A stretch of 64,000 nt of DNA, from NCBI RefSeq assembly GCF_003269275.1, contig NZ_QLTS01000005.1, positions 62,001 through 126,000 of the forward strand. The letters run 5' to 3'. Both the position numbers and the translations under genes were made by a program. The stretch comes from Phascolarctobacterium faecium DSM 14760. Lineage in GTDB: Bacteria; Bacillota; Negativicutes; Acidaminococcales; Acidaminococcaceae. Below are positions 1-64,000 of the stretch, piece by piece. Each line of letters begins with the position of its first letter. Within the stretch, counting starts at the first letter, position 1. The notes beneath the pieces were generated by a model that worked only from the letters and a program-made list of their open reading frames with translations, searched no databases and was not told where the DNA came from.

Positions 1-250
1 TAACACCTTTTAAAACAGCCTCACCGCTGCTTTTGATCTGTTCAACTTCTTCAACAGTAAATTCCCAGACTTTCTTACCGTCCACTTCTCTGGCCAAAGT
101 ACTATTCCTTACTTTAGCATTCGCCCCAGAGCTTTCTTTCTGAACTGGATTGTTGGAAGGAGCCTCACCGCCGAGCATAAGCCAGGCAATAATGACGCCT
201 GTTATAACTATTGCACCCACGATCATCTGGAAGCCTTTATTTCTCAACAT
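1..250 (-). CDS. lptC: LptC-like LPS export protein (5' part only)
   Basis: Only the first 83 codons lie in the window; the gene runs off the left edge. The product starts with a hydrophobic membrane anchor (about residues 8-26), then a polar periplasmic stretch containing VDGKKVWEF and FTVEEVE, which fits the start of the LptC (YrbK/DUF1239) fold. In other diderms LptC links the inner-membrane LptBFG extractor to the periplasmic LPS bridge protein LptA. The ATG overlaps the end of the upstream acyltransferase gene by 14 nt, so it is translated from the same message. The placement after Kdo/lipid A genes supports the call; lptA and lptB probably follow outside the window, which is inference. 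Confidence 0.75.
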   Translation of the reverse strand, partial: MLRNKGFQMIVGAIVITGVIIAWLMLGGEAPSNNPVQKESSGANAKVRNSTLAREVDGKKVWEFTVEEVEQIKSSGEAVLKGV

Positions 251-1139
251 GCTCCTGCTCCTTTCCTGTAGGTGTGTATGGCGTATTCCAGCGATGCTGG
301 AACCATAACCAGTTATCAGGATATTCCCTGATAACTTCTTCGACAATTCTGGTCATTTTTAATGTAACGCGATAGTCATCCAACTGCCTATCGCCGGTAT
401 CTTCATAGTAAATAGGATCTTTGACGATTGCCTGATGCCCATAATAACCTTCTTTACGTACAATAAAAATAGGTATAATAGGAGCTTTAAATTTCCTGGA
501 AAAATATGCCGGTCCAGAGGGTGTAGCTGCCATTTTTCCAAAAAACGGTACAAAAATACCGTCATATCCGCCATCCTGATCTGCAATCAAGCCCAGCATG
601 CGGCCTTTTTTCATTGCTCTGGCACAACCAAGAATTTCACTTGTACCACGAGAAAATATTTCCTGACCTACGCTTTTGCGCAGTTCGTTCATAAAATCAC
701 TGTAGACTCTATTAGGCTGTGGTTTTTCAACTGCACTTATAGGAAATCCATACAAAGATAAAGCAGCACCCAGCCATTCCCAATTATCCATATGGCAAGC
801 CAGCATAACTACACCATGACCTTCATTCAACGCTTCCCATAACACATCCGGACGATCAAAAGTAACCAAACCACGAATATTATCTTTATTGAGTGCTGGC
901 ATATACATTATTTCCATAAAAGTTATGCCTAATTTCACAAACAATGACTTTATCGTGCATTTAGCTTCTTCATCAGAATAACCAAGTCTTTCCTTGATAG
1001 TTTCCTCTGCACGGATCCTCTGTTTTTTTGCAATTGTATGATAAAGGTGCCCTATGCCGATACCAATGTTCACCACCAGCTTATAAGGCAGCCATGATAC
1101 CAAGGTACTGATTGTTTTCAGTAAATAGTAAAGCCACAT
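237..1139 (-). CDS. lpxL: Late lipid A acyltransferase, LpxL/HtrB family (copy 1)
   Basis: This 300-residue protein has the size and pattern of the LpxL/LpxM/HtrB family, which transfers an acyl chain to Kdo-lipid A at the cytoplasmic face of the inner membrane. The N-terminus is a hydrophobic anchor (about 1-30). The catalytic H-X4-E motif is seen as HMDNWE (H116, E121), followed by a conserved DQDGG segment near 190. The start ATG overlaps the kdsC stop by one base (TAATG). A second family member lies at 12907-13797, so the organism may attach two secondary acyl chains, but which copy does which step cannot be told from sequence. Confidence 0.9.
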   Translation of the reverse strand: MWLYYLLKTISTLVSWLPYKLVVNIGIGIGHLYHTIAKKQRIRAEETIKERLGYSDEEAKCTIKSLFVKLGITFMEIMYMPALNKDNIRGLVTFDRPDVLWEALNEGHGVVMLACHMDNWEWLGAALSLYGFPISAVEKPQPNRVYSDFMNELRKSVGQEIFSRGTSEILGCARAMKKGRMLGLIADQDGGYDGIFVPFFGKMAATPSGPAYFSRKFKAPIIPIFIVRKEGYYGHQAIVKDPIYYEDTGDRQLDDYRVTLKMTRIVEEVIREYPDNWLWFQHRWNTPYTPTGKEQEHVEK

Positions 1140-1684
1140 TATTGAGCGTCTCCCTGTCCCTCTTGTAAATAACTGTTTACAATTTTATCCCAGTCACCAC
1201 GAGCATTTAAAATAAATTCTGTAATTTGACGCACTGCTCCGCAGCCGCCTTTTTTTTCTGCTACAAAATGACATACCTGTTTTACTTCTTCTACAGCATC
1301 TGCCGGAGCACAGGCCAAACCAACCTGTGTAAGCACTGGCAGATCATTTAGGTCATCGCCGACATAAGCCGTTTCATTTAAAGACAAATTATATTTTTGC
1401 AGCAGCTCCGCTAAAGCACTTCTTTTCTCTTTAACATTTTCACAAACTTCGATGATTCCTAATTCTCTGGCCCTTCTGCGAATAATTGGACTGCAGCGAC
1501 CGGTAATAATCGCAACCTGCAGTCCGCATCTTATAGCGCAGCTGATTCCCATACCATCTTTAGCATTAAAGCTCTTGAAAAGTTCCTGCTCAGCATCAAG
1601 ATAAATCGACCCGTCTGTCATAACACCATCGACATCCAACACCAGCAATTTAATTATCTGAGCTGCTTTTTCTATGTTTTTCAT
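1139..1684 (-). CDS. kdsC: 3-deoxy-D-manno-octulosonate-8-phosphate phosphatase KdsC
   Basis: A 181-residue HAD-superfamily phosphatase that converts Kdo-8-phosphate to free Kdo. The nucleophile motif is LDVDGVMTDG with D17 and D19, and the later HAD acid motif is seen in YVGDDLNDLPVL. The length is typical of the C0-cap KdsC type with no extra cap domain. It sits inside a contiguous Kdo operon (kdsB, kdsA, kdsD, kdsC), with one-base stop/start overlaps on both sides, which argues for translational coupling. The assignment from sequence and context is firm. Confidence 0.94.
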   Translation of the reverse strand: MKNIEKAAQIIKLLVLDVDGVMTDGSIYLDAEQELFKSFNAKDGMGISCAIRCGLQVAIITGRCSPIIRRRARELGIIEVCENVKEKRSALAELLQKYNLSLNETAYVGDDLNDLPVLTQVGLACAPADAVEEVKQVCHFVAEKKGGCGAVRQITEFILNARGDWDKIVNSYLQEGQGDAQ

Positions 1685-2658
1685 TATACCACACCCTGAC
1701 GTACCAAGTCAGTCATATGCAATAATCCAATAACACGACGCTCCTCGTCAATAACAGGCAGCACTGTAATAGGCTTAGGACTGTTGCTTTCCATCAGATG
1801 CAGTGCCTGAGCCGCCAGTTTATCTTTAGTAATAGTTTTAGGGGCCCTGGTCATCAGTTCAGTAACAGGACGCTGCAGAAAATCAATCCCCTTACTCAGC
1901 CCACGGCGAATATCTCCATCAGTCAGAACGCCAATCATAATTTCATTATCGTCAATTACAGAAACAGCGCCAAGCCCTTTATCAGTAATTACGAATAAAG
2001 CATCCTGAACAGTTGTTGCACCATTAACAACAGGATTATCAGCACCACTATGCATGATGTCCTCAACAGTTAAGAGCAGCTTGCGTCCCAACGAACCACC
2101 AGGATGGAAAACAGCAAACTGGCTGGCAGTAAATTTACGTTTGGACAACAAAGCCAAAGCAAGCGCATCACCATAAGCTAATGCGGCAGTAGTACTGGAT
2201 GTAGGAGCCAGCCCTAATGGACATGCTTCCTGCGAAACACCAACATCTAAAGTAATATCAGAATTTTTTGCTAAAGAAGACTCAGCATTCCCAACCATAG
2301 CAATCAATTTTGCCCCTATACGCCTTAAAGATGGCAGTATATGCAGTACCTCTCCCGTTTCGCCGCTATTAGACAGAGCGATCACGACATCGCTTTCGGT
2401 TACCATACCCAAATCACCGTGAATACCTTCGGCAGGATGGAGATAAAACGATGGTGTACCTGTACTGGCAAACGTAGCCGCCATTTTTCGTCCAATGATA
2501 CCTGATTTACCCATACCAGTGATGACAACTCGTCCTGGACAGTCTAAAATCATAGCCACTGCTGCAGAAAAATGCTCGTCAACTCGAGGTACGAGCTCTA
2601 AAATAGCGTCAGCCTCCATTTGCAAAGTATTGCGCGCCTGCTCTAACATTTGTTCCAT
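1684..2658 (-). CDS. kdsD: D-arabinose-5-phosphate isomerase KdsD (KpsF/GutQ family)
   Basis: A 324-residue protein that makes arabinose-5-phosphate from ribulose-5-phosphate, the first dedicated step of Kdo synthesis. The N-terminal half is a SIS sugar-isomerase domain (ITGMGKSG, TSTTAALAYGDALA, HPGGSLGR), and the C-terminal third is a pair of CBS domains (from about residue 205). The open frame extends upstream to a GTG at 2676, but only the internal ATG at 2658 has a Shine-Dalgarno sequence (GAGGGAG, 7 nt away), so that start is preferred. Its stop overlaps the start of kdsC. Confidence 0.93.
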   Translation of the reverse strand: MEQMLEQARNTLQMEADAILELVPRVDEHFSAAVAMILDCPGRVVITGMGKSGIIGRKMAATFASTGTPSFYLHPAEGIHGDLGMVTESDVVIALSNSGETGEVLHILPSLRRIGAKLIAMVGNAESSLAKNSDITLDVGVSQEACPLGLAPTSSTTAALAYGDALALALLSKRKFTASQFAVFHPGGSLGRKLLLTVEDIMHSGADNPVVNGATTVQDALFVITDKGLGAVSVIDDNEIMIGVLTDGDIRRGLSKGIDFLQRPVTELMTRAPKTITKDKLAAQALHLMESNSPKPITVLPVIDEERRVIGLLHMTDLVRQGVV

Positions 2659-2685
2659 GCTCCAACTCCCTCTCACTTACCAGAT

Positions 2686-3504
2686 CTAACCGCGTACTAT
2701 TTTATCAATAGCCAAAACATCTGTTAAAAGTTTCTCTAACTTGTCCAAACGAACCATATTGGGTCCATCAGACAACGCTTCTTCCGGATTATCATGTACT
2801 TCAAGAAAAAGAGCGTCAATGCCTACAGCCGCAGCAGCTCTGGCCATATGAGGCACATACTGGCTTTGACCTCCGGAAGTCGTTCCCTGACCTCCTGGAA
2901 TCTGAACGCTATGAGTAGCATCCATCACTACCGGATACCCCAGCTCACGCATAATTGCCAAGCTGCGCATGTCAGTAACCAAAGCATTGTAACCAAAGCT
3001 GGCACCGCGTTCAGTCAGCATAATATTATGATTGCCTGCCTCCTCAGCTTTTTTCAGTACATTTTTCATGTCCCAGGGTGCGAGGAACTGGCCTTTTTTA
3101 ATATTAACTACACGTCCTGTTTTTGCTGCTTCGTAAACCAAATCCGTTTGACGGCAAAGAAACGCCGGTATTTGCAGAATATCTAAAACTTCAGCAGCTT
3201 TTTCCACCTGAATAGTTTCATGAATATCACTGACAACAGGCACACCTAAATCTTTTTTAATCTGTGCTAAAATCTTCAACCCTTCTTCTAATCCCGGTCC
3301 ACGGAAAGAGCTGTAAGAAGAACGATTGGCTTTGTCATAGGATGCCTTGAAAACATAAGGCACACCTAATTTATCAGCAATTTTTTTAACTTCCTTACCG
3401 ATCATCAAACTGTGCTCATAACCCTCTAAAACGCAGGGGCCTGCCATCAATAGCAGCGGATGCCCCTGTCCAACTTCATAATCACCAACTTTTACAATGT
3501 TCAT
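2686..3504 (-). CDS. kdsA: 3-deoxy-8-phosphooctulonate synthase KdsA
   Basis: A 272-residue class I DAHP/KDO8P synthase that condenses phosphoenolpyruvate with arabinose-5-phosphate to give Kdo-8-phosphate in the cytosol. Recognisable family blocks are MAGPCVLE near the N-terminus, [12 protein letters not shown] (about 53-64), SDIHE, LTERG and MDATHSVQ. The ATG at 3504 has an AGGAGGT Shine-Dalgarno sequence. The gene lies between kdsB (28 nt upstream) and kdsD (27 nt downstream) in the same operon. Confidence 0.95.
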
Positions 3505-3532
3505 GTCCGACCTCCTTCTGGAATAAAACCGC

Positions 3533-4258
3533 TTATTTACTTAACAGCTCATTTACCGCTGCCAAATCTTCCGGAGTATCTACTCCAATACCTTGAAAAT
3601 CACTTTCCAGTACTTTTATCTTATATCCGTTTTCCAAAACTCTCAACTGCTCCAAACTTTCTGTTTTTTCCAATTCAGTAGGTGCCAAAGCAGCGTATTG
3701 CAAAAGGAAATCACGTCTATAAGCATAAATACCAACATGCTTATAGACCTTATAGTGTTCAGTTTTATTACGGGGATATGGCATTAGGCTGCGCGAAAAA
3801 TAAAGGGCATAACCATTATTGTCGGTAACAACTTTAACTGCCGCCGGATTATTATAATCTTCTTCCCGCATCAATACTTTCATCGTAGCCATTTTTAAAT
3901 CAGATTCAGCTTCGAAAGCTTTTGCCAGCCGGTCAATAATCTCCGGCGGTATCATGGGTTCATCGCCCTGTACATTGACAATAACATCTACATCGGGAAA
4001 ATTAAGAGCGACCTCTGCTAACCTGTCAGTACCACTGGGATGATCCGGAGATGTCATGATCGCTCTACCACCAAAACCATGAACCGTTTCAAAAACTTTC
4101 TCATTATCCGTGGCCACAATAACATCATCAGGCAGTTTGGCCTCACAGGCTTTCATATAGACATGTTGTATCATAGGCTTTCCTGCAATAAGTGCCAAAG
4201 GCTTGCCCGGAAGTCGTGTAGAAGCGTAACGTGCAGGTATCACACACAAAACTTTCAT
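3533..4258 (-). CDS. kdsB: 3-deoxy-manno-octulosonate cytidylyltransferase KdsB
   Basis: A 241-residue CMP-Kdo synthetase that activates Kdo with CTP before transfer to lipid A. The nucleotide-binding start [15 protein letters not shown] (residues 7-21) is the family signature, followed by the VQGDEP block and the [10 protein letters not shown] segment near the C-terminus. Length is typical. The ATG overlaps the stop of the upstream waaA-lpxK fusion by one base, and an AAGGAG sequence lies 11 nt upstream of it. With kdsA, kdsC and kdsD it gives the complete Kdo activation route in one operon. Confidence 0.95.
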
Positions 4259-6786
4259 TACTCGTTCGTCTCCTTCTGAATGGCGTTCAGAATTGTTTTC
4301 TCAAATACTTCACGTCCTTCAGTAATTTTTATATCCATATTTAAAATATACAACGGCATTTCTCTATTAAAATAAATGAATTCCGTTGGTATTTTAACAG
4401 CGTCCTTACCAGTTGTTACCATAGCTACAACTTCTTTGCTGATGGCTCTTTCACTGATATACTGCATTTCCAGCATTCCGTAATCATGATGGTCAGGATA
4501 TCGTATAGCTTCAATTATATCAATGCCGATGCAGGCCAGAGTCTGCTCAAACGATGAAGGATTGCCGATCGCAGAAAAGACCATAACTTTTTTACCCTGC
4601 AGCTCAGAAAGATCTTTCGCATTTTCATGTATGCCTTTATACCAGTCAGCAATTTCCACAAAATTTTTTGGAAGATGGATACTCTCAATAATAGGAGCAT
4701 CTCCGTTGTACTTATCCAAAGTATCGCGTAATTCCTGACGGCTGAACTGAGAACTTTGATCTGTTTTAGTCAGCAGGAACAAGCCCGCCCTGTCCAAATG
4801 ACTCAACGGTTCGCGCAAGGTCCCGCGCGGCAGAAGACAGCCATTGCCGAACATATTAAATGTATCAACTAAAACTACGTCCAGATCACGATATAAGTGC
4901 CAATGCTGATAACCATCGTCCATGATGATAACCTCAGCATTCATTTTATCCACAGCAAACTGACCTGTTAAGGCTCTGTTTTTACCAATAATTACCGGCA
5001 CACCCGGTAAGGTTTTCGCCATTAAATAAGCTTCATCACCGGCCTCATAGGCAGTCATAAAAATCTTCTTACCATCACTGACAACGCCCATCTCCTGATC
5101 CCAGTGCGAACGATAACCACGATTCAGGATCACGACACGATAACCCATATTTTTAATAATAACAGCAACTTTTTGCGCGGTAGGAGTTTTTCCTGTACCA
5201 CCAACAGTAATATTCCCTATAGAAATGACACAGCAATCTAATTTTTTCTGTTTCAATAATCCGGATTTATAAAAGTCTAATTTACAGCAAACACCAAATT
5301 CATATACATAGGAAAACATCCTTAAAATCCCCAATAAAATCCAACCAAAAAATGGGGTGTTAGGACCATGTGCCAGCTGGTATAAATATTGAATCACCGC
5401 ATCTCCATGGCGCAGACGCCCGCCGCCTTCATCATGCAGATTTCTGATATTTGTAGGATAGGATGCTTCAACCTTACTGTCAACAGTCGTTAATGTCAGC
5501 AGATCCTGCAGATATTCAATACTGCGTACAGCAGCACCGCGATTTTCTTTAATAACCTGCAATGATGCTGCTCCCATTTGCAAACGTCGTTCATCGTTTC
5601 CAACAATATCTAAAACTTCTTTAGTAAGCTCTGCACTGTTATTAATCATCTTGCAGGCACCGACCTTACTCAATAAAGCATATGAATCTTTAAAATTCTG
5701 CATATTTGGCCCAACTAAAATCGGTTTGGCATGCGCCGCCGGTTCCAGCACGTTATGTCCGCCATGTTTTATCAAAGAACCACCAACAAACACCACATCA
5801 CCAACAGAATAAATACGACCTAATTCACCAATAGTATCTATCAGTAAAACAGGATATTTAGACCGAGCACCTTTGATTTCCAGGAGTTTTGATCTAAATC
5901 CGCTTTCCCAATGATACTGTTTCGCCAGTTTACTGATTTCATCAGCACGTCCCGGTTTGCGAGGTGCGATAACCAAACGGGCCTCAGGATAGCTTTTAAT
6001 AATTTCATTAAACACATCAAATAAAACTTTTTCTTCAGTAGGATGTGTAGACCCTGCCACAATTACAGGATAAGCATTTTCAATTCCTAATTCTTTTTTA
6101 TAGTTTTCCAGGTCCTCTGGTGTCACTTCCGCATAAGTCTGATCAAACTTTGTATTACCTGTAACATAAATCTTTTTGGGATCTGCGCCTAAATGACTGA
6201 TATAATCAGCGTCAATACTTGACTGCATGCAGAATCTGCTGACTGTATTCAGCATATCATCCCAAATGCCATATAAATAACGATACGTTTTTACTGATTT
6301 CTCTGAAATACGGCCATTAACCATCATTACAGGAATATTTCTTTCACGAATAGCCCGCAAAAAATTAGGCCACAACTCAGTTTCTACCGGCATGAATATC
6401 CTCGGCTGAATACGTTTAACAAAAGATTCAGAAACAAACGGCATATCCAAAGGAAAATAGATAATAGCATCAGCTTCCTGAATTATCTGTTTAGCCATAT
6501 TATAACCGCCTACAGTTACAGCAGAGACCAGTATTGGAGAATCAGGATATGCTTTGCGTATTTCTTTAACTAATGGACTTGTCGCAACAATTTCACCGAC
6601 AGAAGCGCCATGAATCCAAATACAGTCCTTCTGAGCCACAGAAGCAATTTCTTCATCACGCAGCCCGCCCAGACTTTGCCGCATTCTGGTAGTAAAACCT
6701 GCTTCACAGATACAACGATAAAGAAAGTAAGGCAGTACGAACAAACAGCACACGCACAAAACCAAAAAATTATAAATAATATACAT
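4258..6786 (-). CDS. waaA-lpxK: Fused Kdo transferase (WaaA/KdtA) and tetraacyldisaccharide 4'-kinase (LpxK)
   Basis: One 842-residue open frame contains two complete lipid A enzymes. Residues 1-430 are WaaA: an N-terminal membrane segment (3-22), the GASVGE catalytic region (E65), METEL-like VETELWPN (135-141), VTGNTKFD, and the NVLEPAAHAKP block at 345-355. Residues about 465-842 are LpxK: a membrane-associated segment (480-500), then ISIGNITVGGTGKTPTA with the P-loop at 528-534, NRGYRS, MDDGYQ and RDLDVVLVD. The linker (about 431-464) contains DEGGGR. LpxK phosphorylates the disaccharide just before WaaA adds Kdo, so the fusion joins consecutive steps in reverse pathway order. The ATG has a GAGGTT Shine-Dalgarno sequence; kdsB overlaps the stop. 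Confidence 0.93.
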   Translation of the reverse strand: MYIIYNFLVLCVCCLFVLPYFLYRCICEAGFTTRMRQSLGGLRDEEIASVAQKDCIWIHGASVGEIVATSPLVKEIRKAYPDSPILVSAVTVGGYNMAKQIIQEADAIIYFPLDMPFVSESFVKRIQPRIFMPVETELWPNFLRAIRERNIPVMMVNGRISEKSVKTYRYLYGIWDDMLNTVSRFCMQSSIDADYISHLGADPKKIYVTGNTKFDQTYAEVTPEDLENYKKELGIENAYPVIVAGSTHPTEEKVLFDVFNEIIKSYPEARLVIAPRKPGRADEISKLAKQYHWESGFRSKLLEIKGARSKYPVLLIDTIGELGRIYSVGDVVFVGGSLIKHGGHNVLEPAAHAKPILVGPNMQNFKDSYALLSKVGACKMINNSAELTKEVLDIVGNDERRLQMGAASLQVIKENRGAAVRSIEYLQDLLTLTTVDSKVEASYPTNIRNLHDEGGGRLRHGDAVIQYLYQLAHGPNTPFFGWILLGILRMFSYVYEFGVCCKLDFYKSGLLKQKKLDCCVISIGNITVGGTGKTPTAQKVAVIIKNMGYRVVILNRGYRSHWDQEMGVVSDGKKIFMTAYEAGDEAYLMAKTLPGVPVIIGKNRALTGQFAVDKMNAEVIIMDDGYQHWHLYRDLDVVLVDTFNMFGNGCLLPRGTLREPLSHLDRAGLFLLTKTDQSSQFSRQELRDTLDKYNGDAPIIESIHLPKNFVEIADWYKGIHENAKDLSELQGKKVMVFSAIGNPSSFEQTLACIGIDIIEAIRYPDHHDYGMLEMQYISERAISKEVVAMVTTGKDAVKIPTEFIYFNREMPLYILNMDIKITEGREVFEKTILNAIQKETNE

Positions 6787-6795
6787 TCTTTAACC

Positions 6796-8529
6796 TCACT
6801 TCGCTTCTTTGTTGCGATACTGAATTTTATATAAATGTGCGTACAGCCCATCTAAGGCCAAAAGCTCATCGTGTGTTCCTGATTCGACTAAATTACCTTT
6901 TTCCAGCACTAAAATTTTATCTGCGTTTTTAACTGTTGATAACCTATGTGCTATAACAAAAGAAGTCCTGCCTACCATCAATCTGTCCAGTGCTTCCTGC
7001 ACCACTCTTTCACTTTCTGTATCAAGAGCCGAAGTCGCTTCGTCTAAAATCAGAATCCGTGGATTTTTCAATATTGCCCGGGCAATAGCTATACGCTGCC
7101 GCTGCCCGCCGGAAAGATTAACCCCTCGGTCACCAAGCTTAGTTTCATAACCATCAGTAAGCTGCATGATAAAATCATGTGCGTTGGCCGCTTTAGCAGC
7201 GGCTTCAATCTCTTCTTTAGTCGCATCCAGACGTCCATAAAGAATATTATTATAAACAGAACCATTAAAGAGCATTGTTTCCTGCGGAACAATACCCACC
7301 TGTTCACGCAGAGAATCTAACGTAACCTCTCTGACACTGTGACCATCAATTTTGATATCACCCTTGTTTACATCATAAAAACGCGGCAGTAAATTAGCAA
7401 TTGTGGATTTTCCTGCACCGGACGGACCAACGATTGCTATTACCTCACCCGGTTTTACACTGAAAGAAAGATCCGTAATTACATTGCCTTTATCATCATA
7501 GGCAAAAGAAACATTTTGAAATTCCACTTTACCACTGACTTCCGGCAATTGCTTAGCATCCCTGCTTTCTGCTATTTCTTCCGGCATGTCGATAATCATA
7601 AATACACGCTGTGCTGCAGCCAGCGCCTTCTGGATATTACCAATAACTCTGGTTAAACGTTTAATCGGATTAGAAATATTTACGGCATAGGTCAAAAAAG
7701 CGACCAGAGAGCCAGCAGTAATCGTGCCATTAATAACATTATTACCGCCGTACCAGATAATCATCGTCACGCCAATTGCTGCAACAAGTTCTACAACAGG
7801 AGTCAAGGTTGCCATCAATTGCGCATTTTTCATATTAGCACGGAAATTTGCTCTATTTTCTACGTCAAAACGATCAACCTCGTAATCTTCCCTGACAAAT
7901 GATTTGATAACTCTGGCAGAAGCCACAGACTCCTGCAGAACCGAAGTAATATCCGCAGTACATTCCTGGATTCTGCCGCCGGTTTTGCGAATTTTTTTCC
8001 CAAAAAATTCCATAAACCATAAGACCACCGGGAAAGTGCAGACTGTAAAAAGCGTAAGACGCCAATCCAGATAGATCATCGCTACTACAGAACCAATCAA
8101 AATAAAACCTTCTGTAATCATCTCAATGGTATTCTCAACCATAGCTGATTGCAGCGCATTGACATCATTAGTAACATAACTCATGATCGTACCCGTTTTG
8201 TTCTTGTCATAAAAAGATACGCTGAGACGCTGTAATTTTTTAAAAACAGCTGCCCGAATATCAATAATTACGCTCTGCCCAACGTAGCTCATCAAATAAT
8301 TCTGACCATACCAGAACAAACCGCGTACGACGAAAATAGCTATAATGCTGGCAGCAATCCAATTCAGCATTGTGCCATTCTTATCAGCCAAAACTTCATC
8401 AATCATATCTTTGATAATCCAGGGAATATATAAATTCCCCGCTGCTGCCATAATAGTACAAAACATAGCAAAAATCAGTCTGTGCATATATGGTTTTATA
8501 TAACTCAAAATTCGTAAATATAATGTCAT
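6796..8529 (-). CDS. msbA: Lipid A/LPS flippase, ABC exporter MsbA
   Basis: A 577-residue half-transporter with one transmembrane domain (six spans, about residues 15-310) and one ATPase domain. The ATPase shows Walker A GPSGAGKST (368-376), signature LSGGQ (472-476), Walker B ILILDE (492-497) and the switch histidine (H528). Length and fusion order match MsbA, which flips core-lipid A from the inner to the outer leaflet of the inner membrane. Position directly between lpxB and waaA-lpxK supports the LPS role over a general drug exporter. Its ATG overlaps the lpxB stop by 4 nt (ATGA). Confidence 0.9.
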   Translation of the reverse strand: MTLYLRILSYIKPYMHRLIFAMFCTIMAAAGNLYIPWIIKDMIDEVLADKNGTMLNWIAASIIAIFVVRGLFWYGQNYLMSYVGQSVIIDIRAAVFKKLQRLSVSFYDKNKTGTIMSYVTNDVNALQSAMVENTIEMITEGFILIGSVVAMIYLDWRLTLFTVCTFPVVLWFMEFFGKKIRKTGGRIQECTADITSVLQESVASARVIKSFVREDYEVDRFDVENRANFRANMKNAQLMATLTPVVELVAAIGVTMIIWYGGNNVINGTITAGSLVAFLTYAVNISNPIKRLTRVIGNIQKALAAAQRVFMIIDMPEEIAESRDAKQLPEVSGKVEFQNVSFAYDDKGNVITDLSFSVKPGEVIAIVGPSGAGKSTIANLLPRFYDVNKGDIKIDGHSVREVTLDSLREQVGIVPQETMLFNGSVYNNILYGRLDATKEEIEAAAKAANAHDFIMQLTDGYETKLGDRGVNLSGGQRQRIAIARAILKNPRILILDEATSALDTESERVVQEALDRLMVGRTSFVIAHRLSTVKNADKILVLEKGNLVESGTHDELLALDGLYAHLYKIQYRNKEAK

Positions 8530-9662
8530 TGTTTCTCCTCAGCAATACGCAGAACCAATTCTGCAACTCTATGTACAGCACCGGGCTCTCCCAGACGCTC
8601 ACTGACATAAGCCAGATCTTTTTTCATCTGCGTGTTCCGCTCCGGCTCCAAAAGTGCCAGAGCCTCCTGCTGCAAACGTTCCGGAGTGAATTCTTCCTGC
8701 AGCAATTCAGGTAAAATACGTTTGCCTGCAACAATATTTGGCAAGCCGATGTTAGGTATATTGATAACTCTGCGTGCAATAAAAGCGGTAATAGGCGAGG
8801 TTTTATAAACGATAACTGACCCCAATCCGCACAGCGCCGCCTCTAAAGTCACTGTTCCGCTTGTAGCCAGTGCCAGATCAGCACTGAACATCACATCGTA
8901 GTTGTCACCTTCTATTATTTTGACCGGTACTCCTGCAGCTTTTACCATATCTTCCAGCATTTTCAGAGGAATTGTTTTGGCCCGCGGCATAGTAAAATCT
9001 GTATCGGGACGTTTTTTTAAAATTAATTTTGCGGCCTGTAACATCGTTGGCAGCATTTTTTGTATTTCCATCAACCGGCTTCCCGGAAGTAATAAAATCA
9101 AATCCCTGTCAGCATTCTTTCCTGCTTTTTTCCAGGCAGCTTCTTTGCTAAGATGCGGTTTCACTATATCCACCAAAGGATGTCCAACAAATTCGGTGTC
9201 AGCCCCCGCATTTTTATAAACTTCATATTCAAACGGGAAAATGGCAGCAACTTTATTGACAATCTGAGCAACGCTCTTCGCACGGCTTTTATGCCAGGCC
9301 CAAGCAGAAGGACTGATGTAAGAAACTACAGGAATGCCTTTTGCTTTTGCAAGTTTTGCCAAACGCATATTAAACCCCGGATAATCAACAACCACCAGAC
9401 AGTCCGGTTTTCTTTCTTCCATTACTTTGGCAAAAGCTTTTTTCAATTTAAACAACGCTGGTAATTTGCAAACAATCTCCGCAAACCCCATTACCCCATG
9501 TTCTTTAATATCAAATAACACTTCGCCGCCAGCTTCACGCAGGCAATCACCGCCCATACCGAAAACTTCAGTATCAGGAGCAATATTTTTTAATTCTCTT
9601 GTCACCGCAGCAGCATGAATATCTCCCGAAGCTTCTCCGGCAGAAATCAATATTCTAGCCAT
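8526..9662 (-). CDS. lpxB: Lipid-A-disaccharide synthase LpxB
   Basis: A 378-residue GT-B glycosyltransferase (family GT19) that joins lipid X and UDP-2,3-diacylglucosamine into the lipid A disaccharide. Visible blocks are the N-terminal SAGEASGDIHA, FGMGGDCLREAG, DYPGFNMRLAK, YISPSAWAW and the C-terminal donor-site region LATSGTVTLEAAL. The ATG at 9662 has a GGAAGGGAG ribosome site. It overlaps msbA by 4 nt. Upstream lies a 140-nt gap with the lpxI terminator and a candidate extended -10 promoter, so lpxB may begin a new transcription unit. Confidence 0.95.
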   Translation of the reverse strand: MARILISAGEASGDIHAAAVTRELKNIAPDTEVFGMGGDCLREAGGEVLFDIKEHGVMGFAEIVCKLPALFKLKKAFAKVMEERKPDCLVVVDYPGFNMRLAKLAKAKGIPVVSYISPSAWAWHKSRAKSVAQIVNKVAAIFPFEYEVYKNAGADTEFVGHPLVDIVKPHLSKEAAWKKAGKNADRDLILLLPGSRLMEIQKMLPTMLQAAKLILKKRPDTDFTMPRAKTIPLKMLEDMVKAAGVPVKIIEGDNYDVMFSADLALATSGTVTLEAALCGLGSVIVYKTSPITAFIARRVINIPNIGLPNIVAGKRILPELLQEEFTPERLQQEALALLEPERNTQMKKDLAYVSERLGEPGAVHRVAELVLRIAEEKQ

Positions 9663-9739
9663 AAACGCTCCCTTCCAGCTATCAAAACACTTTAAAAAGT
9701 TTTCTAGTTCTTATTTTATTACACAACAATTCATTTTAT

Positions 9740-9748
9740 ATTATAACA
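9740..9748 (-). promoter_or_regulatory. Candidate extended -10 promoter for lpxB
   Basis: On the minus strand the sequence reads TGTTATAAT, an extended -10 element of the TGnTATAAT type, 78 nt before the lpxB ATG. No good -35 hexamer is present. It follows directly after the lpxI terminator. Confidence 0.4.
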
Positions 9749-9749
9749 C

Positions 9750-9779
9750 AAAAACAGACTGAACGTATCGCTCAGCCTG
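9750..9779 (-). terminator. Rho-independent terminator after lpxI
   Basis: On the minus strand an 8-bp stem (CAGGCTGA pairing with TCAGTCTG, one G-U pair) is followed directly by TTTTTG. It lies 24 nt after the lpxI stop. Confidence 0.7.
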
Positions 9780-9802
9780 CATAATTAGCAATTATTTTTC
9801 AT

Positions 9803-10606
9803 TTATCTTGCTACAATAGTAATATTGTGAGCATCTGCCAAAGCCAGAGTTTTTTCTTTTTCTACAAGCAGCGTTCTGCCGGCCTCAATTACCAAGCCGG
9901 TCGCTCCGGCTGCTATCATTGATTCCATGGTCTTTGTGCCAATGCTTGGCATATCAAACCTGTTATCCTGCGCCGGTTTTGCCGTTTTTGCGACAATAAC
10001 ACCTTTGCCAAGTGTTCCCCCTCGTAAAATGCAGGCATCAGTTCCTTCAATAGCTTCAACGGCCATTAAAGCACGATCTTTTACCACCACCGTCTGCCCA
10101 ATATCCAAACGACCAATTTCTTTCGCCATTGCAAAGCCAAAATCCATATCAGCCACTTCCGCTTCTGTTGGCATTCTTTGGGTCAAAACGCCAGGCGGCG
10201 GCAATAACGGCTGAATCAAAAGTGTCTGATCCATCACTTTGATGCCTTCACCTTCCAGCTCCTTGACAATAGCGTTCATGATGGTATCATCTTTACGGTC
10301 AGGTACGGAAGCCAGTATTTTTATTGCCCTAAGGTCAGGAACAACAGCTCCTGCTTTATATAAAAGCTCTTTTGTAACTTTTCCTATCATTGTCACTGTT
10401 TTTACATCATTTTTCTTCAGAGTACTGATGATCTTACCAATTTTCCCTATATGAATGTCATAATAAGCATCAACAGCCTCTGCTAACTCCGGATCTATAT
10501 CAGGGACAACTCCAACAGCTATAACTCTATAACCCATAGACTTGGCTGATAAAGCTACATCCACCGGCAAACGGCCGATTCCCGACAATAAGCCTATAGT
10601 CTCCAC
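9803..10606 (-). CDS. lpxI: UDP-2,3-diacylglucosamine pyrophosphatase LpxI
   Basis: A 267-residue member of the DUF1009/LpxI family, which hydrolyses UDP-2,3-diacylglucosamine to lipid X and UMP and replaces LpxH in many diderms. The N-terminal LLSGIGRLPVDVA and the C-terminal RFDMPSIG and GATGLVIEAG segments match the family. It starts at a GTG with an AAGGTGGTGA site, 12 nt after lpxA. Its place between lpxA and lpxB is what an LpxH substitute would need. A strong terminator follows. Confidence 0.92.
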   Translation of the reverse strand: METIGLLSGIGRLPVDVALSAKSMGYRVIAVGVVPDIDPELAEAVDAYYDIHIGKIGKIISTLKKNDVKTVTMIGKVTKELLYKAGAVVPDLRAIKILASVPDRKDDTIMNAIVKELEGEGIKVMDQTLLIQPLLPPPGVLTQRMPTEAEVADMDFGFAMAKEIGRLDIGQTVVVKDRALMAVEAIEGTDACILRGGTLGKGVIVAKTAKPAQDNRFDMPSIGTKTMESMIAAGATGLVIEAGRTLLVEKEKTLALADAHNITIVAR

Positions 10607-10618
10607 CAGGTCACCACC

Positions 10619-11425
10619 TTAATCTCTGCGGGTACGAATAATACCACGTTCTACATTACGCAAAAAGCGCATCAAATGCTCAACAGGCTCGCTGCTGTCA
10701 AGCTCCTGCTCCATTGTAGCAACAGCCTCCTGTAATGGCAATCCGGATCTGTATAAAATCCGAAAAGCTTTTTTCAGCTGACTGCGTATTTCCTGAGCCA
10801 TACCGGCTCTGGCCAATCCAACACTGTTCAAACCCGATACAAAGGCCGGATCACCTGCAACGATCATAAAAGGAGGCACATCCTGAGCAACACGTGCCAT
10901 ACCGCCAATCATAGCATTACGGCCGATCTTGCAAAACTGATGCACTGCTGATAATCCGCCGATAACAGCCCTGTCTTCAACAATAACATGTCCGGCAAGT
11001 GTTGCAACATTGGACATAATAACATTATTACCAACAATGCAATTATGTGCGACATGCGTATAAGCCATCATCAGTATATTATTACCAATAATAGTTTTAT
11101 TTCCTTCACCAGTAGCTCTGTTGACGGTAGTACATTCACGAAAAACACAGCCATCACCGATAACCGTCGATGTTTTCTCGTCTTCAAATTTTAAATCCTG
11201 CGGATCAGCACCTATAGAACAACCCGGGAAAAATTTACAATTTTTACCAACTGTAGTATATTTATGAATCACCGCATGGGCTCCTATTTTACAATTGTCG
11301 CCGATGACTACTTCTTCATCGATTACAGCATAAGGGCCTATTTCAACATTTTTTCCTAAAACAGCATTGGGATGGATGATTGCTGTTTCATGGATTTTAG
11401 GCATAGGAATAACAACCGAACTCAT
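10619..11425 (-). CDS. lpxA: UDP-N-acetylglucosamine O-acyltransferase LpxA
   Basis: A 268-residue left-handed beta-helix acyltransferase that adds the first ester-linked hydroxyacyl chain to UDP-GlcNAc. Hexapeptide repeats fill residues 10-190, the catalytic histidine lies in YTHVAHN (H124), and a helical C-terminal tail follows. The open frame could begin at a GTG at 11434, but the GAGGAG ribosome site would then touch that codon; the ATG at 11425 is 8 nt away and is chosen. A good promoter lies in the 163-nt gap upstream. Confidence 0.94.
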   Translation of the reverse strand: MSSVVIPMPKIHETAIIHPNAVLGKNVEIGPYAVIDEEVVIGDNCKIGAHAVIHKYTTVGKNCKFFPGCSIGADPQDLKFEDEKTSTVIGDGCVFRECTTVNRATGEGNKTIIGNNILMMAYTHVAHNCIVGNNVIMSNVATLAGHVIVEDRAVIGGLSAVHQFCKIGRNAMIGGMARVAQDVPPFMIVAGDPAFVSGLNSVGLARAGMAQEIRSQLKKAFRILYRSGLPLQEAVATMEQELDSSEPVEHLMRFLRNVERGIIRTRRD

Positions 11426-11464
11426 TTCCTTCACTCCTCAATTTTAATCAAACAATTAAACAGC

Positions 11465-11493
11465 TTTATACTATATTATCTATATTCTGCCAA
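11465..11493 (-). promoter_or_regulatory. Sigma-70-type promoter for lpxA-lpxI
   Basis: The minus strand reads TTGGCA, a 17-nt spacer and TATAAA, 40 nt before the chosen lpxA ATG. The rest of the 163-nt gap (11435-11597) is AT-rich; I see no gene in it. Confidence 0.65.
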
Positions 11494-11597
11494 AGCTTTT
11501 ACTTTTTCGCACGCTGAATTCGGTTGTTTTAACTGATTACGTACAAAAAACTTCCTATTTCATCATTTTACTGCAAATTTTAACGTTTTTTCATTTA

Positions 11598-12044
11598 TTA
11601 AGATTTTTTTGGATCCATAATCGCAAAAGTACAATCACACTCACAGGCCACCTGACCATCAACCTTGCCTTCACAATGAATAACGCCCATATTTCCACGT
11701 ATCTTTACAACTTCAGTTGTAGTAATAACCTGATCCCCCGGTACTACCTGACGACGAAAACGTACGTTATCGATCTTACCAAAGACCGCAATTTTGCCAC
11801 GGTTTTCTTCCGGATACAGCATTGCCACGCCGCCGACTTGAGCCATTGCCTCAATTAAGAGCACACCAGGCATAATCGGTTCACCAGGGAAATGACCTAA
11901 GAACTGCAATTCGTTCATGGTAATATTTTTGACACCGACAGCCCTTTTCATCGGTTCCAACTCTAAAATGCGATCTACCAAAAGCATTGGGTAACGATGC
12001 GGAATAATTTTTTGAATTTCAATAGCGTCTAAAGTAATCATCAT
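11598..12044 (-). CDS. fabZ: 3-hydroxyacyl-ACP dehydratase FabZ
   Basis: A 148-residue hot-dog-fold dehydratase of fatty acid synthesis. The N-terminal IPHRYPMLLVDR and the active-site block GHFPGEPIMPGVLLIEA (H51, E65) are clear. It competes with LpxA for hydroxyacyl-ACP, which explains the common lpxC-fabZ-lpxA order seen here. Two adjacent ATG codons follow an AAGGAGG site; the first overlaps the lpxC stop (ATGA) and is used. Confidence 0.95.
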   Translation of the reverse strand: MMITLDAIEIQKIIPHRYPMLLVDRILELEPMKRAVGVKNITMNELQFLGHFPGEPIMPGVLLIEAMAQVGGVAMLYPEENRGKIAVFGKIDNVRFRRQVVPGDQVITTTEVVKIRGNMGVIHCEGKVDGQVACECDCTFAIMDPKKS

Positions 12045-12883
12045 TTCTCCTCCTTGATCCTATAGGCTTGAATTTGCTTTGCTAAACAAGAATTAAATGC
12101 ATGTCCTGACTTCACAGCAATTATATGCCCACGAAGATGCCCTAATAAATATAAATCTCCAATCACATCTAAAATTTTATGTCTGATCAGTTCATTATCA
12201 AATCTTGTCTCTGATAAAATTTTATCATCATCAAAAATAACAACATTTTCAATACTGCCGCCAAGCCCCAGCCCCATCTGCTGCATTTGCTTAATTTCAC
12301 TCATAAAGCCAACAGTTCTGGCAGCAGCGATCTCCTGCAGGAACTTTTCTTCTGTCAGCTCGATATCAAAATACTGTGTCCCTAAAGCAGGATGCGCGTT
12401 AACAGATACAAAAGAAATCCTGTAACCATCATACGGTTGAATCGTGATATATTTATCATCTTCATAAACAGAAAAAGCCCTGTCAACAGCATATATCTTT
12501 CTTGGCTCCGACTGCCTTATTCTGCCCGCCTGTAAAATCAGCTCACAAAATACAGCAGCACTGCCGTCAGTTACTGGAGGTTCCGGCGCAGACATCTCAA
12601 TGCGGCAATTATCAATGCCCATCATTGAAAATGCCGCCATTAAATGTTCAACTGTAAATACCTCGGTCCCATTTTCACTGACAGTAGTAGCTTTAACCGT
12701 AGAACTTACATTCTCCGCTAAAGCCTGTATTTCAGGATGCCCCGAGAGATCTGTACGTACAAAAACAATACCCGTATTCTCTTTTCCCGGCAATAATTTC
12801 ATTGCAACTTCTTTTCCTGAGTGCAACCCTATGCCAGAATAAGCAATAGGAGCTGCCAATGTTTGCTGCATTATTTCTTTCAA
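12041..12883 (-). CDS. lpxC: UDP-3-O-acyl-N-acetylglucosamine deacetylase LpxC
   Basis: A 280-residue zinc amidase that carries out the committed step of lipid A synthesis. The metal ligands are H80 (in TVEHLMAA), H235 and D239 (in IRHKILDVIGDL), with the catalytic histidine at H261. The best start is a TTG at 12883 because AGGAGGG lies 4-5 nt upstream; the next ATG (codon 5) is too far from that site. It overlaps fabZ by 4 nt without being fused to it. Confidence 0.95.
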   Translation of the reverse strand: MKEIMQQTLAAPIAYSGIGLHSGKEVAMKLLPGKENTGIVFVRTDLSGHPEIQALAENVSSTVKATTVSENGTEVFTVEHLMAAFSMMGIDNCRIEMSAPEPPVTDGSAAVFCELILQAGRIRQSEPRKIYAVDRAFSVYEDDKYITIQPYDGYRISFVSVNAHPALGTQYFDIELTEEKFLQEIAAARTVGFMSEIKQMQQMGLGLGGSIENVVIFDDDKILSETRFDNELIRHKILDVIGDLYLLGHLRGHIIAVKSGHAFNSCLAKQIQAYRIKEEK

Positions 12884-12906
12884 AATTCCCTCCTGCCTTT
12901 CCCCGG

Positions 12907-13797
12907 TTATTTCCTGACTGCAAATCTCTCACGCCCGTCTTTCCAGCGGTCATGTACCCAAAACCACATCTCCGGATGACTGATGATCTCGTGCTCCAAA
13001 ATTACAACCAGCTCCTGAGTCACATCATAAAAATCCTTTTCCCTATCCTTGCTCTTAGGCGTATAAAGCGGCGGATATATTTTAACCGTACAACCGCCCT
13101 CTTCACTATTATGAATAAAACATGGTAAAACAGGAGATCCATAAATTCGCGATAAGGCAGCAGCACCTAAAGGAATGATACTGTCTTTTCCAAAAAGTTT
13201 TAAATCAACACCGTCGTCATTAGTATCCTGATCATATAGAACGCCAAGCAGTTTTTTCTCCTTCAGTATTCTGCTGATAGCAAGCAAACCATGTTCGCCA
13301 CGATTATAGGCAACCTTTTGTCCCACCATTTCACGATATTCATTAATGAAGCGATCCATATATTTATTATTTTGTTTTCTCGTTATAGAAAGCATAGGAT
13401 AGCCATGCAAAGCAATCGTTGCCCCTAAAAGCTCCCAGTTGCCAAAATGACCTGTTGCAATAATGACACCTTTATTCTGTTTATAGGCTTCTTCCAAATA
13501 TTCCAGGCCTTCAACATTAACAAGCTTAGTTATATTATCTTTATTTAACAAAGGGAAGCGCATTACTTCTACTACCATTCTACCAAATCTGCGCAAACTT
13601 TTCTCTGCTATCTGCTGAGCTCTTGCCTTATCTACGCCAAGACACTCCTGTATATTGGCTGCAGCCATTTGCATCCGCCATTTTGGAGTAGCAACAACCG
13701 CAATTCCGCCTAATATCGCAGCTGTTAAATTACGTAAACATTTAGGAGCCACGCACATAATCCAGCTGAAAAACTTAACCACATAATAAGCAAGCAC
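12907..13797 (-). CDS. Late lipid A acyltransferase, LpxL/HtrB family (copy 2)
   Basis: A 296-residue LpxL/LpxM-family acyltransferase with an N-terminal membrane segment (3-35) and the H-X4-E motif in GHFGNWE (H117, E122). A LYDQDTNDDGVD segment follows near 190. It is clearly related to the protein at 237-1139: both share the PLLNKDNI or PALNKDNI segment before the active site. The start is a GTG with an AAGGCGGTG site. Placement between lpxD and lpxC points to lipid A as the acceptor. The exact acyl position is unknown. Confidence 0.88.
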   Translation of the reverse strand: MLAYYVVKFFSWIMCVAPKCLRNLTAAILGGIAVVATPKWRMQMAAANIQECLGVDKARAQQIAEKSLRRFGRMVVEVMRFPLLNKDNITKLVNVEGLEYLEEAYKQNKGVIIATGHFGNWELLGATIALHGYPMLSITRKQNNKYMDRFINEYREMVGQKVAYNRGEHGLLAISRILKEKKLLGVLYDQDTNDDGVDLKLFGKDSIIPLGAAALSRIYGSPVLPCFIHNSEEGGCTVKIYPPLYTPKSKDREKDFYDVTQELVVILEHEIISHPEMWFWVHDRWKDGRERFAVRK

Positions 13798-13819
13798 TGC
13801 TTTTGCACCGCCTTGTTTC

Positions 13820-14845
13820 TTATTTTTCCAATTTAGCTACAGTTTCTTCCAGTACTTTAACCTTTTTCAGTAAATCGCCGATTTTTCTGAGATTCGCTTC
13901 CTGTTTAAGCCATTCCTTATGCGGACGTGCCGGAAATCCTGCATAAAACGAATTAGAAGGTACATTATTGGTAATACCTGTTTTTCCGCCAAAAACACAA
14001 TTGTCACCAATTGTGATATGCCCAACTGTACCAACCTGTCCTGCAAACGTAACATTATCACCAACAGTCACGCTGCCGCTGATCCCCACATGGGCTACAA
14101 CCAGACAATTTTTCCCTAAAACATCATTATGACCTAAATGCACAAGATTGTCTATTTTTGTTCCCGCACCAACAATAGTACTGCCTGCAGTAGCTCTGTC
14201 AATACAGGTATTATTTCCTATTTCAACTTCATCCTCTAAAACCACATTGCCAGCCTGCAGTACACTGCTGTGTCTGCCAGTCTTTTTATCTGTAATATAG
14301 CCAAAACCATCGCCGCCGATAACGCATCCTGACTGCAATACAACATTATTGCCTATAACACAATTTTCTCTTATTGTAACCTGAGGATAAAAGGTACAAG
14401 CTTTTCCTATTTTAACATGCTTTCCAACATAAACATGCGGATAAATTACACTGTCATCACCAATTTCAGCATCTTCCTCAATTACAGCAAACGGCTGTAT
14501 AGCAACATTTTTACCAATTTTAGCACTTGCGGCAACAAAAGCCAAAGGACTTACGACACGTTCAACATCCTCCCTGGCCCGAAAAAGCTCCAACAAGGCC
14601 GCAAAAGCTGCACGCGGATCTTTGACTCTGATTACAGGTCTATCAAGCTTGGGATCTTCCGGTGCTAAAACCATTACCCCAGCTTTACTGAGATGACAGT
14701 GTTCCACATGAGGCGGCACAGCAAAAGAAATATCCTGCGGTCCAGCCTCAACTAACCCGTTTACGCCTGTAACAATCAACTTTTGATCTTCATTTTCAAG
14801 TGTCCCCTGCAAATATTCTGCCAATTCCCTCAAAGTCTTTTCCAT
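13820..14845 (-). CDS. lpxD: UDP-3-O-(3-hydroxyacyl)glucosamine N-acyltransferase LpxD
   Basis: A 341-residue protein with an N-terminal uridine-binding domain (1-100), left-handed beta-helix hexapeptide repeats (about 105-310) and a C-terminal helix. The catalytic histidine is H239 in HLGHN, matching the Escherichia coli numbering. It adds the N-linked hydroxyacyl chain after LpxC. The ATG has a GGGAGG site. A terminator hairpin just upstream separates it from the OmpH-like gene, although read-through is likely. Confidence 0.95.
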   Translation of the reverse strand: MEKTLRELAEYLQGTLENEDQKLIVTGVNGLVEAGPQDISFAVPPHVEHCHLSKAGVMVLAPEDPKLDRPVIRVKDPRAAFAALLELFRAREDVERVVSPLAFVAASAKIGKNVAIQPFAVIEEDAEIGDDSVIYPHVYVGKHVKIGKACTFYPQVTIRENCVIGNNVVLQSGCVIGGDGFGYITDKKTGRHSSVLQAGNVVLEDEVEIGNNTCIDRATAGSTIVGAGTKIDNLVHLGHNDVLGKNCLVVAHVGISGSVTVGDNVTFAGQVGTVGHITIGDNCVFGGKTGITNNVPSNSFYAGFPARPHKEWLKQEANLRKIGDLLKKVKVLEETVAKLEK

Positions 14846-14861
14846 AACTCTGCCTCCCGCT

Positions 14862-14894
14862 GTTTTAAAAAGGCGGGCAGATCAACCGCCCGCC
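14862..14894 (-). terminator. Terminator between the OmpH-like gene and lpxD
   Basis: The minus strand forms a GC-rich 7-bp stem (GGCGGGC with GCCCGCC) followed by TTTTTAAAA. It starts 5 nt after the OmpH-like stop codon. Confidence 0.7.
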
Positions 14895-14898
14895 ACAT

Positions 14899-15309
14899 TT
14901 ATTTCATTTTTTCAATTACCGAATCAGTTACATCCACACCACCCTGAGGGACAGCATCTTTAATCAACACAGCTCCTAAGCCTTTTTCTTTAGCAACTGC
15001 ATTTAACGCAGAATCCAGGCTTGCTTTTAATTTATTTTGCGCTTCTGATTGTACCAACTGCATTTCAGCCGTTTTATCTTCAACAATTTTTTTCTGTTCT
15101 TCCTGAGATTTGCCCTCCATCTCTTTAGTCATTTCTTCCTGCAATGCCTTTCCTTTGGTAGCAACCTCTTCTTTCACCGTTTTTACTATTTCGGCTTTGC
15201 TTTCAACAGCTTTCATATCAACCACACCAAATTCAGCATTACGCCCACTGCATCCAAAAGATACCATTGCAACTGCCACCATTAAGCCTGCCACTACTTG
15301 TTTTTTCAT
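14899..15309 (-). CDS. OmpH/Skp-like putative lipoprotein (copy A)
   Basis: A 136-residue exported protein. A signal peptide ends in a possible lipobox (VSFGC, C20; the -3 residue is not ideal), then FGVVDMKAVES opens an OmpH/Skp-like segment. The middle (35-100) is a charged coiled coil rich in K, E and Q, and the C-terminus returns to a short strand with VTDSVIEKMK. Skp-type proteins hold unfolded outer-membrane proteins in the periplasm. It is the last of three related genes upstream of lpxD, all ending in a similar D-(I/V)-T-D motif. A lipid anchor would distinguish it from classical soluble Skp. Confidence 0.8.
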   Translation of the reverse strand: MKKQVVAGLMVAVAMVSFGCSGRNAEFGVVDMKAVESKAEIVKTVKEEVATKGKALQEEMTKEMEGKSQEEQKKIVEDKTAEMQLVQSEAQNKLKASLDSALNAVAKEKGLGAVLIKDAVPQGGVDVTDSVIEKMK

Positions 15310-15324
15310 AATCTATCGCTCCTG

Positions 15325-16233
15325 TTATTTCATATTCTGCAAAGCCTTCACAACATCATCAGTAATGTCATCCGCTTTGATATTAACTTTAACACTATGA
15401 AAGACGATTGTATACTGCCGCTCGTGAGCAAGTTTTATCACATTGCTTTCAATATCGTTACGAATACCTGCTCTAAGCTTTTCATTACTTTCCTGCAGTT
15501 TATCAGCCTGCTTATCGATGGCAGCCATTGCCTTAGTCAAAGCTTCCGGAACCTTCGCCAAATCAGACTGGTCTTTTGATAATACCCCAGACATATCTCC
15601 CTGCATTTCCTGCTGCAGCTGCTCCGCATGCTGTTTTAATCTGGCCTGCGTTTCAACCACCAAAGGCTCCATTTTAGCACCAATAATTTTATTTTTTGCT
15701 GCTAAAATCTGCTGTCTTTGCTGTTCCCGTTCAGACTGAACCTGGTTTAATTCATTTTGAACAACCTCACGTTCTGCAGGACGCATTTTTATAGCTTCCA
15801 GCCGCAATCTAAAATTTAAAATTTTTAGCTGGTACGCATCCTCCAGTTCCTTTTCCTGTTCGGCTAAAGCAGCATCAGCTTCTTTTACTGCTGCATCATA
15901 AGCATCTAAAAGTTTTTTCCGTTCTTTTGCTTCAGCAGCATACATTTGTGTCTGAAACCCGGCATCCATAAAATTAGCTTTACTGTTTTGTTTCAGCTGC
16001 TGCAGTCTGGTTAAACCAGCAATCTGAGTTTTGGCTATTTCTGCCTGCTCCTCACGATAACGCAGTAATTTCTGCAATTCAGCTTCACCCTGTTTAAGAA
16101 CAGTCTGTTTAGGATGAGCACTGAATGCCTTATCCCAATCAATAACGGCAATTTTATCCTTGCCGCCCGGATCATGACCACAGGCAGCAGTAAGTAATAC
16201 GACTATCAAAATTATCGGCGTTAACCAGCGCAT
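15325..16233 (-). CDS. Long OmpH/Skp-like lipoprotein (copy B)
   Basis: A 302-residue protein with a lipoprotein signal (LTAAC, C18), an IAVIDWDKAFSAHP segment like the OmpH N-terminus, and a long coiled-coil middle (about 45-255) with many Q, E and K residues. The end, DDITDDVVKALQNMK, resembles the C-termini of its two neighbours. It is about twice the length of Skp, so its helical arms would be longer or doubled. The ATG has a perfect AGGAGGT site. Likely an outer-membrane-protein chaperone or spacer in the periplasm; the function is inferred from family and position. Confidence 0.75.
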   Translation of the reverse strand: MRWLTPIILIVVLLTAACGHDPGGKDKIAVIDWDKAFSAHPKQTVLKQGEAELQKLLRYREEQAEIAKTQIAGLTRLQQLKQNSKANFMDAGFQTQMYAAEAKERKKLLDAYDAAVKEADAALAEQEKELEDAYQLKILNFRLRLEAIKMRPAEREVVQNELNQVQSEREQQRQQILAAKNKIIGAKMEPLVVETQARLKQHAEQLQQEMQGDMSGVLSKDQSDLAKVPEALTKAMAAIDKQADKLQESNEKLRAGIRNDIESNVIKLAHERQYTIVFHSVKVNIKADDITDDVVKALQNMK

Positions 16234-16260
16234 ACTTTACCTCCTGCAGTTAAACAGAAA

Positions 16261-16287
16261 CAAGGCCCTTTTGTAAAAAGGGCCTTG
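16261..16287 (-). terminator. Strong hairpin between OmpH-like genes
   Basis: A perfect 12-bp inverted repeat (CAAGGCCCTTTT with its complement) surrounds a 3-nt loop, followed on the minus strand by TTTCTGTTT. It may be a partial terminator that lowers expression of copies B and A relative to copy C. Confidence 0.65.
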
Positions 16288-16294
16288 TCCGACA

Positions 16295-16780
16295 TTATTT
16301 ACCGCTTTGCAAAGCCTTGGATACCTCATCAGTAATATCGAGACCGCCGTATACAACGGTATTTTTGTCAACAACTACGGACAAACCTTTTTTATCAGCA
16401 ACTTTTTTGATTGTTGTTTCAATCTTTTTCAAAACAGGATCCATTAATTCCTTTTCTTTATTGGATAACCGTTCCTGCAACTGCTGATAATAACGCTGTT
16501 TTTCAGTATCATTCATGGTTTTACTTTTTTCATCAAAATCCTTCTGGGCATTATCGATTTCCTGCTTCATACTTGTCTGTACATTCTGCAGATCAGGCAC
16601 TTGAGAAAGCAGCATCTGATAATTAACAACGCCAATAGCCGATTCACTGGAAGCAGCTGATGCCACGCTGTTAACACCACTTTGGGTAAGTGTTAAAGCA
16701 AAACAGCCTAAAACAAAGATAGCTGCTACGAACAAAGATATCATTTTCACATTTTTTGGATCACGTAATTTTTGCATCAT
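16295..16780 (-). CDS. OmpH/Skp family periplasmic chaperone (copy C)
   Basis: A 161-residue protein with an N-terminal hydrophobic signal or anchor (about 13-35), then IGVVNYQMLLSQVPD, the typical opening strand of OmpH/Skp. Coiled-coil arms follow (60-125), and LSVVVDKNTVVYGGLDITDEV closes the fold, as in Skp. It is the closest of the three copies to a classical Skp in length and pattern. It lies 74 nt after the 421-residue envelope gene and in the same direction as bamA, so it is likely made with the outer-membrane assembly machinery. Confidence 0.85.
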   Translation of the reverse strand: MMQKLRDPKNVKMISLFVAAIFVLGCFALTLTQSGVNSVASAASSESAIGVVNYQMLLSQVPDLQNVQTSMKQEIDNAQKDFDEKSKTMNDTEKQRYYQQLQERLSNKEKELMDPVLKKIETTIKKVADKKGLSVVVDKNTVVYGGLDITDEVSKALQSGK

Positions 16781-16854
16781 AATAAAAATCCCTGCTTTCA
16801 GTTGTAATTATACTAAATAATTATATCAGTCAAAATCTTTTCTTTCAACCTTTA

Positions 16855-18120
16855 TCACAAATTTCCAACAATCCTGAAGTATGGTTTATCATTTGAATAA
16901 ACATATTCCGCGCTCAGGAATTCGTGTATCCGGTATCTGACTCCAATTTCAGTAGTATCGCTGCCAGAAAAATATTCTGCCCGCAAACGCCATTTCGGCG
17001 TTATATCCTGTTCCAGGCGATAGACATTTTCTCCCAGCGGACTACGTCGCATATAACTGACTGTCGTTTTTCCGTGATGCAACGCATAACCGGCGGAAAA
17101 ATCCCAGTCGACATCATCCAAAGTCACTCCGACCTCTCCGAAAATCTCATCCCGTTTTGATATGTATTTGCCAAAATGAGCGCGTCCGGAAATATTGTTC
17201 TCATTGCGCCCTATGTCACCGTAGCCTTCAAACCAGATTTTATATTCATCTGATTCCAGACGAATCCTTACCCCTGAATTAACTCCCGGCGTCAAAACTA
17301 CGCTTGGACGCAGATTATGTCTTTTTACTTCAGGCTCTGCACTGAGTTCTGCCAGCAGTGATCTTTCCAGCTCTTCTTTATGCCTGCTGACATATATTAC
17401 CGGCAGTCCCCTTAACTCCTGTGTTTTCTGTGCATAACGCTGTTTAATATTTAACAGCAGCAAATTGGGTATAGACTGAGAAACCATCTCATAATCAATA
17501 CTTTGCACCAGCTGCCCTACAGGATAGACAACTACCTGTATAACGGTTCGCCTGTCTTCACGCACCACATCTACAGCAGCTCTGAATTCAGGCAGTTCAG
17601 CTTCAACCTTTTCCCTTACTAACCGGCGTAATACTCCACCGGCCCAGTCGGACGCATCTGCAGAAGAACCCTGCAAAACATCCTCCAGCTGTTTTTGTAA
17701 TTCCGGCAGTTTCGACTGCAATAAAGCAGCCGTATTTTCTTCGACTCCCGAAAACTGTAAATCAACAAAAACATCATTTATCACTTCATTCCAGGGTGAA
17801 ACCACCATTGTAACCTGCGTTTGTGTCCCCAGCTGCAACATTACCTGCTCCATCTGATATCCATTCAGGACTCTGTCCCCAACTTCTCCCAGAAGTCTTG
17901 TATATTCACTGCGCACAGGTTCTACTTTTTCTGTGTCCTTATCAAGCAGCAGCTGTTCAGCAACAGTCTGCATACTTGCCGACATCCGCTCTAAAAGAAC
18001 CTTACTGGTAGAACCTCTGTCCAGGACATTAACGCTTACACTTTCAATAATGGCAGCATTTGCTGCCCGTGGCAGCAAACAAGCCAATAAAACTACAGCT
18101 AAAATTCTTACAATCTTCAC
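16855..18120 (-). CDS. Exported protein with predicted C-terminal beta-barrel, next to bamA
   Basis: A 421-residue protein I cannot place in a named family. A clear signal peptide ends after ANA (residue 22). Residues 23-275 look like mixed alpha/beta modules in a POTRA-like rhythm, including VQVVVYPVGQLVQ-type strands, though this is only by eye. From about 280 to the end, alternating hydrophobic/aromatic strands (RIRLESDEYKIWFEGYGDIG, SAGYALHHGKTTVSYMRR, RLRAEYFSG, EIGVRYRIHE) look like a small outer-membrane barrel. It begins at a GTG 18 nt after bamA, so it is probably co-translated with it. A partner in outer-membrane assembly is a reasonable inference. Confidence 0.6.
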   Translation of the reverse strand: MKIVRILAVVLLACLLPRAANAAIIESVSVNVLDRGSTSKVLLERMSASMQTVAEQLLLDKDTEKVEPVRSEYTRLLGEVGDRVLNGYQMEQVMLQLGTQTQVTMVVSPWNEVINDVFVDLQFSGVEENTAALLQSKLPELQKQLEDVLQGSSADASDWAGGVLRRLVREKVEAELPEFRAAVDVVREDRRTVIQVVVYPVGQLVQSIDYEMVSQSIPNLLLLNIKQRYAQKTQELRGLPVIYVSRHKEELERSLLAELSAEPEVKRHNLRPSVVLTPGVNSGVRIRLESDEYKIWFEGYGDIGRNENNISGRAHFGKYISKRDEIFGEVGVTLDDVDWDFSAGYALHHGKTTVSYMRRSPLGENVYRLEQDITPKWRLRAEYFSGSDTTEIGVRYRIHEFLSAEYVYSNDKPYFRIVGNL

Positions 18121-18138
18121 GGCATACTACCGCCTGTT

Positions 18139-20346
18139 TTAGAATTGACCGCCGAAGCTGAAATGGAAACGTCCGCCCTGATCACCATAACCATAATCAA
18201 GCTTTACCGGTCCAAGAGGTGAGTTGATCCTTAAACCAACACCATAACTATATTTCAGCTCGCCCAAATCAAATGCTGTTTCACGGTCTTTGTCCCAGGC
18301 ATAACCGCTGTCTACAAACAAAACACCCTGCACTTTTTTCACGATCGGCATTCTATATTCAACAGTGCCTTTCAGCATGCTGTTGCCTTTGAACTGGTCA
18401 TCTTTATAACCGCGCAACGTCTCGCTGCCGCCCATTGAAAATCTCTGGCTAAGCGGCATATTGCCGCTGGCATAACCAGCTCCAAGCTGTACGGCAATGA
18501 CATTTTCTGCGCCCTGACGATAGTAATAACGATAATCAACAGAGTATTTCGTAAAGTCAAAATCGCCGCCTAAACCAGCATATTCGATCGTATAGGCATT
18601 TCTTTTGCCTTCATGCGGATCATAAATATTATCGCGTGAATCATACACTCTGGCGACACCGATACTGCGGGTCAGGCCAAAATTCTTCTTACGTCTATAT
18701 TCACCGTCATATTTAGGACCATCATATCTAGAGTCATAATCGCTGTTATTTCCCCAAGAATCCTCATAATACTGCGTGCTGTAACCATCAACAGCACCTT
18801 TGTAAATGTCGTCACGATTCTTCAACGTCAGATAATTGCTGACATATTCATTATTAGTCTTACGGCTGAACGTCAATTCCTGCCCGCGACGTTTTTTGTC
18901 ATAACGGGCAATTTCGTCGGCGTTACGGTCATAGTCTGCATATTCGTTGGTAACGTCGTACAAAGTAATTGTTGCGCTTGTTTCTTTACTGTCGATCCAA
19001 GGTTTTGTATAAGAGAACTCATAGTTCTTATTATCCGCACCGCCGAATTCCCAGCGAATATTAACTTTATCACCGGTACCACGGAAATTTTTATCACCGA
19101 CTGATACCATACCGATAAATCCGTCCGCATCACTGTAGCCGGCACCGATACCAAAAGTACCGGTATTCATTTCTACAACGGAAATCTCAATCTCTACAGC
19201 ATTAGGCTGCTGACCGGGGTTCAATTTGATATTAACATCTTCAAAATAGCCTAGATTATAAATACGCTGCATACTGCGGCGGGCATCTTTGGCATTAAAA
19301 GGTTCGCCTTTTTTCAGTTTCATTTCACGGATAATAACATAATCTTTAGTTTTAGTATTGCCCTTAATTTTAAAGTCTTCAACAATACCTTCATTTACGA
19401 CCAACAGCAGGGTTCCGTCAGGCTGCATTCTGATATCCGCAACACGTGCTAAAATGTAACCCTCTTTATTGTATTCAGCTTCCAAACGCTGTACTTTTGC
19501 GTTTACTTCTCTGATATTGATCAGCTGATTTTTGGGAAGATCCAGTAAGCTTTCAATTTTTTCTGTAGAAATCTTTGTATTTCCTTCTACTGCCAGCTGC
19601 TGATAAATAGGATTTTCCATAACATGATAGGTAACCTGCACACCTTCCGGAACCTGCTTAAATTCAGGCTGCAGATCATAGAACCATCCCATATTATAAA
19701 TAGCGTATAAATCCTTACCTAAACCTTCAGACGTCAAAGTCATACCAGGTTTAGTTTTTAAAACATTAATAATCTCTTCAGTTGGAGTCACATTATTACC
19801 GCTGACCATAATTTTAGTCACCAGCTGACCAAAATACGGTGCCGCAGCCTTTTCTATTTCTGCGGGAGGACGCATTGGCGGCTCTTCTTCACGGACTGCT
19901 GTAGTATTTGTCTGCGGGGCATTGGCAACAGCTTCCTGAGCAGACTTCGCCGCATCTTCTCTGGCAGCCTCTTTTTCAGCTTCCTGTCTGCTTACAGGAC
20001 GTTTGGCCTCTTCCTGCTGTTCAGCATCACCAGCTTCAGCCGGCTGTTCTTCAGTAGTGCCTTTATAGCGAGGATCGGAAATATCTTCAGATGGCTTATT
20101 ATGCATATAATAAACTGTCTTTTTCCCCTTTTTACTCAGTCCGCCTTTATCTTTTCCTTTGCCTTTTTGTGCTTTCTGTGCTTTTTCAAGAGCAGCTTTG
20201 GTAACAATCTGCTCTTTCCCACCGATAGTCATGGTTTGGTTTTCAACGACATCGGCCGCACTGTTTTCCTGCGCCCAAACAGGAGTCGTCAGCAAAAGCG
20301 CTGCCAGGCTCAAAGATAAGGACCGCAACATATTTTTTCTTCTCAT
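18139..20346 (-). CDS. bamA: Outer membrane assembly factor BamA (Omp85)
   Basis: A 735-residue Omp85 protein that inserts beta-barrel proteins into the outer membrane. A signal peptide (1-25) is followed by an unusual highly charged, low-complexity region (about 45-165: K/G-rich then E/A-rich). Three POTRA domains follow (about 173-246, 247-320, 321-393), fewer than the five of proteobacterial BamA. The barrel runs from about 396 to the terminal phenylalanine, with the lid-loop motif LRGY (in GSETLRGYKDDQ). The ATG has a GGAGG site. It sits between a single-span membrane protein and the unknown barrel protein. Omp85 members also include TamA, but the genomic setting suits the sole BamA. Confidence 0.92.
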   Translation of the reverse strand: MRRKNMLRSLSLSLAALLLTTPVWAQENSAADVVENQTMTIGGKEQIVTKAALEKAQKAQKGKGKDKGGLSKKGKKTVYYMHNKPSEDISDPRYKGTTEEQPAEAGDAEQQEEAKRPVSRQEAEKEAAREDAAKSAQEAVANAPQTNTTAVREEEPPMRPPAEIEKAAAPYFGQLVTKIMVSGNNVTPTEEIINVLKTKPGMTLTSEGLGKDLYAIYNMGWFYDLQPEFKQVPEGVQVTYHVMENPIYQQLAVEGNTKISTEKIESLLDLPKNQLINIREVNAKVQRLEAEYNKEGYILARVADIRMQPDGTLLLVVNEGIVEDFKIKGNTKTKDYVIIREMKLKKGEPFNAKDARRSMQRIYNLGYFEDVNIKLNPGQQPNAVEIEISVVEMNTGTFGIGAGYSDADGFIGMVSVGDKNFRGTGDKVNIRWEFGGADNKNYEFSYTKPWIDSKETSATITLYDVTNEYADYDRNADEIARYDKKRRGQELTFSRKTNNEYVSNYLTLKNRDDIYKGAVDGYSTQYYEDSWGNNSDYDSRYDGPKYDGEYRRKKNFGLTRSIGVARVYDSRDNIYDPHEGKRNAYTIEYAGLGGDFDFTKYSVDYRYYYRQGAENVIAVQLGAGYASGNMPLSQRFSMGGSETLRGYKDDQFKGNSMLKGTVEYRMPIVKKVQGVLFVDSGYAWDKDRETAFDLGELKYSYGVGLRINSPLGPVKLDYGYGDQGGRFHFSFGGQF

Positions 20347-20364
20347 CCAAAAATCCTCCCTAAA

Positions 20365-20877
20365 CTAGTTAGCATCCCGTAAAGTTCTGCGCGCTTCACG
20401 CACAAGCTGCCGCATATCTGCAGTAGGCAACTCCACACTACGCTGCTGTTCTTTTACTTGCTCTTTCGGATACTCTGACGGTATCACTACCGTTTTCTGT
20501 TCTTGTTCTGGTTTATCTGTAAAAGTCGGCACCATTTTATTGGGAGCCGCCTCTGTTTGAGGCAAATTTTTCTGCAGCTCAGTTGAAGCCATAACTGCAG
20601 CGGGATTTTGCAACTTCACCCCAGGTTCTTCTACTGTTCCAGCATATAACCAGCCACCATAGCCAGCTAATACTACGATAGCCGCAGCAAGCAAAGCTAA
20701 ACGCTGTCTGGTCCAAACAGAAACCCAGCCGCGTTTTTCCCGCAAATGCTTAATTTCCGCTTCAGCCAGCATCAAATCCAATTCACCGCGCATGCCGTTG
20801 TTTTCACGGAAACTTTTTTCAGCATTTTCTAAGCTGCTCTTAACATTGCGAATATGTTCACAAATGGATTTCGCCAC
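20365..20877 (-). CDS. Single-span membrane protein of unknown function upstream of bamA
   Basis: A 170-residue protein. The open frame extends upstream, but the GTG at 20877 has a GGAAGGGGG site 8 nt away and is preferred. Residues 1-55 are a charged, helical cytoplasmic part (HIRNVKSSLENAEKS, LMLAEAEIKHLREKRG); residues about 60-80 form one transmembrane helix (LLAAAIVVLAGYGGWLY); the rest is a proline- and glutamine-rich periplasmic tail ending in the helix ADMRQLVREARRTLR. No family recognised. It is 18 nt before bamA and likely co-expressed, so a role at the inner membrane in envelope assembly is possible. Confidence 0.65.
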   Translation of the reverse strand: MAKSICEHIRNVKSSLENAEKSFRENNGMRGELDLMLAEAEIKHLREKRGWVSVWTRQRLALLAAAIVVLAGYGGWLYAGTVEEPGVKLQNPAAVMASTELQKNLPQTEAAPNKMVPTFTDKPEQEQKTVVIPSEYPKEQVKEQQRSVELPTADMRQLVREARRTLRDAN

Positions 20878-20977
20878 CGTAAAAACCCCCTTCCGCGATT
20901 TTAAAATAATAAAAGATATATATATAATCACTAATATAAAAATTTTTTCACATAGCGAATTTTCTTAATATATGCCA

Positions 20978-21006
20978 TATATAACGATTAAAGCTTATAT
21001 AAGCAA
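20978..21006 (-). promoter_or_regulatory. Promoter with palindromic -35 region, upstream of the bamA unit
   Basis: The minus strand reads TTGCTT, 17 nt, TATATA about 100 nt before the GTG at 20877. A perfect 12-bp palindrome GCTTATATAAGC (20993-21004) overlaps the -35 box and may bind a regulator. Nothing else is seen in the 160-nt gap. Confidence 0.45.
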
Positions 21007-21038
21007 TTCTTGTTTTAAATAACGCCTGTTTTCTTTTA

Positions 21039-21674
21039 TTAGCTTTTATTTAATTCGTTCATCAATCGTGAAAGCATACCTCTAACTCTGCGTACACCTT
21101 GTTTCTGCAGCCGATAAATGTGCCCCAGGCTCACATCGATTGATGCCGCTAAATCTCCAGCGCTTTTATCTTCCAGATAAATACCTGTCAAAACCTGCTG
21201 TTCTTTTTGCGGGAGCCTTTCCATCGCCTGAGTTATCTTATCATTTAAAAAATGCCGCTCTGCCAACTCAAATGGAGTAGCTTCATTTGATACCAAACAT
21301 TCAGACCAGGCAAGGCCTGCTGAATTTACTCCATCCAAAGACAACATCTGGCTGCCATATTCAGCCTGCAGAAAATCAAGCATTCTTCCTCGGATACGGT
21401 GGGAAGCAAAAATGCTGAAAGCAACACCGCGTGTATAATCAAATTTTTCAGCCGCTTCCAATAAACCTACCGTACCTTCCTGAATCAATTCCAGGGTCTG
21501 TGTTTCAGTAAGTCGGAAGGCCATTGCTATTTTAAAAACCAATGGCTGATAAGCAGTAATTATTTTCCTGTACGCGCTTTGATCACCATCAGCGCAGGCA
21601 CGCCATAAATCAAGTTCTTCTTCCCGTTCCAGCAAATTGATTTTTTGTAACTCCGTTAAATATTGCTGCAGCAT
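21039..21674 (-). CDS. Small sigma-70-family RNA polymerase sigma factor
   Basis: A 211-residue sigma factor. Region 2 is clear: PLVFKIAMAFRLTE, ELIQEGTVGLLEAAEKFDYTRGVAFSIFASHRIRGRMLDFLQ (about residues 47-105). A short variable segment replaces most of region 3, and region 4 (RLPQKEQQVLTGIYLEDKSAGDLAASIDVSLGHIYRLQKQGVRRV, about 150-195) ends the protein. The ATG at 21674 is chosen because AGGAGGG lies 6 nt upstream; the longer frame would overlap tamB. It follows tamB by 23 nt and precedes the bamA unit, suggesting envelope-related regulation. No anti-sigma gene is obvious next to it. Confidence 0.82.
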   Translation of the reverse strand: MLQQYLTELQKINLLEREEELDLWRACADGDQSAYRKIITAYQPLVFKIAMAFRLTETQTLELIQEGTVGLLEAAEKFDYTRGVAFSIFASHRIRGRMLDFLQAEYGSQMLSLDGVNSAGLAWSECLVSNEATPFELAERHFLNDKITQAMERLPQKEQQVLTGIYLEDKSAGDLAASIDVSLGHIYRLQKQGVRRVRGMLSRLMNELNKS

Positions 21675-21697
21675 CTGCTTCCCTCCTTTCATTTCAT

Positions 21698-24600
21698 TTA
21701 AAAGGTTAGCCGATATTCCAGGCCATACCAATTCTCATTATTTTCATTTAAAGAATAATTTATATTCAAATGTTTACTGATCTCATACTGACCGAATACA
21801 CTATGGTGCTCATTATCCATACTGGTAGTATAACCAACCATAAAGTTATCCGTCAAATATTTACTGAATAAAACATTATATTGGTTACGTTCATCAGGTG
21901 TGAACTCACGGTTACGACGTGTATCCATTTCGATACCAGACCGCAGTTTTCCTGAATAAACCCTGAATTCATCAAGCCCCAGAGCCTCTTTAAAAATTTG
22001 TTCAACGTCACCAAATACCGCCATTTCCAAACCGGCAGTCATTAAATTCTGTAAATCATCGCTGTCGACACCTTCACTGCTGGTAGCTTCACGCTGCAGA
22101 GTCAGCATCCGCACGATCTGATCTTTGGTCAGCGGCGGCGAGGAATTGAGCTGTAGGTCCATTTCTTCAAGCGGTCCAGAAATGCGCATTCCAATATCAT
22201 AACGCTGGAACTTTGCTGTAGCCTCAAGATTCACCGTAGGCAGAACGCTTCCAGGTATAGGCCAGGCAGCAGAAGCAGAGCGAACTTTAAATTGTGTGCG
22301 CAAATAACTGATCGAACCTCGATCAGCACTGATCGTACCACTTATATTAGTATACAATGTACTGCCCTGGATATTCAATCCTCCGGCAAGCCATAAGTCA
22401 TATAAATATTTATTATACAAATGGATTTTCGGTCCAAGCGTTATCTGTACATCAAGACCAATATTACTTTCGCCTTCGCCAAACTCCGGTATTGTCGGCA
22501 TATTGACGAGCACGTCATCAAAGCGCACTTCACCTTTAAGCAGCGGCCGATAACTAAAGCGAGGACCTTTTCCAGGAGGAGGTGCGCTTCCTGCTTCTGG
22601 TCTCACAATGAACCTCTGCGGCGTTACTGTCAGATTGCCATTGATACGTCCTGTAAAAATATCAGAAGCTATTTCTGCGTTATCAGCAACCAGGTCAAGC
22701 TGATAAGCCTCACGTTCATTGGAGCGCAGCGCATAAGTACCGCTGCCTTTAAATGAACCCTTGCCAAGCTTGGCTGAAATATCTTTAAGCGCAACTTTAT
22801 TGCCTTCAAACTCTATATCTGTATGAATATTTTCAATAACAGTCTGTACATGTTTAAATTTCAAAGACCCATCAGGAATTTTTACAGCACCGTAAACCAA
22901 AGGTTCCTCAAGCGTACCTGCCAGTTTAACCTGCCCCTGCGTTTCACCTACGCCCCATTCCACCATTGGCGAAATGACCTGCAAAATACCCAGTCGTGCA
23001 TTGTCCAGATTAAGCTGTACATTCATCTGCGCGTTAGGATCGCGCCGCTGTTCTTTTGATCTGAATAAATCCAGCGGTACATCACCATAGGCACTGGCCT
23101 TATAAATATCTTTATTTAACATCGCCTGCTCTATTTTCAGATTATCATTCGCAAGCGAAAGCATCGCTGTAAAGTCATCGAAGCCAATGCCGGCCACACT
23201 GCCGTTTTTCACTTCCACAGAACCGTTTCCTTCAGGATCCTTTAAGGTTCCATGCAGCTGTACGAACATATTTAGATCACCGGTAACTTCAACAGGATCT
23301 GACATAAACGCTGTTACCAACGCAGGATTAGCATCTACAGCACCGGCCTCAAGTTCCAGCTTCCCATTAGCCAGATCAACCTTACCGCCGACAGCAACGA
23401 TTCCCTTATCTGTAACGTCCTTTGTTTCCATCAGTTTGACATCATCAAAATACCAGACTTTATCCTGCAAATGACCTTTAAACTTCATTTCTTCATATTT
23501 AAGATCATTAATAGAAATATCATCCACCCAGACATCAACAAAAATACCTGATCCCGGACCATGCGGATTAATTGCAATTTCGCCCTGAGCCAAACCATCT
23601 ACATTATAATCAGCTTTAGCCATTTTAAGTATAGACCTGACATTACCATATATAGCCACTATATTGCCCTGCAGCAATTTTTGCTCATGGTTATAATCAA
23701 GTTCTGCAGAAAGCACACCTTTAGGAGCCTGCTTAAATGATCCCAGCAAATGATTCTTTATTCCGCCGTCACTATCCAATTTGCATTGGATATCCGTCAA
23801 TTCTTCGCCGTTAATCATAATAGATTTACTGCTGACGTCACCATGGAAAAATGGTTTCGACAAAGTGCCAGTCAAGGTACCATGTGCATTTGCATATCCG
23901 TCTAAATCAACAGTATCGTCATTAATCGGTAAAGCACTGAGATCAATGTCTCTTATATCAACTTTAAAATCAAGATTTTTTTCTGCATCCATTCGGCCAT
24001 TAAGCTTGGCCTCTGTTGATAATGCAACAATATCACAGTCACTGATTACTAAATTATTGGCCTGATAACTGTAGTCGGTTTCAATCTTATCTATAAGATA
24101 ACCTTCAGCACTGCCGTCGGTCAGCAAAAACTTACCGCTGATATCCGGCATCGTTAAAGTCCCTTTTACAAACATTATATTATTAACGTTACCAGTAAGC
24201 TTCACTTCCGGTGCTACAACCTTGATGAAAGGTTCGGCTCTTACTCCTGCTGTCTCAACATCCAAATCAAAAACAGGCTCTTCACCCTGGAGATTGATGC
24301 TGCCGTTTAAAACACTTTCACCTTGGGCCATTGTCACCTTGTAATTTTTCAGGACAACAATGTTATCCTGCATACTCAGTCCACCATGAGCTTCTTCAAT
24401 TTCCAGTCCAGCTATATTGACCTGCTTCAGTTGAGTAACACCTGTAAAATCAACCGCATCCTCAGTTCCTGAAACATCAAATTGCACTGCTGCCAGACCG
24501 CTGCCCTGCTGGCCCATAAAATCAAGAACAGGTGCAATTGGGAAATCTGTTACGGATCCCTGCAGTTTAAATTCACCTGCACTGGAAACTGTTCCTTGAG

Positions 24601-25960
24601 CTAACAATGCTCCTGTTTCTGTAAACGCCGAAAAATTATTAATTTTAAGGCCATTTTGGTCAGCATCAATGTCAAAATCAACTTTTTGCAGCGGCAAATC
24701 ACGCCAACCTAAACGCACCGTATCTGCGGCCAGGTTGACTTCAAACTTATCATCTTTGATTATGCCTTTCATCGCCATGCTGCCATCTACAGTAAAAACA
24801 TCGTATGGTCTGTCATGCAACGGCGCAGTTTTGACATTCTCTACGTCAAGTGCTGCCACTACACTTCCGCTTCCAAGATCATATTCTGCCAGAAAATCAA
24901 CTCTGCCTCCGCCAAATTCAGCACGTGCAGTATTTATCTGTGCCTTGTTATCAATTATTCTAAAAGGTACAGAAAGTTTTCGAACTTCTTCATTTTTTAT
25001 TTTCAGTAAGTCGGAAGTCAGTAACCCGCGCCCCTGAATGTTATCCTTGTCCTTAAAATCAAGATCCCCATTAAGCTGTGCCGTCTGTCCATCTACAGTC
25101 AGTAAAAGTTTGTCTGATTTAACGGCTTTGTCATTAAAAGCAACCTTTCCGTCAATACCTACAGGAAATTCCTCATCTCCGTAAACAGCAACGCCTGTCA
25201 GTTTTTCCAAAACAACGGTGCCCGACATAGCGATATCTTCACCACTATTAGTCCACAAAAGATTAACATCCGCAACAGCACCCTGGAAATTTTTAACTTT
25301 TCCAAACTCTTCTGCTAAAGGGGCAAAAGCAGTTAAAGCAAAATGGTCGCTCTTTACTGTTAAACTGCCTACAGCCTTCATGTCAATCAGGCCCTTGAGT
25401 TCCAAAGCGTCTTCATCATGTAACAGTTTCGCATCAATAGCAAATTTCGGATTACCCCCACCGTCAACAGAACCATTCAAACCAAAATCCCATTCCCCAT
25501 ATGGAGTTTTGGTTACAATATGTCCATTTGCAATATCTAAGATTCCATAGAACGGTGTCTCATCAGAATCTGACGGTTTCAAAAAATCCTGCACGTTCCA
25601 TTGCTCTGTTTTATTCAGTGTTAAATAAATAGTCGGCTTTTCCAAAGAAACTCTGTCTAAAGCTTTATTTGTATTAAAAAGAGCATGCCAAGGCGAGATA
25701 TGCAGCTTAACATTTGGCAAATCAGCAATCAACTGCTGCTTCTTGTCCTTCACCTGCACATCAAATACGGACAATTCTAAGGCACCATTCCATTCTACAC
25801 GGGCAATATCAATAGAACCAGTAATATAATCCTTAGCTAAATTCGACACCAAAGGCGGAATCTGAGCCAAATATCCCGGCACAATAAATTTTATGATACT
25901 GTAATATACTATGCCGACTATTGCCGCAATTCCCAGCAACCAACGAAATAGTTTATTCAT
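21698..25960 (-). CDS. tamB: TamB/AsmA-like intermembrane lipid-transfer protein
   Basis: A 1420-residue protein anchored by one N-terminal transmembrane helix (about 5-27), with a very long series of amphipathic beta-strands that would form a hydrophobic groove across the periplasm. The C-terminal TamB domain (DUF490) is seen in the last 350 residues, including LNSSPPLTKDQIVRMLTL and the terminal NWYGLEYRLTF. In other diderms TamB and its AsmA-like relatives move phospholipids or help barrel insertion. No TamA gene is present here, so BamA (3 kb downstream) is the likely outer-membrane partner. The ATG has a GGAGG site. Confidence 0.9.
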   Translation of the reverse strand: MNKLFRWLLGIAAIVGIVYYSIIKFIVPGYLAQIPPLVSNLAKDYITGSIDIARVEWNGALELSVFDVQVKDKKQQLIADLPNVKLHISPWHALFNTNKALDRVSLEKPTIYLTLNKTEQWNVQDFLKPSDSDETPFYGILDIANGHIVTKTPYGEWDFGLNGSVDGGGNPKFAIDAKLLHDEDALELKGLIDMKAVGSLTVKSDHFALTAFAPLAEEFGKVKNFQGAVADVNLLWTNSGEDIAMSGTVVLEKLTGVAVYGDEEFPVGIDGKVAFNDKAVKSDKLLLTVDGQTAQLNGDLDFKDKDNIQGRGLLTSDLLKIKNEEVRKLSVPFRIIDNKAQINTARAEFGGGRVDFLAEYDLGSGSVVAALDVENVKTAPLHDRPYDVFTVDGSMAMKGIIKDDKFEVNLAADTVRLGWRDLPLQKVDFDIDADQNGLKINNFSAFTETGALLAQGTVSSAGEFKLQGSVTDFPIAPVLDFMGQQGSGLAAVQFDVSGTEDAVDFTGVTQLKQVNIAGLEIEEAHGGLSMQDNIVVLKNYKVTMAQGESVLNGSINLQGEEPVFDLDVETAGVRAEPFIKVVAPEVKLTGNVNNIMFVKGTLTMPDISGKFLLTDGSAEGYLIDKIETDYSYQANNLVISDCDIVALSTEAKLNGRMDAEKNLDFKVDIRDIDLSALPINDDTVDLDGYANAHGTLTGTLSKPFFHGDVSSKSIMINGEELTDIQCKLDSDGGIKNHLLGSFKQAPKGVLSAELDYNHEQKLLQGNIVAIYGNVRSILKMAKADYNVDGLAQGEIAINPHGPGSGIFVDVWVDDISINDLKYEEMKFKGHLQDKVWYFDDVKLMETKDVTDKGIVAVGGKVDLANGKLELEAGAVDANPALVTAFMSDPVEVTGDLNMFVQLHGTLKDPEGNGSVEVKNGSVAGIGFDDFTAMLSLANDNLKIEQAMLNKDIYKASAYGDVPLDLFRSKEQRRDPNAQMNVQLNLDNARLGILQVISPMVEWGVGETQGQVKLAGTLEEPLVYGAVKIPDGSLKFKHVQTVIENIHTDIEFEGNKVALKDISAKLGKGSFKGSGTYALRSNEREAYQLDLVADNAEIASDIFTGRINGNLTVTPQRFIVRPEAGSAPPPGKGPRFSYRPLLKGEVRFDDVLVNMPTIPEFGEGESNIGLDVQITLGPKIHLYNKYLYDLWLAGGLNIQGSTLYTNISGTISADRGSISYLRTQFKVRSASAAWPIPGSVLPTVNLEATAKFQRYDIGMRISGPLEEMDLQLNSSPPLTKDQIVRMLTLQREATSSEGVDSDDLQNLMTAGLEMAVFGDVEQIFKEALGLDEFRVYSGKLRSGIEMDTRRNREFTPDERNQYNVLFSKYLTDNFMVGYTTSMDNEHHSVFGQYEISKHLNINYSLNENNENWYGLEYRLTF

Positions 25961-26044
25961 GTTCTGCCTCCGCAGTAAAAGTCATAATACAACTTATTTT
26001 ACTTCGACAAAAAACAAAAACCTCCTTCATTTTAATTATAAAAT

Positions 26045-26071
26045 AAAAAATCCCGCCTGAGCGGGATTTTT
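26045..26071 (-). terminator. Terminator after tolC
   Basis: A 7-bp stem ATCCCGC/GCGGGAT with a 4-nt loop is flanked by A6 and T5 runs, so it could work in both directions. On the minus strand it lies 4 nt after the tolC stop. Confidence 0.8.
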
Positions 26072-26075
26072 ATAA

Positions 26076-27452
26076 TTATTCTGCTGCAGTTTCTGTAGAC
26101 ATAGTCGGCAGATTTGTTGTATTCGCAGCCGCAGTAACAGCTACAGGTACACCCATCGAAGTTTCCAATGCAATTTTCGAAGTATTGTAATCATACAAAG
26201 CATTGACAAAATTCGTTTTTGCCTCGGTCAGTGCAACCTGCGCGTCAATAACGTCCAGGTTAGTACCTACACCGGCCATATAACGAACCTGCGCAATATG
26301 GAAATCTTCTTCAGCCTTAGCGACCGCTACCTGTGTAGTAGAGATACGTTTCTCAGCTTCACGCAGTCCCAGATAATTGCTGCGCACTTCCAGTTCCACA
26401 GAATTTACTGTATCACGATAAGTTTCTTCTGCCTGCAGCAGTTTTTCTTCCGCCGCATGTACTTTAGACAAGGTAACGCCAGAGTCAAAAATATTCATTG
26501 TCGCCCCAATGCCTACGGACCAGTTCTCTTTGTCATCACCAGGCCAGTTACTACCACTACCGCCCCAAGATTCAGTTGCAGATGCAGTAACTTTCGGCAA
26601 AAAGCCGCTTTTAGCCACTTTGACAGCACCTTTAGCCGCGTCTACAGCTAAACGGCTTTGCTCCAGCTCCGCACGGTTCATTGAAGCGTAATCAAGGCAA
26701 TACTGCATATCATTCTCGTATGGAGTATACTGCAGACTGTCTTTAAGTTTTAAGGTCGTATCTAAGGAAGTTCCAATAATCTTGTTCAACGAGGCTTCAG
26801 CTACATCGTAATTGTTGGTAGCCTGGATCAGCTGCTGCTGTGCATTAGCCAAAGAAACCTCACTGCGCAGTACATCTACCTTGGCTACAACGCCTACATC
26901 ATATTGCGCCTGTACATTTTTCAGATGCTCTTCCAGCTGATTAACAGAATCCTGATAGAGGTTTTCCATATTGCCAGCCTGCAGCAGGCTGAAATAGCCG
27001 TCTGTAGCCGTCTTTTTCATTTCGATGTAAGCCTTGGTTTCACCCAAAGCATAGCTTTTGTAATTAGCCTTAGCCTGATCTATCGTTCCTGATAATTGTC
27101 CACCAGTATAAATGGGAATCGAAGCGGTAATAGAATTACTGTGAGAATTACCAAGATTTTTGCTATAACTGCTAGTAGCTGTATTCCACTGTGGATCTGC
27201 ATATCCACCACGTCCAGATCTATGTTCCGCATCAATACTGATACCACGTCCGGCACGTGCTGCATTAAGTTCCGCTCTGGAACCTTTCTTTTCAGATACA
27301 GCGATCTTAATCGCCGGATTTGTTGTCAAAGCTCTTTGTACAGCATCGTCTAAATCAAGCTCCAAGGTTTCGGCAAAAACCGACTGACTGCATAATAAAC
27401 TTACTGCAGCCGTAAGCACCAGCACCTTTCGGCTCTTTTTATAATTGAACAT
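26076..27452 (-). CDS. tolC: TolC-family outer membrane efflux protein
   Basis: A 458-residue protein with a signal peptide cut after VFA (residue 28) and two repeated OEP halves of long coiled-coil helices alternating with short barrel strands (SNSITASIPIYTGGQLSG in the first half, NWSVGIGATMNIFDSG in the second). The end is a low-complexity A/T-rich tail. TolC trimers form the outer-membrane duct of tripartite exporters; no adaptor (HlyD/AcrA type) or pump gene is adjacent. It has its own promoter and a candidate operator and ends in a strong terminator, so it is probably a single-gene unit. Confidence 0.9.
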   Translation of the reverse strand: MFNYKKSRKVLVLTAAVSLLCSQSVFAETLELDLDDAVQRALTTNPAIKIAVSEKKGSRAELNAARAGRGISIDAEHRSGRGGYADPQWNTATSSYSKNLGNSHSNSITASIPIYTGGQLSGTIDQAKANYKSYALGETKAYIEMKKTATDGYFSLLQAGNMENLYQDSVNQLEEHLKNVQAQYDVGVVAKVDVLRSEVSLANAQQQLIQATNNYDVAEASLNKIIGTSLDTTLKLKDSLQYTPYENDMQYCLDYASMNRAELEQSRLAVDAAKGAVKVAKSGFLPKVTASATESWGGSGSNWPGDDKENWSVGIGATMNIFDSGVTLSKVHAAEEKLLQAEETYRDTVNSVELEVRSNYLGLREAEKRISTTQVAVAKAEEDFHIAQVRYMAGVGTNLDVIDAQVALTEAKTNFVNALYDYNTSKIALETSMGVPVAVTAAANTTNLPTMSTETAAE

Positions 27453-27472
27453 TATTTTCGTACCTCCAATCG

Positions 27473-27490
27473 ACTGACTGGCTAGTCAGT
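27473..27490. promoter_or_regulatory. Candidate TetR-type operator at the tolC promoter
   Basis: A perfect inverted repeat ACTGACT-GGCT-AGTCAGT lies just downstream of the tolC -10 box, where a bound repressor would block transcription. The ACTGAC/GTCAGT arm type is common for TetR-family efflux repressors. No tetR gene is in the window. Confidence 0.55.
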
Positions 27491-27498
27491 ATAAGAAA

Positions 27499-27527
27499 AT
27501 TATATTTTTTTATAACCCAAAAGTCAA
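27499..27527 (-). promoter_or_regulatory. Sigma-70 promoter of tolC
   Basis: The minus strand reads TTGACT, 17 nt, TATAAT, close to consensus. The -10 box lies 47 nt before the tolC ATG, and the -35 box is just after the mlaD stop. Confidence 0.75.
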
Positions 27528-27535
27528 ACCTTTTT

Positions 27536-28804
27536 TTAAAAATAACTGCGCAATCCGACATAAGTATTGTTTTTGTTGCCATTACGCACATCAGTCTGCT
27601 CACCCAGCAATGAAAGATTATCTGTCAGCTTCAACTCCCCGCCGACTTTTACTTTCGTATCGTTAAAGTCATAGACCTGACTGTACAGTTTAAAAGAATT
27701 TCCCAGTCTATAATCAAAGCCAACGCCAAATTCTCCCTGCATCGCTCCCATACTTACAGCAGCAGACCCAAAATTCTTTCCTAAGGAAAGATCGAGTTTG
27801 TTGGCATCACCAATATCATAACCGCCGATATAAACGAATGTATCCTCTTTAGGAGTAAAGGTAACTCCCAAATTGCTGCGCCAGTCACTGCCCTTGACAC
27901 TGCGTGTTACATCAGCCTGCACCTTTGCCGTATCCAAAACTCCCAGCATTCTGTTAGCCTTATCACTTGCTTCTCTGGCGTTATGCAGAGTAGCTTTGAT
28001 ATCAGCTTCAGTCTGCGGATCTGTTGCGACCTTTTCCAATAATTCCGTGGCTTTTTCGATTCTGCCGCTGGCATTAGCAAGATTTTCAATGATTCTTGCC
28101 ATATTCTGTCCAGCGCCACCCTTATTTGTCTCAACCATGATGTTTTCCATCTGGCTGGCAGCGTTATTCATTCTTACGGCCATTTCACTCATCTGCTGTA
28201 CCATCAAATTTATTTCCTGCTGATTAGCTACAGCAACATCTGCCATGACCTTAGTAAAAGTGTTCATATTATTACTGATATCACGGGCATTTACAAACCC
28301 GTCACGCATCGACCGCTGTACTTCAGGATCGCCAAAAACGTTATTCAGCGCTTCTGCAATCCCCTCAACTTTTGCCAGAACTTTAGATGAAGCATTCATA
28401 AACTCATCCAGCCCTGTTCCCTGCTCACCTTCCAGCTTATCGCCGGGATGAATATATTGTCCTGTCATTTTTACAGGAGGCAGCACATCTACAAAACGCT
28501 CCCCTAAAATACCATCAGACCCCAAAGAAAAAACCGCTCCCTTAGGAATCTTGATATCTTTATTGATATCAGCCACTACATCAACACTGTCACCATTTAC
28601 ATTAACTTCTTTAACAGTGCCAACCTGTACGCCGGCATACCTTACTACATGTCCCGGCATCAGCCCCCCAACCTGCGGATAAGAAATCTGCAGTTTATAA
28701 CCGCTGCCAGAGAAACTGAAAGCGCCTAAAAAAGTAATGATTCCTGCTAAAAGTCCGATACCGCCTAAAGTTAAAGCGCCAACTTTTACTTCGTTTGAAC
28801 TCAT
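27536..28804 (-). CDS. mlaD: MlaD-type MCE protein with C-terminal outer-membrane barrel
   Basis: A 422-residue protein with three parts: a transmembrane anchor (7-30), one MCE domain (about 36-110; GVQVGTVKEV, GSDGILGERFVDV) and a long helical region (130-300) ending in a strand-rich domain (about 308-422; VGFDYRLGNSFKLYSQVYDF, VGLRSYF). The terminal aromatic residue and alternating pattern fit a small beta-barrel. Proteobacterial MlaD stops after the MCE hexamer and needs MlaC and MlaA to reach the outer membrane. A fused helix-plus-barrel form spanning the envelope has been described for the Negativicute Veillonella parvula, and this gene fits that description. Confidence 0.88.
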   Translation of the reverse strand: MSSNEVKVGALTLGGIGLLAGIITFLGAFSFSGSGYKLQISYPQVGGLMPGHVVRYAGVQVGTVKEVNVNGDSVDVVADINKDIKIPKGAVFSLGSDGILGERFVDVLPPVKMTGQYIHPGDKLEGEQGTGLDEFMNASSKVLAKVEGIAEALNNVFGDPEVQRSMRDGFVNARDISNNMNTFTKVMADVAVANQQEINLMVQQMSEMAVRMNNAASQMENIMVETNKGGAGQNMARIIENLANASGRIEKATELLEKVATDPQTEADIKATLHNAREASDKANRMLGVLDTAKVQADVTRSVKGSDWRSNLGVTFTPKEDTFVYIGGYDIGDANKLDLSLGKNFGSAAVSMGAMQGEFGVGFDYRLGNSFKLYSQVYDFNDTKVKVGGELKLTDNLSLLGEQTDVRNGNKNNTYVGLRSYF

Positions 28805-29562
28805 TACTGTACCGCCTCCTCTCTGATTTCTTTACCGCGAATAAACGCGTCTACAATTTGATTATGACCATTTCTTATTTCTTCGACAGTGCCCAAAGCG
28901 ACAATTTTTCCCTTATAAAGCATAGCAATCCTGTCCGCCGCATAAAAAGCTGATTCCATATCGTGAGTTACTAAAACCGATGTCACCTGCAATTGCTGCT
29001 GCGTTTTCCTGATTAAACGGCTGATATTATTTGACATGATCGGGTCCAGCCCCGCCGTGGGTTCATCATATAAAACTATTTCCGGTCTATTAGCTATAGC
29101 TCTGGCTAAACCGACTCTTTTCTTCATGCCACCTGATAACTCAGCCGGATATTGTTCTTTTGATTGAGGCAAGCCAACAAGTTCTAACATCTCATCAACA
29201 ATGCCTTGAATTTCTGATTCACTTTTATCAGTATGCTGGCGCAGTCCAAAAGCAACATTTTCACCAACTGTCAAAAAATCGAATAAAGCAGAATACTGAA
29301 ATACCATTCCCATCTTTTGACGCAGTTTGTTCCAGCCATCTTCATCCAGAGAACTTACCTGCTCCCCCTGAACAAAAATTTCTCCGGCAGTAGGTTGCAG
29401 CAAACCTATCATTGCGCGTAAAATAGTACTTTTACCACTGCCCGACGGACCTAAAACGGCAAGAGTCTCCCCTTGTCTGATATCCAGATCAATATTATTT
29501 ATAACCACATTTTCACCAAAAGTAATATTTAATTTTTTAAAACTGATAATCGGTTCTGCCAC
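28804..29562 (-). CDS. mlaF: MlaF phospholipid-transport ATPase
   Basis: A 252-residue ABC ATPase of the Mla/Ttg2 type. Walker A GPSGSGKST is at 38-46, the signature is the family-typical LSGGMKKRVGLARA, and Walker B is IVLYDEPTAGLDP. It powers lipid movement by the MlaE permease at the inner membrane. The start is a GTG with a perfect AAGGAGGT site. The stop overlaps the mlaD ATG by one base, and mlaE is 14 nt upstream, giving a compact mlaE-mlaF-mlaD operon without mlaB or mlaC. Confidence 0.93.
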   Translation of the reverse strand: MAEPIISFKKLNITFGENVVINNIDLDIRQGETLAVLGPSGSGKSTILRAMIGLLQPTAGEIFVQGEQVSSLDEDGWNKLRQKMGMVFQYSALFDFLTVGENVAFGLRQHTDKSESEIQGIVDEMLELVGLPQSKEQYPAELSGGMKKRVGLARAIANRPEIVLYDEPTAGLDPIMSNNISRLIRKTQQQLQVTSVLVTHDMESAFYAADRIAMLYKGKIVALGTVEEIRNGHNQIVDAFIRGKEIREEAVQ

Positions 29563-29576
29563 AGGCAGTACCTCCT

Positions 29577-30347
29577 TTAAACATACAATAAAATTGACAA
29601 AAAGTAGTTAGTTATAAATATAAGGACTATAGATAAAACAACTGAACCAGTCGTAGCAATACCAACACCTTCAGCACCCTGTTTGGCACCCAGCCCTTTA
29701 TAACAGGCTACAATAGCAATAATACCGCCAAAAACAGCACTTTTAAGCATACCGCCGACCATATCAAATGGCTCAGCAAACATTTTTATAGAATTTATAT
29801 AAGTAAAAGTACTAATTCCGGCATAATAATGAGAAACCAGCCAACCGCCAATATTACCAATTGTATTAGCAAAAACAATCAGCACCGGCATCATTAAAAC
29901 AATTGCCAAAAATCTTGGCACAACCAGATAAGTTGTAGGATTTGTAGCCATTACTTTCAATGCATCGATTTGCTCTGTTACTTTCATCGTGCCGATTTCC
30001 GCAGCAATGGCTGCACCAATACGACCAGCAACGACAACACCTGTCAAGACCGGTACCAGTTCGCGCCCCATCGCAATGGCTACAATACCGCCAACTGAGG
30101 AAGAAGCACCAAAACGTACAAATTCCTTCGCTGTCTGTACAGAAAAAACCATACCTGTAAAAAGTATCGTCATCATAACTATCGGCAGTGAATCAGCTCC
30201 CAGCTTCGCCATTTGTCTGACGGTTTCCTTCCCGTCAGCCTTGCTGATACGCTTAAGAGTATCCGTAAAGAGCAGCATCATCCGACCGGCATTAGCACAG
30301 CCTTCAAGCATAATCTTGCCTATGTCGTTACATATAGTCTGCAGCAT
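29577..30347 (-). CDS. mlaE: MlaE-family ABC permease
   Basis: A 256-residue integral membrane protein of the MlaE/PF02405 family, with about five to six transmembrane helices. Family hallmarks include MGRELVPVLTGVVVAGRIGAAIAAEIGTMKVTEQIDAL (about 90-128) and NPTTYLVVPRFLA. It forms the inner-membrane channel of the MlaFED lipid transporter. The ATG has an AAAGGAG site. It is first in the operon, and the 123 nt upstream contain a possible promoter. Confidence 0.93.
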   Translation of the reverse strand: MLQTICNDIGKIMLEGCANAGRMMLLFTDTLKRISKADGKETVRQMAKLGADSLPIVMMTILFTGMVFSVQTAKEFVRFGASSSVGGIVAIAMGRELVPVLTGVVVAGRIGAAIAAEIGTMKVTEQIDALKVMATNPTTYLVVPRFLAIVLMMPVLIVFANTIGNIGGWLVSHYYAGISTFTYINSIKMFAEPFDMVGGMLKSAVFGGIIAIVACYKGLGAKQGAEGVGIATTGSVVLSIVLIFITNYFLSILLYV

Positions 30348-30436
30348 TACGAAAGCTCCTTTCTCTCACAAATAAAACAATAATTGTCTATAATTCAATT
30401 TTTTACTTCAAATTCCCTGCTTTTAAATATACTTTA

Positions 30437-30466
30437 TTTTTATGGCTTTTTTATGGCTTCTGTCAA
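30437..30466 (-). promoter_or_regulatory. Possible promoter for mlaEFD
   Basis: A consensus -35 TTGACA is followed after 18 nt by a weak -10 (TAAAAA). Two direct copies of AAGCCATAAAAA lie across the spacer and -10. The site is 90 nt before the mlaE ATG. Confidence 0.4.
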
Positions 30467-30470
30467 CAAA

Positions 30471-32138
30471 TTATTTTACTACATCAATAACAATATCTGT
30501 TGTACCGTCAACAATAAAATTCATTGTAGTTTTTTGTTTCATCGGACTGCCCTCAAGCATAGACGCAAATCCGCCACCCGACTGCATTGCTGCGTTAGGT
30601 GCGCCCTGGCCGGCGGCAATATCCACAATAAGATCATTATTCTGATCAGCTTCGTTGATGCTTTTTATAAAATCATTTAAAGTTTTACGATTATCCTTCT
30701 GCTGTGCCGGCACACCCTCTTCACGCTGTTTCCTCAGCAGATTCTGAATCCATGCCAGTGAGCTGCCGCCGCGGACAGTCAGAGGCAATTTACCTTCCCG
30801 CTGCTCTTTCGGTATCTTAAACAGTACGGTCTTCGTAACTTTTGGCGCCCTGTAAGGCTGCAGCTGCACATCAATATGGACAGTATCCCCAGGTGCAGCC
30901 TCTTTTTCCCTTACTGCAGCACTGATAATCTCGGCTACTTCTGCTTTATCATCAAGAACAATATTGATATTGACTCCGTAAATATCAACTTTTTCAAATT
31001 TATTTTGTGTTAAAATCGTTCCTGCTTCCACCAATTCCTGATTGATCAGTTTGCCGATTCCTGCCGCTGCATAATACATATTTTCCCGCTGAACATTGAT
31101 CGGCCCGCTGATATCACCTCTGCCATCAATACGGAAAGAAAATCTTGCTGTGCCGCCGCCTTCACGATCTATAGTTTTAGCAACAGTATTATAAGCTACT
31201 GCATCCAGCATTGCCGGCAGCAAAACTTCATCATCTATAACTTCCACACGTGAGCTATTATTGATGCCTCTGGCTCCATCAGTAACAGAAACATACACTG
31301 GTACAACAGGCGGACCCTGACCGATCTTACCTGCAATTCCAGCACTGCGGTCCTGAGTGATAGTACCAATAGTTTCACCTATATTACCAACTTTATAAGC
31401 TGATTCCAAATTGGGCAGAGAAGCTAAAATCCAGGCCTTATTCATAAAATAACAGGAATCACCGCGCTGCATAAAAGGATGGCCAAATGCCAAAATTTCA
31501 CCGTCATCGCCAACCCAGGTAACTGTTCCCAACGCCCCTAACTGGATATCACCACGCATTAAAGAAACACCTACGGCACTTCCTGGCTGTAAAGGCTGCG
31601 TGCTCGAAAAAGAGCCGCTGCCGCCGACACCTGTTGCTTTCAGTCCAAACGGTTCCAGCTTTTCACTCAAATAACGTACACCTGACTCTGTAAAACCGCC
31701 TGCCATCAAAGGTGTATTTTTCGGTAAAAATTCTGACGGACGCGGTGCCGGTTCATTTAAAAGATCCAGCATCCTGCCTATAGGCGTTAAAAAGCAATAC
31801 TTGGGATCGGTAAAAGCTTTGCCGAATGCCACCGCGCCGGCAAGTCTGCCATTAATATAGACTGGACTCCCGCTCATGCCCTGAGCAATACCACCACTGC
31901 GATCAATAACATCACCACTAGCTTTAATCAAAATATTATGCCCCATAGCATCGTTACCAATGACACCTAAAACTTCTATATTAAATTCTTCGATAGTGTC
32001 TCCTTCTATGACGGTCTTCGCAATACCGCGCATACCCGGAACAATATCCTCTACCGGCATCAGCGGCACATTTGCACAAACCAGCGCACTGCTGAGACAC
32101 CAGATTATTAAGCTTAAAATAAATATCTGTTTTTTCAT
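30471..32138 (-). CDS. Exported SpoIVB-type (S55) serine peptidase domain protein
   Basis: A 555-residue protein beginning with a signal peptide (start ATG at 32138, GGAGAG site). The longer upstream frame would read through a terminator hairpin and is rejected. Early residues VEDIVPGMRGIAKTVIEG and EEFNIEVLGVI match the segment preceding the S55 domain. The active-site region shows a histidine in MGHNILIKA, an aspartate in DVIDRSGGIAQ and the GMSGSPV nucleophile motif (S89). The C-terminal half is strand-rich and unassigned. SpoIVB cleaves a sporulation regulator in Bacillus, but here the protein sits among envelope genes, so a periplasmic processing role is more likely (inference). Confidence 0.8.
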   Translation of the reverse strand: MKKQIFILSLIIWCLSSALVCANVPLMPVEDIVPGMRGIAKTVIEGDTIEEFNIEVLGVIGNDAMGHNILIKASGDVIDRSGGIAQGMSGSPVYINGRLAGAVAFGKAFTDPKYCFLTPIGRMLDLLNEPAPRPSEFLPKNTPLMAGGFTESGVRYLSEKLEPFGLKATGVGGSGSFSSTQPLQPGSAVGVSLMRGDIQLGALGTVTWVGDDGEILAFGHPFMQRGDSCYFMNKAWILASLPNLESAYKVGNIGETIGTITQDRSAGIAGKIGQGPPVVPVYVSVTDGARGINNSSRVEVIDDEVLLPAMLDAVAYNTVAKTIDREGGGTARFSFRIDGRGDISGPINVQRENMYYAAAGIGKLINQELVEAGTILTQNKFEKVDIYGVNINIVLDDKAEVAEIISAAVREKEAAPGDTVHIDVQLQPYRAPKVTKTVLFKIPKEQREGKLPLTVRGGSSLAWIQNLLRKQREEGVPAQQKDNRKTLNDFIKSINEADQNNDLIVDIAAGQGAPNAAMQSGGGFASMLEGSPMKQKTTMNFIVDGTTDIVIDVVK

Positions 32139-32153
32139 AACTCTCCATAATAG

Positions 32154-32189
32154 TGCAAAACCGGCGTGAGCAGAGCAGCACGCCGGTTT
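32154..32189 (-). terminator. Terminator between the lipoyl-like gene and the S55 peptidase gene
   Basis: An 11-bp stem (AAACCGGCGTG pairing with CACGCCGGTTT) with a 10-nt loop lies 12 nt after the lipoyl-like stop and is followed by TTTTGC on the minus strand. Confidence 0.65.
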
Positions 32190-32200
32190 CAATTTTGTTC

Positions 32201-32512
32201 TTAATTAGCCGCTATACGCACCACAGTTTGTCCGTTGCTGATATTATCGCCCGGTTTAACCAAAACAGCAGTTACTTTTCCGGCAATATTAGCTCTGGCT
32301 GCAGGCGCAGGACCGGCAATAGTTTTGACTTTAACCAATACCTGACCTTCACTGACCTGCATTCCTACAGCAGCCAGCCCATCTGCCAAAACAACGCCAT
32401 TCAAAGTAGTTTTCTGATCTACAGAAGTATCTGCGAATGCCAAAGTATAAGCTCCGCCTAAAATGCAAAGTACCGTCAACACTGCAATAACTTTCCAGTT
32501 AATTTTTTTCAT
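32201..32512 (-). CDS. Small exported biotin/lipoyl-like domain protein
   Basis: A 103-residue protein. The ATG at 32512 has an AAGGAG site. A signal peptide or anchor (about 5-28, ending LAFA) precedes a compact domain of two half-repeats with the biotinyl/lipoyl hammerhead look: EGQVLVKVKT near the middle and ANIAGKVTAVLVKPGDNISNGQTVVRI at the end. The position where biotin or lipoyl carriers have a modified lysine in a tight turn reads AGPAPAARA here and has no lysine, so covalent cofactor attachment is unlikely. Similar domains occur inside HlyD/AcrA adaptors. A free-standing exported copy has no obvious assigned role. Confidence 0.7.
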   Translation of the reverse strand: MKKINWKVIAVLTVLCILGGAYTLAFADTSVDQKTTLNGVVLADGLAAVGMQVSEGQVLVKVKTIAGPAPAARANIAGKVTAVLVKPGDNISNGQTVVRIAAN

Positions 32513-32599
32513 TTTTCTCACTCCTTCCAAGAGGAAGCATCGGGATTTCTGCATATCTCCCTATATTGTATTATACTATTCTAATTTAGCTTTGACAAG

Positions 32600-34000
32600 T
32601 CAGTTCTTCTTAGAGAATAAGCCTAAGCCTACACTGACAGCCCGTTCGTTTCCGTCAGAAGGATTATTTAAAATCTTATTATTGAGTACCATTTCACTGG
32701 ACCCGCCGCCATCAAAATTAAGTGCTGATACCGCCCCTAGTTTAATCATATAACGAGCAACTTCATCTAACGTCATCCCCACAGAATTAGTACGGCGTCC
32801 GTCTGCTACCAATATCACCACAGTACCGTCTTTTTTTACCCCAATAGCGGTTCTTGGAGCTCTGCCATAGGCAATATCTCCGGCAATCTGCTCACTGACA
32901 GAACGCACATTTCGTTTGCCGTCTTCTACCAGCATCGGACCTGCACCCAAAACCACTTCAGCTTTATCAGCAACAGTATCCCCTAATGTTTGCTGAACAC
33001 TGGCTCTATCGCCAATCTGCAGCTGTTCCAGTATTTTGGCATTAGTTCCATGCGCGGAAACTATCACACTGTTTTTGTCTATGCGCAGGTTCCCTGCTTT
33101 ACTGATTTCAGCGACCTTACCATCTTTAATACGTACCTCACAGCCAAAACTATTTGTTCGTGTCGACGGGCCAAAATAATGTGTATAAATGACGACATCC
33201 TCCGCAATACGTTCCCTGTTGATCCCTTTAACATGCAGTTTTACGCCCAATGCCGGCAGCATAACACTACCGTTATAAGCCAGATCTTTCATAATTTGCG
33301 GTTTGCCGTCAGCAATAACAAACGCACTGCGGGCCTTATCCTCCATACCAAGCCACTCGCCGTCGATTTTTAGATTACCAATAATCCAGCCGCTGGTATC
33401 GAAATATGAAGCATTGACAGCTGCTTTCGCCCCTAAAGTATTAACGGCTTTCAGCAGCCTTCCACGTCCGTTCCTGTCTATAGCTCCCGAAAACGGCAGT
33501 ATTTTATAATCACTATTCGGTGCTACTTCCAAAATATGCATCTGAATCGGCAGACCTTCCATATCATCCTGCCAGAAGGTATATTGCAATCCTTTGCCCT
33601 GGTTCACTGTGTTTTTAGTCACCAGGATACGGTAAATATCTAAAACAATACGGTTTGGCTGCTGCAATGCAAATACTTTATACTGCTGCTCTTTATTAAG
33701 AGACACAACCAATTTAGACGCCTTACGTCCGTCTTTTTTCAAAACCACGCTTTTAATGATTGGGTCTTTGACCTTTTCACTCATTTCTTTAGCAACAGCT
33801 GCATCAATATTCACTACTATTGATGAACCCTGTTTCTCATCCTTGTACTTAACTTTTTCATCAGTATCAAGTACAATCCTTACCCGTGTAGGGCTGCTGC
33901 TGTAACGCATTTTATTTACTGTCGCCGCCCAGGCCTGAACAGGAAGCAAAATCAAAAGTGCCGTTAATATTATTTTTAAAAAATATTTTGTCTGCAACAT
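32600..34000 (-). CDS. Exported AMIN-domain and phosphodiester glycosidase (NAGPA-like) protein
   Basis: A 466-residue protein with a signal peptide (about 1-25). The start ATG at 34000 follows AGGAGG by 9 nt; the longer frame overlaps the mbl terminator. Residues 26-130 resemble an AMIN domain (VRIVLDTDEKVKY, NRIVLDIYR), which targets proteins to peptidoglycan or the envelope. The remainder is a phosphodiester glycosidase (NAGPA/DUF2233) domain with AAVNASYF, RTAIGVKKDG, LVADGRR and the conserved NFDGGGSS. Members remove sugars or cap groups through phosphodiester bonds. A cell-wall or envelope-glycan role is inferred from the AMIN domain and the adjacent mbl and murA. Confidence 0.82.
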   Translation of the reverse strand: MLQTKYFLKIILTALLILLPVQAWAATVNKMRYSSSPTRVRIVLDTDEKVKYKDEKQGSSIVVNIDAAVAKEMSEKVKDPIIKSVVLKKDGRKASKLVVSLNKEQQYKVFALQQPNRIVLDIYRILVTKNTVNQGKGLQYTFWQDDMEGLPIQMHILEVAPNSDYKILPFSGAIDRNGRGRLLKAVNTLGAKAAVNASYFDTSGWIIGNLKIDGEWLGMEDKARSAFVIADGKPQIMKDLAYNGSVMLPALGVKLHVKGINRERIAEDVVIYTHYFGPSTRTNSFGCEVRIKDGKVAEISKAGNLRIDKNSVIVSAHGTNAKILEQLQIGDRASVQQTLGDTVADKAEVVLGAGPMLVEDGKRNVRSVSEQIAGDIAYGRAPRTAIGVKKDGTVVILVADGRRTNSVGMTLDEVARYMIKLGAVSALNFDGGGSSEMVLNNKILNNPSDGNERAVSVGLGLFSKKN

Positions 34001-34012
34001 TTTATCGAACCT

Positions 34013-34049
34013 CCTAAAAAATAATACACAGCCGCAAGGACTGTGTATT
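34013..34049 (-). terminator. Terminator after mbl/mreB
   Basis: A 9-bp stem (AATACACAG pairing with CTGTGTATT) is followed on the minus strand by ATTTTTT. It starts 6 nt after the mbl stop and partly covers the ribosome site of the next gene. Confidence 0.75.
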
Positions 34050-34054
34050 AGCAC

Positions 34055-35077
34055 TTACAAACTACCGTTACCAACAATAGAACCGGGACGCAGTTTATTC
34101 AAATCGATTAAAGCCTTACCTGTCCCCAAAGCGACGCAGTCAAGCGGTTGTTCAGCGACATAAGTATCAATACCGGTTTCGTCCTTCAATACTTGGGAAA
34201 TACCATCCAACAGCGCACCGCCGCCAGTCAGATAAATCCCCTTGTCAACTATATCCGCTGATAATTCAGGCGGACATTTTTCCAAAACTGATCTTACTGA
34301 TGCAACCAGTGATGCAACAGACTCTCTCAAAGCCTTACGACCATCCTCAGACGTAACTTTGATAGTAGTCGGCAGTCCAGTCACCAGATCACGTCCGCGA
34401 ACCTCCTGCTCTACCTGCCTTCCTTCAGGATGCACCGTCGCCACATTAATTTTTATCTCCTCTGCTGTACGCTCACCAATCAAAACATTATGAATGCGTT
34501 TGACATGCCTGATAATAGCTTCGTCAAAAGCATCGCCGCCAATCCGCAAGGAGGCGTCAACAACAACCCCACCCAAGCTTAATACGGCAATATCAGTAGT
34601 TCCGCCGCCGATATCGACAACCATACTGCCAGCTGCAGCTGCAATATCCAAACCTGCTCCAAGAGCTGCTGCTAGAGGCTCTTCTATCAAATATGTTTTC
34701 GAAGCCCCAGCCTGCATCGTAGCTTCTAAAACAGCACGTTTCTCAACTGAAGTTACCCCGGTAGGGATACATACCATAATACGCGGTTTACTGAAAAAAC
34801 TTTTACCTGCAACTTTATTAACTACGTATTCCAGCATTTTTTGGGTAATTGTATAGTTGGCAATAACGCCTTCTTTCAAAGGACGAATGGCAACAATATT
34901 GCCGGGCGTACGTCCAATCATCTGGCGCGCCTCTTCACCTACGGCTAAAATCTTATTTTTGTCTTTATCAATTGCCACAACAGAAGGCTCATTCAAAACG
35001 ATCCCCTTACCTTTGATAAAAACCAAAATATTGGCAGTCCCCAAATCAATACCTATATCAACACTATTAAAAAACAT
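34055..35077 (-). CDS. mbl: Rod-shape-determining actin homolog, MreB/Mbl
   Basis: A 340-residue actin-like ATPase that directs side-wall peptidoglycan synthesis at the cytoplasmic face. Phosphate-1 DIGIDLGTAN (7-16), phosphate-2 VVDIGGGTTDIAV and the adenosine loop LTGGGALLDG are clear, and the length is typical. It is adjacent to murA, as mbl is close to murA in many Firmicutes, so Mbl is my preference over MreB; the two cannot be separated safely by eye. The ATG is 14 nt after murA, and a terminator follows. Confidence 0.88.
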   Translation of the reverse strand: MFFNSVDIGIDLGTANILVFIKGKGIVLNEPSVVAIDKDKNKILAVGEEARQMIGRTPGNIVAIRPLKEGVIANYTITQKMLEYVVNKVAGKSFFSKPRIMVCIPTGVTSVEKRAVLEATMQAGASKTYLIEEPLAAALGAGLDIAAAAGSMVVDIGGGTTDIAVLSLGGVVVDASLRIGGDAFDEAIIRHVKRIHNVLIGERTAEEIKINVATVHPEGRQVEQEVRGRDLVTGLPTTIKVTSEDGRKALRESVASLVASVRSVLEKCPPELSADIVDKGIYLTGGGALLDGISQVLKDETGIDTYVAEQPLDCVALGTGKALIDLNKLRPGSIVGNGSL

Positions 35078-35091
35078 TTTTTCACCCGCTT

Positions 35092-36357
35092 TTAATCATT
35101 CCCGCCAACACGTTTAATATCAGCGCCTAATCCCTGAAGTTTAGCTACTATTTCTTCATAACCGCGATCGATATGATAAATATCACAAATCTCGGTTGTC
35201 CCTTCAGCAACCAACCCAGCTAAAATCATTGCTGCCCCTGCACGTAGATCCGTTGCCCGCACCTGACAGCCTGTAAGCTTTGCCGGACCATCAACAACTG
35301 CACTGCGACCTTCGGCAGTAATACTTGCTCCCATACGGTTTAATTCCACCACGTGCATAAATCTATTTTCAAATACTGTTTCAGTGACTTTGCTGCGACC
35401 TTCGGCGATCGCCATCATTGCCATCATCTGTGCCTGCATATCTGTAGGGAAACCAGGATAAGGCAAGGTTTTTATGTCAATAGCCTTAAGCTTTTCTCCA
35501 CCTACCACACGTACTCTGTCGACATCTTCTTCAACTGTTACGCCGGCTTCACGCAATTTGGCAATCAAAGGTTTCTGATGTTCTGTAAGAACATTCTCTA
35601 CAACGATATCTCCGCCAGTCATAGCAGCAGCAATCATATATGTTCCAGCTTCAATACGATCAGGAATTACTGTATGATCAGCACCGTGAAGCTCTTTTAC
35701 TCCTTCAATGCGGATAACATTCGTGCCTGCGCCACGGATCTTTGCTCCCATTTGATTCAGGTAGTTAGCCAGATCTACTATTTCAGGCTCTTCCGCAGGA
35801 TTTTCCAAGATAGTAGTTCCTTCTGCCAAAGCGGCCGCCATCATCACATTTTCCGTAGCACCAACACTGGGGAAATCAAAGTAAATAGTAGTTCCAACTA
35901 ACCCATTCGGCGCCGTAGCTTCAATATAGCCATGTCCCTGTTCTATTTTTACGCCAAGAGCTTCAAAACCTTTTAAATGAAGATCAATCGGACGTGTACC
36001 AATCGCACAGCCACCAGGCTGCGAAATACGCGCCTTTCCTTTACGAGCCAACAATGGACCCATGACAAGAAATGATGCTCTCATACAGCGTACCAACTCA
36101 TAAGGTGCTTCACAGGAAGTTATTTCCGTACTATCTATATTCAGTACATGTGGTTCACTGGCATCGACTTTGATACCAAGGCAATTTAAAACAGCACAAA
36201 TCGTACGTACATCATCAAGAGCAGGAATCTCCTCTAAACGACTTGGGGTATTTCCCAAAATCGACGCAGCAATAATAGGCAATACAGCATTTTTTGCTCC
36301 ACTAGTTTTCACAGAGCCTGTCAGACGATTACCGCCTTTGACAACTAAATTCTCCAC
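35092..36357 (-). CDS. murA: UDP-N-acetylglucosamine 1-carboxyvinyltransferase MurA
   Basis: A 421-residue EPSP-synthase-fold enzyme that transfers enolpyruvate to UDP-GlcNAc, the first step of peptidoglycan synthesis. The fosfomycin-reactive catalytic cysteine is C117 in [11 protein letters not shown]. Other blocks are SGAKNA near the start and [11 protein letters not shown]. It begins at a GTG with an AGGGGGC site. A good promoter lies in the divergent 201-nt gap shared with the plus-strand gene. Confidence 0.95.
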
Positions 36358-36429
36358 CCAGATAGCCCCCTAAAAAATTCTATATTTATACAAAACAAGT
36401 TAATTCCATAAAATAAAACTTACTGTAAT

Positions 36430-36458
36430 ATTTTATCATTTTTGATGTACTTGTACAA
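36430..36458 (-). promoter_or_regulatory. Sigma-70 promoter for murA-mbl
   Basis: The minus strand reads TTGTAC, 17 nt, TAAAAT, about 75 nt before the murA GTG. TTGTAC is part of the palindrome GTACTTGTAC. Confidence 0.6.
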
Positions 36459-36526
36459 TGACTTTTAATGGTTTTGAAAAATTTCACATTTATCACAGTT
36501 TCTTCGCAAGTTTACAGCGTCAAAGT

Positions 36527-36534
36527 GTTATAAT
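36527..36534 (+). promoter_or_regulatory. Extended -10 promoter for the plus-strand gene
   Basis: The sequence TGTTATAAT ends 24 nt before the ATG at 36559. No convincing -35 is visible, which suits an extended -10 promoter. Confidence 0.45.
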
Positions 36535-36558
36535 ATTGATTAAAGGAGATGAAAAACT

Positions 36559-37074
36559 ATGATAAATGCAGAAATAGAAGCTCGCGAGCTTCAGAACAAG
36601 CTTTCGCACATTTGCCCTGATGCAAAGATAGACTTCAAAATCCCTACTGCCAATGAAGCAGTGATCACAATCCATAATCCTAACGGCGGTTTGCCTATCA
36701 ATATTTTCAGCAATGATTTTGATCACGAATTCAAAGTAATTTACTTCAAAACGCCACGTTTTTTCCCTTCTAATCAAGACGGGATCGATGCTTTGCTTAA
36801 AGCAATTTCTGATTATATTACAGGTAAAATTGTTTATATGGACATTATCAGTACCAGTAATAATTCATATCCTCGCGATCGTTTAGTTCCTGTAAGTGAA
36901 CTTCCGGAAGCTGATCTTGATAAACTTGCCCGCCTTTGTATAAACAAGAATCTGCTTAGTGAAAGCGAACTCCGCTTTGAACTGCAAGCCGGCTCCTCTA
37001 TTTGTATCAATTTTTGGGATCAAAACAAAAATTTCTGTTATAAGATGCAAAACGGAAAATTAATTAAAGAATAA
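36559..37074 (+). CDS. Conserved-looking protein of unknown function
   Basis: A 171-residue protein, one of only three plus-strand genes in the window. It has an AAAGGAG site 9 nt before the ATG, its own extended -10 promoter and its own terminator, so it is an independent unit. No signal peptide or transmembrane helix is seen; the N-terminal half is mixed alpha/beta (KIDFKIPTANEAVITIHN, FKVIYFKTPRFFP) and the C-terminal third is rich in strands and cysteines (CINKNLL, CINFWDQNKNFCYK). I do not recognise a family. It is inserted between the ATP synthase operon and murA. The ribosome site, promoter and terminator argue that it is real. Confidence 0.7.
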   Translation: MINAEIEARELQNKLSHICPDAKIDFKIPTANEAVITIHNPNGGLPINIFSNDFDHEFKVIYFKTPRFFPSNQDGIDALLKAISDYITGKIVYMDIISTSNNSYPRDRLVPVSELPEADLDKLARLCINKNLLSESELRFELQAGSSICINFWDQNKNFCYKMQNGKLIKE

Positions 37075-37084
37075 TTTTCAAATA

Positions 37085-37117
37085 AAAAACTACCAATCAT
37101 TTGATTGGTAGTTTTTT
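37085..37117. terminator. Bidirectional terminator between convergent genes
   Basis: A nearly perfect hairpin (ACTACCAATCA pairing with TGATTGGTAGT) is flanked by A6 and T6, ending both the plus-strand gene at 37074 and the minus-strand small gene at 37116. Confidence 0.85.
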
Positions 37118-37301
37118 ATTTGCTTAATCTTTGGCGATCTGCCAGGATATTATAGTAAGTTTCTTTTTCCATAATCTCCCTGCGAATGCTTTGCTTAGCA
37201 CTTTCCTCAGAACACTCAGCCAAACGTTGGCGCAGAAACGCGAGATCTTGTTTCAGATGCAGCATTTTATTTCCCGAAATATCCATAATTGGATCCGACA
37301 C
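37116..37301 (-). CDS. Small helical protein of unknown function
   Basis: A 61-residue open frame starting with GTG (AAGGTGAT site 5 nt away). The product after residue 12 is a single charged, leucine-patterned helix (LKQDLAFLRQRLAE, RREIMEKETYYNILADRQRL), suggesting a coiled coil. It lies between the ATP synthase terminator and the bidirectional terminator, so it would be its own short unit. No family recognised; it is kept because of the good ribosome site and placement. Confidence 0.5.
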   Translation of the reverse strand: MSDPIMDISGNKMLHLKQDLAFLRQRLAECSEESAKQSIRREIMEKETYYNILADRQRLSK

Positions 37302-37354
37302 TTCTGATCACCTTCCTTTATCAACAGAATACTATAGAAAAGTTCTTTTAGCAA

Positions 37355-37390
37355 GTAAAAAACCCACTGTTTTACACAGTGGGTTTTAAT
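37355..37390 (-). terminator. Terminator of the ATP synthase operon
   Basis: A 10-bp stem (AACCCACTGT and its complement) with a 5-nt loop is followed by TTTTTTAC on the minus strand. It begins 22 nt after the atpC stop. Confidence 0.85.
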
Positions 37391-37407
37391 TTAATTGTCG
37401 TATGCGA

Positions 37408-37823
37408 TCAACGTCCTAATTTATTGTATGCACCCAAGCGGGCAATAGCCCTTCTCAGAGAGTACTGAGCTCGGTTAACATCCAGGTTTTCGGTCTTATT
37501 TTTCAAACGCTCTTCAGCACGTTCTTTAGCCGCTTCTGCTCTGGCTTTGTCAATATCGTCAGCCATTTCAGCAATAGTCGCCAGAATAGTGCATTTATTA
37601 GCGTTCATTTCCATAAAACCACCACAAATCGCAACATAACCTTCTGTGCCATCGGCCAGACGATATTTCATCGGCGCGATGTCCAAGCTGGCAATAACAG
37701 GAATGTGGTTAGCCTCGATGCCAATACCGCCATCATTAGTGCGGAGGCCCAGGTATACAATTTCATCGGAGCTGAAAAGCAATTTATCCGGAGTGACAAT
37801 TTCTAATTGCATACAATTAGCCA

Positions 37824-37824
<1 letters not shown>
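37408..37824 (-). CDS. atpC: ATP synthase F1 epsilon subunit AtpC
   Basis: A 138-residue epsilon subunit: an N-terminal beta-sandwich (1-85, with VTPDKLLFSSDEI and GGFMEMNANKCTIL) and a C-terminal two-helix domain (about 90-138) that can inhibit ATP hydrolysis. It sits on the central stalk with gamma. The ATG overlaps the atpD stop (TAATG), so it is translationally coupled. It is the last gene of the operon. Confidence 0.95.
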
Positions 37825-40150
<2,326 letters not shown>

Positions 40151-40157
40151 CAGTCAA

Positions 40158-41990
40158 TCACCTACCTTCACTGACAATAAAGGTATCCTTGAACTCAACG
40201 ATCGCTTTTTTCAAAGCTGCTTCATTTTCGTCGGTGATTTTCTTTTCGTCACGGATGGAAGCACCAATTTCAGGATGGTTTGCATCCATGAAATCAAGGA
40301 ATTCACTTTCCATGCGAGTGATGTCTTTTACTGCAACATCATCTAAATAACCTTTAGTACCGAGGTAGATAGCCATAACTTGTTTTTCTACCGGCAACGG
40401 CACATACTGGCCTTGCTTCAGTATTTCAGTCAAACGTTGGCCGCGATCCAGCTGAGCTTTGGTAGCTTTATCAAGATCGGAAGCAAACTGAGCGAACGCT
40501 GCAAGCTCACGATATTGTGCCAAGTCCAAACGCAGAGTACCTGCGACGGATTTCATTGCTTTGATTTGAGCCGCGCCGCCTACACGGGATACGGACAAAC
40601 CTGAGTTAATTGCCGGACGGATACCGGAATAGAATAATTCAGATTCCAGGAAGATCTGACCGTCAGTAATAGAAATTACGTTAGTAGGAATAAAGCCGCC
40701 AACGTCACCAGCCAGTGTTTCGATGATAGGCAATGCGGTGATAGAACCATTTCCAAGTTCTTTATTCAATTTAGCAGCACGTTCCAACAAACGGGAATGC
40801 AAGTAGAATACATCACCGGGATATGCTTCACGTCCTGGAGGACGGCGGAGCAGCAGGGACATAGCACGATAAGCAACAGCATGTTTAGACAAATCGTCAT
40901 ATACACAAAGTACATCTTTGCCCTGATCCATAAAGTATTCTGCCATTGTTACACCAGCATAAGGAGCCAGATACTGCAAAGGAGCAGAATCAGCAGCAGT
41001 AGCTGCAACGATGATAGTATAATCCATAGCCCCATGTTGTTCCAAAGTACGAACGATACGTGCTACGTTGGAAGCCTTTTGTCCGATAGCTACATAAATG
41101 CAGATAACACCGAGGCCTTTTTGGTTAATAATAGTATCAATAGCAACAGCAGTTTTGCCTGTGCCACGGTCACCGATAATAAGTTCGCGCTGACCACGTC
41201 CGATAGGGACGAGAGCATCGATACATTTGATACCAGTTTGCAGCGGAGTATCAACAGATTCACGATCCGCAATACCATGAGCAGGAGATTCAACAGGGCG
41301 TTTTTCTGCATAAGCTATCTCGCCCTTGCCATCGATAGGAGCACCAATAGCACTGACAACACGACCCAGCAAAGCTTCGCCTACAGGAACATCCATGATA
41401 TTGCCGGTACGGCGAACCAAATCGCCTTCTTTAATGAGGGTTTCGCCACCCATTAAAACGATACCAACAGAGTCAGGATTCAGATTCAGTACCATACCGG
41501 AAACATTGTTCGGCAATTCAACCAATTCGCCGGCCATAGCGTTTTTCATACCGATAACGGTAGCGATGCCGTCACCGATTTTTTCAACTATACCGACCTC
41601 TTCTAAGTTAACATCCACATTGTAATTCTCCAGCTTTTCGCTGAGAGCATCAGTCATTGCTTCTGGTTTTTCCAAAGCATAGTCATGAACGTCAATACCA
41701 TTCATAACAACTTCCATTTTCTTCAGTTTACGAAGTGCGGAAGCATCATATACTTTGTCGCCAATTTGAACGATGATACCACCGAGAATAGAAGGATCAA
41801 CATTTTTATTAAGGAAAATGTCGCGGCCTAACTTTTCGGTAAGAATTGCAGAAATGGATTGATACTCATCTACAGTTAATTTTTTAGCTGTAGTAACTTT
41901 TACATCTAAGAGTTCTTTAATAGAACCAAGATCAATTTTGAAGTCGGACAATTCTTGCTTAATTAAAGCAATATTTTCTTCACTCTTCAT
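40158..41990 (-). CDS. atpA: ATP synthase alpha subunit fused to a delta C-terminal domain
   Basis: A 610-residue protein in which a normal alpha subunit (from about residue 105-112; [24 protein letters not shown]-loop GDRGTGKT at 273-280) carries a 100-residue N-terminal extension. The extension (about 25-95) reads [20 protein letters not shown], then [23 protein letters not shown], which is the C-terminal domain of the delta (OSCP) subunit. The delta N-terminal six-helix domain is missing, and no separate atpH exists between atpF and this gene. The ATG at 41990 is chosen (GGAGGTGAT site) over a GTG five codons earlier. Three copies per F1 are expected. Confidence 0.92.
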
Positions 41991-42029
41991 AATTGTACCA
42001 ATCACCTCCGTATACCGGCTCTCATTATT

Positions 42030-42052
42030 ACCGCCTTTCGCTAAAGGGCGGT
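42030..42052 (-). other. Intercistronic hairpin between atpF and the delta-alpha fusion
   Basis: The minus strand forms ACCGCCCTTT-AGCG-AAAGGCGGT with one bulged base and no T-run after it, so it is not a terminator. It lies just upstream of the ribosome site of the fusion gene in a 97-nt gap and could tune its translation or protect RNA ends. Confidence 0.5.
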
Positions 42053-42087
42053 GTTAATTTCGTCCGGCCTATTGAGCAACAAGCAAA

Positions 42088-42570
42088 TTATTGTTTCAAT
42101 ACAGCATCAACAATATCGCCTGCTAATTTTTTGTCTTCTTCAGAGCCTAATTTTTGTTCAACAATCTTGCTGGCAGCAACCAGGCTAAGATTGATAACAT
42201 GGGCGCGAATTTCGCTGAGAGCCTGCTTTTTCTCAAGAGCAATAGCTTCTTTAGCAGTTTTCACAATTTGATCTTGTTCTGCTTTAGTATCAGCAAGAAT
42301 CTTATCGTGCGCAGTTTGCGCTGTTTTACGCGCATTGTCGATAATGGCTTGAGCTTCTTGACGTGCAGCAGCTAATTTAGCAGCATATTCTGCTTTAATG
42401 CTTTCAGCATCAGTTTTAGCAGTTTCAGCAGCAGCTAAATCGCCGGCAATTTTATTCTTGCGGTCATCCATGATCTTCATCAGGGGTTTATAAGCAAATT
42501 TCGCAAGAATGAAAACGAGAATCAAAAAGTTCAGGACCTGCGCAATAAGTGTAGCGTTAAAATTAACCAA
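42088..42570 (-). CDS. atpF: ATP synthase Fo b subunit AtpF
   Basis: A 160-residue peripheral-stalk subunit: one N-terminal transmembrane helix (about 7-28), then a long charged helix rich in A, K and E to the end. Length is normal, so it does not carry the missing delta N-terminal domain (unlike mycobacterial b-delta fusions). The start is a TTG with an AAAGGAG site 10 nt upstream. The C-terminal end is the part that should meet the delta-like domain of alpha. Confidence 0.94.
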   Translation of the reverse strand: MVNFNATLIAQVLNFLILVFILAKFAYKPLMKIMDDRKNKIAGDLAAAETAKTDAESIKAEYAAKLAAARQEAQAIIDNARKTAQTAHDKILADTKAEQDQIVKTAKEAIALEKKQALSEIRAHVINLSLVAASKIVEQKLGSEEDKKLAGDIVDAVLKQ

Positions 42571-42607
42571 TTATAGCACGCTCCTTTTCTGGTTTTCCAT
42601 TACGAAA

Positions 42608-42862
42608 TTATTTAATGAAGGGGTTAGCAAATACGAGAACGATAGCGATAACGTAGCACAAGATAGGCATGGATTCAACCAAACCTACACAAATCAGCAT
42701 AGTAGTCATCAATTTACCGGATTCTTCCGGTTGACGAGCCATAGATTCGATAGTTCTGCCGCAGAGGTGACCGTTACCAGTACCAGCGCCGTTTGCAGCG
42801 CCTAAACAAACAAGACCCGCGCCGATTAAAGATGCAGCGGTAATGATTGCGTTTTCAGTCAT
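42608..42862 (-). CDS. atpE: ATP synthase Fo c subunit AtpE
   Basis: An 84-residue double-helix hairpin forming the rotor ring. The polar loop ARQPE is intact. The ion-binding carboxylate is E63 in GLVESMPI; S64 follows, as in Na+-type rings, but P66 is as in many H+-type rings and the usual helix-1 glutamine of Na+ rings is asparagine (N30, GTGNG). The coupling ion is therefore unclear. The frame begins 3 codons earlier at an ATG that touches the AAAGG site; the ATG at 42862 is better spaced. Confidence 0.94.
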   Translation of the reverse strand: MTENAIITAASLIGAGLVCLGAANGAGTGNGHLCGRTIESMARQPEESGKLMTTMLICVGLVESMPILCYVIAIVLVFANPFIK

Positions 42863-42909
42863 TTCATTCATCCTTTCAAAATAAGAAAAATTTTAGAGTT
42901 GATTAATGC

Positions 42910-43629
42910 TTAATGCTCATCATGAAATGCGATGGCAAAGCTGCTTAAAGCAAGCATCGTAAAAATAAAGGCCTGCAAGAAGCCGATAAACAAACTGAAC
43001 ATTACCCAAAGCTCCGGGATGACCCACGGAGTCAGTTGATACAAAACGATCAACAGAATTTCGCCTGCCAGGATATTACCAAATAGACGAAGGGCCATGG
43101 TCAGCGGCTTTGTGATAGCATCAAGAAGGTGGATCGGTAAAAAGCCTGGTTTAGGACTGATAAAATGTTTAAAATGTCCTATTCCCTGCTGATGCACACC
43201 AACTGCATATCCGCCAAAGGCTACCATTAAAGAAAGCGCAAAAACAGTGTTGATATCATTGGTCGGGGAAGTCCAATGTACACCGATTTGCGGCAGCATA
43301 CCAAGTTCATTGCCAATGAAAATGAACATGAACAAGGTGATCATAAACGGCGCCATATACTTGCGTCCCTTCATCCCCAAAGTCTCTTCCATCAATCCGT
43401 TTAGGAAATCAATAAAAAACTCCATTCCGTTTTGCAAGCCACTTGGAACCAGCTTCGGATTTCTAGAAGCAATAAAGAACAGTAGAAACACGATCGCCAT
43501 TGTAATCCATGTCATATACATGGTTTGCATATGTATTACAACTCCTGGCGCCCATTCCTGCGCAAAATAATGAATTATCTCATTTGCGTTCTCAGCTTCT
43601 TTAGCCATAGCAGCTGCTTCTGTTCCCAT
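42910..43629 (-). CDS. atpB: ATP synthase Fo a subunit AtpB
   Basis: A 239-residue membrane subunit with five to six helices. The essential arginine is R181 in TMALRLFGNILAGE, in the helix facing the c ring. The FIGNELGMLPQ segment is family-typical. The ATG has an AGGAG site; it follows the subunit I-like gene by 4 nt and precedes atpE. Confidence 0.95.
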   Translation of the reverse strand: MGTEAAAMAKEAENANEIIHYFAQEWAPGVVIHMQTMYMTWITMAIVFLLFFIASRNPKLVPSGLQNGMEFFIDFLNGLMEETLGMKGRKYMAPFMITLFMFIFIGNELGMLPQIGVHWTSPTNDINTVFALSLMVAFGGYAVGVHQQGIGHFKHFISPKPGFLPIHLLDAITKPLTMALRLFGNILAGEILLIVLYQLTPWVIPELWVMFSLFIGFLQAFIFTMLALSSFAIAFHDEH

Positions 43630-43633
43630 TCTC

Positions 43634-44050
43634 TCACACTCCTTTCTTCACGCCCTGCTTTTTATTGAGCTGGTACGCGATAAATATTAGATTAAATATT
43701 AAAAATATATGTATCAGCAGAAACCCCATGCATACACCAAAAACATGGTATTTCAACTTTAACATCACAATAACTAAAGCACCGGCTGTTATTCTTCTGA
43801 CCCAACGAAAGCGCTTCATGGTTTTAAGCGCCGCTTCTGGCTCTCCCTGCGGCAGTGAACGCTGAATCCCCACAAACATAATCAACGTATCCAATAGCCC
43901 AACTGCACCGCCTAAAGCAAGCCCGGAAGCCAGCTCCTGATAACCCGCCATTTTCACGGCAAGAGCTACTGCAAAAGATGCAATAGCCAATCTTGTCAGA
44001 ACTTTTTTATACCCCATTGTTACTAAAGGGGTGAAGTCAATCATTTTCAT
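43634..44050 (-). CDS. atpI: ATP synthase subunit I-like protein AtpI
   Basis: A 138-residue protein with four hydrophobic segments (about 18-34, 40-60, 84-100, 105-127), which is the layout of the AtpI/subunit I family encoded first in bacterial atp operons and thought to help assemble the c ring. Sequence conservation in this family is low, so the assignment rests mainly on size, membrane layout and position directly before atpB. No atpZ-like gene precedes it. Confidence 0.82.
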   Translation of the reverse strand: MKMIDFTPLVTMGYKKVLTRLAIASFAVALAVKMAGYQELASGLALGGAVGLLDTLIMFVGIQRSLPQGEPEAALKTMKRFRWVRRITAGALVIVMLKLKYHVFGVCMGFLLIHIFLIFNLIFIAYQLNKKQGVKKGV

Positions 44051-44132
44051 CAGTTTTTACTACCTCATAAAACTGTCCGGCTTCAACTAAATATAAAAAC
44101 AAAATAGGCATTTTGGAAAAAATCAAGAATAA

Positions 44133-44160
44133 ATCATAATAATTTTAATATTTTTCACAA
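44133..44160 (-). promoter_or_regulatory. Possible promoter for the atp operon
   Basis: TTGTGA, 16 nt, TATGAT on the minus strand, about 83 nt before the atpI ATG. The 122-nt gap is otherwise AT-rich, with no terminator after wecB, so read-through from wecB is also possible. Confidence 0.4.
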
Positions 44161-44172
44161 TTTTTGTCTATC

Positions 44173-45330
44173 TTAATTAGGACTGAATTCAGATAAAATT
44201 TTGATGTCATAACCATTTTCATGCAAAATCTTTCTGATGATCCGCTCGCAGGCCCTGCCATCACCATACGGATTAGCAGCTTCAGCCATACTTTGATAAT
44301 ATTTACTATCATCCAACAACAGACTTGTTTCTCTCAATACATCATCATAAGCAGTGCCAACAAGCTTTACAGTACCTGCATCAACCGCTTCAGGACGCTC
44401 CGTAGTATCACGAAGAACCAATACAGGTTTGCCAAGGGCAGGAGCTTCTTCCTGAATCCCCCCGCTGTCAGTCAGCACAATATCTACCTTCGCCATCAAA
44501 TTGGCAAAAGGTTCATAATCCAATGGCTCAATCAAATGCACCTGCGCAAGCTTACCCAATTCTTCATCAACAATTTCTCTTACTTTAGGATTTTTATGGA
44601 CCGGAAAAATTGCTTCAACATCAGGATGATTTTCTAAAACCTTTCGAAGAGCCTGATAAACATGCCGCATCGGTTCACCTAAATTTTCGCGGCGGTGCGT
44701 TGTAACTAAAATCAGGCGTTTTCCTCCTGCAAGAGCTTTCTGCAATCCAGAGTCCGTAAACCGGTAATTAGCTTTAACTGTAGTCTGCAACGCATCAATT
44801 ACCGTATTACCAGTCACTACGATTGCCGCCGGATCAATATTTTCTTTCAGCAAATTATTCTTACTGGTAGAGGTAGGAGCAAAATGTATATCAGCAATGG
44901 CTCCGGTAAGTTTACGATTCATTTCTTCAGGATACGGAGAAAATTTGTTTCCTGTCCGCAGTCCGGCTTCTACATGCCCCACTGGAATCTGGGCATAAAA
45001 AGATGCCAAAGCCCCGACAAAGGTCGTAGTTGTATCACCATGCACCAGCACCATATCAGGCTGTGCCTCTGCCAATACGTCCTTTAATCCTGCCAAAGCC
45101 CGGCCAGTAACGTCATATAAAGTTTGTCCAGCGGTCATGATATTCAAATCATAATCCGGCTTTATTGCAAATAACTGCAGCACTTGGTCCAACATTTCGC
45201 GGTGCTGCGCCGTCACAGCTACGATTGGTTCAATAAAATCAGGGTATTTCTGCATTTCCAAAACTAACGGACACATTTTGATTGCTTCCGGACGCGTACC
45301 GAAAACTGTCATTAGCTTGATTTTTTTCAC
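44173..45330 (-). CDS. wecB: UDP-N-acetylglucosamine 2-epimerase (non-hydrolysing) WecB/MnaA
   Basis: A 385-residue GT-B-fold epimerase that converts UDP-GlcNAc to UDP-ManNAc. Family blocks are TVFGTRPEAIKM at the start, HVEAGLRTGNKFSPYPEE, DSGGIQEEAPALGKP and VLRDTTERPEA. The GTG at 45330 is preferred (GGGAG site 8 nt away) over a TTG five codons upstream. Its partner wecA is directly upstream, a pair used to build surface polysaccharide on undecaprenyl phosphate. Confidence 0.93.
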   Translation of the reverse strand: MKKIKLMTVFGTRPEAIKMCPLVLEMQKYPDFIEPIVAVTAQHREMLDQVLQLFAIKPDYDLNIMTAGQTLYDVTGRALAGLKDVLAEAQPDMVLVHGDTTTTFVGALASFYAQIPVGHVEAGLRTGNKFSPYPEEMNRKLTGAIADIHFAPTSTSKNNLLKENIDPAAIVVTGNTVIDALQTTVKANYRFTDSGLQKALAGGKRLILVTTHRRENLGEPMRHVYQALRKVLENHPDVEAIFPVHKNPKVREIVDEELGKLAQVHLIEPLDYEPFANLMAKVDIVLTDSGGIQEEAPALGKPVLVLRDTTERPEAVDAGTVKLVGTAYDDVLRETSLLLDDSKYYQSMAEAANPYGDGRACERIIRKILHENGYDIKILSEFSPN

Positions 45331-45398
45331 GACTTCGTCTCCCAACTATTCAATACGGTATGCAATGGATTACCAAATCAGCTTACTGAGATTAATAA

Positions 45399-46409
45399 TT
45401 AACGATCGTTCAAAATACCTATCTTTTTCGCACCGAAAACTACGGCTGTAATAATAAGCGCTATAATTATTGCCGCATAATAACCGCCAACCTCGGTCAG
45501 CAATACTGCAGCAATACCAAGTATAGCACTGATGATATACATCAGTAAAACAGCCTGACGCTGCGTCATTCCCATTGCCAGTAGCCGATGGTGCAGGTGT
45601 CCTTTATCCGGCTGGAAAATTGGTCTGCCATTCGTGTAGCGACGTACAATAGCAAACGCAGTATCCATAATCGGCAACCCTAAAGCTATGGCTGGCACAA
45701 TCAAAGCTATTGTAGCCGCACTTTTAACAGCGCCAAAAATAGAAATAGCCGCTAACATATAGCCGATAAACATACTGCCGGTATCACCCATAAAAATTGT
45801 TGCCGGATTAAAATTATAACGCATAAAACCTACAATACCGCCAGCCAAGGCAGCTGTAATTACAGCAACAGGATAAAATCCCTGCTGAATAGCTACCAGA
45901 ATTACAGTTATTGATGCGATACCAGCGACTCCGGCTGCCAATCCATCCAAACCATCCATCAGATTGACAACATTGGTAAAACTGATTACCCAAAAGATCG
46001 TAAACGGTATCGACAGATACTCCAGATAAAAATACCCACCCCAGGGATTATTAAGCCATTCGATACGAATGTCAAACAACACCAATACGGCTGCGGCAGC
46101 AATCTGCCCCAGCAGCTTAACCTTTGCCGGCAGCTGATAAACATCATCAATAATGCCGACTATCAGAATCACCGTACCGCCAAGCAAAAGCGCCATTACA
46201 TCCTTAGACAAATGCATGCTGCATAAAACAGCTACTACAAACCCAAGATAAATGGCCAGACCACCCAATCGCGGCATGATGCCTTTATGAACTTTTCTTC
46301 CGTCAGGCTTATCTAATGCACCTATACGAAAAGCCAATTTTTTGACATAAGGTGTCAAAAGCCAACTGGTAAAAAGAGCTATCACAAAAGCTAAAATATA
46401 CACTTGCAA
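45399..46409 (-). CDS. wecA: Undecaprenyl-phosphate GlcNAc-1-phosphate transferase (WecA/TagO family)
   Basis: A 336-residue polytopic membrane enzyme with about eleven hydrophobic helices. The catalytic aspartates are in the DDVYQLPAKVK segment and in NLMDGLDGLAAG and FMGDTGSMF, and the cytoplasmic H-rich loop reads DKGHLHHRL, as in WecA/TagO/MraY relatives. It starts glycan chains for O-antigen-type or wall polymers. The start is a TTG with a GAGGTGA site. MraY is excluded because the gene is away from the mur cluster and next to wecB. Confidence 0.92.
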   Translation of the reverse strand: MQVYILAFVIALFTSWLLTPYVKKLAFRIGALDKPDGRKVHKGIMPRLGGLAIYLGFVVAVLCSMHLSKDVMALLLGGTVILIVGIIDDVYQLPAKVKLLGQIAAAAVLVLFDIRIEWLNNPWGGYFYLEYLSIPFTIFWVISFTNVVNLMDGLDGLAAGVAGIASITVILVAIQQGFYPVAVITAALAGGIVGFMRYNFNPATIFMGDTGSMFIGYMLAAISIFGAVKSAATIALIVPAIALGLPIMDTAFAIVRRYTNGRPIFQPDKGHLHHRLLAMGMTQRQAVLLMYIISAILGIAAVLLTEVGGYYAAIIIALIITAVVFGAKKIGILNDR

Positions 46410-46491
46410 TTATTCACCTCATAGCGTTCAAAGCCGCTTATTTATACCTAAAAATTCTACATTCTTCTTATAAAGGTCATTCTTGTGTAAT

Positions 46492-46500
46492 AGTATATCA
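46492..46500 (-). promoter_or_regulatory. Candidate extended -10 promoter for wecA
   Basis: TGATATACT on the minus strand, about 83 nt before the wecA TTG, with no good -35. The surrounding 212-nt gap (46410-46621) contains this and the comEB terminator only. Confidence 0.4.
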
Positions 46501-46568
46501 AAAAAATACCATTTTGAACATTTTTTCTTTGATTTTTTTGTTGCGAAAGCAACATTTTCAGGAAAAAA

Positions 46569-46619
46569 TAAATACAGCAACTGCCAATGCCTTTAAAAAG
46601 CACTGCAATGCTGTATTTA
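46569..46619 (-). terminator. Terminator after the dCMP deaminase gene
   Basis: An 11-bp outer stem (TAAATACAGCA and its complement) with a partly paired inner loop is followed by TTTTTTCC on the minus strand, right at the end of the deaminase gene. Confidence 0.7.
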
Positions 46620-46621
46620 TT

Positions 46622-47080
46622 TTAATCTTCATCGTGCAGTATCGTTACCTTCATATTGGCAGCTTTCAACATCTCCTCAGCCAATTTATCAGGATAAGGA
46701 TTTGCATAAACAATCCGCTCAATACCAGCATTAATCAATATTTTAGTACAGACAACACACGGCTGATGAGTACAATACAACGTACCTCCGTTAACGGATA
46801 CGCCATGATAAGCGGCCTGAACAACGGCATTCTGCTCAGCATGGATACCGCGGCATAATTCATGCATTTGTCCGGAGGGTACTTTCAATTGTTCACGCAG
46901 GCAACCTGTCACCGAGCAATGCTCAAGTTTAGAAGGCGTACCGTTATAACCGGTAGCCACTATCTGTCTGTTCTTGACGATAACAGCACCGACGCTGCGA
47001 CGCAGGCAAGTGGAGCGCTTGCTTACTACCTGGGCTATCTCCATAAAATAATTGTCCCAGTCAGGTCTGTTATCATACAT
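46622..47080 (-). CDS. comEB: dCMP/cytidine deaminase family protein (ComEB)
   Basis: A 152-residue zinc deaminase. The active site shows GIHAEQNAV (zinc histidine and catalytic glutamate) and QPCVVCTK (two zinc cysteines), with the TGYNGTPS nucleotide loop. dCMP deaminase supplies dUMP for thymidylate synthesis; in Bacillus the gene is called comEB although it is not needed for transformation. An ATG at 47080 overlapping the upp stop is chosen over a TTG one codon earlier; no ribosome site is seen, so translation is probably coupled to upp. Confidence 0.9.
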
Positions 47081-47703
47081 CAATGTGTACCAAAAATACG
47101 ATCACCGGCATCGCCAAGTCCGGGAACGATATAACCATGTTCATTAAGTTTTTCATCTAAGGCAGCAGTATAAACTGGCACATCAGGATGCTCATCATTC
47201 ATAACCTTTACTCCTTCAGGAGCTGCCACCAAACACATAAAACGAATATTTTTTAAACCGCGCGCCTTCAGCATCGAAATCGCAGCAGCAGCGCTGCCTC
47301 CGGTTGCCAGCATCGGATCAACCACAATCGTCACGCCATCTTTATTATCAGGAAGTTTGCAGTAATATTCAATCGGCTTTAAAGTTTCTTCATCACGATA
47401 TAAACCAATAAAACCTACCCGTGCATCAGGAATCATCTTCAATACGCCTGTCAGCAATCCTAAACCAGCTCTTAAAATAGGCACAACAAAAATATCGCCG
47501 GCTACTTTATACCCTGTAGTTTTAGCTACCGGAGTGGCAACTTCAACTTCCTGCAACGGCAGATTCCTAGCCACTTCATAAGTCATAAGCATTGCTATTT
47601 CATCCAGACATTCACGAAAATCACGTGAAGAAGTATGTTCCGCACGCATTTTAGTAATTTTTTGTTTAATAAGCGGATGATCTACAACTGTAACTTGCAT
47701 CAT
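47080..47703 (-). CDS. upp: Uracil phosphoribosyltransferase Upp
   Basis: A 207-residue enzyme that makes UMP from uracil and PRPP. The PRPP loop is [16 protein letters not shown], and the uracil-binding C-terminus is [14 protein letters not shown], an exact family ending. The ATG at 47703 (AAGGAG site) is used; the longer frame would run into the glyA end. glyA is upstream and comEB overlaps its stop. Confidence 0.96.
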
Positions 47704-47722
47704 TAAAATCTCCTTCCTGGAT

Positions 47723-48970
47723 TTAGAAACCGGGATACATAGGATATTTAGCACATAAACCCGCTACCCTAGCTGCCGCTTCCTTATGTTTTTCCTCATT
47801 TTCAGGATTATTCAAAACTAAACCAATGATTGCGGCGACCTCACGCATATCCTCCTGTTTAAAACCGCGTGTAGTGACGGCAGCAGTACCCAACCTGATA
47901 CCACTTGTAACAAAAGGACTTTCAGGATCAAACGGAATCGTATTCTTATTGCAGGTTACACCAACCTCATCTAATAAATGTTCTGCTATCTTACCAGTCA
48001 GCTTCTGACCGCGTACATCAACCAGAATCAGATGATTATCAGTACCTCCTGAAACAATACGGAAGCCTTCTTCCTGCAAAGCTTCCGCGAATACTCTGCA
48101 ATTATCAAGAATATTCTGCTGATATACTTTAAATTCAGGTTTTAACGCTTCACCAAAAGCAACTGCCTTGGCAGCAATAATATGCATCAAAGGACCACCC
48201 TGAATACCAGGGAATATTGCCTTATCAATAGCTTTAGCATACTGTTCCTTACACATAATCAGGCCGCCGCGCGGACCGCGCAGTGTTTTGTGTGTAGTTG
48301 TCGTAACGATATCCGCATAAGGCACAGGGCTGGGATGTAAACCAGCGGCTACAAGTCCGGCAATATGCGCAATATCAACCATCAGTAAAGCACCGACACT
48401 ATGCGCTATCTCTGACATACGTTTAAAATCTATGATTCGGGAATAGGCGCTGGCACCAGCAACGATAATTTTAGGTTTTGTTTCAGCAGCAGTTTGTGCC
48501 AAAGCATCGTAATCAATAGTCTCAGTATCATGATCAACACCATAAGGAACTACGTTATAATAACTGCCGGAAATATTTACTGGCGATCCATGTGATAAAT
48601 GTCCACCCTGAGACAGATTCATTCCCATGATAGTATCACCTGGCTTCAGAAAGGCAAAATAAACAGCAGTATTTGCATTAGCGCCAGAATGTGGCTGTAC
48701 GTTGACATGATCAGCACCGAATAGTTTCTTTGCACGTTCTATAGCCAGTATTTCCACTTTGTCGACATATTCACAGCCGCCATAATACCGATGTCCGGGA
48801 TACCCCTCAGCATATTTATTAGTCAGAACAGTACCCATCGCCTCCATTACTGCAGGAGAAACAAAGTTTTCGGATGCGATCAATTCTATTTTATTTCTTT
48901 GCCTGCCAAGCTCCTCGCAAATAGCAGCATTAATTTCAGGATCGACAGCAGCTAATTTTTCCAGATTCAT
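47723..48970 (-). CDS. glyA: Serine hydroxymethyltransferase GlyA
   Basis: A 415-residue PLP enzyme that interconverts serine and glycine and charges tetrahydrofolate with a one-carbon unit. The PLP lysine is in [15 protein letters not shown], and [17 protein letters not shown] is conserved near the N-terminus. The ATG at 48970 has a GGAGG site and is preferred to a TTG five codons upstream. It sits in the conserved ywlG-glyA-upp order. Confidence 0.97.
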
Positions 48971-48994
48971 AATTACTCCCTCCAAATCAATATT

Positions 48995-49540
48995 TTATCT
49001 TGGGTATTTGGCACGTTCTCCACCGATTAAAGGCGGACGCGTCCATGCCGCGGTGAGCACAGCCTCGCCGATCTTAGATTCCGACAAACGTACAGGTACG
49101 GCAACTCTTTTAAGATGCATACCTATCAGCGTCTGCCCTATATCAAGGCCCGCATGAGCCGAGATTGCTTCAACTATAATGGGTTCCACAAAATTTTCAT
49201 ATGCTGCTGTCGCCATTGCGCCGCCTGCATGCTGTACAGGCCGCACAGTAACTTCCTGCCAGCCATACTTCTCTGCAGCATCCCTTGTCGTAACCAAAGC
49301 ACGGTTCAAATGTTCACAGCACTGGATCGCTAAAAAAACTCCATGCGCCTCAGTCACCTTAATTAATGCGGCAAACATCGCCTCAGCAACTTTCATGGAG
49401 CCAGCAGTACCTATTTTATCACCAATCACTTCGCTGGTACTGCAACCAACAACTAAAACCTGCCCTGCTTTGACCGCACCTATTTGCAACAGCTCCTGTG
49501 CCGCAGCTGTTACCTGTGCAGCTATTTCTGCAGTATGCAT
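48995..49540 (-). CDS. ywlG: UPF0340/TIGR01440 family protein (YwlG)
   Basis: A 181-residue protein of the YwlG family, of unknown biochemical role. The core GQVLVVGCSTSEVIGDKIGTAGS resembles a nucleotide- or sugar-phosphate-binding loop, and QCCEHLNRALV and GMHLKRVAVPVR are family blocks. Its position between rpiB and glyA is conserved in Firmicutes, which is the best hint of function. The ATG overlaps the rpiB stop by one base, with a GGAGG site upstream. Confidence 0.88.
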   Translation of the reverse strand: MHTAEIAAQVTAAAQELLQIGAVKAGQVLVVGCSTSEVIGDKIGTAGSMKVAEAMFAALIKVTEAHGVFLAIQCCEHLNRALVTTRDAAEKYGWQEVTVRPVQHAGGAMATAAYENFVEPIIVEAISAHAGLDIGQTLIGMHLKRVAVPVRLSESKIGEAVLTAAWTRPPLIGGERAKYPR

Positions 49541-49983
49541 TACCGCATCGCCTCCAGGGCAGCTATTTTGTCAACACGACGTTCATGACGTCCACCTGCG
49601 AATTCACCCTGCAGCCAGGTATCTGTTATCATTTCTGCCAGTCCCACGCCAATAACGCGCTCACCCATACACAGCACATTTGCATTATTATGCTCACGGC
49701 TCATTTGGGCAGAAAATACATCGCCGCACAAAGCCGCTCTGATACCGTGAATTTTATTAGCAGCAATAGAAATACCAATACCAGTACCACAAACCAAAAT
49801 ACCCCGTTCGGCTTCGCCTGTATTAATAGCCTGACAGACTTTAGCCGCATAATCGGGATAATCTGTAGATTCTTCCGTATAAGTACCACAATCAAGCACT
49901 TCAATACCTTTAGCAGTCAGATACTCCCTGATATGATTTTTTAAATGGATCCCGCCATGATCACTGCCAACCGCGATTTTCAT
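49540..49983 (-). CDS. rpiB: Ribose-5-phosphate isomerase B RpiB
   Basis: A 147-residue RpiB/LacAB-family isomerase. The N-terminal KIAVGSDHGG and the active-site GILVCGTGIGISIAANK are clear; the cysteine of CGTG is the catalytic base. It interconverts ribose-5-phosphate and ribulose-5-phosphate, which also feeds arabinose-5-phosphate and thus Kdo synthesis. The ATG at 49983 has a GAGGTGA site; the longer frame has none. Confidence 0.95.
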   Translation of the reverse strand: MKIAVGSDHGGIHLKNHIREYLTAKGIEVLDCGTYTEESTDYPDYAAKVCQAINTGEAERGILVCGTGIGISIAANKIHGIRAALCGDVFSAQMSREHNNANVLCMGERVIGVGLAEMITDTWLQGEFAGGRHERRVDKIAALEAMR

Positions 49984-50045
49984 ATAAGTCACCTCTAAAT
50001 ATTTTCTATACACTTTTCATGTTTTAAACAAATTAAATCATAATG

Positions 50046-51140
50046 TTATTTTAACATAAATTCAGGCAAAAGCGTACCGCTTTTTGAACAAAGACTTCCG
50101 TTGACTACGGTCACAATTTGATAACCTGCCGCCTTACGAAGTCTGTTCATTACTGCCAGCCCCAAACCGTCTTCACTGACACCCTCAGCAAAAATCATCT
50201 GTACATTCTGTTTATCGAAACCACGCAGCAGACTATAAAGCTTTTCTGCAAGGCTTTCAATATCCTGCCCCCACGAGCTTACCAAGATATTTTCAGTTTC
50301 AGGAATATGAACAGCAATTTTTTCACTGCATAAAACACCTGTTTTAATGCCCTGAGCGGCAGTCGCCGTCACTATAGGCAGCATATTGCTGATAGCTTCA
50401 CCTTCAAATAAATACATTGCTGCCTGCGGAGCATAGTGCCTATATTTCATCCCAGGTGCTTTAGGTTTAAAATCACCCTTTCCTTCAAGCGCCGGATCAA
50501 TCTCTACTGCTCCTAAAACTTCTTCCAACATTTCACGGGTAATTCCGCCAGGACGTAATATCATCGGTACTGCTGAAGTCGTATCTACTACAGTCGATTC
50601 GACACCAATACCACAACTGCCGCCGTCAATTACACCAGCTATTTTTCCCTGCATATCGTCCCAAACAGCAGAAGCGTCCGTAGGACTTGGTTTACCAGAA
50701 ATATTCGCTGAAGGAGCTGCTATAGGGCGACCTGTCTCTTTGATAAGCCTTGCTGCTATAGGATGCGAAGGCATTCTTACACCTACTGTGTCTAACCCGG
50801 CACTGACCTCGTCAGGTATCAAATCAGACTTAGCTACGATCAAAGTCAGCGGTCCTGGCCAAAATGACTGCATCAATGCCCGGGCATTAGCAGTAAGTCC
50901 ACTTGTCAGCGGCAAAATATCCTCTACTCTGGCAATATGTAAAATCAAAGGGTTGTCAACTGGGCGTCCTTTGGCTGCAAAAATTTTAGCCACAGCTGTA
51001 CCATTCAGTCCGTCAGCACCCAGACCATACACAGTTTCCGTAGGAAAAGCAACTACTTCGCCTTGCCTTAATAAACAACCCGCTGCCTTTAAAATTTCTG
51101 TTTCATTATCAGCTTGTAAATTCCAGTAAATGGTCTGCAT
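50046..51140 (-). CDS. tsaC: L-threonylcarbamoyladenylate synthase TsaC/Sua5 type
   Basis: A 364-residue Sua5-type protein: the YrdC domain (about 1-205, with GEVVAFPTETVYGLGADG, KGRPVDNPL, RMPSHP and APSANISGKPSPT) followed by a Sua5 C-terminal domain (about 225-364) joined through the PKAPGMKYRHYAPQA linker. It makes the threonylcarbamoyl adenylate used for tRNA t6A37. The ATG at 51140 has an AAGG site 8 nt away. It lies inside the end of the frame-restored prmC. Confidence 0.93.
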   Translation of the reverse strand: MQTIYWNLQADNETEILKAAGCLLRQGEVVAFPTETVYGLGADGLNGTAVAKIFAAKGRPVDNPLILHIARVEDILPLTSGLTANARALMQSFWPGPLTLIVAKSDLIPDEVSAGLDTVGVRMPSHPIAARLIKETGRPIAAPSANISGKPSPTDASAVWDDMQGKIAGVIDGGSCGIGVESTVVDTTSAVPMILRPGGITREMLEEVLGAVEIDPALEGKGDFKPKAPGMKYRHYAPQAAMYLFEGEAISNMLPIVTATAAQGIKTGVLCSEKIAVHIPETENILVSSWGQDIESLAEKLYSLLRGFDKQNVQMIFAEGVSEDGLGLAVMNRLRKAAGYQIVTVVNGSLCSKSGTLLPEFMLK

Positions 51141-52010
51141 AATAAGTACCTTCTCTCGTCGCAAAAACCATACGTTCTATTTCTGCATAATCCTTACGCA
51201 CTGCCGTTACTATTAGTCCAGCCTGGCGGCATAACTGACAAACCGACTGCGCCTGATCGATGCCAACTTCAAAAGCCAGCAACCCGTCCGGCTGAAGCCA
51301 TATTTCACAGCCGGAAACGATTCTTCTATAAAAATCAAGTCCGTCAGCCCCCCATCCAGCGCTCCAAGGGGTTCCTTCTGCACATCGGCTGCCAGACCTG
51401 CAATAGCCGCAGCCGGAATATAAGGAGGATTTGAAACAATAATATCAAATTTTTTATTACAATCAAGCTTACTGAACAGATCTGATTCAACTAACGTCAA
51501 TCTTTCACCGACACCGATATTTTCGGCATTTTCGCCAGCAACAACCAATGCAGCAGCTGAAATATCGACAGCCGTACCTTTTGACTGCGGCAAAAGATCC
51601 AACAATGATACTATAATAGCACCGCTGCCTGTACCAATGTCGAGTAAATTTTCAGCACCCGCTCCCACAGCAGCCTTAGCAACACTTTCTACCAGCAATT
51701 CCGTTTCAGGCCTCGGAACCAGTACTGCAGGAGTAACTTTAAAGCTGTGCTTCATAAAAGCTTTGGTTCCTAAAATATACGCCAATGGTTCCTGGTTAGC
51801 GCGCCGCGTAACATAACTGCGATATTCAGCCAACTCAGTATCATCCAACGGTTGATCAAAATGTACATATAAAGTTATTCTTTCGCATTTTAGAACAGCA
51901 CAAAGCAGTATTTCAGCATCTAAACGCGGATTTTCGATCCCTTTATTTGCGAAATACTGCTTTGTCCATTCCAAAACCCTTGTAATCGTCCATAAGGGTT
52001 TATTTTCCAT
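51109..52010 (-). pseudogene. prmC: Release factor glutamine methyltransferase PrmC, disrupted by a one-base frameshift
   Basis: PrmC methylates the GGQ glutamine of release factors. The ATG (AGGTGAA site) opens a frame with the cofactor loop DIGTGSG (124-130) and catalytic NPPY (194-197). After ALDGG (residue 221) the frame becomes unlike PrmC and stops at 51213. Reading one base over from the G6 tract (C6 on plus, 51348-51353) restores a perfect family C-terminus: ADGLDFYRRI, PDGLLAFEVGIDQAQ, AEIERMVFATREG, ending at 51109 and overlapping tsaC. One extra G would give 300 residues. It may be a true mutation, a slippery site or a sequencing error in a homopolymer. PrfA, its substrate, is next door. 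Confidence 0.88.
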
Positions 52011-52011
52011 A

Positions 52012-53079
52012 TTATTTCACCTGCTGCAGCTGCTCGCTCTGTTTGGCCGTAAGGAGCGCGTCCAGTAATTCATCCATCTCGCCGTTGAGCACAATATCAA
52101 GTTTATGCAAAGTCAGCCCGATACGATGATCGGTCACACGACCCTGCGGATAATTATAGGTACGTATACGTTCACTGCGGTCGCCTGTGCCAACCTGGCT
52201 TTTACGGTCCTGAGCCGTAGCCGCCCGCTGCTCCTCCTGCGCCTTCTCCAAAATTCTGGCACGCAGAACGCGCATGCATTTTTCACGATTTTTGAGCTGT
52301 GATTTTTCATCCTGGCATTGAGCTACGATACCTGTCGGTAAGTGCGTGATCCGCACTGCTGATTCGGTTTTATTGACATACTGGCCACCTGCACCGCCGG
52401 CACGATAAGTATCCACCCTTAAGTCGGCAGGATTGATTTCCACATCAACCTCTTCAGCCTCAGGCAGTACTGCCACCGTAACAGTAGAAGTATGCACACG
52501 TCCCTGTGACTCAGTTTCCGGTACTCTTTGAACCCTATGTACGCCGCTTTCGAATTTCATTCGGCCATAAACACCGTCACCACAGATCTGGAAAACAACT
52601 TCCTTAAAGCCTCCCAATTCAGTCGGGTTGGAATCCATAATTTCAATGCGCCAGCCCCTAGCTTCTGCATAACGGGTATACATCCTAAAAAGTACGCCTG
52701 CAAACAAAGCGGCTTCGTCACCGCCGGCACCGCCTCGTATCTCTACAATAACATCTTTATCATCGTTGGGATCAGATGGCAACAGCAAAACAGTTAACCG
52801 TTCTTCATATACAGCCAACTGCGGCTTCAGCTCTTTCAATTCATCATAAGCCATTTCTGTCAGTTCTCTGTCATCGCCAGCAGCAATTATCTCTTCCGCA
52901 TCATTTTTTGCTTTTACCAAATCACGATATTCGCGGAAAACAGTTACGATATCAGTCAGCTTAGCATGAGCTTTAGTACACTTCTGCCATTCTTTTTGAT
53001 CAGCGATGATATCAGGATCACTGATCTTAGCCTCTAAATCAAGATATTTATCTTCAATTGCCTGTAATTTATCCAGCAT
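52012..53079 (-). CDS. prfA: Peptide chain release factor 1 PrfA
   Basis: A 355-residue class I release factor for UAA and UAG. The GGQ peptidyl-hydrolysis motif is in [11 protein letters not shown], and NRTE/PxT-type recognition is in the middle domain. Coiled-coil domain 1 is at the N-terminus. The ATG at 53079 has an AGGAG site; a longer frame inside yqhQ is rejected. prmC follows after 1 nt. Confidence 0.96.
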
Positions 53080-53974
53080 TGTTTTCTCCTGTAGATTGCT
53101 TTTCTGCCAATTCTTCAGGCGGCAGCACAGCCTTAAGCGAAGCGATTGCCACTTCAATCTGAGAGTCGTCAGGCTCACGTGTCGTCAGCTTCTGCAGACA
53201 AAGGCCCGGAAAGATAGCTGTTCTAACCCAGGCTGAATCAATGTGCGACCCTGCATAGCGAATAATCTCATAGCTTACGCCAGCAATAACCGGCATCAGA
53301 ATAATCCGTGACATAATACGTTCAAACAGATTCGGCCACCCTAAAAAGGTGAAAACGAACATACTGATCAGCATTACAATCATCAGAAAATTAGTGCCGC
53401 AGCGTGGATGCAGTGTACTGAACTGACGTACATTCGCTACTTCCAGCGGTAAACCTGCCTCATAAGTATAAATCGTCTTATGCTCAGCACCATGGTACTG
53501 AAACACTCTCTGAATATCCTTCATCGAAGAAATAGCAGTTATATATCCGAGAAAAATCAGCATCCTCAATGCGCCCTCGGCTAAATTCAAAATCATATGG
53601 TCATGAGTCCATGCATTCAAAAAGCGCATTGACCAAGTAGGAATGATAATAAACAAAACTACAGCCAAAACAATCGAAAATGCGATCGTCATAGCCATTT
53701 CCTTACTATCAAGTTGTTCGTCGTCTTCACCGGAAACCTGTGCCGAATAAGCCAGCGCCTTCATTCCGTGATATAAAGATTCACAAAGGGCGACTACGCC
53801 GCGCAGCAATGGTTTTTTCAAAAAAGGATACTTGTCTGTAATACTGTTAGCCGGCCCAACATCAATAGCAATTTCCCCATCCGGCTGCCTTACAGCTACA
53901 GCAATTTTATCCTTTCCCCTCATCATCACGCCTTCAATAACAGCTTGTCCGCCAACATTAGGTTTCTTTTCCAT
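53069..53974 (-). CDS. DUF1385 family membrane protein (YqhQ-like)
   Basis: A 301-residue protein of the YqhQ/DUF1385 family, whose function is not established. The N-terminal [13 protein letters not shown] is the family hallmark, followed by a soluble segment, three to four hydrophobic helices (about 92-112, 130-150, 195-215, 222-240) and the conserved [12 protein letters not shown] and HPRCGTNFL. The gene commonly sits between rpmE and prfA in clostridia, as here. It overlaps prfA by 11 nt. Confidence 0.9.
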
Positions 53975-54001
53975 GACAATATCTCCCTAAAAGTTTCGGA
54001 T

Positions 54002-54032
54002 ATAAACACAGCAGAGCTTTCGCTCTGCTGTG
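54002..54032 (-). terminator. Hairpin terminator after rpmE
   Basis: An 11-bp stem (CACAGCAGAGC and its complement) with a TTTC loop lies 8 nt after the rpmE stop. The T tail is short (GTGTTTAT), so read-through to yqhQ is likely. Confidence 0.6.
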
Positions 54033-54039
54033 GGTGTAA

Positions 54040-54246
54040 TTATTTTTCTTCTACATTGTAGCGTTTGTTGAATTTTTCAATACGGCCACGAGCAGCTAAG
54101 TTACGCTGTTGGCCGGTGAAGAACGGATGACATTTAGAGCAAACGTCAACACGCAATTCCGGATTAACGCTGCCGCTCATAAAAGAATTGCCGCATGCGC
54201 AGGTTACTTTAGCTTCACCATATTTCGGATGGATGTTTTGTTTCAT
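54040..54246 (-). CDS. rpmE: 50S ribosomal protein L31 (zinc-binding type)
   Basis: A 68-residue L31 protein. Zinc ligands C16, C18, C36 and C39 (CACG and CSKC) mark the C+ form, which is used when zinc is plentiful; a zinc-free paralogue may exist elsewhere. The family ending FTGQQRN...[10 protein letters not shown] is present. The ATG has a GAGGTG site, and a strong promoter lies about 75 nt upstream. Confidence 0.96.
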
Positions 54247-54318
54247 TCTGATTGCACCTCACTTTACTGTCTAACTATTATATGACTATACATCATAATT
54301 CTATATTAACGCTTATAA

Positions 54319-54347
54319 AGTATACCATAGTACCCCTAGCTATGCAA
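54319..54347 (-). promoter_or_regulatory. Sigma-70 promoter for rpmE
   Basis: TTGCAT, 17 nt, TATACT on the minus strand, about 70 nt before the rpmE ATG. It is divergent from the thioesterase promoter 30 nt away. Confidence 0.65.
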
Positions 54348-54379
54348 GAACTATTTTCAGAAACTTTACTTTTACCTGC

Positions 54380-54408
54380 TTGCACCACAACTACGGAAGG
54401 GTTATAAT
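54380..54408 (+). promoter_or_regulatory. Sigma-70 promoter for the thioesterase gene
   Basis: TTGCAC, 17 nt, TATAAT on the plus strand. The start codon is 115 nt downstream, giving a leader of about 105 nt that holds a small GAGCT/AGCTC hairpin near 54470 but no riboswitch I recognise. Confidence 0.7.
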
Positions 54409-54523
54409 AAGCGCAGCAAGCATTTCAGGATGCAGCACTCTTTTTAATGTGCACGTAAATAAACAAAGTTTGAGCTATGCAGCTCTTGATCTTTTCACTT
54501 ATAAGAAAGGCAGGTTCTAAATC

Positions 54524-54982
54524 TTGAAAAAAACATCCTCTGAAAGCAGACTCGTCATCAGCGAGGTCATGATGCCGCATCAGGCCAATGTAGCCGGCAA
54601 TATCCACGGAGGCGAGATCATCAAGCTGATGGATTCTACGGCTTATGCTACGGCACGCCGCTATGCACGTACTAATGTTGTTACAGCCAGGGTAGACGAA
54701 GTAGAATTCCACCTGCCGATTTTTATCGGCGATCTGGTTATCTGTACAGCACAGGTAGTCTATGTCGGCAATAGCTCCATGGAAATAGTCGTAATAGTAG
54801 AAGTCGAAGACCTGGAAACAGAAGGTAAAAAACGGGCTTTGACTGCATTCTTCACTATGATAGCGCTTGATAAAAAAGGCCGTCCCACCAAAGTACCAGA
54901 ACTGACTCTGGAAACAGAAGAAGAAAAACGCGCTTTTGAAGAAGGACGTCTGCGCTATGAGCGCCATAAACATAAAAAATAA
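54524..54982 (+). CDS. Hot-dog acyl-CoA thioesterase (YciA/BACH type)
   Basis: A 152-residue acyl-CoA hydrolase. The core is MPHQANVAGNIHGGEIIKLMDSTAYATARR (about 17-46), the standard hot-dog helix with the catalytic aspartate, followed by VTARVDEVEFHLPIFIGD. The C-terminal 30 residues are a charged helix (TEEEKRAFEEGRLRYERHKHKK). The start is a TTG with AAGG and CAGG nearby. It is a plus-strand single gene between rpmE and pth, with its own promoter and terminator. Confidence 0.88.
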   Translation: MKKTSSESRLVISEVMMPHQANVAGNIHGGEIIKLMDSTAYATARRYARTNVVTARVDEVEFHLPIFIGDLVICTAQVVYVGNSSMEIVVIVEVEDLETEGKKRALTAFFTMIALDKKGRPTKVPELTLETEEEKRAFEEGRLRYERHKHKK

Positions 54983-54995
54983 ATCGGCCAACAAA

Positions 54996-55046
54996 AATAG
55001 CAGGCGCTGCACTTGTAACCACAACAGCAGAGCCTGCTATTTTTTA
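54996..55046 (+). terminator. Terminator of the thioesterase gene
   Basis: A 10-bp stem (AATAGCAGGC with GCCTGCTATT) around a 26-nt loop is followed by TTTTTATT. The loop side pairs further in part. Confidence 0.75.
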
Positions 55047-55104
55047 TTCTGTATACATCTGATTCGTCAGCAGACAAAGAAAAATATTTGAAATTATACC
55101 AAAT

Positions 55105-55710
55105 TTATTCTTTAACAGTTTCATTTGACTCTGATTTTTGCTTAGGCGGCTTTTTATTATATTCCTGCATTACAGCATCCATATCTCCCTGCAGCCACAA
55201 CTCTAAAGCATCCGCCATTTTCTCCACTGCCTCCGCTACAAGCTCCTGTTCTTCAGCACCAAAGCGCTGTAAAACATGCTTAATCACAGCTTTATTATTA
55301 TGGGCAGGATGCCCGATGCCAATTTTGAAACGCGGGAATTCACCTGTTCCTAAATGTTCCTGCACGGATTTAATCCCATTATGTCCACCCGCACTTCCTT
55401 TGCGGCGAACTCTGACCTGCCCTGTCGGCAAGTCAAGATCATCCTGAACCACAGCAATATCCTGCGGATCAACATTGAAAAAGTTCGCATAGGCACCTAC
55501 TGCAACACCGCTCAGATTCATATATGTCGTCGGCTTTAAAAGCAGTACTTTTTCAGGTATGCGATATTCCCCGCACAGAGCATTGCGGTCATTCTTCCAA
55601 GTATTTACACCCCAGCGGCGGGCCAGTTCATCCAGCACCATAAAGCCAATATTATGACGGGTAGCTTCGTATTCTTTTCCGATATTACCCAAACCAACAA
55701 TAAGTTTCAT
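55105..55710 (-). CDS. pth: Peptidyl-tRNA hydrolase Pth
   Basis: A 201-residue enzyme that frees tRNA from prematurely released peptidyl-tRNA. The N-terminal GLGNIGKEYEATRHNIGF holds N9 and the catalytic H19, and VVQDDLDLPTGQVRVRRKGSAGGHNG is intact. The C-terminus has an extra charged tail (KKPPKQKSESNETVKE) beyond the family norm. The ATG has an AAAGGAG site, one base after the deacetylase gene. Confidence 0.95.
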   Translation of the reverse strand: MKLIVGLGNIGKEYEATRHNIGFMVLDELARRWGVNTWKNDRNALCGEYRIPEKVLLLKPTTYMNLSGVAVGAYANFFNVDPQDIAVVQDDLDLPTGQVRVRRKGSAGGHNGIKSVQEHLGTGEFPRFKIGIGHPAHNNKAVIKHVLQRFGAEEQELVAEAVEKMADALELWLQGDMDAVMQEYNKKPPKQKSESNETVKE

Positions 55711-55711
55711 G

Positions 55712-56506
55712 TCATTCTCCTTTTTGCATCAGTTCATTGACGGTAACAAAATTATACCCTTCCGCACACAGTTTGTCGATAATGACTGATACTGCCTGTA
55801 TTGTTTCTTCTCTGGACGCAACGTATTTAGGACTGTCACCATCATGCAGCAGAATGATAGCCCCCGGATGCATCTGTTCCATTATCCGGTCAACGATAAC
55901 TGAAACTCCAGGGTTTGTCCAATCACGCGGTATCACTGACCAGTTAACTGCTGTCAGACCATTTTTCTGCAGTGTATCGATCACAGCCCAATCGCGAAAC
56001 CCATGCGGCGGACGCATTAATGTGATTTTCTGTCCACTCAGCTTTTCCAAAATCCTCTTGCCTGCAGCAATATCTTTTTGCTGCTCCGCTAAACTCAATT
56101 TCAAAAAGTCACGATGCTTCAATGCATGTAAAGCAATCTCATGCCCCTGCGCAGCAATCTTCGCTACCAGTTCAGGATGCTTTTCAGCATTTTCAGCAAC
56201 CATAAAAAAAGTCGCTTTGACCTGACGCTGCTCCAATATTTTTAGCAGTTCATCTGTATAAGGGGGATAAGGACCATCATCAAAAGTTAAAGCCACATTT
56301 TTACCGGCAGCGAAATTATGTGTTACAGTTGTACCGTAAAAACTATAATCAGGTAAAACTGCCAGTAACAGCAGTACTCCTCCAGCAAGTATAGAGACAG
56401 CCGCCAACATGGCGGCAATTCTGCGCCTGGCCATACCATACCAGCCGCACCATAAAGCACCCGTACCAATAACTGTCAGCAGTCCTATTATATAAATAAG
56501 TCGCAT
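55712..56506 (-). CDS. Membrane-anchored polysaccharide deacetylase (NodB domain)
   Basis: A 264-residue protein with two N-terminal hydrophobic helices (about 3-22 and 33-52) and an extracytoplasmic NodB domain. TFDDGPY (D76, D77) and HALKH (H127, H131) supply the catalytic base and metal ligands; RPPHGFRD and LLHDG are the other conserved motifs. It would remove acetyl groups from N-acetylglucosamine-containing glycan, most likely peptidoglycan; the exact substrate is unproven. It sits between prs and pth, where Bacillus has ctc. Confidence 0.88.
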   Translation of the reverse strand: MRLIYIIGLLTVIGTGALWCGWYGMARRRIAAMLAAVSILAGGVLLLLAVLPDYSFYGTTVTHNFAAGKNVALTFDDGPYPPYTDELLKILEQRQVKATFFMVAENAEKHPELVAKIAAQGHEIALHALKHRDFLKLSLAEQQKDIAAGKRILEKLSGQKITLMRPPHGFRDWAVIDTLQKNGLTAVNWSVIPRDWTNPGVSVIVDRIMEQMHPGAIILLHDGDSPKYVASREETIQAVSVIIDKLCAEGYNFVTVNELMQKGE

Positions 56507-56527
56507 AACCTTCTCCTAACTTATGTT

Positions 56528-56559
56528 AAAGAGGCTTGCCCGCAGGGACAAGCCTCTTT
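56528..56559 (-). terminator. Terminator after prs
   Basis: An 11-bp stem (AAAGAGGCTTG and its complement) with a 10-nt loop lies 20 nt after the prs stop. The stem ends in CTCTTTAA, so the T tail is short. Confidence 0.6.
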
Positions 56560-56578
56560 AAATGCTTAAATAAACTTC

Positions 56579-57532
56579 TTATTTTTCAAATAACTGGCTG
56601 ACAGACCAGTCGTTGAAAATACGTAATACAGTTTCTGCAAGAATAGGTGCCACCGAAAGAACCTTAATTTTCGGATGTTTCTTAGCAGGAGGTAGAGGAA
56701 TAGTATTAGTAACAACCAACTCTGTAATATCTGATTGCGCAATACGGCTTAAGGCCGGATCAGTAAGAACCGGATGTGTACAGCAGGCATAAATCTCTTT
56801 GGCCCCAAATTTCTTCAAAGCCCGGGCACCTTCTGTCAAAGACCCTGCTGTATCAACCATATCATCAACTAAAATAGCAGTTTTACCTTCTACAGAACCA
56901 ATCAGATTCATTACTTCGGCTACGCCCGGTTCAGGACGACGCTTATCAATAATAGCCAGACCACAGTTCAGACGTTCAGCCATATTTCTGGCACGACTGA
57001 CACCGCCAAGATCAGGGGAAACCACAATCATATCGTCAAGATTTTTTTCTTTGATATATTCTGCCAAAATCGGACCGCCGGGCATATGGTCAAAAGGTAT
57101 ATTAAAGAAGCCTTGAATCTGAGCAGCGTGCAAATCAATAGTTACGACACGGGTAATTCCTGCCGATTCCAACAGGTCAGCCATCAACTTGGCGGTAATA
57201 GGCTCACGCCCACGGGCTTTACGGTCCTGGCGTGCATAACCGTAATAAGGTATGATTGCTGTAATATGGCTGGCAGAAGCACGTTTAAAAGCATCCGCCA
57301 TAATCAAAAGTTCCATAACGTTATCATTAACGGACGGGCCACAGGTAGGTTGCACGATGAAAATATCTTTGCCGCGCACGCTTTCATTTATCATTACTTG
57401 TACTTCGCCGTTATTAAAGCGGTTGATAACGGCATCGCCAACAGTAGTACCTAAATAAGCGGCGATCTCTCGTGCCAAATCAGGATTGGCATTACCGGAA
57501 AAAATTCTGAGTTTATTCTCATCTGACAACAT
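56579..57532 (-). CDS. prs: Ribose-phosphate pyrophosphokinase Prs
   Basis: A 317-residue PRPP synthetase. The N-terminal FSGNANPDLAREIA, the ATP-binding YYGYARQDRKARGREPITAK, and the ribose-phosphate/PRPP loop VDDMVDTAGSLTEGA are all present. It supplies PRPP for purR-controlled purine synthesis and for upp. The ATG has a GGAGGG site. It is separated from glmU by 103 nt with its own promoter. Confidence 0.97.
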   Translation of the reverse strand: MLSDENKLRIFSGNANPDLAREIAAYLGTTVGDAVINRFNNGEVQVMINESVRGKDIFIVQPTCGPSVNDNVMELLIMADAFKRASASHITAIIPYYGYARQDRKARGREPITAKLMADLLESAGITRVVTIDLHAAQIQGFFNIPFDHMPGGPILAEYIKEKNLDDMIVVSPDLGGVSRARNMAERLNCGLAIIDKRRPEPGVAEVMNLIGSVEGKTAILVDDMVDTAGSLTEGARALKKFGAKEIYACCTHPVLTDPALSRIAQSDITELVVTNTIPLPPAKKHPKIKVLSVAPILAETVLRIFNDWSVSQLFEK

Positions 57533-57577
57533 TGTCCCATCCCTCCAAGAATGTTTAAGGTTTAGTTAATCATTAAT

Positions 57578-57607
57578 AGTATACAACTATTAGCTACAAA
57601 TCCACAA
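57578..57607 (-). promoter_or_regulatory. Promoter for prs
   Basis: TTGTGG, 18 nt, TATACT on the minus strand, 46 nt before the prs ATG. The -10 lies in the inverted repeat AATAGT-ATACA-ACTATT. Confidence 0.5.
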
Positions 57608-57635
57608 GTACTAAAAACCGTTTTTTTATGTAAAA

Positions 57636-59006
57636 TCAGCCGTTGCGGTATTTTGCAGCCCAGCCTTCAATATTCTTCTGTTTCGCACGGGCAATACCCA
57701 AATCATCTCCCGGTACATCCTTAGTGATCGTAGATCCTGCTCCAATATAAGCTCCGGCACCAATTGTAACAGGAGCAACCATATTGCTGTTGCAGCCGAC
57801 AAACGCATTATCTTCAATAATAGTGCGATGTTTTTTCTTCCCGTCATAATTTACAGTGATACATCCACAGCCAATATTGACAGAACTGCCGATATCACTG
57901 TCACCGATATAACTGAGATGCGGCAGCTTGCTGCCAGTACCAACATGAGAATTTTTTACTTCCACAAAATTGCCAATCTTCACATTATCGCCAATAACAG
58001 TATCAGGGCGCAAATGCACATAAGGACCGATCACAACGTTATCCTGTACTTCGCAGTCGTGTCCATAAACAAATTGCAGTTCCGCAGTATTCCCGATTCT
58101 GACATTTGTCAACCGAACATTAGGACCAATCTGGCAATCTTCACCGATCTTCGTAGTCCCTTCCAACCAGGTATATGGATAAATAACAGTGTCCTGACCT
58201 ATTTCAACACCTTTTTCGATAAAGGTACTGGCAGGATCCATGATCGTTACACCGTCATCCATCAGTTTATTCAGAATCCGCTGACGCATAATGTTTTCTG
58301 CTTCTGCCAATTGGCGGCGAGAATTGATGCCCATGATCATATCGCTGTCAGCAGTAGCAACACCGCCGACTTTTTTACCCATTGCGTTCAATTTTGCCAG
58401 AACATCGGTCAGATAATATTCACCCTGCGCATTATCACAAGTTAAAGTAGCAAGCACCTCAAAAAGCAACGGCGCCTCTACACAATAAATTCCTGTATTG
58501 ATTTCTTTGATTGCTTTTTGTTCTAAGACAGCGTCTTTTTCTTCTACAATACCCAAAACGTTGCCGTCTGCATCGCGTATAATCCGTCCATACCCTGCTG
58601 GATCGTCCATGAAAGCAGTCAATACTGTTGCTGCGGCCTGTGACGCTACATGGCCTTCATAAAACTTTTTAAGCTCTGCTGCTTCTAATAACGGCGTATC
58701 TCCGCAAATAAGCATTACCGTACCGCAAAAATCTTTTAAAACAGCTTCCGTCTGCATCACTGCATGTCCAGTACCAAGCTGTTCAGCTTGCAAAGCCATC
58801 TGTGCCTGCTCGCCAACCATTGCTTCTACCAGTTCTGCTTCATGACCCACGACCACTACCTTCCGGGCAGCCCCTGCTGCATCAGCAGCATCAAGTACAT
58901 GCTGCAGCATAGGTTTTCCGCCAATTTTATGTAAAACCTTCGGCAACTTGGACTTCATTCTGGTTCCTTTGCCTGCCGCTAAAATAACCGCCACTAACTC
59001 TGACAT
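57636..59006 (-). CDS. glmU: Bifunctional GlmU (glucosamine-1-phosphate acetyltransferase and UDP-GlcNAc pyrophosphorylase)
   Basis: A 456-residue two-domain enzyme. The N-terminal uridyltransferase has LAAGKGTRMKSKLPKVLH and CGDTPLL; the C-terminal left-handed beta-helix acetyltransferase (from about 250) has RPDTVIGDNVKIGNFVEVKN and SYIGDSDIG. It makes UDP-GlcNAc, the shared precursor of lipid A, peptidoglycan and the wecA glycan in this window. The ATG has a GGAGGT site. Confidence 0.97.
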   Translation of the reverse strand: MSELVAVILAAGKGTRMKSKLPKVLHKIGGKPMLQHVLDAADAAGAARKVVVVGHEAELVEAMVGEQAQMALQAEQLGTGHAVMQTEAVLKDFCGTVMLICGDTPLLEAAELKKFYEGHVASQAAATVLTAFMDDPAGYGRIIRDADGNVLGIVEEKDAVLEQKAIKEINTGIYCVEAPLLFEVLATLTCDNAQGEYYLTDVLAKLNAMGKKVGGVATADSDMIMGINSRRQLAEAENIMRQRILNKLMDDGVTIMDPASTFIEKGVEIGQDTVIYPYTWLEGTTKIGEDCQIGPNVRLTNVRIGNTAELQFVYGHDCEVQDNVVIGPYVHLRPDTVIGDNVKIGNFVEVKNSHVGTGSKLPHLSYIGDSDIGSSVNIGCGCITVNYDGKKKHRTIIEDNAFVGCNSNMVAPVTIGAGAYIGAGSTITKDVPGDDLGIARAKQKNIEGWAAKYRNG

Positions 59007-59043
59007 GGATAGACCTCCGCTTCTAAAATAACAACTATAATTT

Positions 59044-60258
59044 TTACAGTAATTCTACTCGATAACCAGCACGACGCAAAGCCGCCACCAAAATTTCCGC
59101 ATGAGCGTGATCACGCGTTTCCAGATCCATTTCTACCTGTGTCTGACCAATAGGCAGGTTACGTCCAGCATGCTCATGATAAACATAAACGATATTAGCT
59201 TTATACTCTTCGATATACGAAACAAAACGACGCAATTCGCCGGGTCTGTCAGTCAGATGTGTCAACAGCTTAATACGACGCCCCGATTTTACCAAGCCGT
59301 TTTCAATAATCCTGGAAATCATATTTACATCAATATTACCACCGCTGATAACAGCCGCAGTTTTATCCGCGTGGGGAATATTACCATGCAGCATAGCTGC
59401 CAGTCCAATAGCACCGGCACCTTCGCTGATCATCTTCGCCCGCTCCATCATGAGCAGTATCGTCGCCGCAATATCATCGTCTTTAACTACAAAAATATCA
59501 TCAACATATTTTTGAATCAAGTCAAAAGTGATTTTACCAGGAGATTTTACAGCAATACCATCAGCAATCGTTTGTGCTTCCGGAGTTTCTACCCACTTGC
59601 CAGCATGCTTGGATAAATACATTGCCGGGGCACCACTGGCTTGAACGCCATACACTTTGACATGCGGCGCTACAGATTTAACCGCTGTGGCAATACCCGC
59701 CAAAAGACCTCCACCGCCAATAGGAACAACTATTGACCGTATATCCGGACATTGTTCTAAAATCTCCAGGCCAATCGTTCCCTGTCCTGCAATTACCGCC
59801 GGATCATCAAAAGCATGAACTAAAGTTGCACCTGTTTCCTTCTGCAGACGTACAGCCTCTGCAGAAGCCTCATCATAAACTCCACCCTTTAAGACAACCT
59901 CAGCGCCATAACCCTTTGTAGCTTCAACTTTCGCCAGCGGCGCTCCTTCAGGCATAACAATAGTTGCTTTAATACCAGCAGCCTGAGCTCCTAACGCCAC
60001 GCCCTGCGCATGATTTCCCGCCGAAGCGGCAATAACGCCATGTGCTTGCTGTTCTTTAGTTAAGGTCTGAATACAATTTGAAGCTCCACGTACTTTAAAC
60101 GATCCTGTACGCTGCATATTTTCCAACTTCAGTAGTACTTCATACCCTGCCATTTCACTAAAAATATGACTGCTTTCCAAAGGTGTTTTATGCACTACAC
60201 CTGCCAATCGTTTGGAAGCAGCTTCCACATCTTTCAAAGTTACCTGATCTTTTGTCAT
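59044..60258 (-). CDS. ilvA: Threonine ammonia-lyase IlvA with ACT domain
   Basis: A 404-residue PLP enzyme. The PLP lysine is K55 in TGSFKVRGASN, and the glycine-rich phosphate loop is IGGGGLLAG. Residues about 330-404 form an ACT-type domain (LTHLTDRPGELRRFVSYIEEYKANI). A single ACT domain is typical of the shorter, often catabolic-like form (as in many Firmicutes) and differs from the two-ACT biosynthetic form. It sits between purR and glmU, where Bacillus has yabJ and spoVG. Interestingly, YabJ-family proteins clear the reactive product of this enzyme, but no such gene is seen here. Confidence 0.92.
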   Translation of the reverse strand: MTKDQVTLKDVEAASKRLAGVVHKTPLESSHIFSEMAGYEVLLKLENMQRTGSFKVRGASNCIQTLTKEQQAHGVIAASAGNHAQGVALGAQAAGIKATIVMPEGAPLAKVEATKGYGAEVVLKGGVYDEASAEAVRLQKETGATLVHAFDDPAVIAGQGTIGLEILEQCPDIRSIVVPIGGGGLLAGIATAVKSVAPHVKVYGVQASGAPAMYLSKHAGKWVETPEAQTIADGIAVKSPGKITFDLIQKYVDDIFVVKDDDIAATILLMMERAKMISEGAGAIGLAAMLHGNIPHADKTAAVISGGNIDVNMISRIIENGLVKSGRRIKLLTHLTDRPGELRRFVSYIEEYKANIVYVYHEHAGRNLPIGQTQVEMDLETRDHAHAEILVAALRRAGYRVELL

Positions 60259-60271
60259 TTTTTACATCCCC

Positions 60272-61078
60272 TCATAACGGACTGATATCGATCTTCCGAT
60301 TTTCTGTATCAATATCCTTTAAAACAAACAACGCCGTATAATCATCAATCATTTTCTTTTCCGGCTCCTGCGTCGCAATGAAAAATGCTTTTCCTACAAC
60401 TTTGGCACCAACCTCTTCCGCCAGTTCTGCCATTCCACGTGCCGTACCGCCGGCCTTCATAAAATCATCGATCACCAAAACCCTCGCGGAACTTGGTAAA
60501 GCACGTTTCGGCAAAGCCATTGTCTGAATCTGTTTGGATGAACCGCTCACATAATTAATACTTACCGTAGAACCTTCAGTAATCTGTCCAACACGTCGGG
60601 CCATAACCACCGGAATATTAAAAGCACGAGCAACAAAAACTGCCAAAGGTATACCACGAGTTTCCACAGTCATAATGTATTCCGGCTCTAAATGCCGCAG
60701 ACGCTGAGCTATAATCTCCCCCAAACGCATTACCAGCTGCGGTTTAAACAGCAGATCTGTCATATAGATCATACCGCCTGACAATATTCTTTCTGGTTCA
60801 GCCAGCTGCAAAGCCAGCTCTGTTAAAAATTCCTCATTAGCTTTTTCGGAATGACATGGAATAAAACGCACTCCTCCGGCAGCGCCAGCCAAAGTTTCAA
60901 CTCTGCCCAAATCATAGGCTCCCAATCCGGCACGCACAGCTAAAACATCTTCACTTAAGGTCGATTTAGCAACCTCAAACTTTTTACAAAAATAAGTAAA
61001 TGAAAACAATTGATACGGATGGTCCACCAGCTGCTTTGTCAAAGCAACTACACGTTCCATACGTTTGACTCGAGCCAT
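60272..61078 (-). CDS. purR: Purine operon repressor PurR (Gram-positive type)
   Basis: A 268-residue regulator: N-terminal winged helix (about 1-75, with KKFEVAKSTLSEDVLAV) and a C-terminal phosphoribosyltransferase-like domain with the PRPP motif VLVIDDFMKAGGTARG. In Bacillus PurR senses PRPP to control purine genes. The LETRGIPLA and VSINYVSGSS segments match. I saw no PurBox-like CCGAAC sites in the intergenic gaps here. The gene is 14 nt after the nucleotidyltransferase gene. Confidence 0.95.
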   Translation of the reverse strand: MARVKRMERVVALTKQLVDHPYQLFSFTYFCKKFEVAKSTLSEDVLAVRAGLGAYDLGRVETLAGAAGGVRFIPCHSEKANEEFLTELALQLAEPERILSGGMIYMTDLLFKPQLVMRLGEIIAQRLRHLEPEYIMTVETRGIPLAVFVARAFNIPVVMARRVGQITEGSTVSINYVSGSSKQIQTMALPKRALPSSARVLVIDDFMKAGGTARGMAELAEEVGAKVVGKAFFIATQEPEKKMIDDYTALFVLKDIDTENRKIDISPL

Positions 61079-61092
61079 AGCGCCCCTCTTTT

Positions 61093-61851
61093 CTACTTGC
61101 TATTCTTAAAATATTTTTCCAGCAGCTGCCAGTCTTCTTCTTTATCCACATCCATACCGATCTCGGGATAATGCGAAACTACAGCTTTCCCGCTAAATCC
61201 CAACAACTCTGACGCCCGCAATTCTATATCTGACAGAGTCAACCTGTGCAGCAGGAATTTAAGCACAAAACCAAAACCTAACCAACCGCACAACTCCCAA
61301 GGTTTTTTGCGGCGGGCAAAAATATCTTTGGCTTTTATTACCCCGCCGGAAATAACATCAGCATTCAACAGCATCATATTTCCGCCGGTGAATCTACCTT
61401 CAGGTAAGGTAACATAAGTACGTTCGGCACCAGGAAAAGCTTTTACACAATCAGCTTCAGGAATCACAGGATAATAAGCATCTGCTTCCACAGCCTCAGT
61501 CTGCTTCAAAAAATCCTGCACGGCCGCAGAGGTCAGCAAAGGTATATCGTCACAAACAAATAAAATTTTACTGTTTGCAGGCAATAATGCAGCTGCAGCT
61601 GCAGCTGTTTCAGGCATTGAACTGGATTCCACGGCTACAAGTTCAGCACGCTGCGGCAATACTGCCGCCTCCCATTGACTTCCATCAGCCGCAACTATGA
61701 TCCTGCCGATCTGTCCGCTTTGATCCAAAGCATCAATAATATACTCTACCATCCGCCGTCCACCTAATGGAGCCAGCGCTCTGATATTAGTTCCAACGGC
61801 TTTTTGCAGCCACGGCGTTTTCCCACCGGCCAAAATAACCGCATTATACAT
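61093..61851 (-). CDS. MobA-like nucleotidyltransferase family protein
   Basis: A 252-residue NTP-transferase-fold protein of unknown substrate. The N-terminal loop ILAGGKTPWLQKAVG and the PLGGRRMVEYIIDAL segment resemble sugar-nucleotide and MobA-type transferases, and FVCDDIPLL carries the metal-binding acid. The C-terminus (YPEIGMDVDKEEDWQLLEKYF) is like that of IspD/MobA relatives. It lies inside the ispE-purR operon next to gntR, between two genes that are adjacent in Bacillus. Confidence 0.75.
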   Translation of the reverse strand: MYNAVILAGGKTPWLQKAVGTNIRALAPLGGRRMVEYIIDALDQSGQIGRIIVAADGSQWEAAVLPQRAELVAVESSSMPETAAAAAALLPANSKILFVCDDIPLLTSAAVQDFLKQTEAVEADAYYPVIPEADCVKAFPGAERTYVTLPEGRFTGGNMMLLNADVISGGVIKAKDIFARRKKPWELCGWLGFGFVLKFLLHRLTLSDIELRASELLGFSGKAVVSHYPEIGMDVDKEEDWQLLEKYFKNSK

Positions 61852-61872
61852 ACCACTTAACCTCTTTCGGTT

Positions 61873-62571
61873 TTATTCTTTATTCTTCTTTTCATTATGA
61901 CTTTCAACCATGTCTTTGAGCAAAGTATGCTCGGCATTTTCCAGATGTATACGTGCAGCATTCTGTGCTCTTTCAACATCGCGGGCAGCAATACTGTCAA
62001 CGAGAGCGCGATGTTCTTCCATCGTATCCGCCAAACGACCCGGATACATCATCGAACGACCGCGGATAACTGTAATCTGCTCACGCAGGTTATTAATTAT
62101 ATTACGCAGTCTTTCATTACGGCTGGCCTGATATAAAACATCATGGAAAGCAATATCTACTTCAACTATTTTATCCATATTATTTTCTTCAATATGCTGG
62201 CCGATTTCTACTAAAAGCCGCTGCAATGTTTCCAATTCATCATCATTAATACGTTCTGCAGCAAGACCTGCTGCCAAAACATCCAGTGAAGTACGAATTT
62301 CATAAACCTCATTGATATCTTTAATAGAAATATCTGCTACATAAGTACCGCGCCTGGGGATCATTACAACAAAGCCTTCCAGTTCTAACTTACGGATAGC
62401 TTCGCGTACAGGAGTGCGGCTGACGCCCATTTCATCGGCCAGTTGGATTTCCATTAAACGCTCACCGGGACTAAAAGTACCATCAATGATAGCCTGACGG
62501 ATATTTTCACATACCAGTTCACGCAGAGGTTTGTAACTGTCTAGTTTAATCGGTCTAAGGTGCCCACTCAT
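61873..62571 (-). CDS. GntR-family transcriptional regulator (FadR subfamily)
   Basis: A 232-residue regulator with an N-terminal winged helix (about 15-80, MGVSRTPVREAIRKLELEGFVVMIPRRGTYV) and an all-helical FCD ligand-binding domain (about 90-220). It is 2 nt from ispE and co-transcribed with it. The inverted repeat TGTATACA occurs at both promoters of the divergent region 63438-63660 and looks like a FadR-type operator, so autoregulation is likely. The effector is unknown. Confidence 0.9.
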   Translation of the reverse strand: MSGHLRPIKLDSYKPLRELVCENIRQAIIDGTFSPGERLMEIQLADEMGVSRTPVREAIRKLELEGFVVMIPRRGTYVADISIKDINEVYEIRTSLDVLAAGLAAERINDDELETLQRLLVEIGQHIEENNMDKIVEVDIAFHDVLYQASRNERLRNIINNLREQITVIRGRSMMYPGRLADTMEEHRALVDSIAARDVERAQNAARIHLENAEHTLLKDMVESHNEKKNKE

Positions 62572-62573
62572 CT

Positions 62574-63437
62574 TCAGATCCTCTCCTTTTGTACAGTAGT
62601 AGTAACAGCAGTTTCCAGATCAAGCTCTGACAACTCTGTCAAAATTCTCTCAGTTATCTCTTTTTTCTCCGCCACAGCAAAAACTGTAGGCCCACTGCCT
62701 GACATTAAAGCACACGTTGCTCCTGCCGCCAGCATCTTCTGTTTAATCTCGGCAATGACCGGATGCGCAGGTATCGTAACGCTTTCCAAAACATTACCGC
62801 AACTCTCAAGCAGCAGTCCTGTCGCACTCTGCTCCAAAGCTTTTATAATACCGTCAATATCAGGTCTTTGATTGACCTTTTGCTGACGGAAATTACCATA
62901 AACCCAGCCAGTTGCTACTTCAAGCTTCGGCTTTGCCAATACCAAAAGTAGTTCAGGCGCTTCCGGCAATTCCGTTAATATTTCACCACGCCCCTCTGCC
63001 AGAGCTGTTCCACCTGTAATGCAAAAAGGAATATCAGAACCAAGCTCCGCCGCTAACTTTTCCAGCTCTGGCGCCGTCAAATCCAGTTGCCAGAGCCGGC
63101 TAAGTCCACGCATCACTGCTGCCGCATCACTACTACCGCCGGCAAGTCCGGCTGCTAAAAAAATTTTTTTGTTCAGTCTGATATGAACGTTCGGGATTTT
63201 ACCACAGCAACGGGCTAAAAGCTCCGCTGCCTTCCATGCCAGATTATCAGGACCGCCGGCAAGACCACTATGATCTGTTTCAACCACAAGTCCTTCACCT
63301 TCTTCAATTTCCACTGCATCGCTCAAACCAACACTCTGCATCACCATTCGTACTTCATGGTAACCATCGGAACGCTTGCCCAGCACATCCAGTCCTAAGT
63401 TTATTTTTGCATAAGCTGTTTCATATATTTTTTCCAT
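62574..63437 (-). CDS. ispE: 4-diphosphocytidyl-2-C-methyl-D-erythritol kinase IspE
   Basis: A 287-residue GHMP kinase of the MEP isoprenoid pathway, which supplies undecaprenyl carriers. Start block ETAYAKINLGLDVLGKRSDGYHEV, ATP loop AAGLAGGSSDAAAVMRG, and C-terminal MSGSGPTVFAV are present. The ATG at 63437 has a GAGG site; the 52-codon longer frame spans the promoter and is rejected. It is first in the operon ispE-gntR-nucleotidyltransferase-purR-ilvA-glmU. Confidence 0.96.
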   Translation of the reverse strand: MEKIYETAYAKINLGLDVLGKRSDGYHEVRMVMQSVGLSDAVEIEEGEGLVVETDHSGLAGGPDNLAWKAAELLARCCGKIPNVHIRLNKKIFLAAGLAGGSSDAAAVMRGLSRLWQLDLTAPELEKLAAELGSDIPFCITGGTALAEGRGEILTELPEAPELLLVLAKPKLEVATGWVYGNFRQQKVNQRPDIDGIIKALEQSATGLLLESCGNVLESVTIPAHPVIAEIKQKMLAAGATCALMSGSGPTVFAVAEKKEITERILTELSELDLETAVTTTVQKERI

Positions 63438-63459
63438 AATATAGCCTCGATTGTTTTCC

Positions 63460-63470
63460 TGTATACAATA
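63460..63470. promoter_or_regulatory. Candidate GntR operator at the ispE promoter
   Basis: The 11-mer TGTATACAATA, centred on the palindrome TGTATACA, lies 2 nt downstream of the ispE -10 box. An identical copy lies at 63620-63630. Confidence 0.55.
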
Positions 63471-63471
63471 T

Positions 63472-63500
63472 ATTTTATCTTGCTTCGCGTGTAGTCGCAA
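63472..63500 (-). promoter_or_regulatory. Sigma-70 promoter for ispE
   Basis: TTGCGA, 17 nt, TAAAAT on the minus strand, 35 nt before the ispE ATG. The remaining part of the 223-nt divergent gap is T- and A-rich, with no gene. Confidence 0.6.
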
Positions 63501-63592
63501 GATAATTCGAACATTTTTATAAATTTTTTCTGTTTTATTTGTGTTTTCAGTCTTTTTTTCAAAAATTTTACTTATTTCTATCACCCACAACA

Positions 63593-63620
63593 TTGCTTTT
63601 TTTCTAAAAAGTGCTACTAT
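63593..63620 (+). promoter_or_regulatory. Promoter for the YitT-family gene
   Basis: TTGCTT, 16 nt, TACTAT on the plus strand, 41 nt before the ATG. The -10 box runs directly into the second operator copy. Confidence 0.5.
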
Positions 63621-63630
63621 GTATACAATA
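63620..63630. promoter_or_regulatory. Candidate GntR operator at the yitT-type promoter
   Basis: Second exact copy of TGTATACAATA, overlapping the last base of the -10 box, a position suited to repression. Confidence 0.55.
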
Positions 63631-63660
63631 TTCGCAAAATTTGCACAAAGGAGCTTTTTT

Positions 63661-64000
63661 ATGCGTCAGCACTTATATCGCTATCTTATGGTCACCTTAG
63701 GCTGCGTCCTTATGGGTATTGCCATTAACGCCTTTTATATGCCCAATAAGCTCATCAGCGGTGGCATCGGCGGCGTTTCTGTTATTCTATATTATCTCAT
63801 TGGTCTGCCAATGGGCATTACCAGTCTGCTTTTAAATATACCTTTATTTGTCGCTGCCTATAAATTCATGGATCGGTCCTATATTGTCAGCGCTCTGTAT
63901 GGTATGCTTGTTTTTTCAGTTTCGCTTGATGCCTTCCATTTCTTAGCTGAAAAAGCACCTTATGTCCATGACCCCATGCTGGCCTGTATTGCAGGCGGCG
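63661..64000 (+). CDS. YitT-family membrane protein (5' part only)
   Basis: The first 113 codons are present; the gene runs off the right edge. The product begins MRQHLYRYLM, then hydrophobic helices with the family motif INAFYMPNKLISGGIGGVSVIL (about 20-42) and GLPMGITSLLLNIPLFV, which mark YitT/DUF161 proteins, whose transport role is not established. A strong AAAGGAG site lies before the ATG. It is divergent from ispE and shares an operator sequence with it, so both may answer to the GntR regulator. Confidence 0.88.
   Translation, partial: MRQHLYRYLMVTLGCVLMGIAINAFYMPNKLISGGIGGVSVILYYLIGLPMGITSLLLNIPLFVAAYKFMDRSYIVSALYGMLVFSVSLDAFHFLAEKAPYVHDPMLACIAGG

Follow-up and report, generated by a model that had tools for sequence, protein, structure and literature searches.

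The window, a 64,000-nucleotide stretch of Phascolarctobacterium faecium DNA, contains three genes for exported proteins in a row between mbl and mlaEFD: a gene for an S55-like protein (hereafter S55L), a gene for a small biotin/lipoyl-like protein, and a gene for an AMIN-NAGPA protein. The first-pass annotation had described this arrangement, and the open reading frames are real, lie on the minus strand throughout, and have the flanks that it claimed. All three products carry an N-terminal signal-peptide-like stretch, as judged by eye. The listed start of S55L, 32192, is an upstream TTG; the ATG start used here gives 30471-32138. In order along the minus strand, the features are:

34055..35077, minus strand: MreB/Mbl-family gene, upstream of the trio (Pfam)
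34022..34050, minus strand: terminator-like hairpin after mreB, 12 pairs plus a T-run
32600..34000, minus strand: AMIN + NAGPA (phosphodiester glycosidase) exported protein, 466 aa, ATG start
32570..32598, minus strand: promoter-like site TTGTCA-17-TATAAT before the small gene, 11/12 matches
32201..32512, minus strand: small exported biotin/lipoyl-like domain protein without the modified lysine, 103 aa, inner ATG
32157..32190, minus strand: hairpin between the small gene and S55L, then a short T-run
30471..32138, minus strand: S55L, S55-like exported protein with putatively permuted barrel order, 555 aa, ATG start
29577..30347, minus strand: mlaE, next gene downstream of S55L (Pfam)
28804..29562, minus strand: mlaF-like ABC ATPase gene (Pfam)
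27536..28804, minus strand: mlaD (Pfam)
26076..27452, minus strand: tolC-like outer membrane efflux protein (TolC/OEP) gene (Pfam)
21698..25960, minus strand: tamB (Pfam)
18142..20364, minus strand: bamA-like Omp85 protein, stop-to-stop frame

The identity assigned to the AMIN-NAGPA protein holds, both Pfam domains scoring above cut-off (NAGPA, E 8.5e-38, 130.6 bits vs. 25; AMIN, E 6.9e-8, 32.9 bits vs. 20.5), and a DGGGS motif is present in the window protein and in 16/17 aligned rows overall, the exception being locus L326. The small protein matches Biotin_lipoyl marginally in Pfam (E 8.8e-5, 22.7 bits vs. a cut-off of 22.1). Its claimed lack of the modified lysine is borne out by eye: the residue is absent from the window protein and from its aligned homologues (45 sequences collected) at what we take to be the usual hairpin position, itself placed by eye. 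In phmmer, hits between the small protein and ubiquitin chains, which sum many weak repeats, were ignored.

Because a hairpin follows mreB, a promoter-like site precedes the small gene (one of 20 such sites found in the region vs. 15.7 expected), and a second hairpin lies ahead of S55L, the AMIN-NAGPA gene, the small gene and S55L may be on separate transcripts in this genome. The hairpin ahead of S55L has a computed energy of -21.2 kcal/mol over the 62-nt gap, and is absent from the output of the scan that gave the mreB hairpin.

Domain order and predicted catalytic residues of S55L

The first-pass annotation had labelled S55L a SpoIVB-type peptidase. The similarity implied by that label is evident, S55L matching Pfam Peptidase_S55 (PF05580) with E 1e-11 and 45.7 bits against a cut-off of 25, but the order implied by it, histidine-bearing half followed by serine-bearing half, is not what we find, and the label understates the difference. 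The Peptidase_S55 match covers profile positions 115-192 of 210 only, that is, half of the domain in its usual order, and the score with the SpoIVB equivalog TIGR02860 is 43 bits, far under 305.25. No PDZ family was found in Pfam at E up to 1, and the DegS/DegP/DegQ families were unmatched in Pfam and NCBIfam. The parts of S55L and its predicted catalytic residues are:

31749..32072, minus strand: residues 23-130, serine-bearing part; matches the second (C-terminal) barrel, SpoIVB 311-422 and Deg proteases
31221..31751, minus strand: residues 130-306, linker and histidine-bearing part; matches the first barrel of SpoIVB
30768..31154, minus strand: residues about 329-457, C-terminal beta-rich, sandwich-like part (model secondary structure)
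31872..31874, minus strand: codon of Ser89, predicted nucleophile, in GMSGSP; 151/151 distinct sequences
31479..31481, minus strand: codon of His220, predicted general base, in AFGHP; 149/149 covering sequences
31350..31352, minus strand: codon of Asp263, candidate third catalytic residue, in QDR; 149/149 covering sequences

Profile comparisons place each half of S55L on SpoIVB. The first part aligns to the SpoIVB profile at 188-256 with E 2.4e-19. The second part, compared with 46 SpoIVB sequences, scores 38.4 (E 6.9e-5, probability 63%) over columns 74-174, a span that includes the ALGH motif of the SpoIVB profile at column 88; the best of 500 column shuffles scored 28.5 (0/500 as good), and the reversed profile scored 14.2. 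Earlier comparisons of the second part with 11 and 16 SpoIVB sequences were weaker (E ~0.03), one set at that stage having omitted five Negativicutes sequences without the strict motif and loci with truncated frames, and a further early comparison gave E 0.0033, reached by 0/200 shuffles. Joining both halves into one permuted profile gave no gain in score (117.0 in either order; shuffled-C controls, mean 118.2, maximum 128.0), and the case for permutation therefore rests on comparison of the separate halves.

The predicted model of S55L (pLDDT 90.3, pTM 0.88) agrees in fold. Model residues 1-108 superpose on the second barrels of SpoIVB (9lnf; Z 6.6, rmsd 2.7, 106 aligned) and DegQ (Z 7.4), values that place the serine-bearing barrel in the trypsin-like fold (PA clan), and residues 130-306 modelled alone (pLDDT 92.3) give, in VIA, best rows that are mostly trypsin-type proteases with Z at most 5.9. 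VIA Z values below 8 can reflect a common arrangement. In Foldseek, SpoIVB ranks third for this second domain (probability 0.97, E 0.19), and no match at E <= 0.001 was obtained with the S55L models. Structural matches to model residues 378-533 are weak. By sequence and by model, S55L thus resembles an S55 protease with its halves permuted, serine-bearing barrel first and histidine-bearing barrel second, and such a permutation would explain why database matches extend over just one half of that domain. We know of no natural permuted PA-clan protease, and found no account of S55 permutation in the literature, as judged from search listings.

Residue conservation was assessed after re-collection of the family by profile, which recovered 160/164 loci and 151 distinct sequences. 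Besides the three residues listed above, Asp197 is kept in 149/151. In sequences dropped from earlier sets, Ser, His and Asp are present in those printed on profile re-check. Since some loci were chosen by a DNA pattern over GMSGSPVY, conservation of GMSGSP is partly a matter of choice, whereas that of His220, Asp197 and Asp263 is unaffected; loci from the genome search were chosen without the motif. The position equivalent to Asp263 is Asn in 46/46 SpoIVB sequences. For SpoIVB, Thr393 has been proposed as third catalytic residue (PMC12502668); the matching place in the window protein is, by eye, Ala, and a Thr393 counterpart was therefore not adopted. We infer from these sequences that S55L is catalytic, with Asp263 the candidate third residue; Ser89, His220 and Asp263 would form a triad once the barrels pack together.

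Conservation of the locus and alternative readings

S55L is conserved and syntenic. It is present in 119/120 genomes of class Negativicutes, and among those 119 the AMIN-NAGPA gene lies upstream of it in 104, the small gene in 95, and both in 85. In Negativicutes S55L precedes mlaEFD-tolC-tamB, with MlaE the next gene downstream in 18/20 loci; in Bacillota outside Negativicutes a TamB-like gene is next downstream in 16/18 loci, and S55L-NAGPA adjacency recurs in 7/18. The first-pass annotation had proposed that a scattered distribution of the three genes in relatives would mark the neighbourhood as accidental; instead, both the trio and the S55L-NAGPA pair keep their synteny throughout the class, far beyond chance, which rules out an accidental neighbourhood. 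Its idea of a three-gene module survives as co-occurrence across Negativicutes but not as an obligate unit, S55L being near-universal and the small gene and NAGPA being absent from some lineages.

S55L also tracks the outer membrane. Among 101 Bacillota genomes (kinship ignored), 22 have S55L and Omp85, 2 have Omp85 without S55L, and 77 have neither; in 19 of the 22, S55L and Omp85 are on the same contig, at most 13 kb apart. Firmicutes S55L sequences form one group in a tree built without six loci (L294, L305, L306, L309, L325 and L329); alignment A2 was made without L099, which carries a long insert. The family spans many phyla beyond Bacillota among the matches listed, 80 of at least 119 stretches from the GMSGSPVY DNA-pattern scan, so that phylum counts are not frequencies. 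Outside Bacillota, among loci where S55L has a neighbour on its own strand, about half have beta-propeller genes downstream.

The joint presence of both partners upstream of S55L, the short gaps between the small gene and S55L (between -62 and 108 nt at the 18 loci, of 19, where they could be measured, and <=38 nt at 16 of these), and the recurrence of S55L-NAGPA adjacency in other Bacillota favour one dedicated pathway, in which NAGPA would trim a phosphodiester-linked glycan and S55L would process the small protein or NAGPA, with the cell-wall or tethering substrate that the first-pass annotation had suggested. Against this, whole lineages lack one or other partner while S55L stays: the small gene is missing in several, where the gap between NAGPA and S55L is too short to hold it, and NAGPA is absent, or without its motif, in some families. 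Moreover, the small gene is not recognised beside S55L outside Negativicutes, S55L occurs beyond Bacillota without either partner, and the genes in the window have hairpins and a promoter-like site between them. We regard a dedicated pathway as unlikely.

S55L could instead keep the barrel-swapped fold as a binding or scaffolding, pseudoprotease-like protein in the TamB/Mla/BAM machinery. The genes around it encode structural bridges (TamB, MlaD, TolC), and the L326 lineage, in which NAGPA has lost the DGGGSS motif yet kept its place, indicates that non-catalytic partners can persist at the locus. Pseudoproteases, however, usually vary at catalytic positions, and in S55L every covering sequence, over many phyla, keeps Ser, His and Asp; a scaffold is, in our judgement, a shade less probable again. 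Another reading, in which S55L is an ordinary descendant of SpoIVB with the usual domain order, retained once sporulation had been lost and with its S55 domain half decayed, is suggested by a Pfam match to the second half only, which could look like decay, but is rejected as very improbable because the missing half, with its conserved His, lies downstream in S55L, full-length SpoIVB is found alongside S55L in 11/12 Negativicutes checked (mostly larger genomes) and in 5/10 others, and the S55L family spans many other phyla among the matches listed.

Proposed function of S55L and its partners

We conclude that S55L is probably, though by no means surely, an active envelope serine protease in an outer-membrane gene cluster, with NAGPA as a frequent partner and the small protein as a dispensable accessory. 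According to this proposal, S55L would be a trypsin-like serine protease, periplasmic or outer-membrane-associated, of the same stock as SpoIVB and circularly permuted, its chain running from a serine-bearing barrel through a histidine/aspartate-bearing barrel to a beta-rich tail. It would belong to the ancestral cluster of outer-membrane genes in diderm Firmicutes, comprising tamB and bamA, with mlaEFD added in Negativicutes; both the gene context and the published fractionation of the Veillonella homologue, in excerpts of PMC5491611, support an outer-membrane role. The substrate is most likely a protein from the machinery for inter-membrane lipids or outer-membrane proteins, which S55L would cleave in a limited, regulatory or processing manner, by analogy with the single signalling cut made by DegS or SpoIVB. 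The AMIN-NAGPA protein would be an enzyme docked on peptidoglycan and expected to cleave sugar-1-phosphodiester bonds, the small protein would contribute an unmodified barrel-sandwich domain, and the three proteins may cooperate.

More speculatively, and with low probability, this permuted trypsin-fold family, widespread in diderm phyla, could be a core, overlooked part of the ancestral outer-membrane cluster, its regulatory cut coupling TamB/Mla lipid traffic to cell-wall growth while AMIN-NAGPA senses or edits the wall side. If so, this envelope protease would have common ancestry with the SpoIVB of endospores, whose site of action lies between two membranes. S55L, among the few genes of the cluster without a function, can now be given a specific predicted one, that of a serine protease encoded near tamB, with swapped barrels and named residues; those residues make single-residue tests in Veillonella direct, and the family allows study of permutation in a trypsin-like fold.

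Comparison with known systems

We found no account of the trio in the literature, and know of no tie between an S55-like gene and either Slr0280 of Synechocystis or the bacterial DUF2233/NAGPA protein 3ohg. Slr0280 (PDB 5h3k) and 3ohg share the NAGPA domain with the window protein and are only moderately similar to it; the alignment with Slr0280 starts at query residue 95, inside AMIN, and runs through NAGPA (E 6.3e-17).

In Veillonella parvula, Vpar_0521 and Vpar_0519 are the homologues of S55L and NAGPA by annotation and by locus-tag order with TolC (Vpar_0525). In excerpts of PMC5491611, Vpar_0521 (SpoIVB domain) and Vpar_0519 (DUF2233) are detected in whole-cell, outer-membrane and surface fractions, and there and in excerpts of PMC5007114 ('New OM-related proteins?') Vpar_0521 is presented as a protein that diderm Firmicutes conserve and whose role at the outer membrane is unknown; COG750 (so printed) in the latter is presumably the S55L gene. 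Those excerpts do not describe the permutation, the triad, spread beyond Firmicutes or a link between Vpar_0521 and Vpar_0519. The MlaEFD-TolC-TamB system of V. parvula (PMC10665443), in whose main text SpoIVB, peptidase, protease and NAGPA have 0 occurrences, has the same gene order as the genes directly downstream in the window.

The serine-bearing barrel of DegS/DegP/DegQ (HtrA) superposes on that of S55L (Z up to 7.4) and an envelope location is expected for both, but S55L has its barrels in the opposite order and no PDZ match. SpoIVB (MEROPS S55; PDB 9lnf, PMC12502668) is, like S55L, exported, has the Ser and His motifs GMSGSP and.GH, and is similar to it in sequence in both halves of the protease domain. 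Unlike SpoIVB, S55L has its halves reversed, gives no PDZ match, has Asp263 where SpoIVB has Asn, carries an extra C-terminal beta-rich tail, and occurs with an outer membrane rather than with sporulation.

The locus in the window and its conservation in Negativicutes

The first-pass annotation placed three exported proteins in a row between mbl and mlaEFD and read them as a possible envelope-processing module. The row is seen in the window, on the minus strand, flanked by an MreB/Mbl-family gene on one side and by mlaEFD-tolC-tamB on the other, and comprises (with preferred start codons):

32600-34000, minus strand: AMIN-NAGPA protein, exported
32201-32512, minus strand: small lipoyl-like protein of 103 aa, exported
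30471-32138, minus strand: S55-like protein (S55L) of 555 aa, exported

A bamA-like gene, OmpH/Skp-like genes and lipid A genes also lie within the window, which therefore represents the large outer-membrane cluster of diderm Firmicutes treated in sections of Antunes et al., 2016 (PMC5007114). Those sections list three cluster genes with unclear annotation, one encoding a predicted membrane-associated protease, which we infer to be S55L. A prior account relevant to homologues of S55L and NAGPA (taken as Vpar_0521 and Vpar_0519 of Veillonella parvula) forms part of Poppleton et al., 2017 (PMC5491611); the main text of a 2023 Mla paper (PMC10665443) has mlaEFD and tamB as its subject and contains no occurrence of SpoIVB, peptidase or protease. 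Elsewhere in the window, two OmpH/Skp-like proteins are encoded in tandem close to the bamA-like gene (15328-16807, minus strand), and a single 843-aa open frame (4261-6789, minus strand) is likely a KdtA-LpxK fusion, residues 51-217 matching the Kdo-transferase N-domain family and residues 488-837 matching LpxK.

In an evenly drawn sample of 120 Negativicutes genomes, S55L is present in 119, AMIN-NAGPA in 119 (a few as partial or paralogous matches only) and the small protein in 98. Among the 119 S55L genomes, 104 have a same-strand NAGPA/AMIN match at most 4 kb upstream of S55L, and 95 have the small protein at most 1.5 kb upstream: both partners in 85, NAGPA alone in 19, the small gene alone in 10 and neither in 5, two of which (G042 and G063) are drafts with S55L and NAGPA on separate contigs. 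A survey of 20 loci fetched from different families of the class gives MreB before S55L in 19 (exception L315), NAGPA before it in 18 (exceptions L312 and L327), the small gene before it in 19 (exception L319) and MlaE after it in 18 (exceptions L319 and L327). These counts indicate that the neighbourhood is not accidental; the earlier observation holds, and the module reading is right in part. In six genomes of the window's own family, probably the Acidaminococcaceae to judge by the closest named locus (L147), the NAGPA-S55L gap is 86-170 nt and cannot accommodate the small gene, which is therefore missing there. We conclude that the constant member of the trio is S55L.

The DGGGSS motif is intact in the window NAGPA, DGGGS is present in 16 of 17 aligned NAGPA rows, and the nearest solved structures are Slr0280 (5h3k) and NAGPA entries. 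The NAGPA of L326 (family f26; 10531-11871) lacks DGGGSS and other conserved residues and keeps its syntenic place; G053, a small genome (1.3 Mb) of the window's own family, has S55L, no small protein and no adjoining NAGPA. By eye, the small protein family has no lysine at the hairpin, as the earlier description of a lipoyl-like domain without the modified lysine had it, and shares a conserved stretch, A.RA....G.V. In the window, a terminator-like hairpin follows mreB, a promoter-like site with 11/12 matches precedes the small gene (from a scan near chance, with 20 sites vs. 15.7 expected), and the small gene is separated from S55L by a hairpin of -21.2 kcal/mol with a short T-run after it. 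Across 19 loci of relatives, the gap between these two genes could be measured in 18 and ranges from -62 to 108 nt; in 16 it is no longer than 38 nt, a spacing that favours co-transcription in those relatives.

Association of S55L with the outer membrane

Among 101 genomes sampled from Bacillota, the phylum of genome G122, a long S55L match (E < 1e-90) occurs in 22 and Omp85 in 24, including all 22 S55L carriers; two genomes (G161 and G203) have an Omp85 match without S55L, and 77 have neither (Fisher p 3e-20, uncorrected for kinship). Omp85 lies on the same contig, 1.2-12.4 kb from S55L, in 19 of the 22. Twenty of the 22 loci were fetched. L291 and L299 were excluded; their S55L is identical to that of Negativicutes loci L312 and L319. 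In the 18 other Bacillota loci, the next recognised downstream gene is TamB-like in 16 (exceptions L301 and L309; scores weak in L302, L305 and L306), a BamA-like gene lies within the stretch in 17 (exception L301), and the recognised upstream neighbour is NAGPA in 7. We conclude that S55L follows the outer membrane in Bacillota.

In a tree rooted only at its midpoint, a branch with support 99 separates off the Firmicutes S55L (47 rows) and one with support 100 separates off the Negativicutes S55L (29 rows), a pattern more in keeping with inheritance inside the diderm Firmicutes than with repeated transfer. Full-length SpoIVB, the S55 peptidase, occurs alongside S55L in 11 of 12 genomes of one set and 5 of 10 of another; S55L is thus no substitute for SpoIVB.

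The 80 S55L loci listed, of at least 119 matches across phyla, are mainly from Acidobacteriota, and further from Latescibacterota, Gemmatimonadota, Aminicenantes, WOR-3, Poribacteria, Armatimonadota, Verrucomicrobiota, Actinomycetota and Bacillota. In the listed non-Negativicutes loci, NAGPA accounts for 4 of 28 adjacent same-strand upstream genes; those four loci (L120, L138, L142 and L162) are Bacillota or tree-placed with Bacillota, so this sample shows the NAGPA link in Firmicutes only. Directly adjoining same-strand downstream genes of listed non-Negativicutes loci (L095-L174) match the two-component-regulator propeller family (beta-propeller, e.g. Reg_prop) in 18 of 36. Gene context suggests a different setting for S55L in other phyla.

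Barrel order and predicted active site of S55L

The Pfam S55 match of S55L spans only profile positions 115-192 of 210. We compared profiles of SpoIVB proteins gathered from other genomes and S55L proteins gathered from many phyla. On SpoIVB, the first part of S55L maps to the serine half with E 2.4e-19, and its second part to the histidine half with E 6.9e-5 and a score of 38.4. Among 500 column shuffles the highest score was 28.5, and the reversed profile scored 14.2. Alignments were weaker with fewer SpoIVB sequences, and a joint profile built with the halves exchanged scored no higher. The separate matches, serine half and then histidine half, point to the chain order serine barrel, linker, histidine barrel. 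The earlier label "SpoIVB-type" takes no account of this swapped order.

Mature S55L was modelled with 64 sequences (pLDDT 90.3, pTM 0.88). Model residues 1-108 (protein 23-130) align with second barrels: those of DegQ (127-238, Z 7.4), DegP, DegS and SpoIVB (9lnf 311-422; Z 6.6, rmsd 2.7, 106 aligned, 26% identity). For the second domain (protein 130-306), modelled separately (pLDDT 92.3), SpoIVB is the third Foldseek row (probability 0.97, E 0.19), and the top VIA rows belong mostly to trypsin-type proteases; their Z does not exceed 5.9, a level that can reflect a common arrangement. What is chiefly new here is that the protein labelled "SpoIVB-type" is probably, on sequence profiles and models, a barrel-swapped serine protease, predicted to be active; a literature search on permutation or S55 families found nothing on permutation.

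Among 151 distinct S55L sequences, collected by profile and not by motif alone, Ser89 is conserved in all 151, Asp197 in 149 of 151, and His220 and Asp263 in each of the 149 sequences spanning them. The 43-residue spacing from His220 to Asp263 is close to the 45 residues from His57 to Asp102 in chymotrypsin. The Asp263 column has Asn in 46 of 46 SpoIVB sequences. In the SpoIVB crystal structure, as described in part of PMC12502668, Asp363 lies ~24 Å from His236. The comparison suggests that an ordinary triad may have been kept by S55L and lost by SpoIVB.

Follow-up and report, generated by a model that had tools for sequence, protein, structure and literature searches.

We found that the 8-bp palindrome TGTATACA is probably the operator of the FadR-type GntR protein encoded beside ispE in Phascolarctobacterium faecium, and that this protein would act as a dual regulator that controls its own operon as well as glutamate synthesis, the uptake of amino acids and C4-dicarboxylates, and anaplerosis. 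The evidence comes from the observed positions, conservation and spacing of the sites and from the absence of another FCD protein in the genome. The features concerned in the window, a stretch of 64 kb of this genome, are collected in Table 1. All promoters here are predicted ones.

Table 1. Genes, predicted promoters and candidate operators around the ispE-yitT gap of the window.
Feature	Position	Strand	Basis or remark
ispE, 4-diphosphocytidyl-2-C-methyl-D-erythritol kinase (operon gene 1)	62574..63437	-	TIGR00154, 256.5 bits
gntR, FadR-subfamily regulator, GntR HTH + FCD (operon gene 2)	61873..62571	-	domain profiles
MobA-like nucleotidyltransferase (operon gene 3)	61093..61851	-	PF12804; 21-bp gap
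purR, pur operon repressor (operon gene 4)	60272..61078	-	TIGR01743
ilvA, threonine ammonia-lyase (operon gene 5)	59044..60258	-	TIGR01127
glmU (operon gene 6)	57636..59006	-	ORF named by sequence; order conserved in relatives
prs, probably co-transcribed	56579..57532	-	103-bp gap; ORF named by sequence; order conserved
yitT-family membrane protein gene	63661..64000	+	PF02588; extends beyond window end
O1, candidate operator, core TGTATACA	63460..63467 (11-mer to 63470)	.	centre at about +1.5 of ispE promoter; family conservation
O2, candidate operator, core TGTATACA	63620..63627 (11-mer to 63630)	.	overlaps last base of yitT -10
ispE-gntR promoter	63472..63500	-	-35 TTGCGA 63500-63495, 17 bp, -10 TAAAAT 63477-63472; promoter scan
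yitT promoter	63593..63620	+	-35 TTGCTT 63593-63598, 16 bp, extended -10 TGCTACTAT; inferred by eye

The ispE-yitT gap and the ispE operon

The sequence-only reading had placed the same 11-mer at two divergent promoters, and this was borne out. Exact copies of TGTATACAATA occur twice in the window, both on the + strand and both inside the 223 bp that separate ispE from the divergently transcribed yitT-family gene, one at the predicted start of ispE transcription and the other over the predicted yitT -10 (two more places in the window match with one mismatch). The O1 core starts 4 bp past the ispE -10, so that its centre falls near +1.5, and the O2 core starts at the final base of the predicted yitT -10. 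This extended -10 (TGC-TACTAT, 63615-63620) was read by eye and is absent from the list of the automatic promoter scan. In 20,000 dinucleotide shuffles of the gap, a single TGTATACA core appeared in 0.46%, while two cores, or two 11-mers, appeared in none. The core itself is present three times in the window, and its third copy (55050-55057) lies between convergent gene ends with no obvious promoter there.

We analyzed the conservation of both sites. Upstream of ispE, TGTATACA is found in 20 of 28 Acidaminococcaceae genomes and is the top-ranked 8-mer (shuffle mean 0.10 regions), mostly a few bases past a -10-like TAAAAT or TACAAT. It is missing or altered in the other eight, several of which bear near-copies such as TGGATACA or AGTATACA. 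Seven ispE promoters were taken from genomes in which the GntR protein has no close copy, and all of them lack the core. Outside Acidaminococcaceae hardly any ispE gene is preceded by the core, though the contact residues of GntR are unchanged there, and ispE autoregulation as a trait conserved across all Negativicutes was rejected on this ground.

On the other side of the gap, no further family genome with a divergent yitT carries an operator for it. O2 is therefore a lineage-specific addition, and regulation of yitT was discarded as a family trait; the earlier proposal of yitT as a shared target stands only for P. faecium, where the site does lie over the predicted -10. That O2 is a chance or recent functionless match beside a genuine ispE site seems rather unlikely: its absence from the relatives and the shuffle frequency of a single core speak for such a match, but O2 sits exactly on the predicted -10, shares the whole 11-mer with O1 and adjoins the regulator's own promoter.

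The gntR gene lies 2 bp downstream of ispE and encodes both GntR and FCD domains, which confirms its earlier placement as the second gene of the ispE operon. An orthologue follows ispE in 55 of 56 named loci, the exception being a locus that ends at a contig edge, and this order spans Acidaminococcaceae, Megasphaera, Syntrophomonadaceae and Peptococcaceae. One record labelled Acholeplasmataceae (L077) has the Acidaminococcaceae-type yitT-ispE-gntR arrangement and a GntR protein 80% identical, so that its label is probably wrong.

The GntR protein and its predicted specificity

The GntR protein comprises 232 residues, with an N-terminal winged helix-turn-helix (PF00392, 69.6 bits against a cut-off of 27) and a full-length, all-helical C-terminal FCD domain (PF07729, 106.8 bits against 24.3). 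Both scores support its assignment to the FadR subfamily. None of the equivalog models inspected reaches its cut-off with this protein, and identity with E. coli FadR (NF003444, 22 bits against 189) or with PhnR (TIGR03338, 145.8 bits against 271.5) was rejected. A Pfam search of the 2.32-Mb genome, which is rated 100% complete, returned no second FCD protein; several relatives encode additional FCD-GntR proteins.

GntR orthologues (55 sequences) were aligned to the FadR sequence of the E. coli K-12 record. All 55 keep the base-contact residues R45, T46 and R49 of FadR, whereas every orthologue has Ile or Leu in place of Arg35 and Pro in place of Thr47. According to a survey of 2396 FadR-subfamily sites, Arg at the first specificity position strongly favours G in the TKGT half-site, and Pro at the second position avoids G/C in this subfamily (PMC4494728). 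The two replacements thus suggest that the protein should read TTGT, not TGGT, as in TTGTATACAA. This form, seen in the promoter sites, agrees with the published operator consensus (TKGT/ACMA with a GT-AC spacing of 2-3 nt), for which groups with 2-nt spacing exist (PMC4494728), and the TGTATACA core in its A/T-rich setting is close to it. The earlier remark that the core resembles FadR-subfamily operators was hence correct, the fit being to the consensus with 2-nt spacing. Moreover, D139, H143, H187 and H209, the Asp and three His of the FCD metal site, are invariant in the 55 orthologues, so that the effector of this domain is probably a carboxylate or an amino acid bound at this site.

Another transcription factor, and not the ispE-linked GntR, might bind TGTATACA, which we consider very unlikely. 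GntR orthologues do occur in families whose ispE promoter is without the site, the pairing of protein and core was made by sequence comparison, and the extra FCD-GntR proteins of relatives could share the motif. On the other hand, the core fits the FadR-subfamily consensus with 2-nt GT-AC spacing (PMC4494728), the genome has one FCD protein, throughout the family the site is found at the operon encoding the regulator, and it is lacking from the seven ispE promoters whose genomes have no close GntR copy.

Autoregulation of ispE-gntR through O1 is thus very probable, and three findings support it well: the site is conserved across the family, the genome has no other FCD-GntR, and the specificity residues suit TTGT half-sites. 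Since ispE, purR, ilvA, glmU and prs lie in one operon with gaps of 2-103 bp, autoregulation would adjust them too, unless internal promoters exist. As for the full list of co-regulated genes that had been predicted, the claim is only partly upheld, because ilvA, purR or the nucleotidyltransferase is missing at the locus in some Acidaminococcaceae relatives.

Sites at other promoters and their geometry

The genome was examined by pattern searches and in short stretches. The 11-mer TGTATACAATA has seven exact matches at six places in about 2.3 Mb, against two for the reversed word. Of the 18 distinct sites of the word TTGTATACA, 14 fall within promoter gaps; for its reversed control the figure is about 5 of 12, a small sample. 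Copies elsewhere in the genome are therefore not randomly placed, and chance or A/T-richness as an explanation was ruled out by the shuffles, the 8-mer ranking and the reversed-word control (small as its sample is). The promoters with TTGTATACA belong to genes for a TAXI-TRAP receptor, a GPR1/FUN34/YaaH-family (acetate transporter-like) protein with the divergent hydF, an aminotransferase, two agcS sodium:alanine symporters (both preceded by the core), a polar amino-acid ABC receptor, dcuC, degV, two branched-chain-type (liv) ABC receptors, pyruvate carboxylase and gltB, together with ispE and yitT. The pyruvate carboxylase promoter contains two exact cores 27 bp apart (L054, 1475 and 1502), at about -52.5 and -79.5.

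Many of these sites are also conserved. In five relatives they recur at gltB, dcuC, TAXI, agcS, liv, degV, the YaaH-family transporter and pyruvate carboxylase; genes for oxaloacetate decarboxylase, a glutamate symporter and glutamate dehydrogenase (named by eye) have sites in one or a few genomes. Among family genomes, the core is found in the promoters of gltB (glutamate synthase) in 19 of 30, including all 16 with a GltB identity of at least 72%, of dcuC in 24 of 29 and of the TAXI-TRAP receptor gene in 27 of 30, counts that are not independent because the genomes are related. The flanking sequence has diverged far more than the core across these genomes. TGTATACA is the commonest 8-mer upstream of dcuC and is tied for first upstream of gltB, with shuffle means of 0.13 and 0.22 regions, respectively. 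The contrast gene gdhA has the core in just 7 of 30 family genomes and was rejected as a core target of the regulon.

It is hardly tenable that GntR acts on its own operon and yitT only, the other copies being due to chance. The 11-mer is indeed rare, but the retention of core and spacing at gltB, dcuC and TAXI in most family genomes already contradicts such a restriction. The regulatory scope given by the sequence-only reading was right to include the regulator's own operon and too narrow elsewhere, for it missed the glutamate, amino-acid, C4 and pyruvate carboxylase targets.

The distance between operator and promoter follows a few patterns. At gltB, 15 genomes have 25 bp between operator and TATAAT, and one has 35 bp, about one helical turn more, which places the operator centre at -41.5 and -51.5, respectively; three more distant family members with the gltB core have a 53-bp gap. 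The 25-bp geometry also occurs in four other Negativicutes families (f2, f4, f23 and f3; spacing by eye), and in f3 the one-base variant TGTATACG takes the place of the core at the same distance. For dcuC, most genomes have a gap of 35-37 bp, and those in which a second overlapping GTAT box sits 7 bp on have 42-44 bp. In the P. faecium genome, five promoters have an operator centre between -50.5 and -53.5 (the count includes the second pyruvate carboxylase site, counted by eye), and the probability of five centres within this 3-bp band is about 0.005 under a uniform model. The sites near -52 are those of dcuC, agcS, amino-acid ABC genes and pyruvate carboxylase. The sites of this genome at liv, degV and yitT fit neither -41 nor -52, and at TAXI the gaps to a -35-like GCAGGA element (20-22, 28-29, 31-32 and 37-39 bp) do not all lie on one helical grid.

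Several further features were observed at these promoters. In one genus (g9), a second GTAT/ATTCTT box follows the core after 7 bp at both dcuC and gltB; counted from this box, the dcuC spacing is back to about 36 bp and that of gltB is about 46 bp. The dcuC promoters of several genomes (L262-L265) have a G+C-rich, terminator-like stem-loop with a T-run between operator and -10. Upstream of TAXI-TRAP genes (L291-L320) the operator precedes a GCAGGAwwT...GAA pair that resembles a sigma-H type promoter; in 26 genomes the GAA follows the first element at a constant distance of 18 bp. Upstream of degV (L004, about 1450-1515) the -35 and -10 of one promoter enclose the operator, and transcription from there would run into a strong terminator after some 60 bases, which might yield a small RNA or serve as an attenuator.

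A fixed spacing upstream of promoters usually signals activation, and a site over +1 signals repression. The geometry at gltB, dcuC and similar promoters thus points to activation and that at ispE to repression; binding, direction of regulation and effector are inferred throughout. GntR bound over the ispE promoter start would block RNA polymerase and so limit its own operon, and at O2 over the yitT -10 it would likewise block polymerase in P. faecium. At about -41.5 (gltB) or about -52 (dcuC, agcS, amino-acid ABC and pyruvate carboxylase genes) it would most likely recruit polymerase, and at the TAXI-TRAP gene it would do so from a greater distance.

Repression may also be exerted from an upstream site, and GntR may be a pure repressor at all sites, those at -41.5 and -52 blocking polymerase or being relieved by an inducer. 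Most studied FadR-subfamily regulators are repressors, and the gltB site is just 2 bp from the -35 box. We nevertheless regard pure repression as unlikely: it needs no phasing, whereas contact with polymerase demands it, in keeping with the fixed 25-bp gltB gap, its single extension by 10 bp and the cluster from -50.5 to -53.5.

Beyond the dual action proposed above, we tentatively suggest that GntR may be a master carbon-nitrogen regulator of Acidaminococcaceae, in the role held elsewhere by CodY or Lrp. Under this more ambitious reading, the gltB branch would be common to further Negativicutes, gltB, dcuC and TAXI-TRAP would be activated from helically phased sites, and the protein would respond to a central metabolite, for example glutamate, pyruvate or a C4 acid.

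Relation to known regulators and biological meaning

The P. faecium GntR shares with E. coli FadR the GntR helix-turn-helix with the same base-contact arginines. FadR has Arg35, a 3-nt GT-AC spacing (PMC4494728) and acyl-CoA sensing, whereas in the P. faecium protein the specificity positions are occupied by Ile and Pro, the spacing is 2 nt, the gene set is a different one, and there is an FCD domain with conserved metal-site residues. FadR represses the fad genes and activates fabA and fabB (PMC3460868), and thus provides a precedent for a dual regulator in the family. The regulators GntR, UxuR, HypR, PrpR, MdcY and HpxS likewise have GT and AC two bases apart with A/T-rich flanks (PMC4494728). 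The P. faecium protein differs from them in its link to ispE and in its sites at genes for glutamate synthase, amino-acid and C4 transport and pyruvate carboxylase. The members of that group are mostly local regulators of single catabolic pathways. CodY and Lrp are global amino-acid regulators whose protein families and motifs are unrelated to GntR; if our model is true, the scope would be alike, with amino-acid transport, glutamate synthesis and central anaplerosis.

In the open-access literature, to which the search was confined, we found neither TGTATACA with GntR and FCD nor TTGTATACAA with GntR, nor ispE with GntR and purR in a relevant context. Among the matches listed, the same literature yielded nothing relevant on a GntR regulon in these bacteria or on GntR control of gltB, and no description of the regulation of nitrogen and C4-acid metabolism in Acidaminococcaceae. 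The protein family, the operator type and dual action are already known, while that literature seems to contain no account of the regulon, of its conserved geometry or of its link with ispE.

Phascolarctobacterium and other Acidaminococcaceae are common anaerobes of the gut, and a defined operator, a target set and two promoter geometries together make a directly testable model of their nitrogen and C4-acid regulation. The model also offers a reason why the GntR gene is kept beside ispE from Negativicutes to Clostridia, and it suggests a FadR-type activator and repressor outside fatty acid metabolism.
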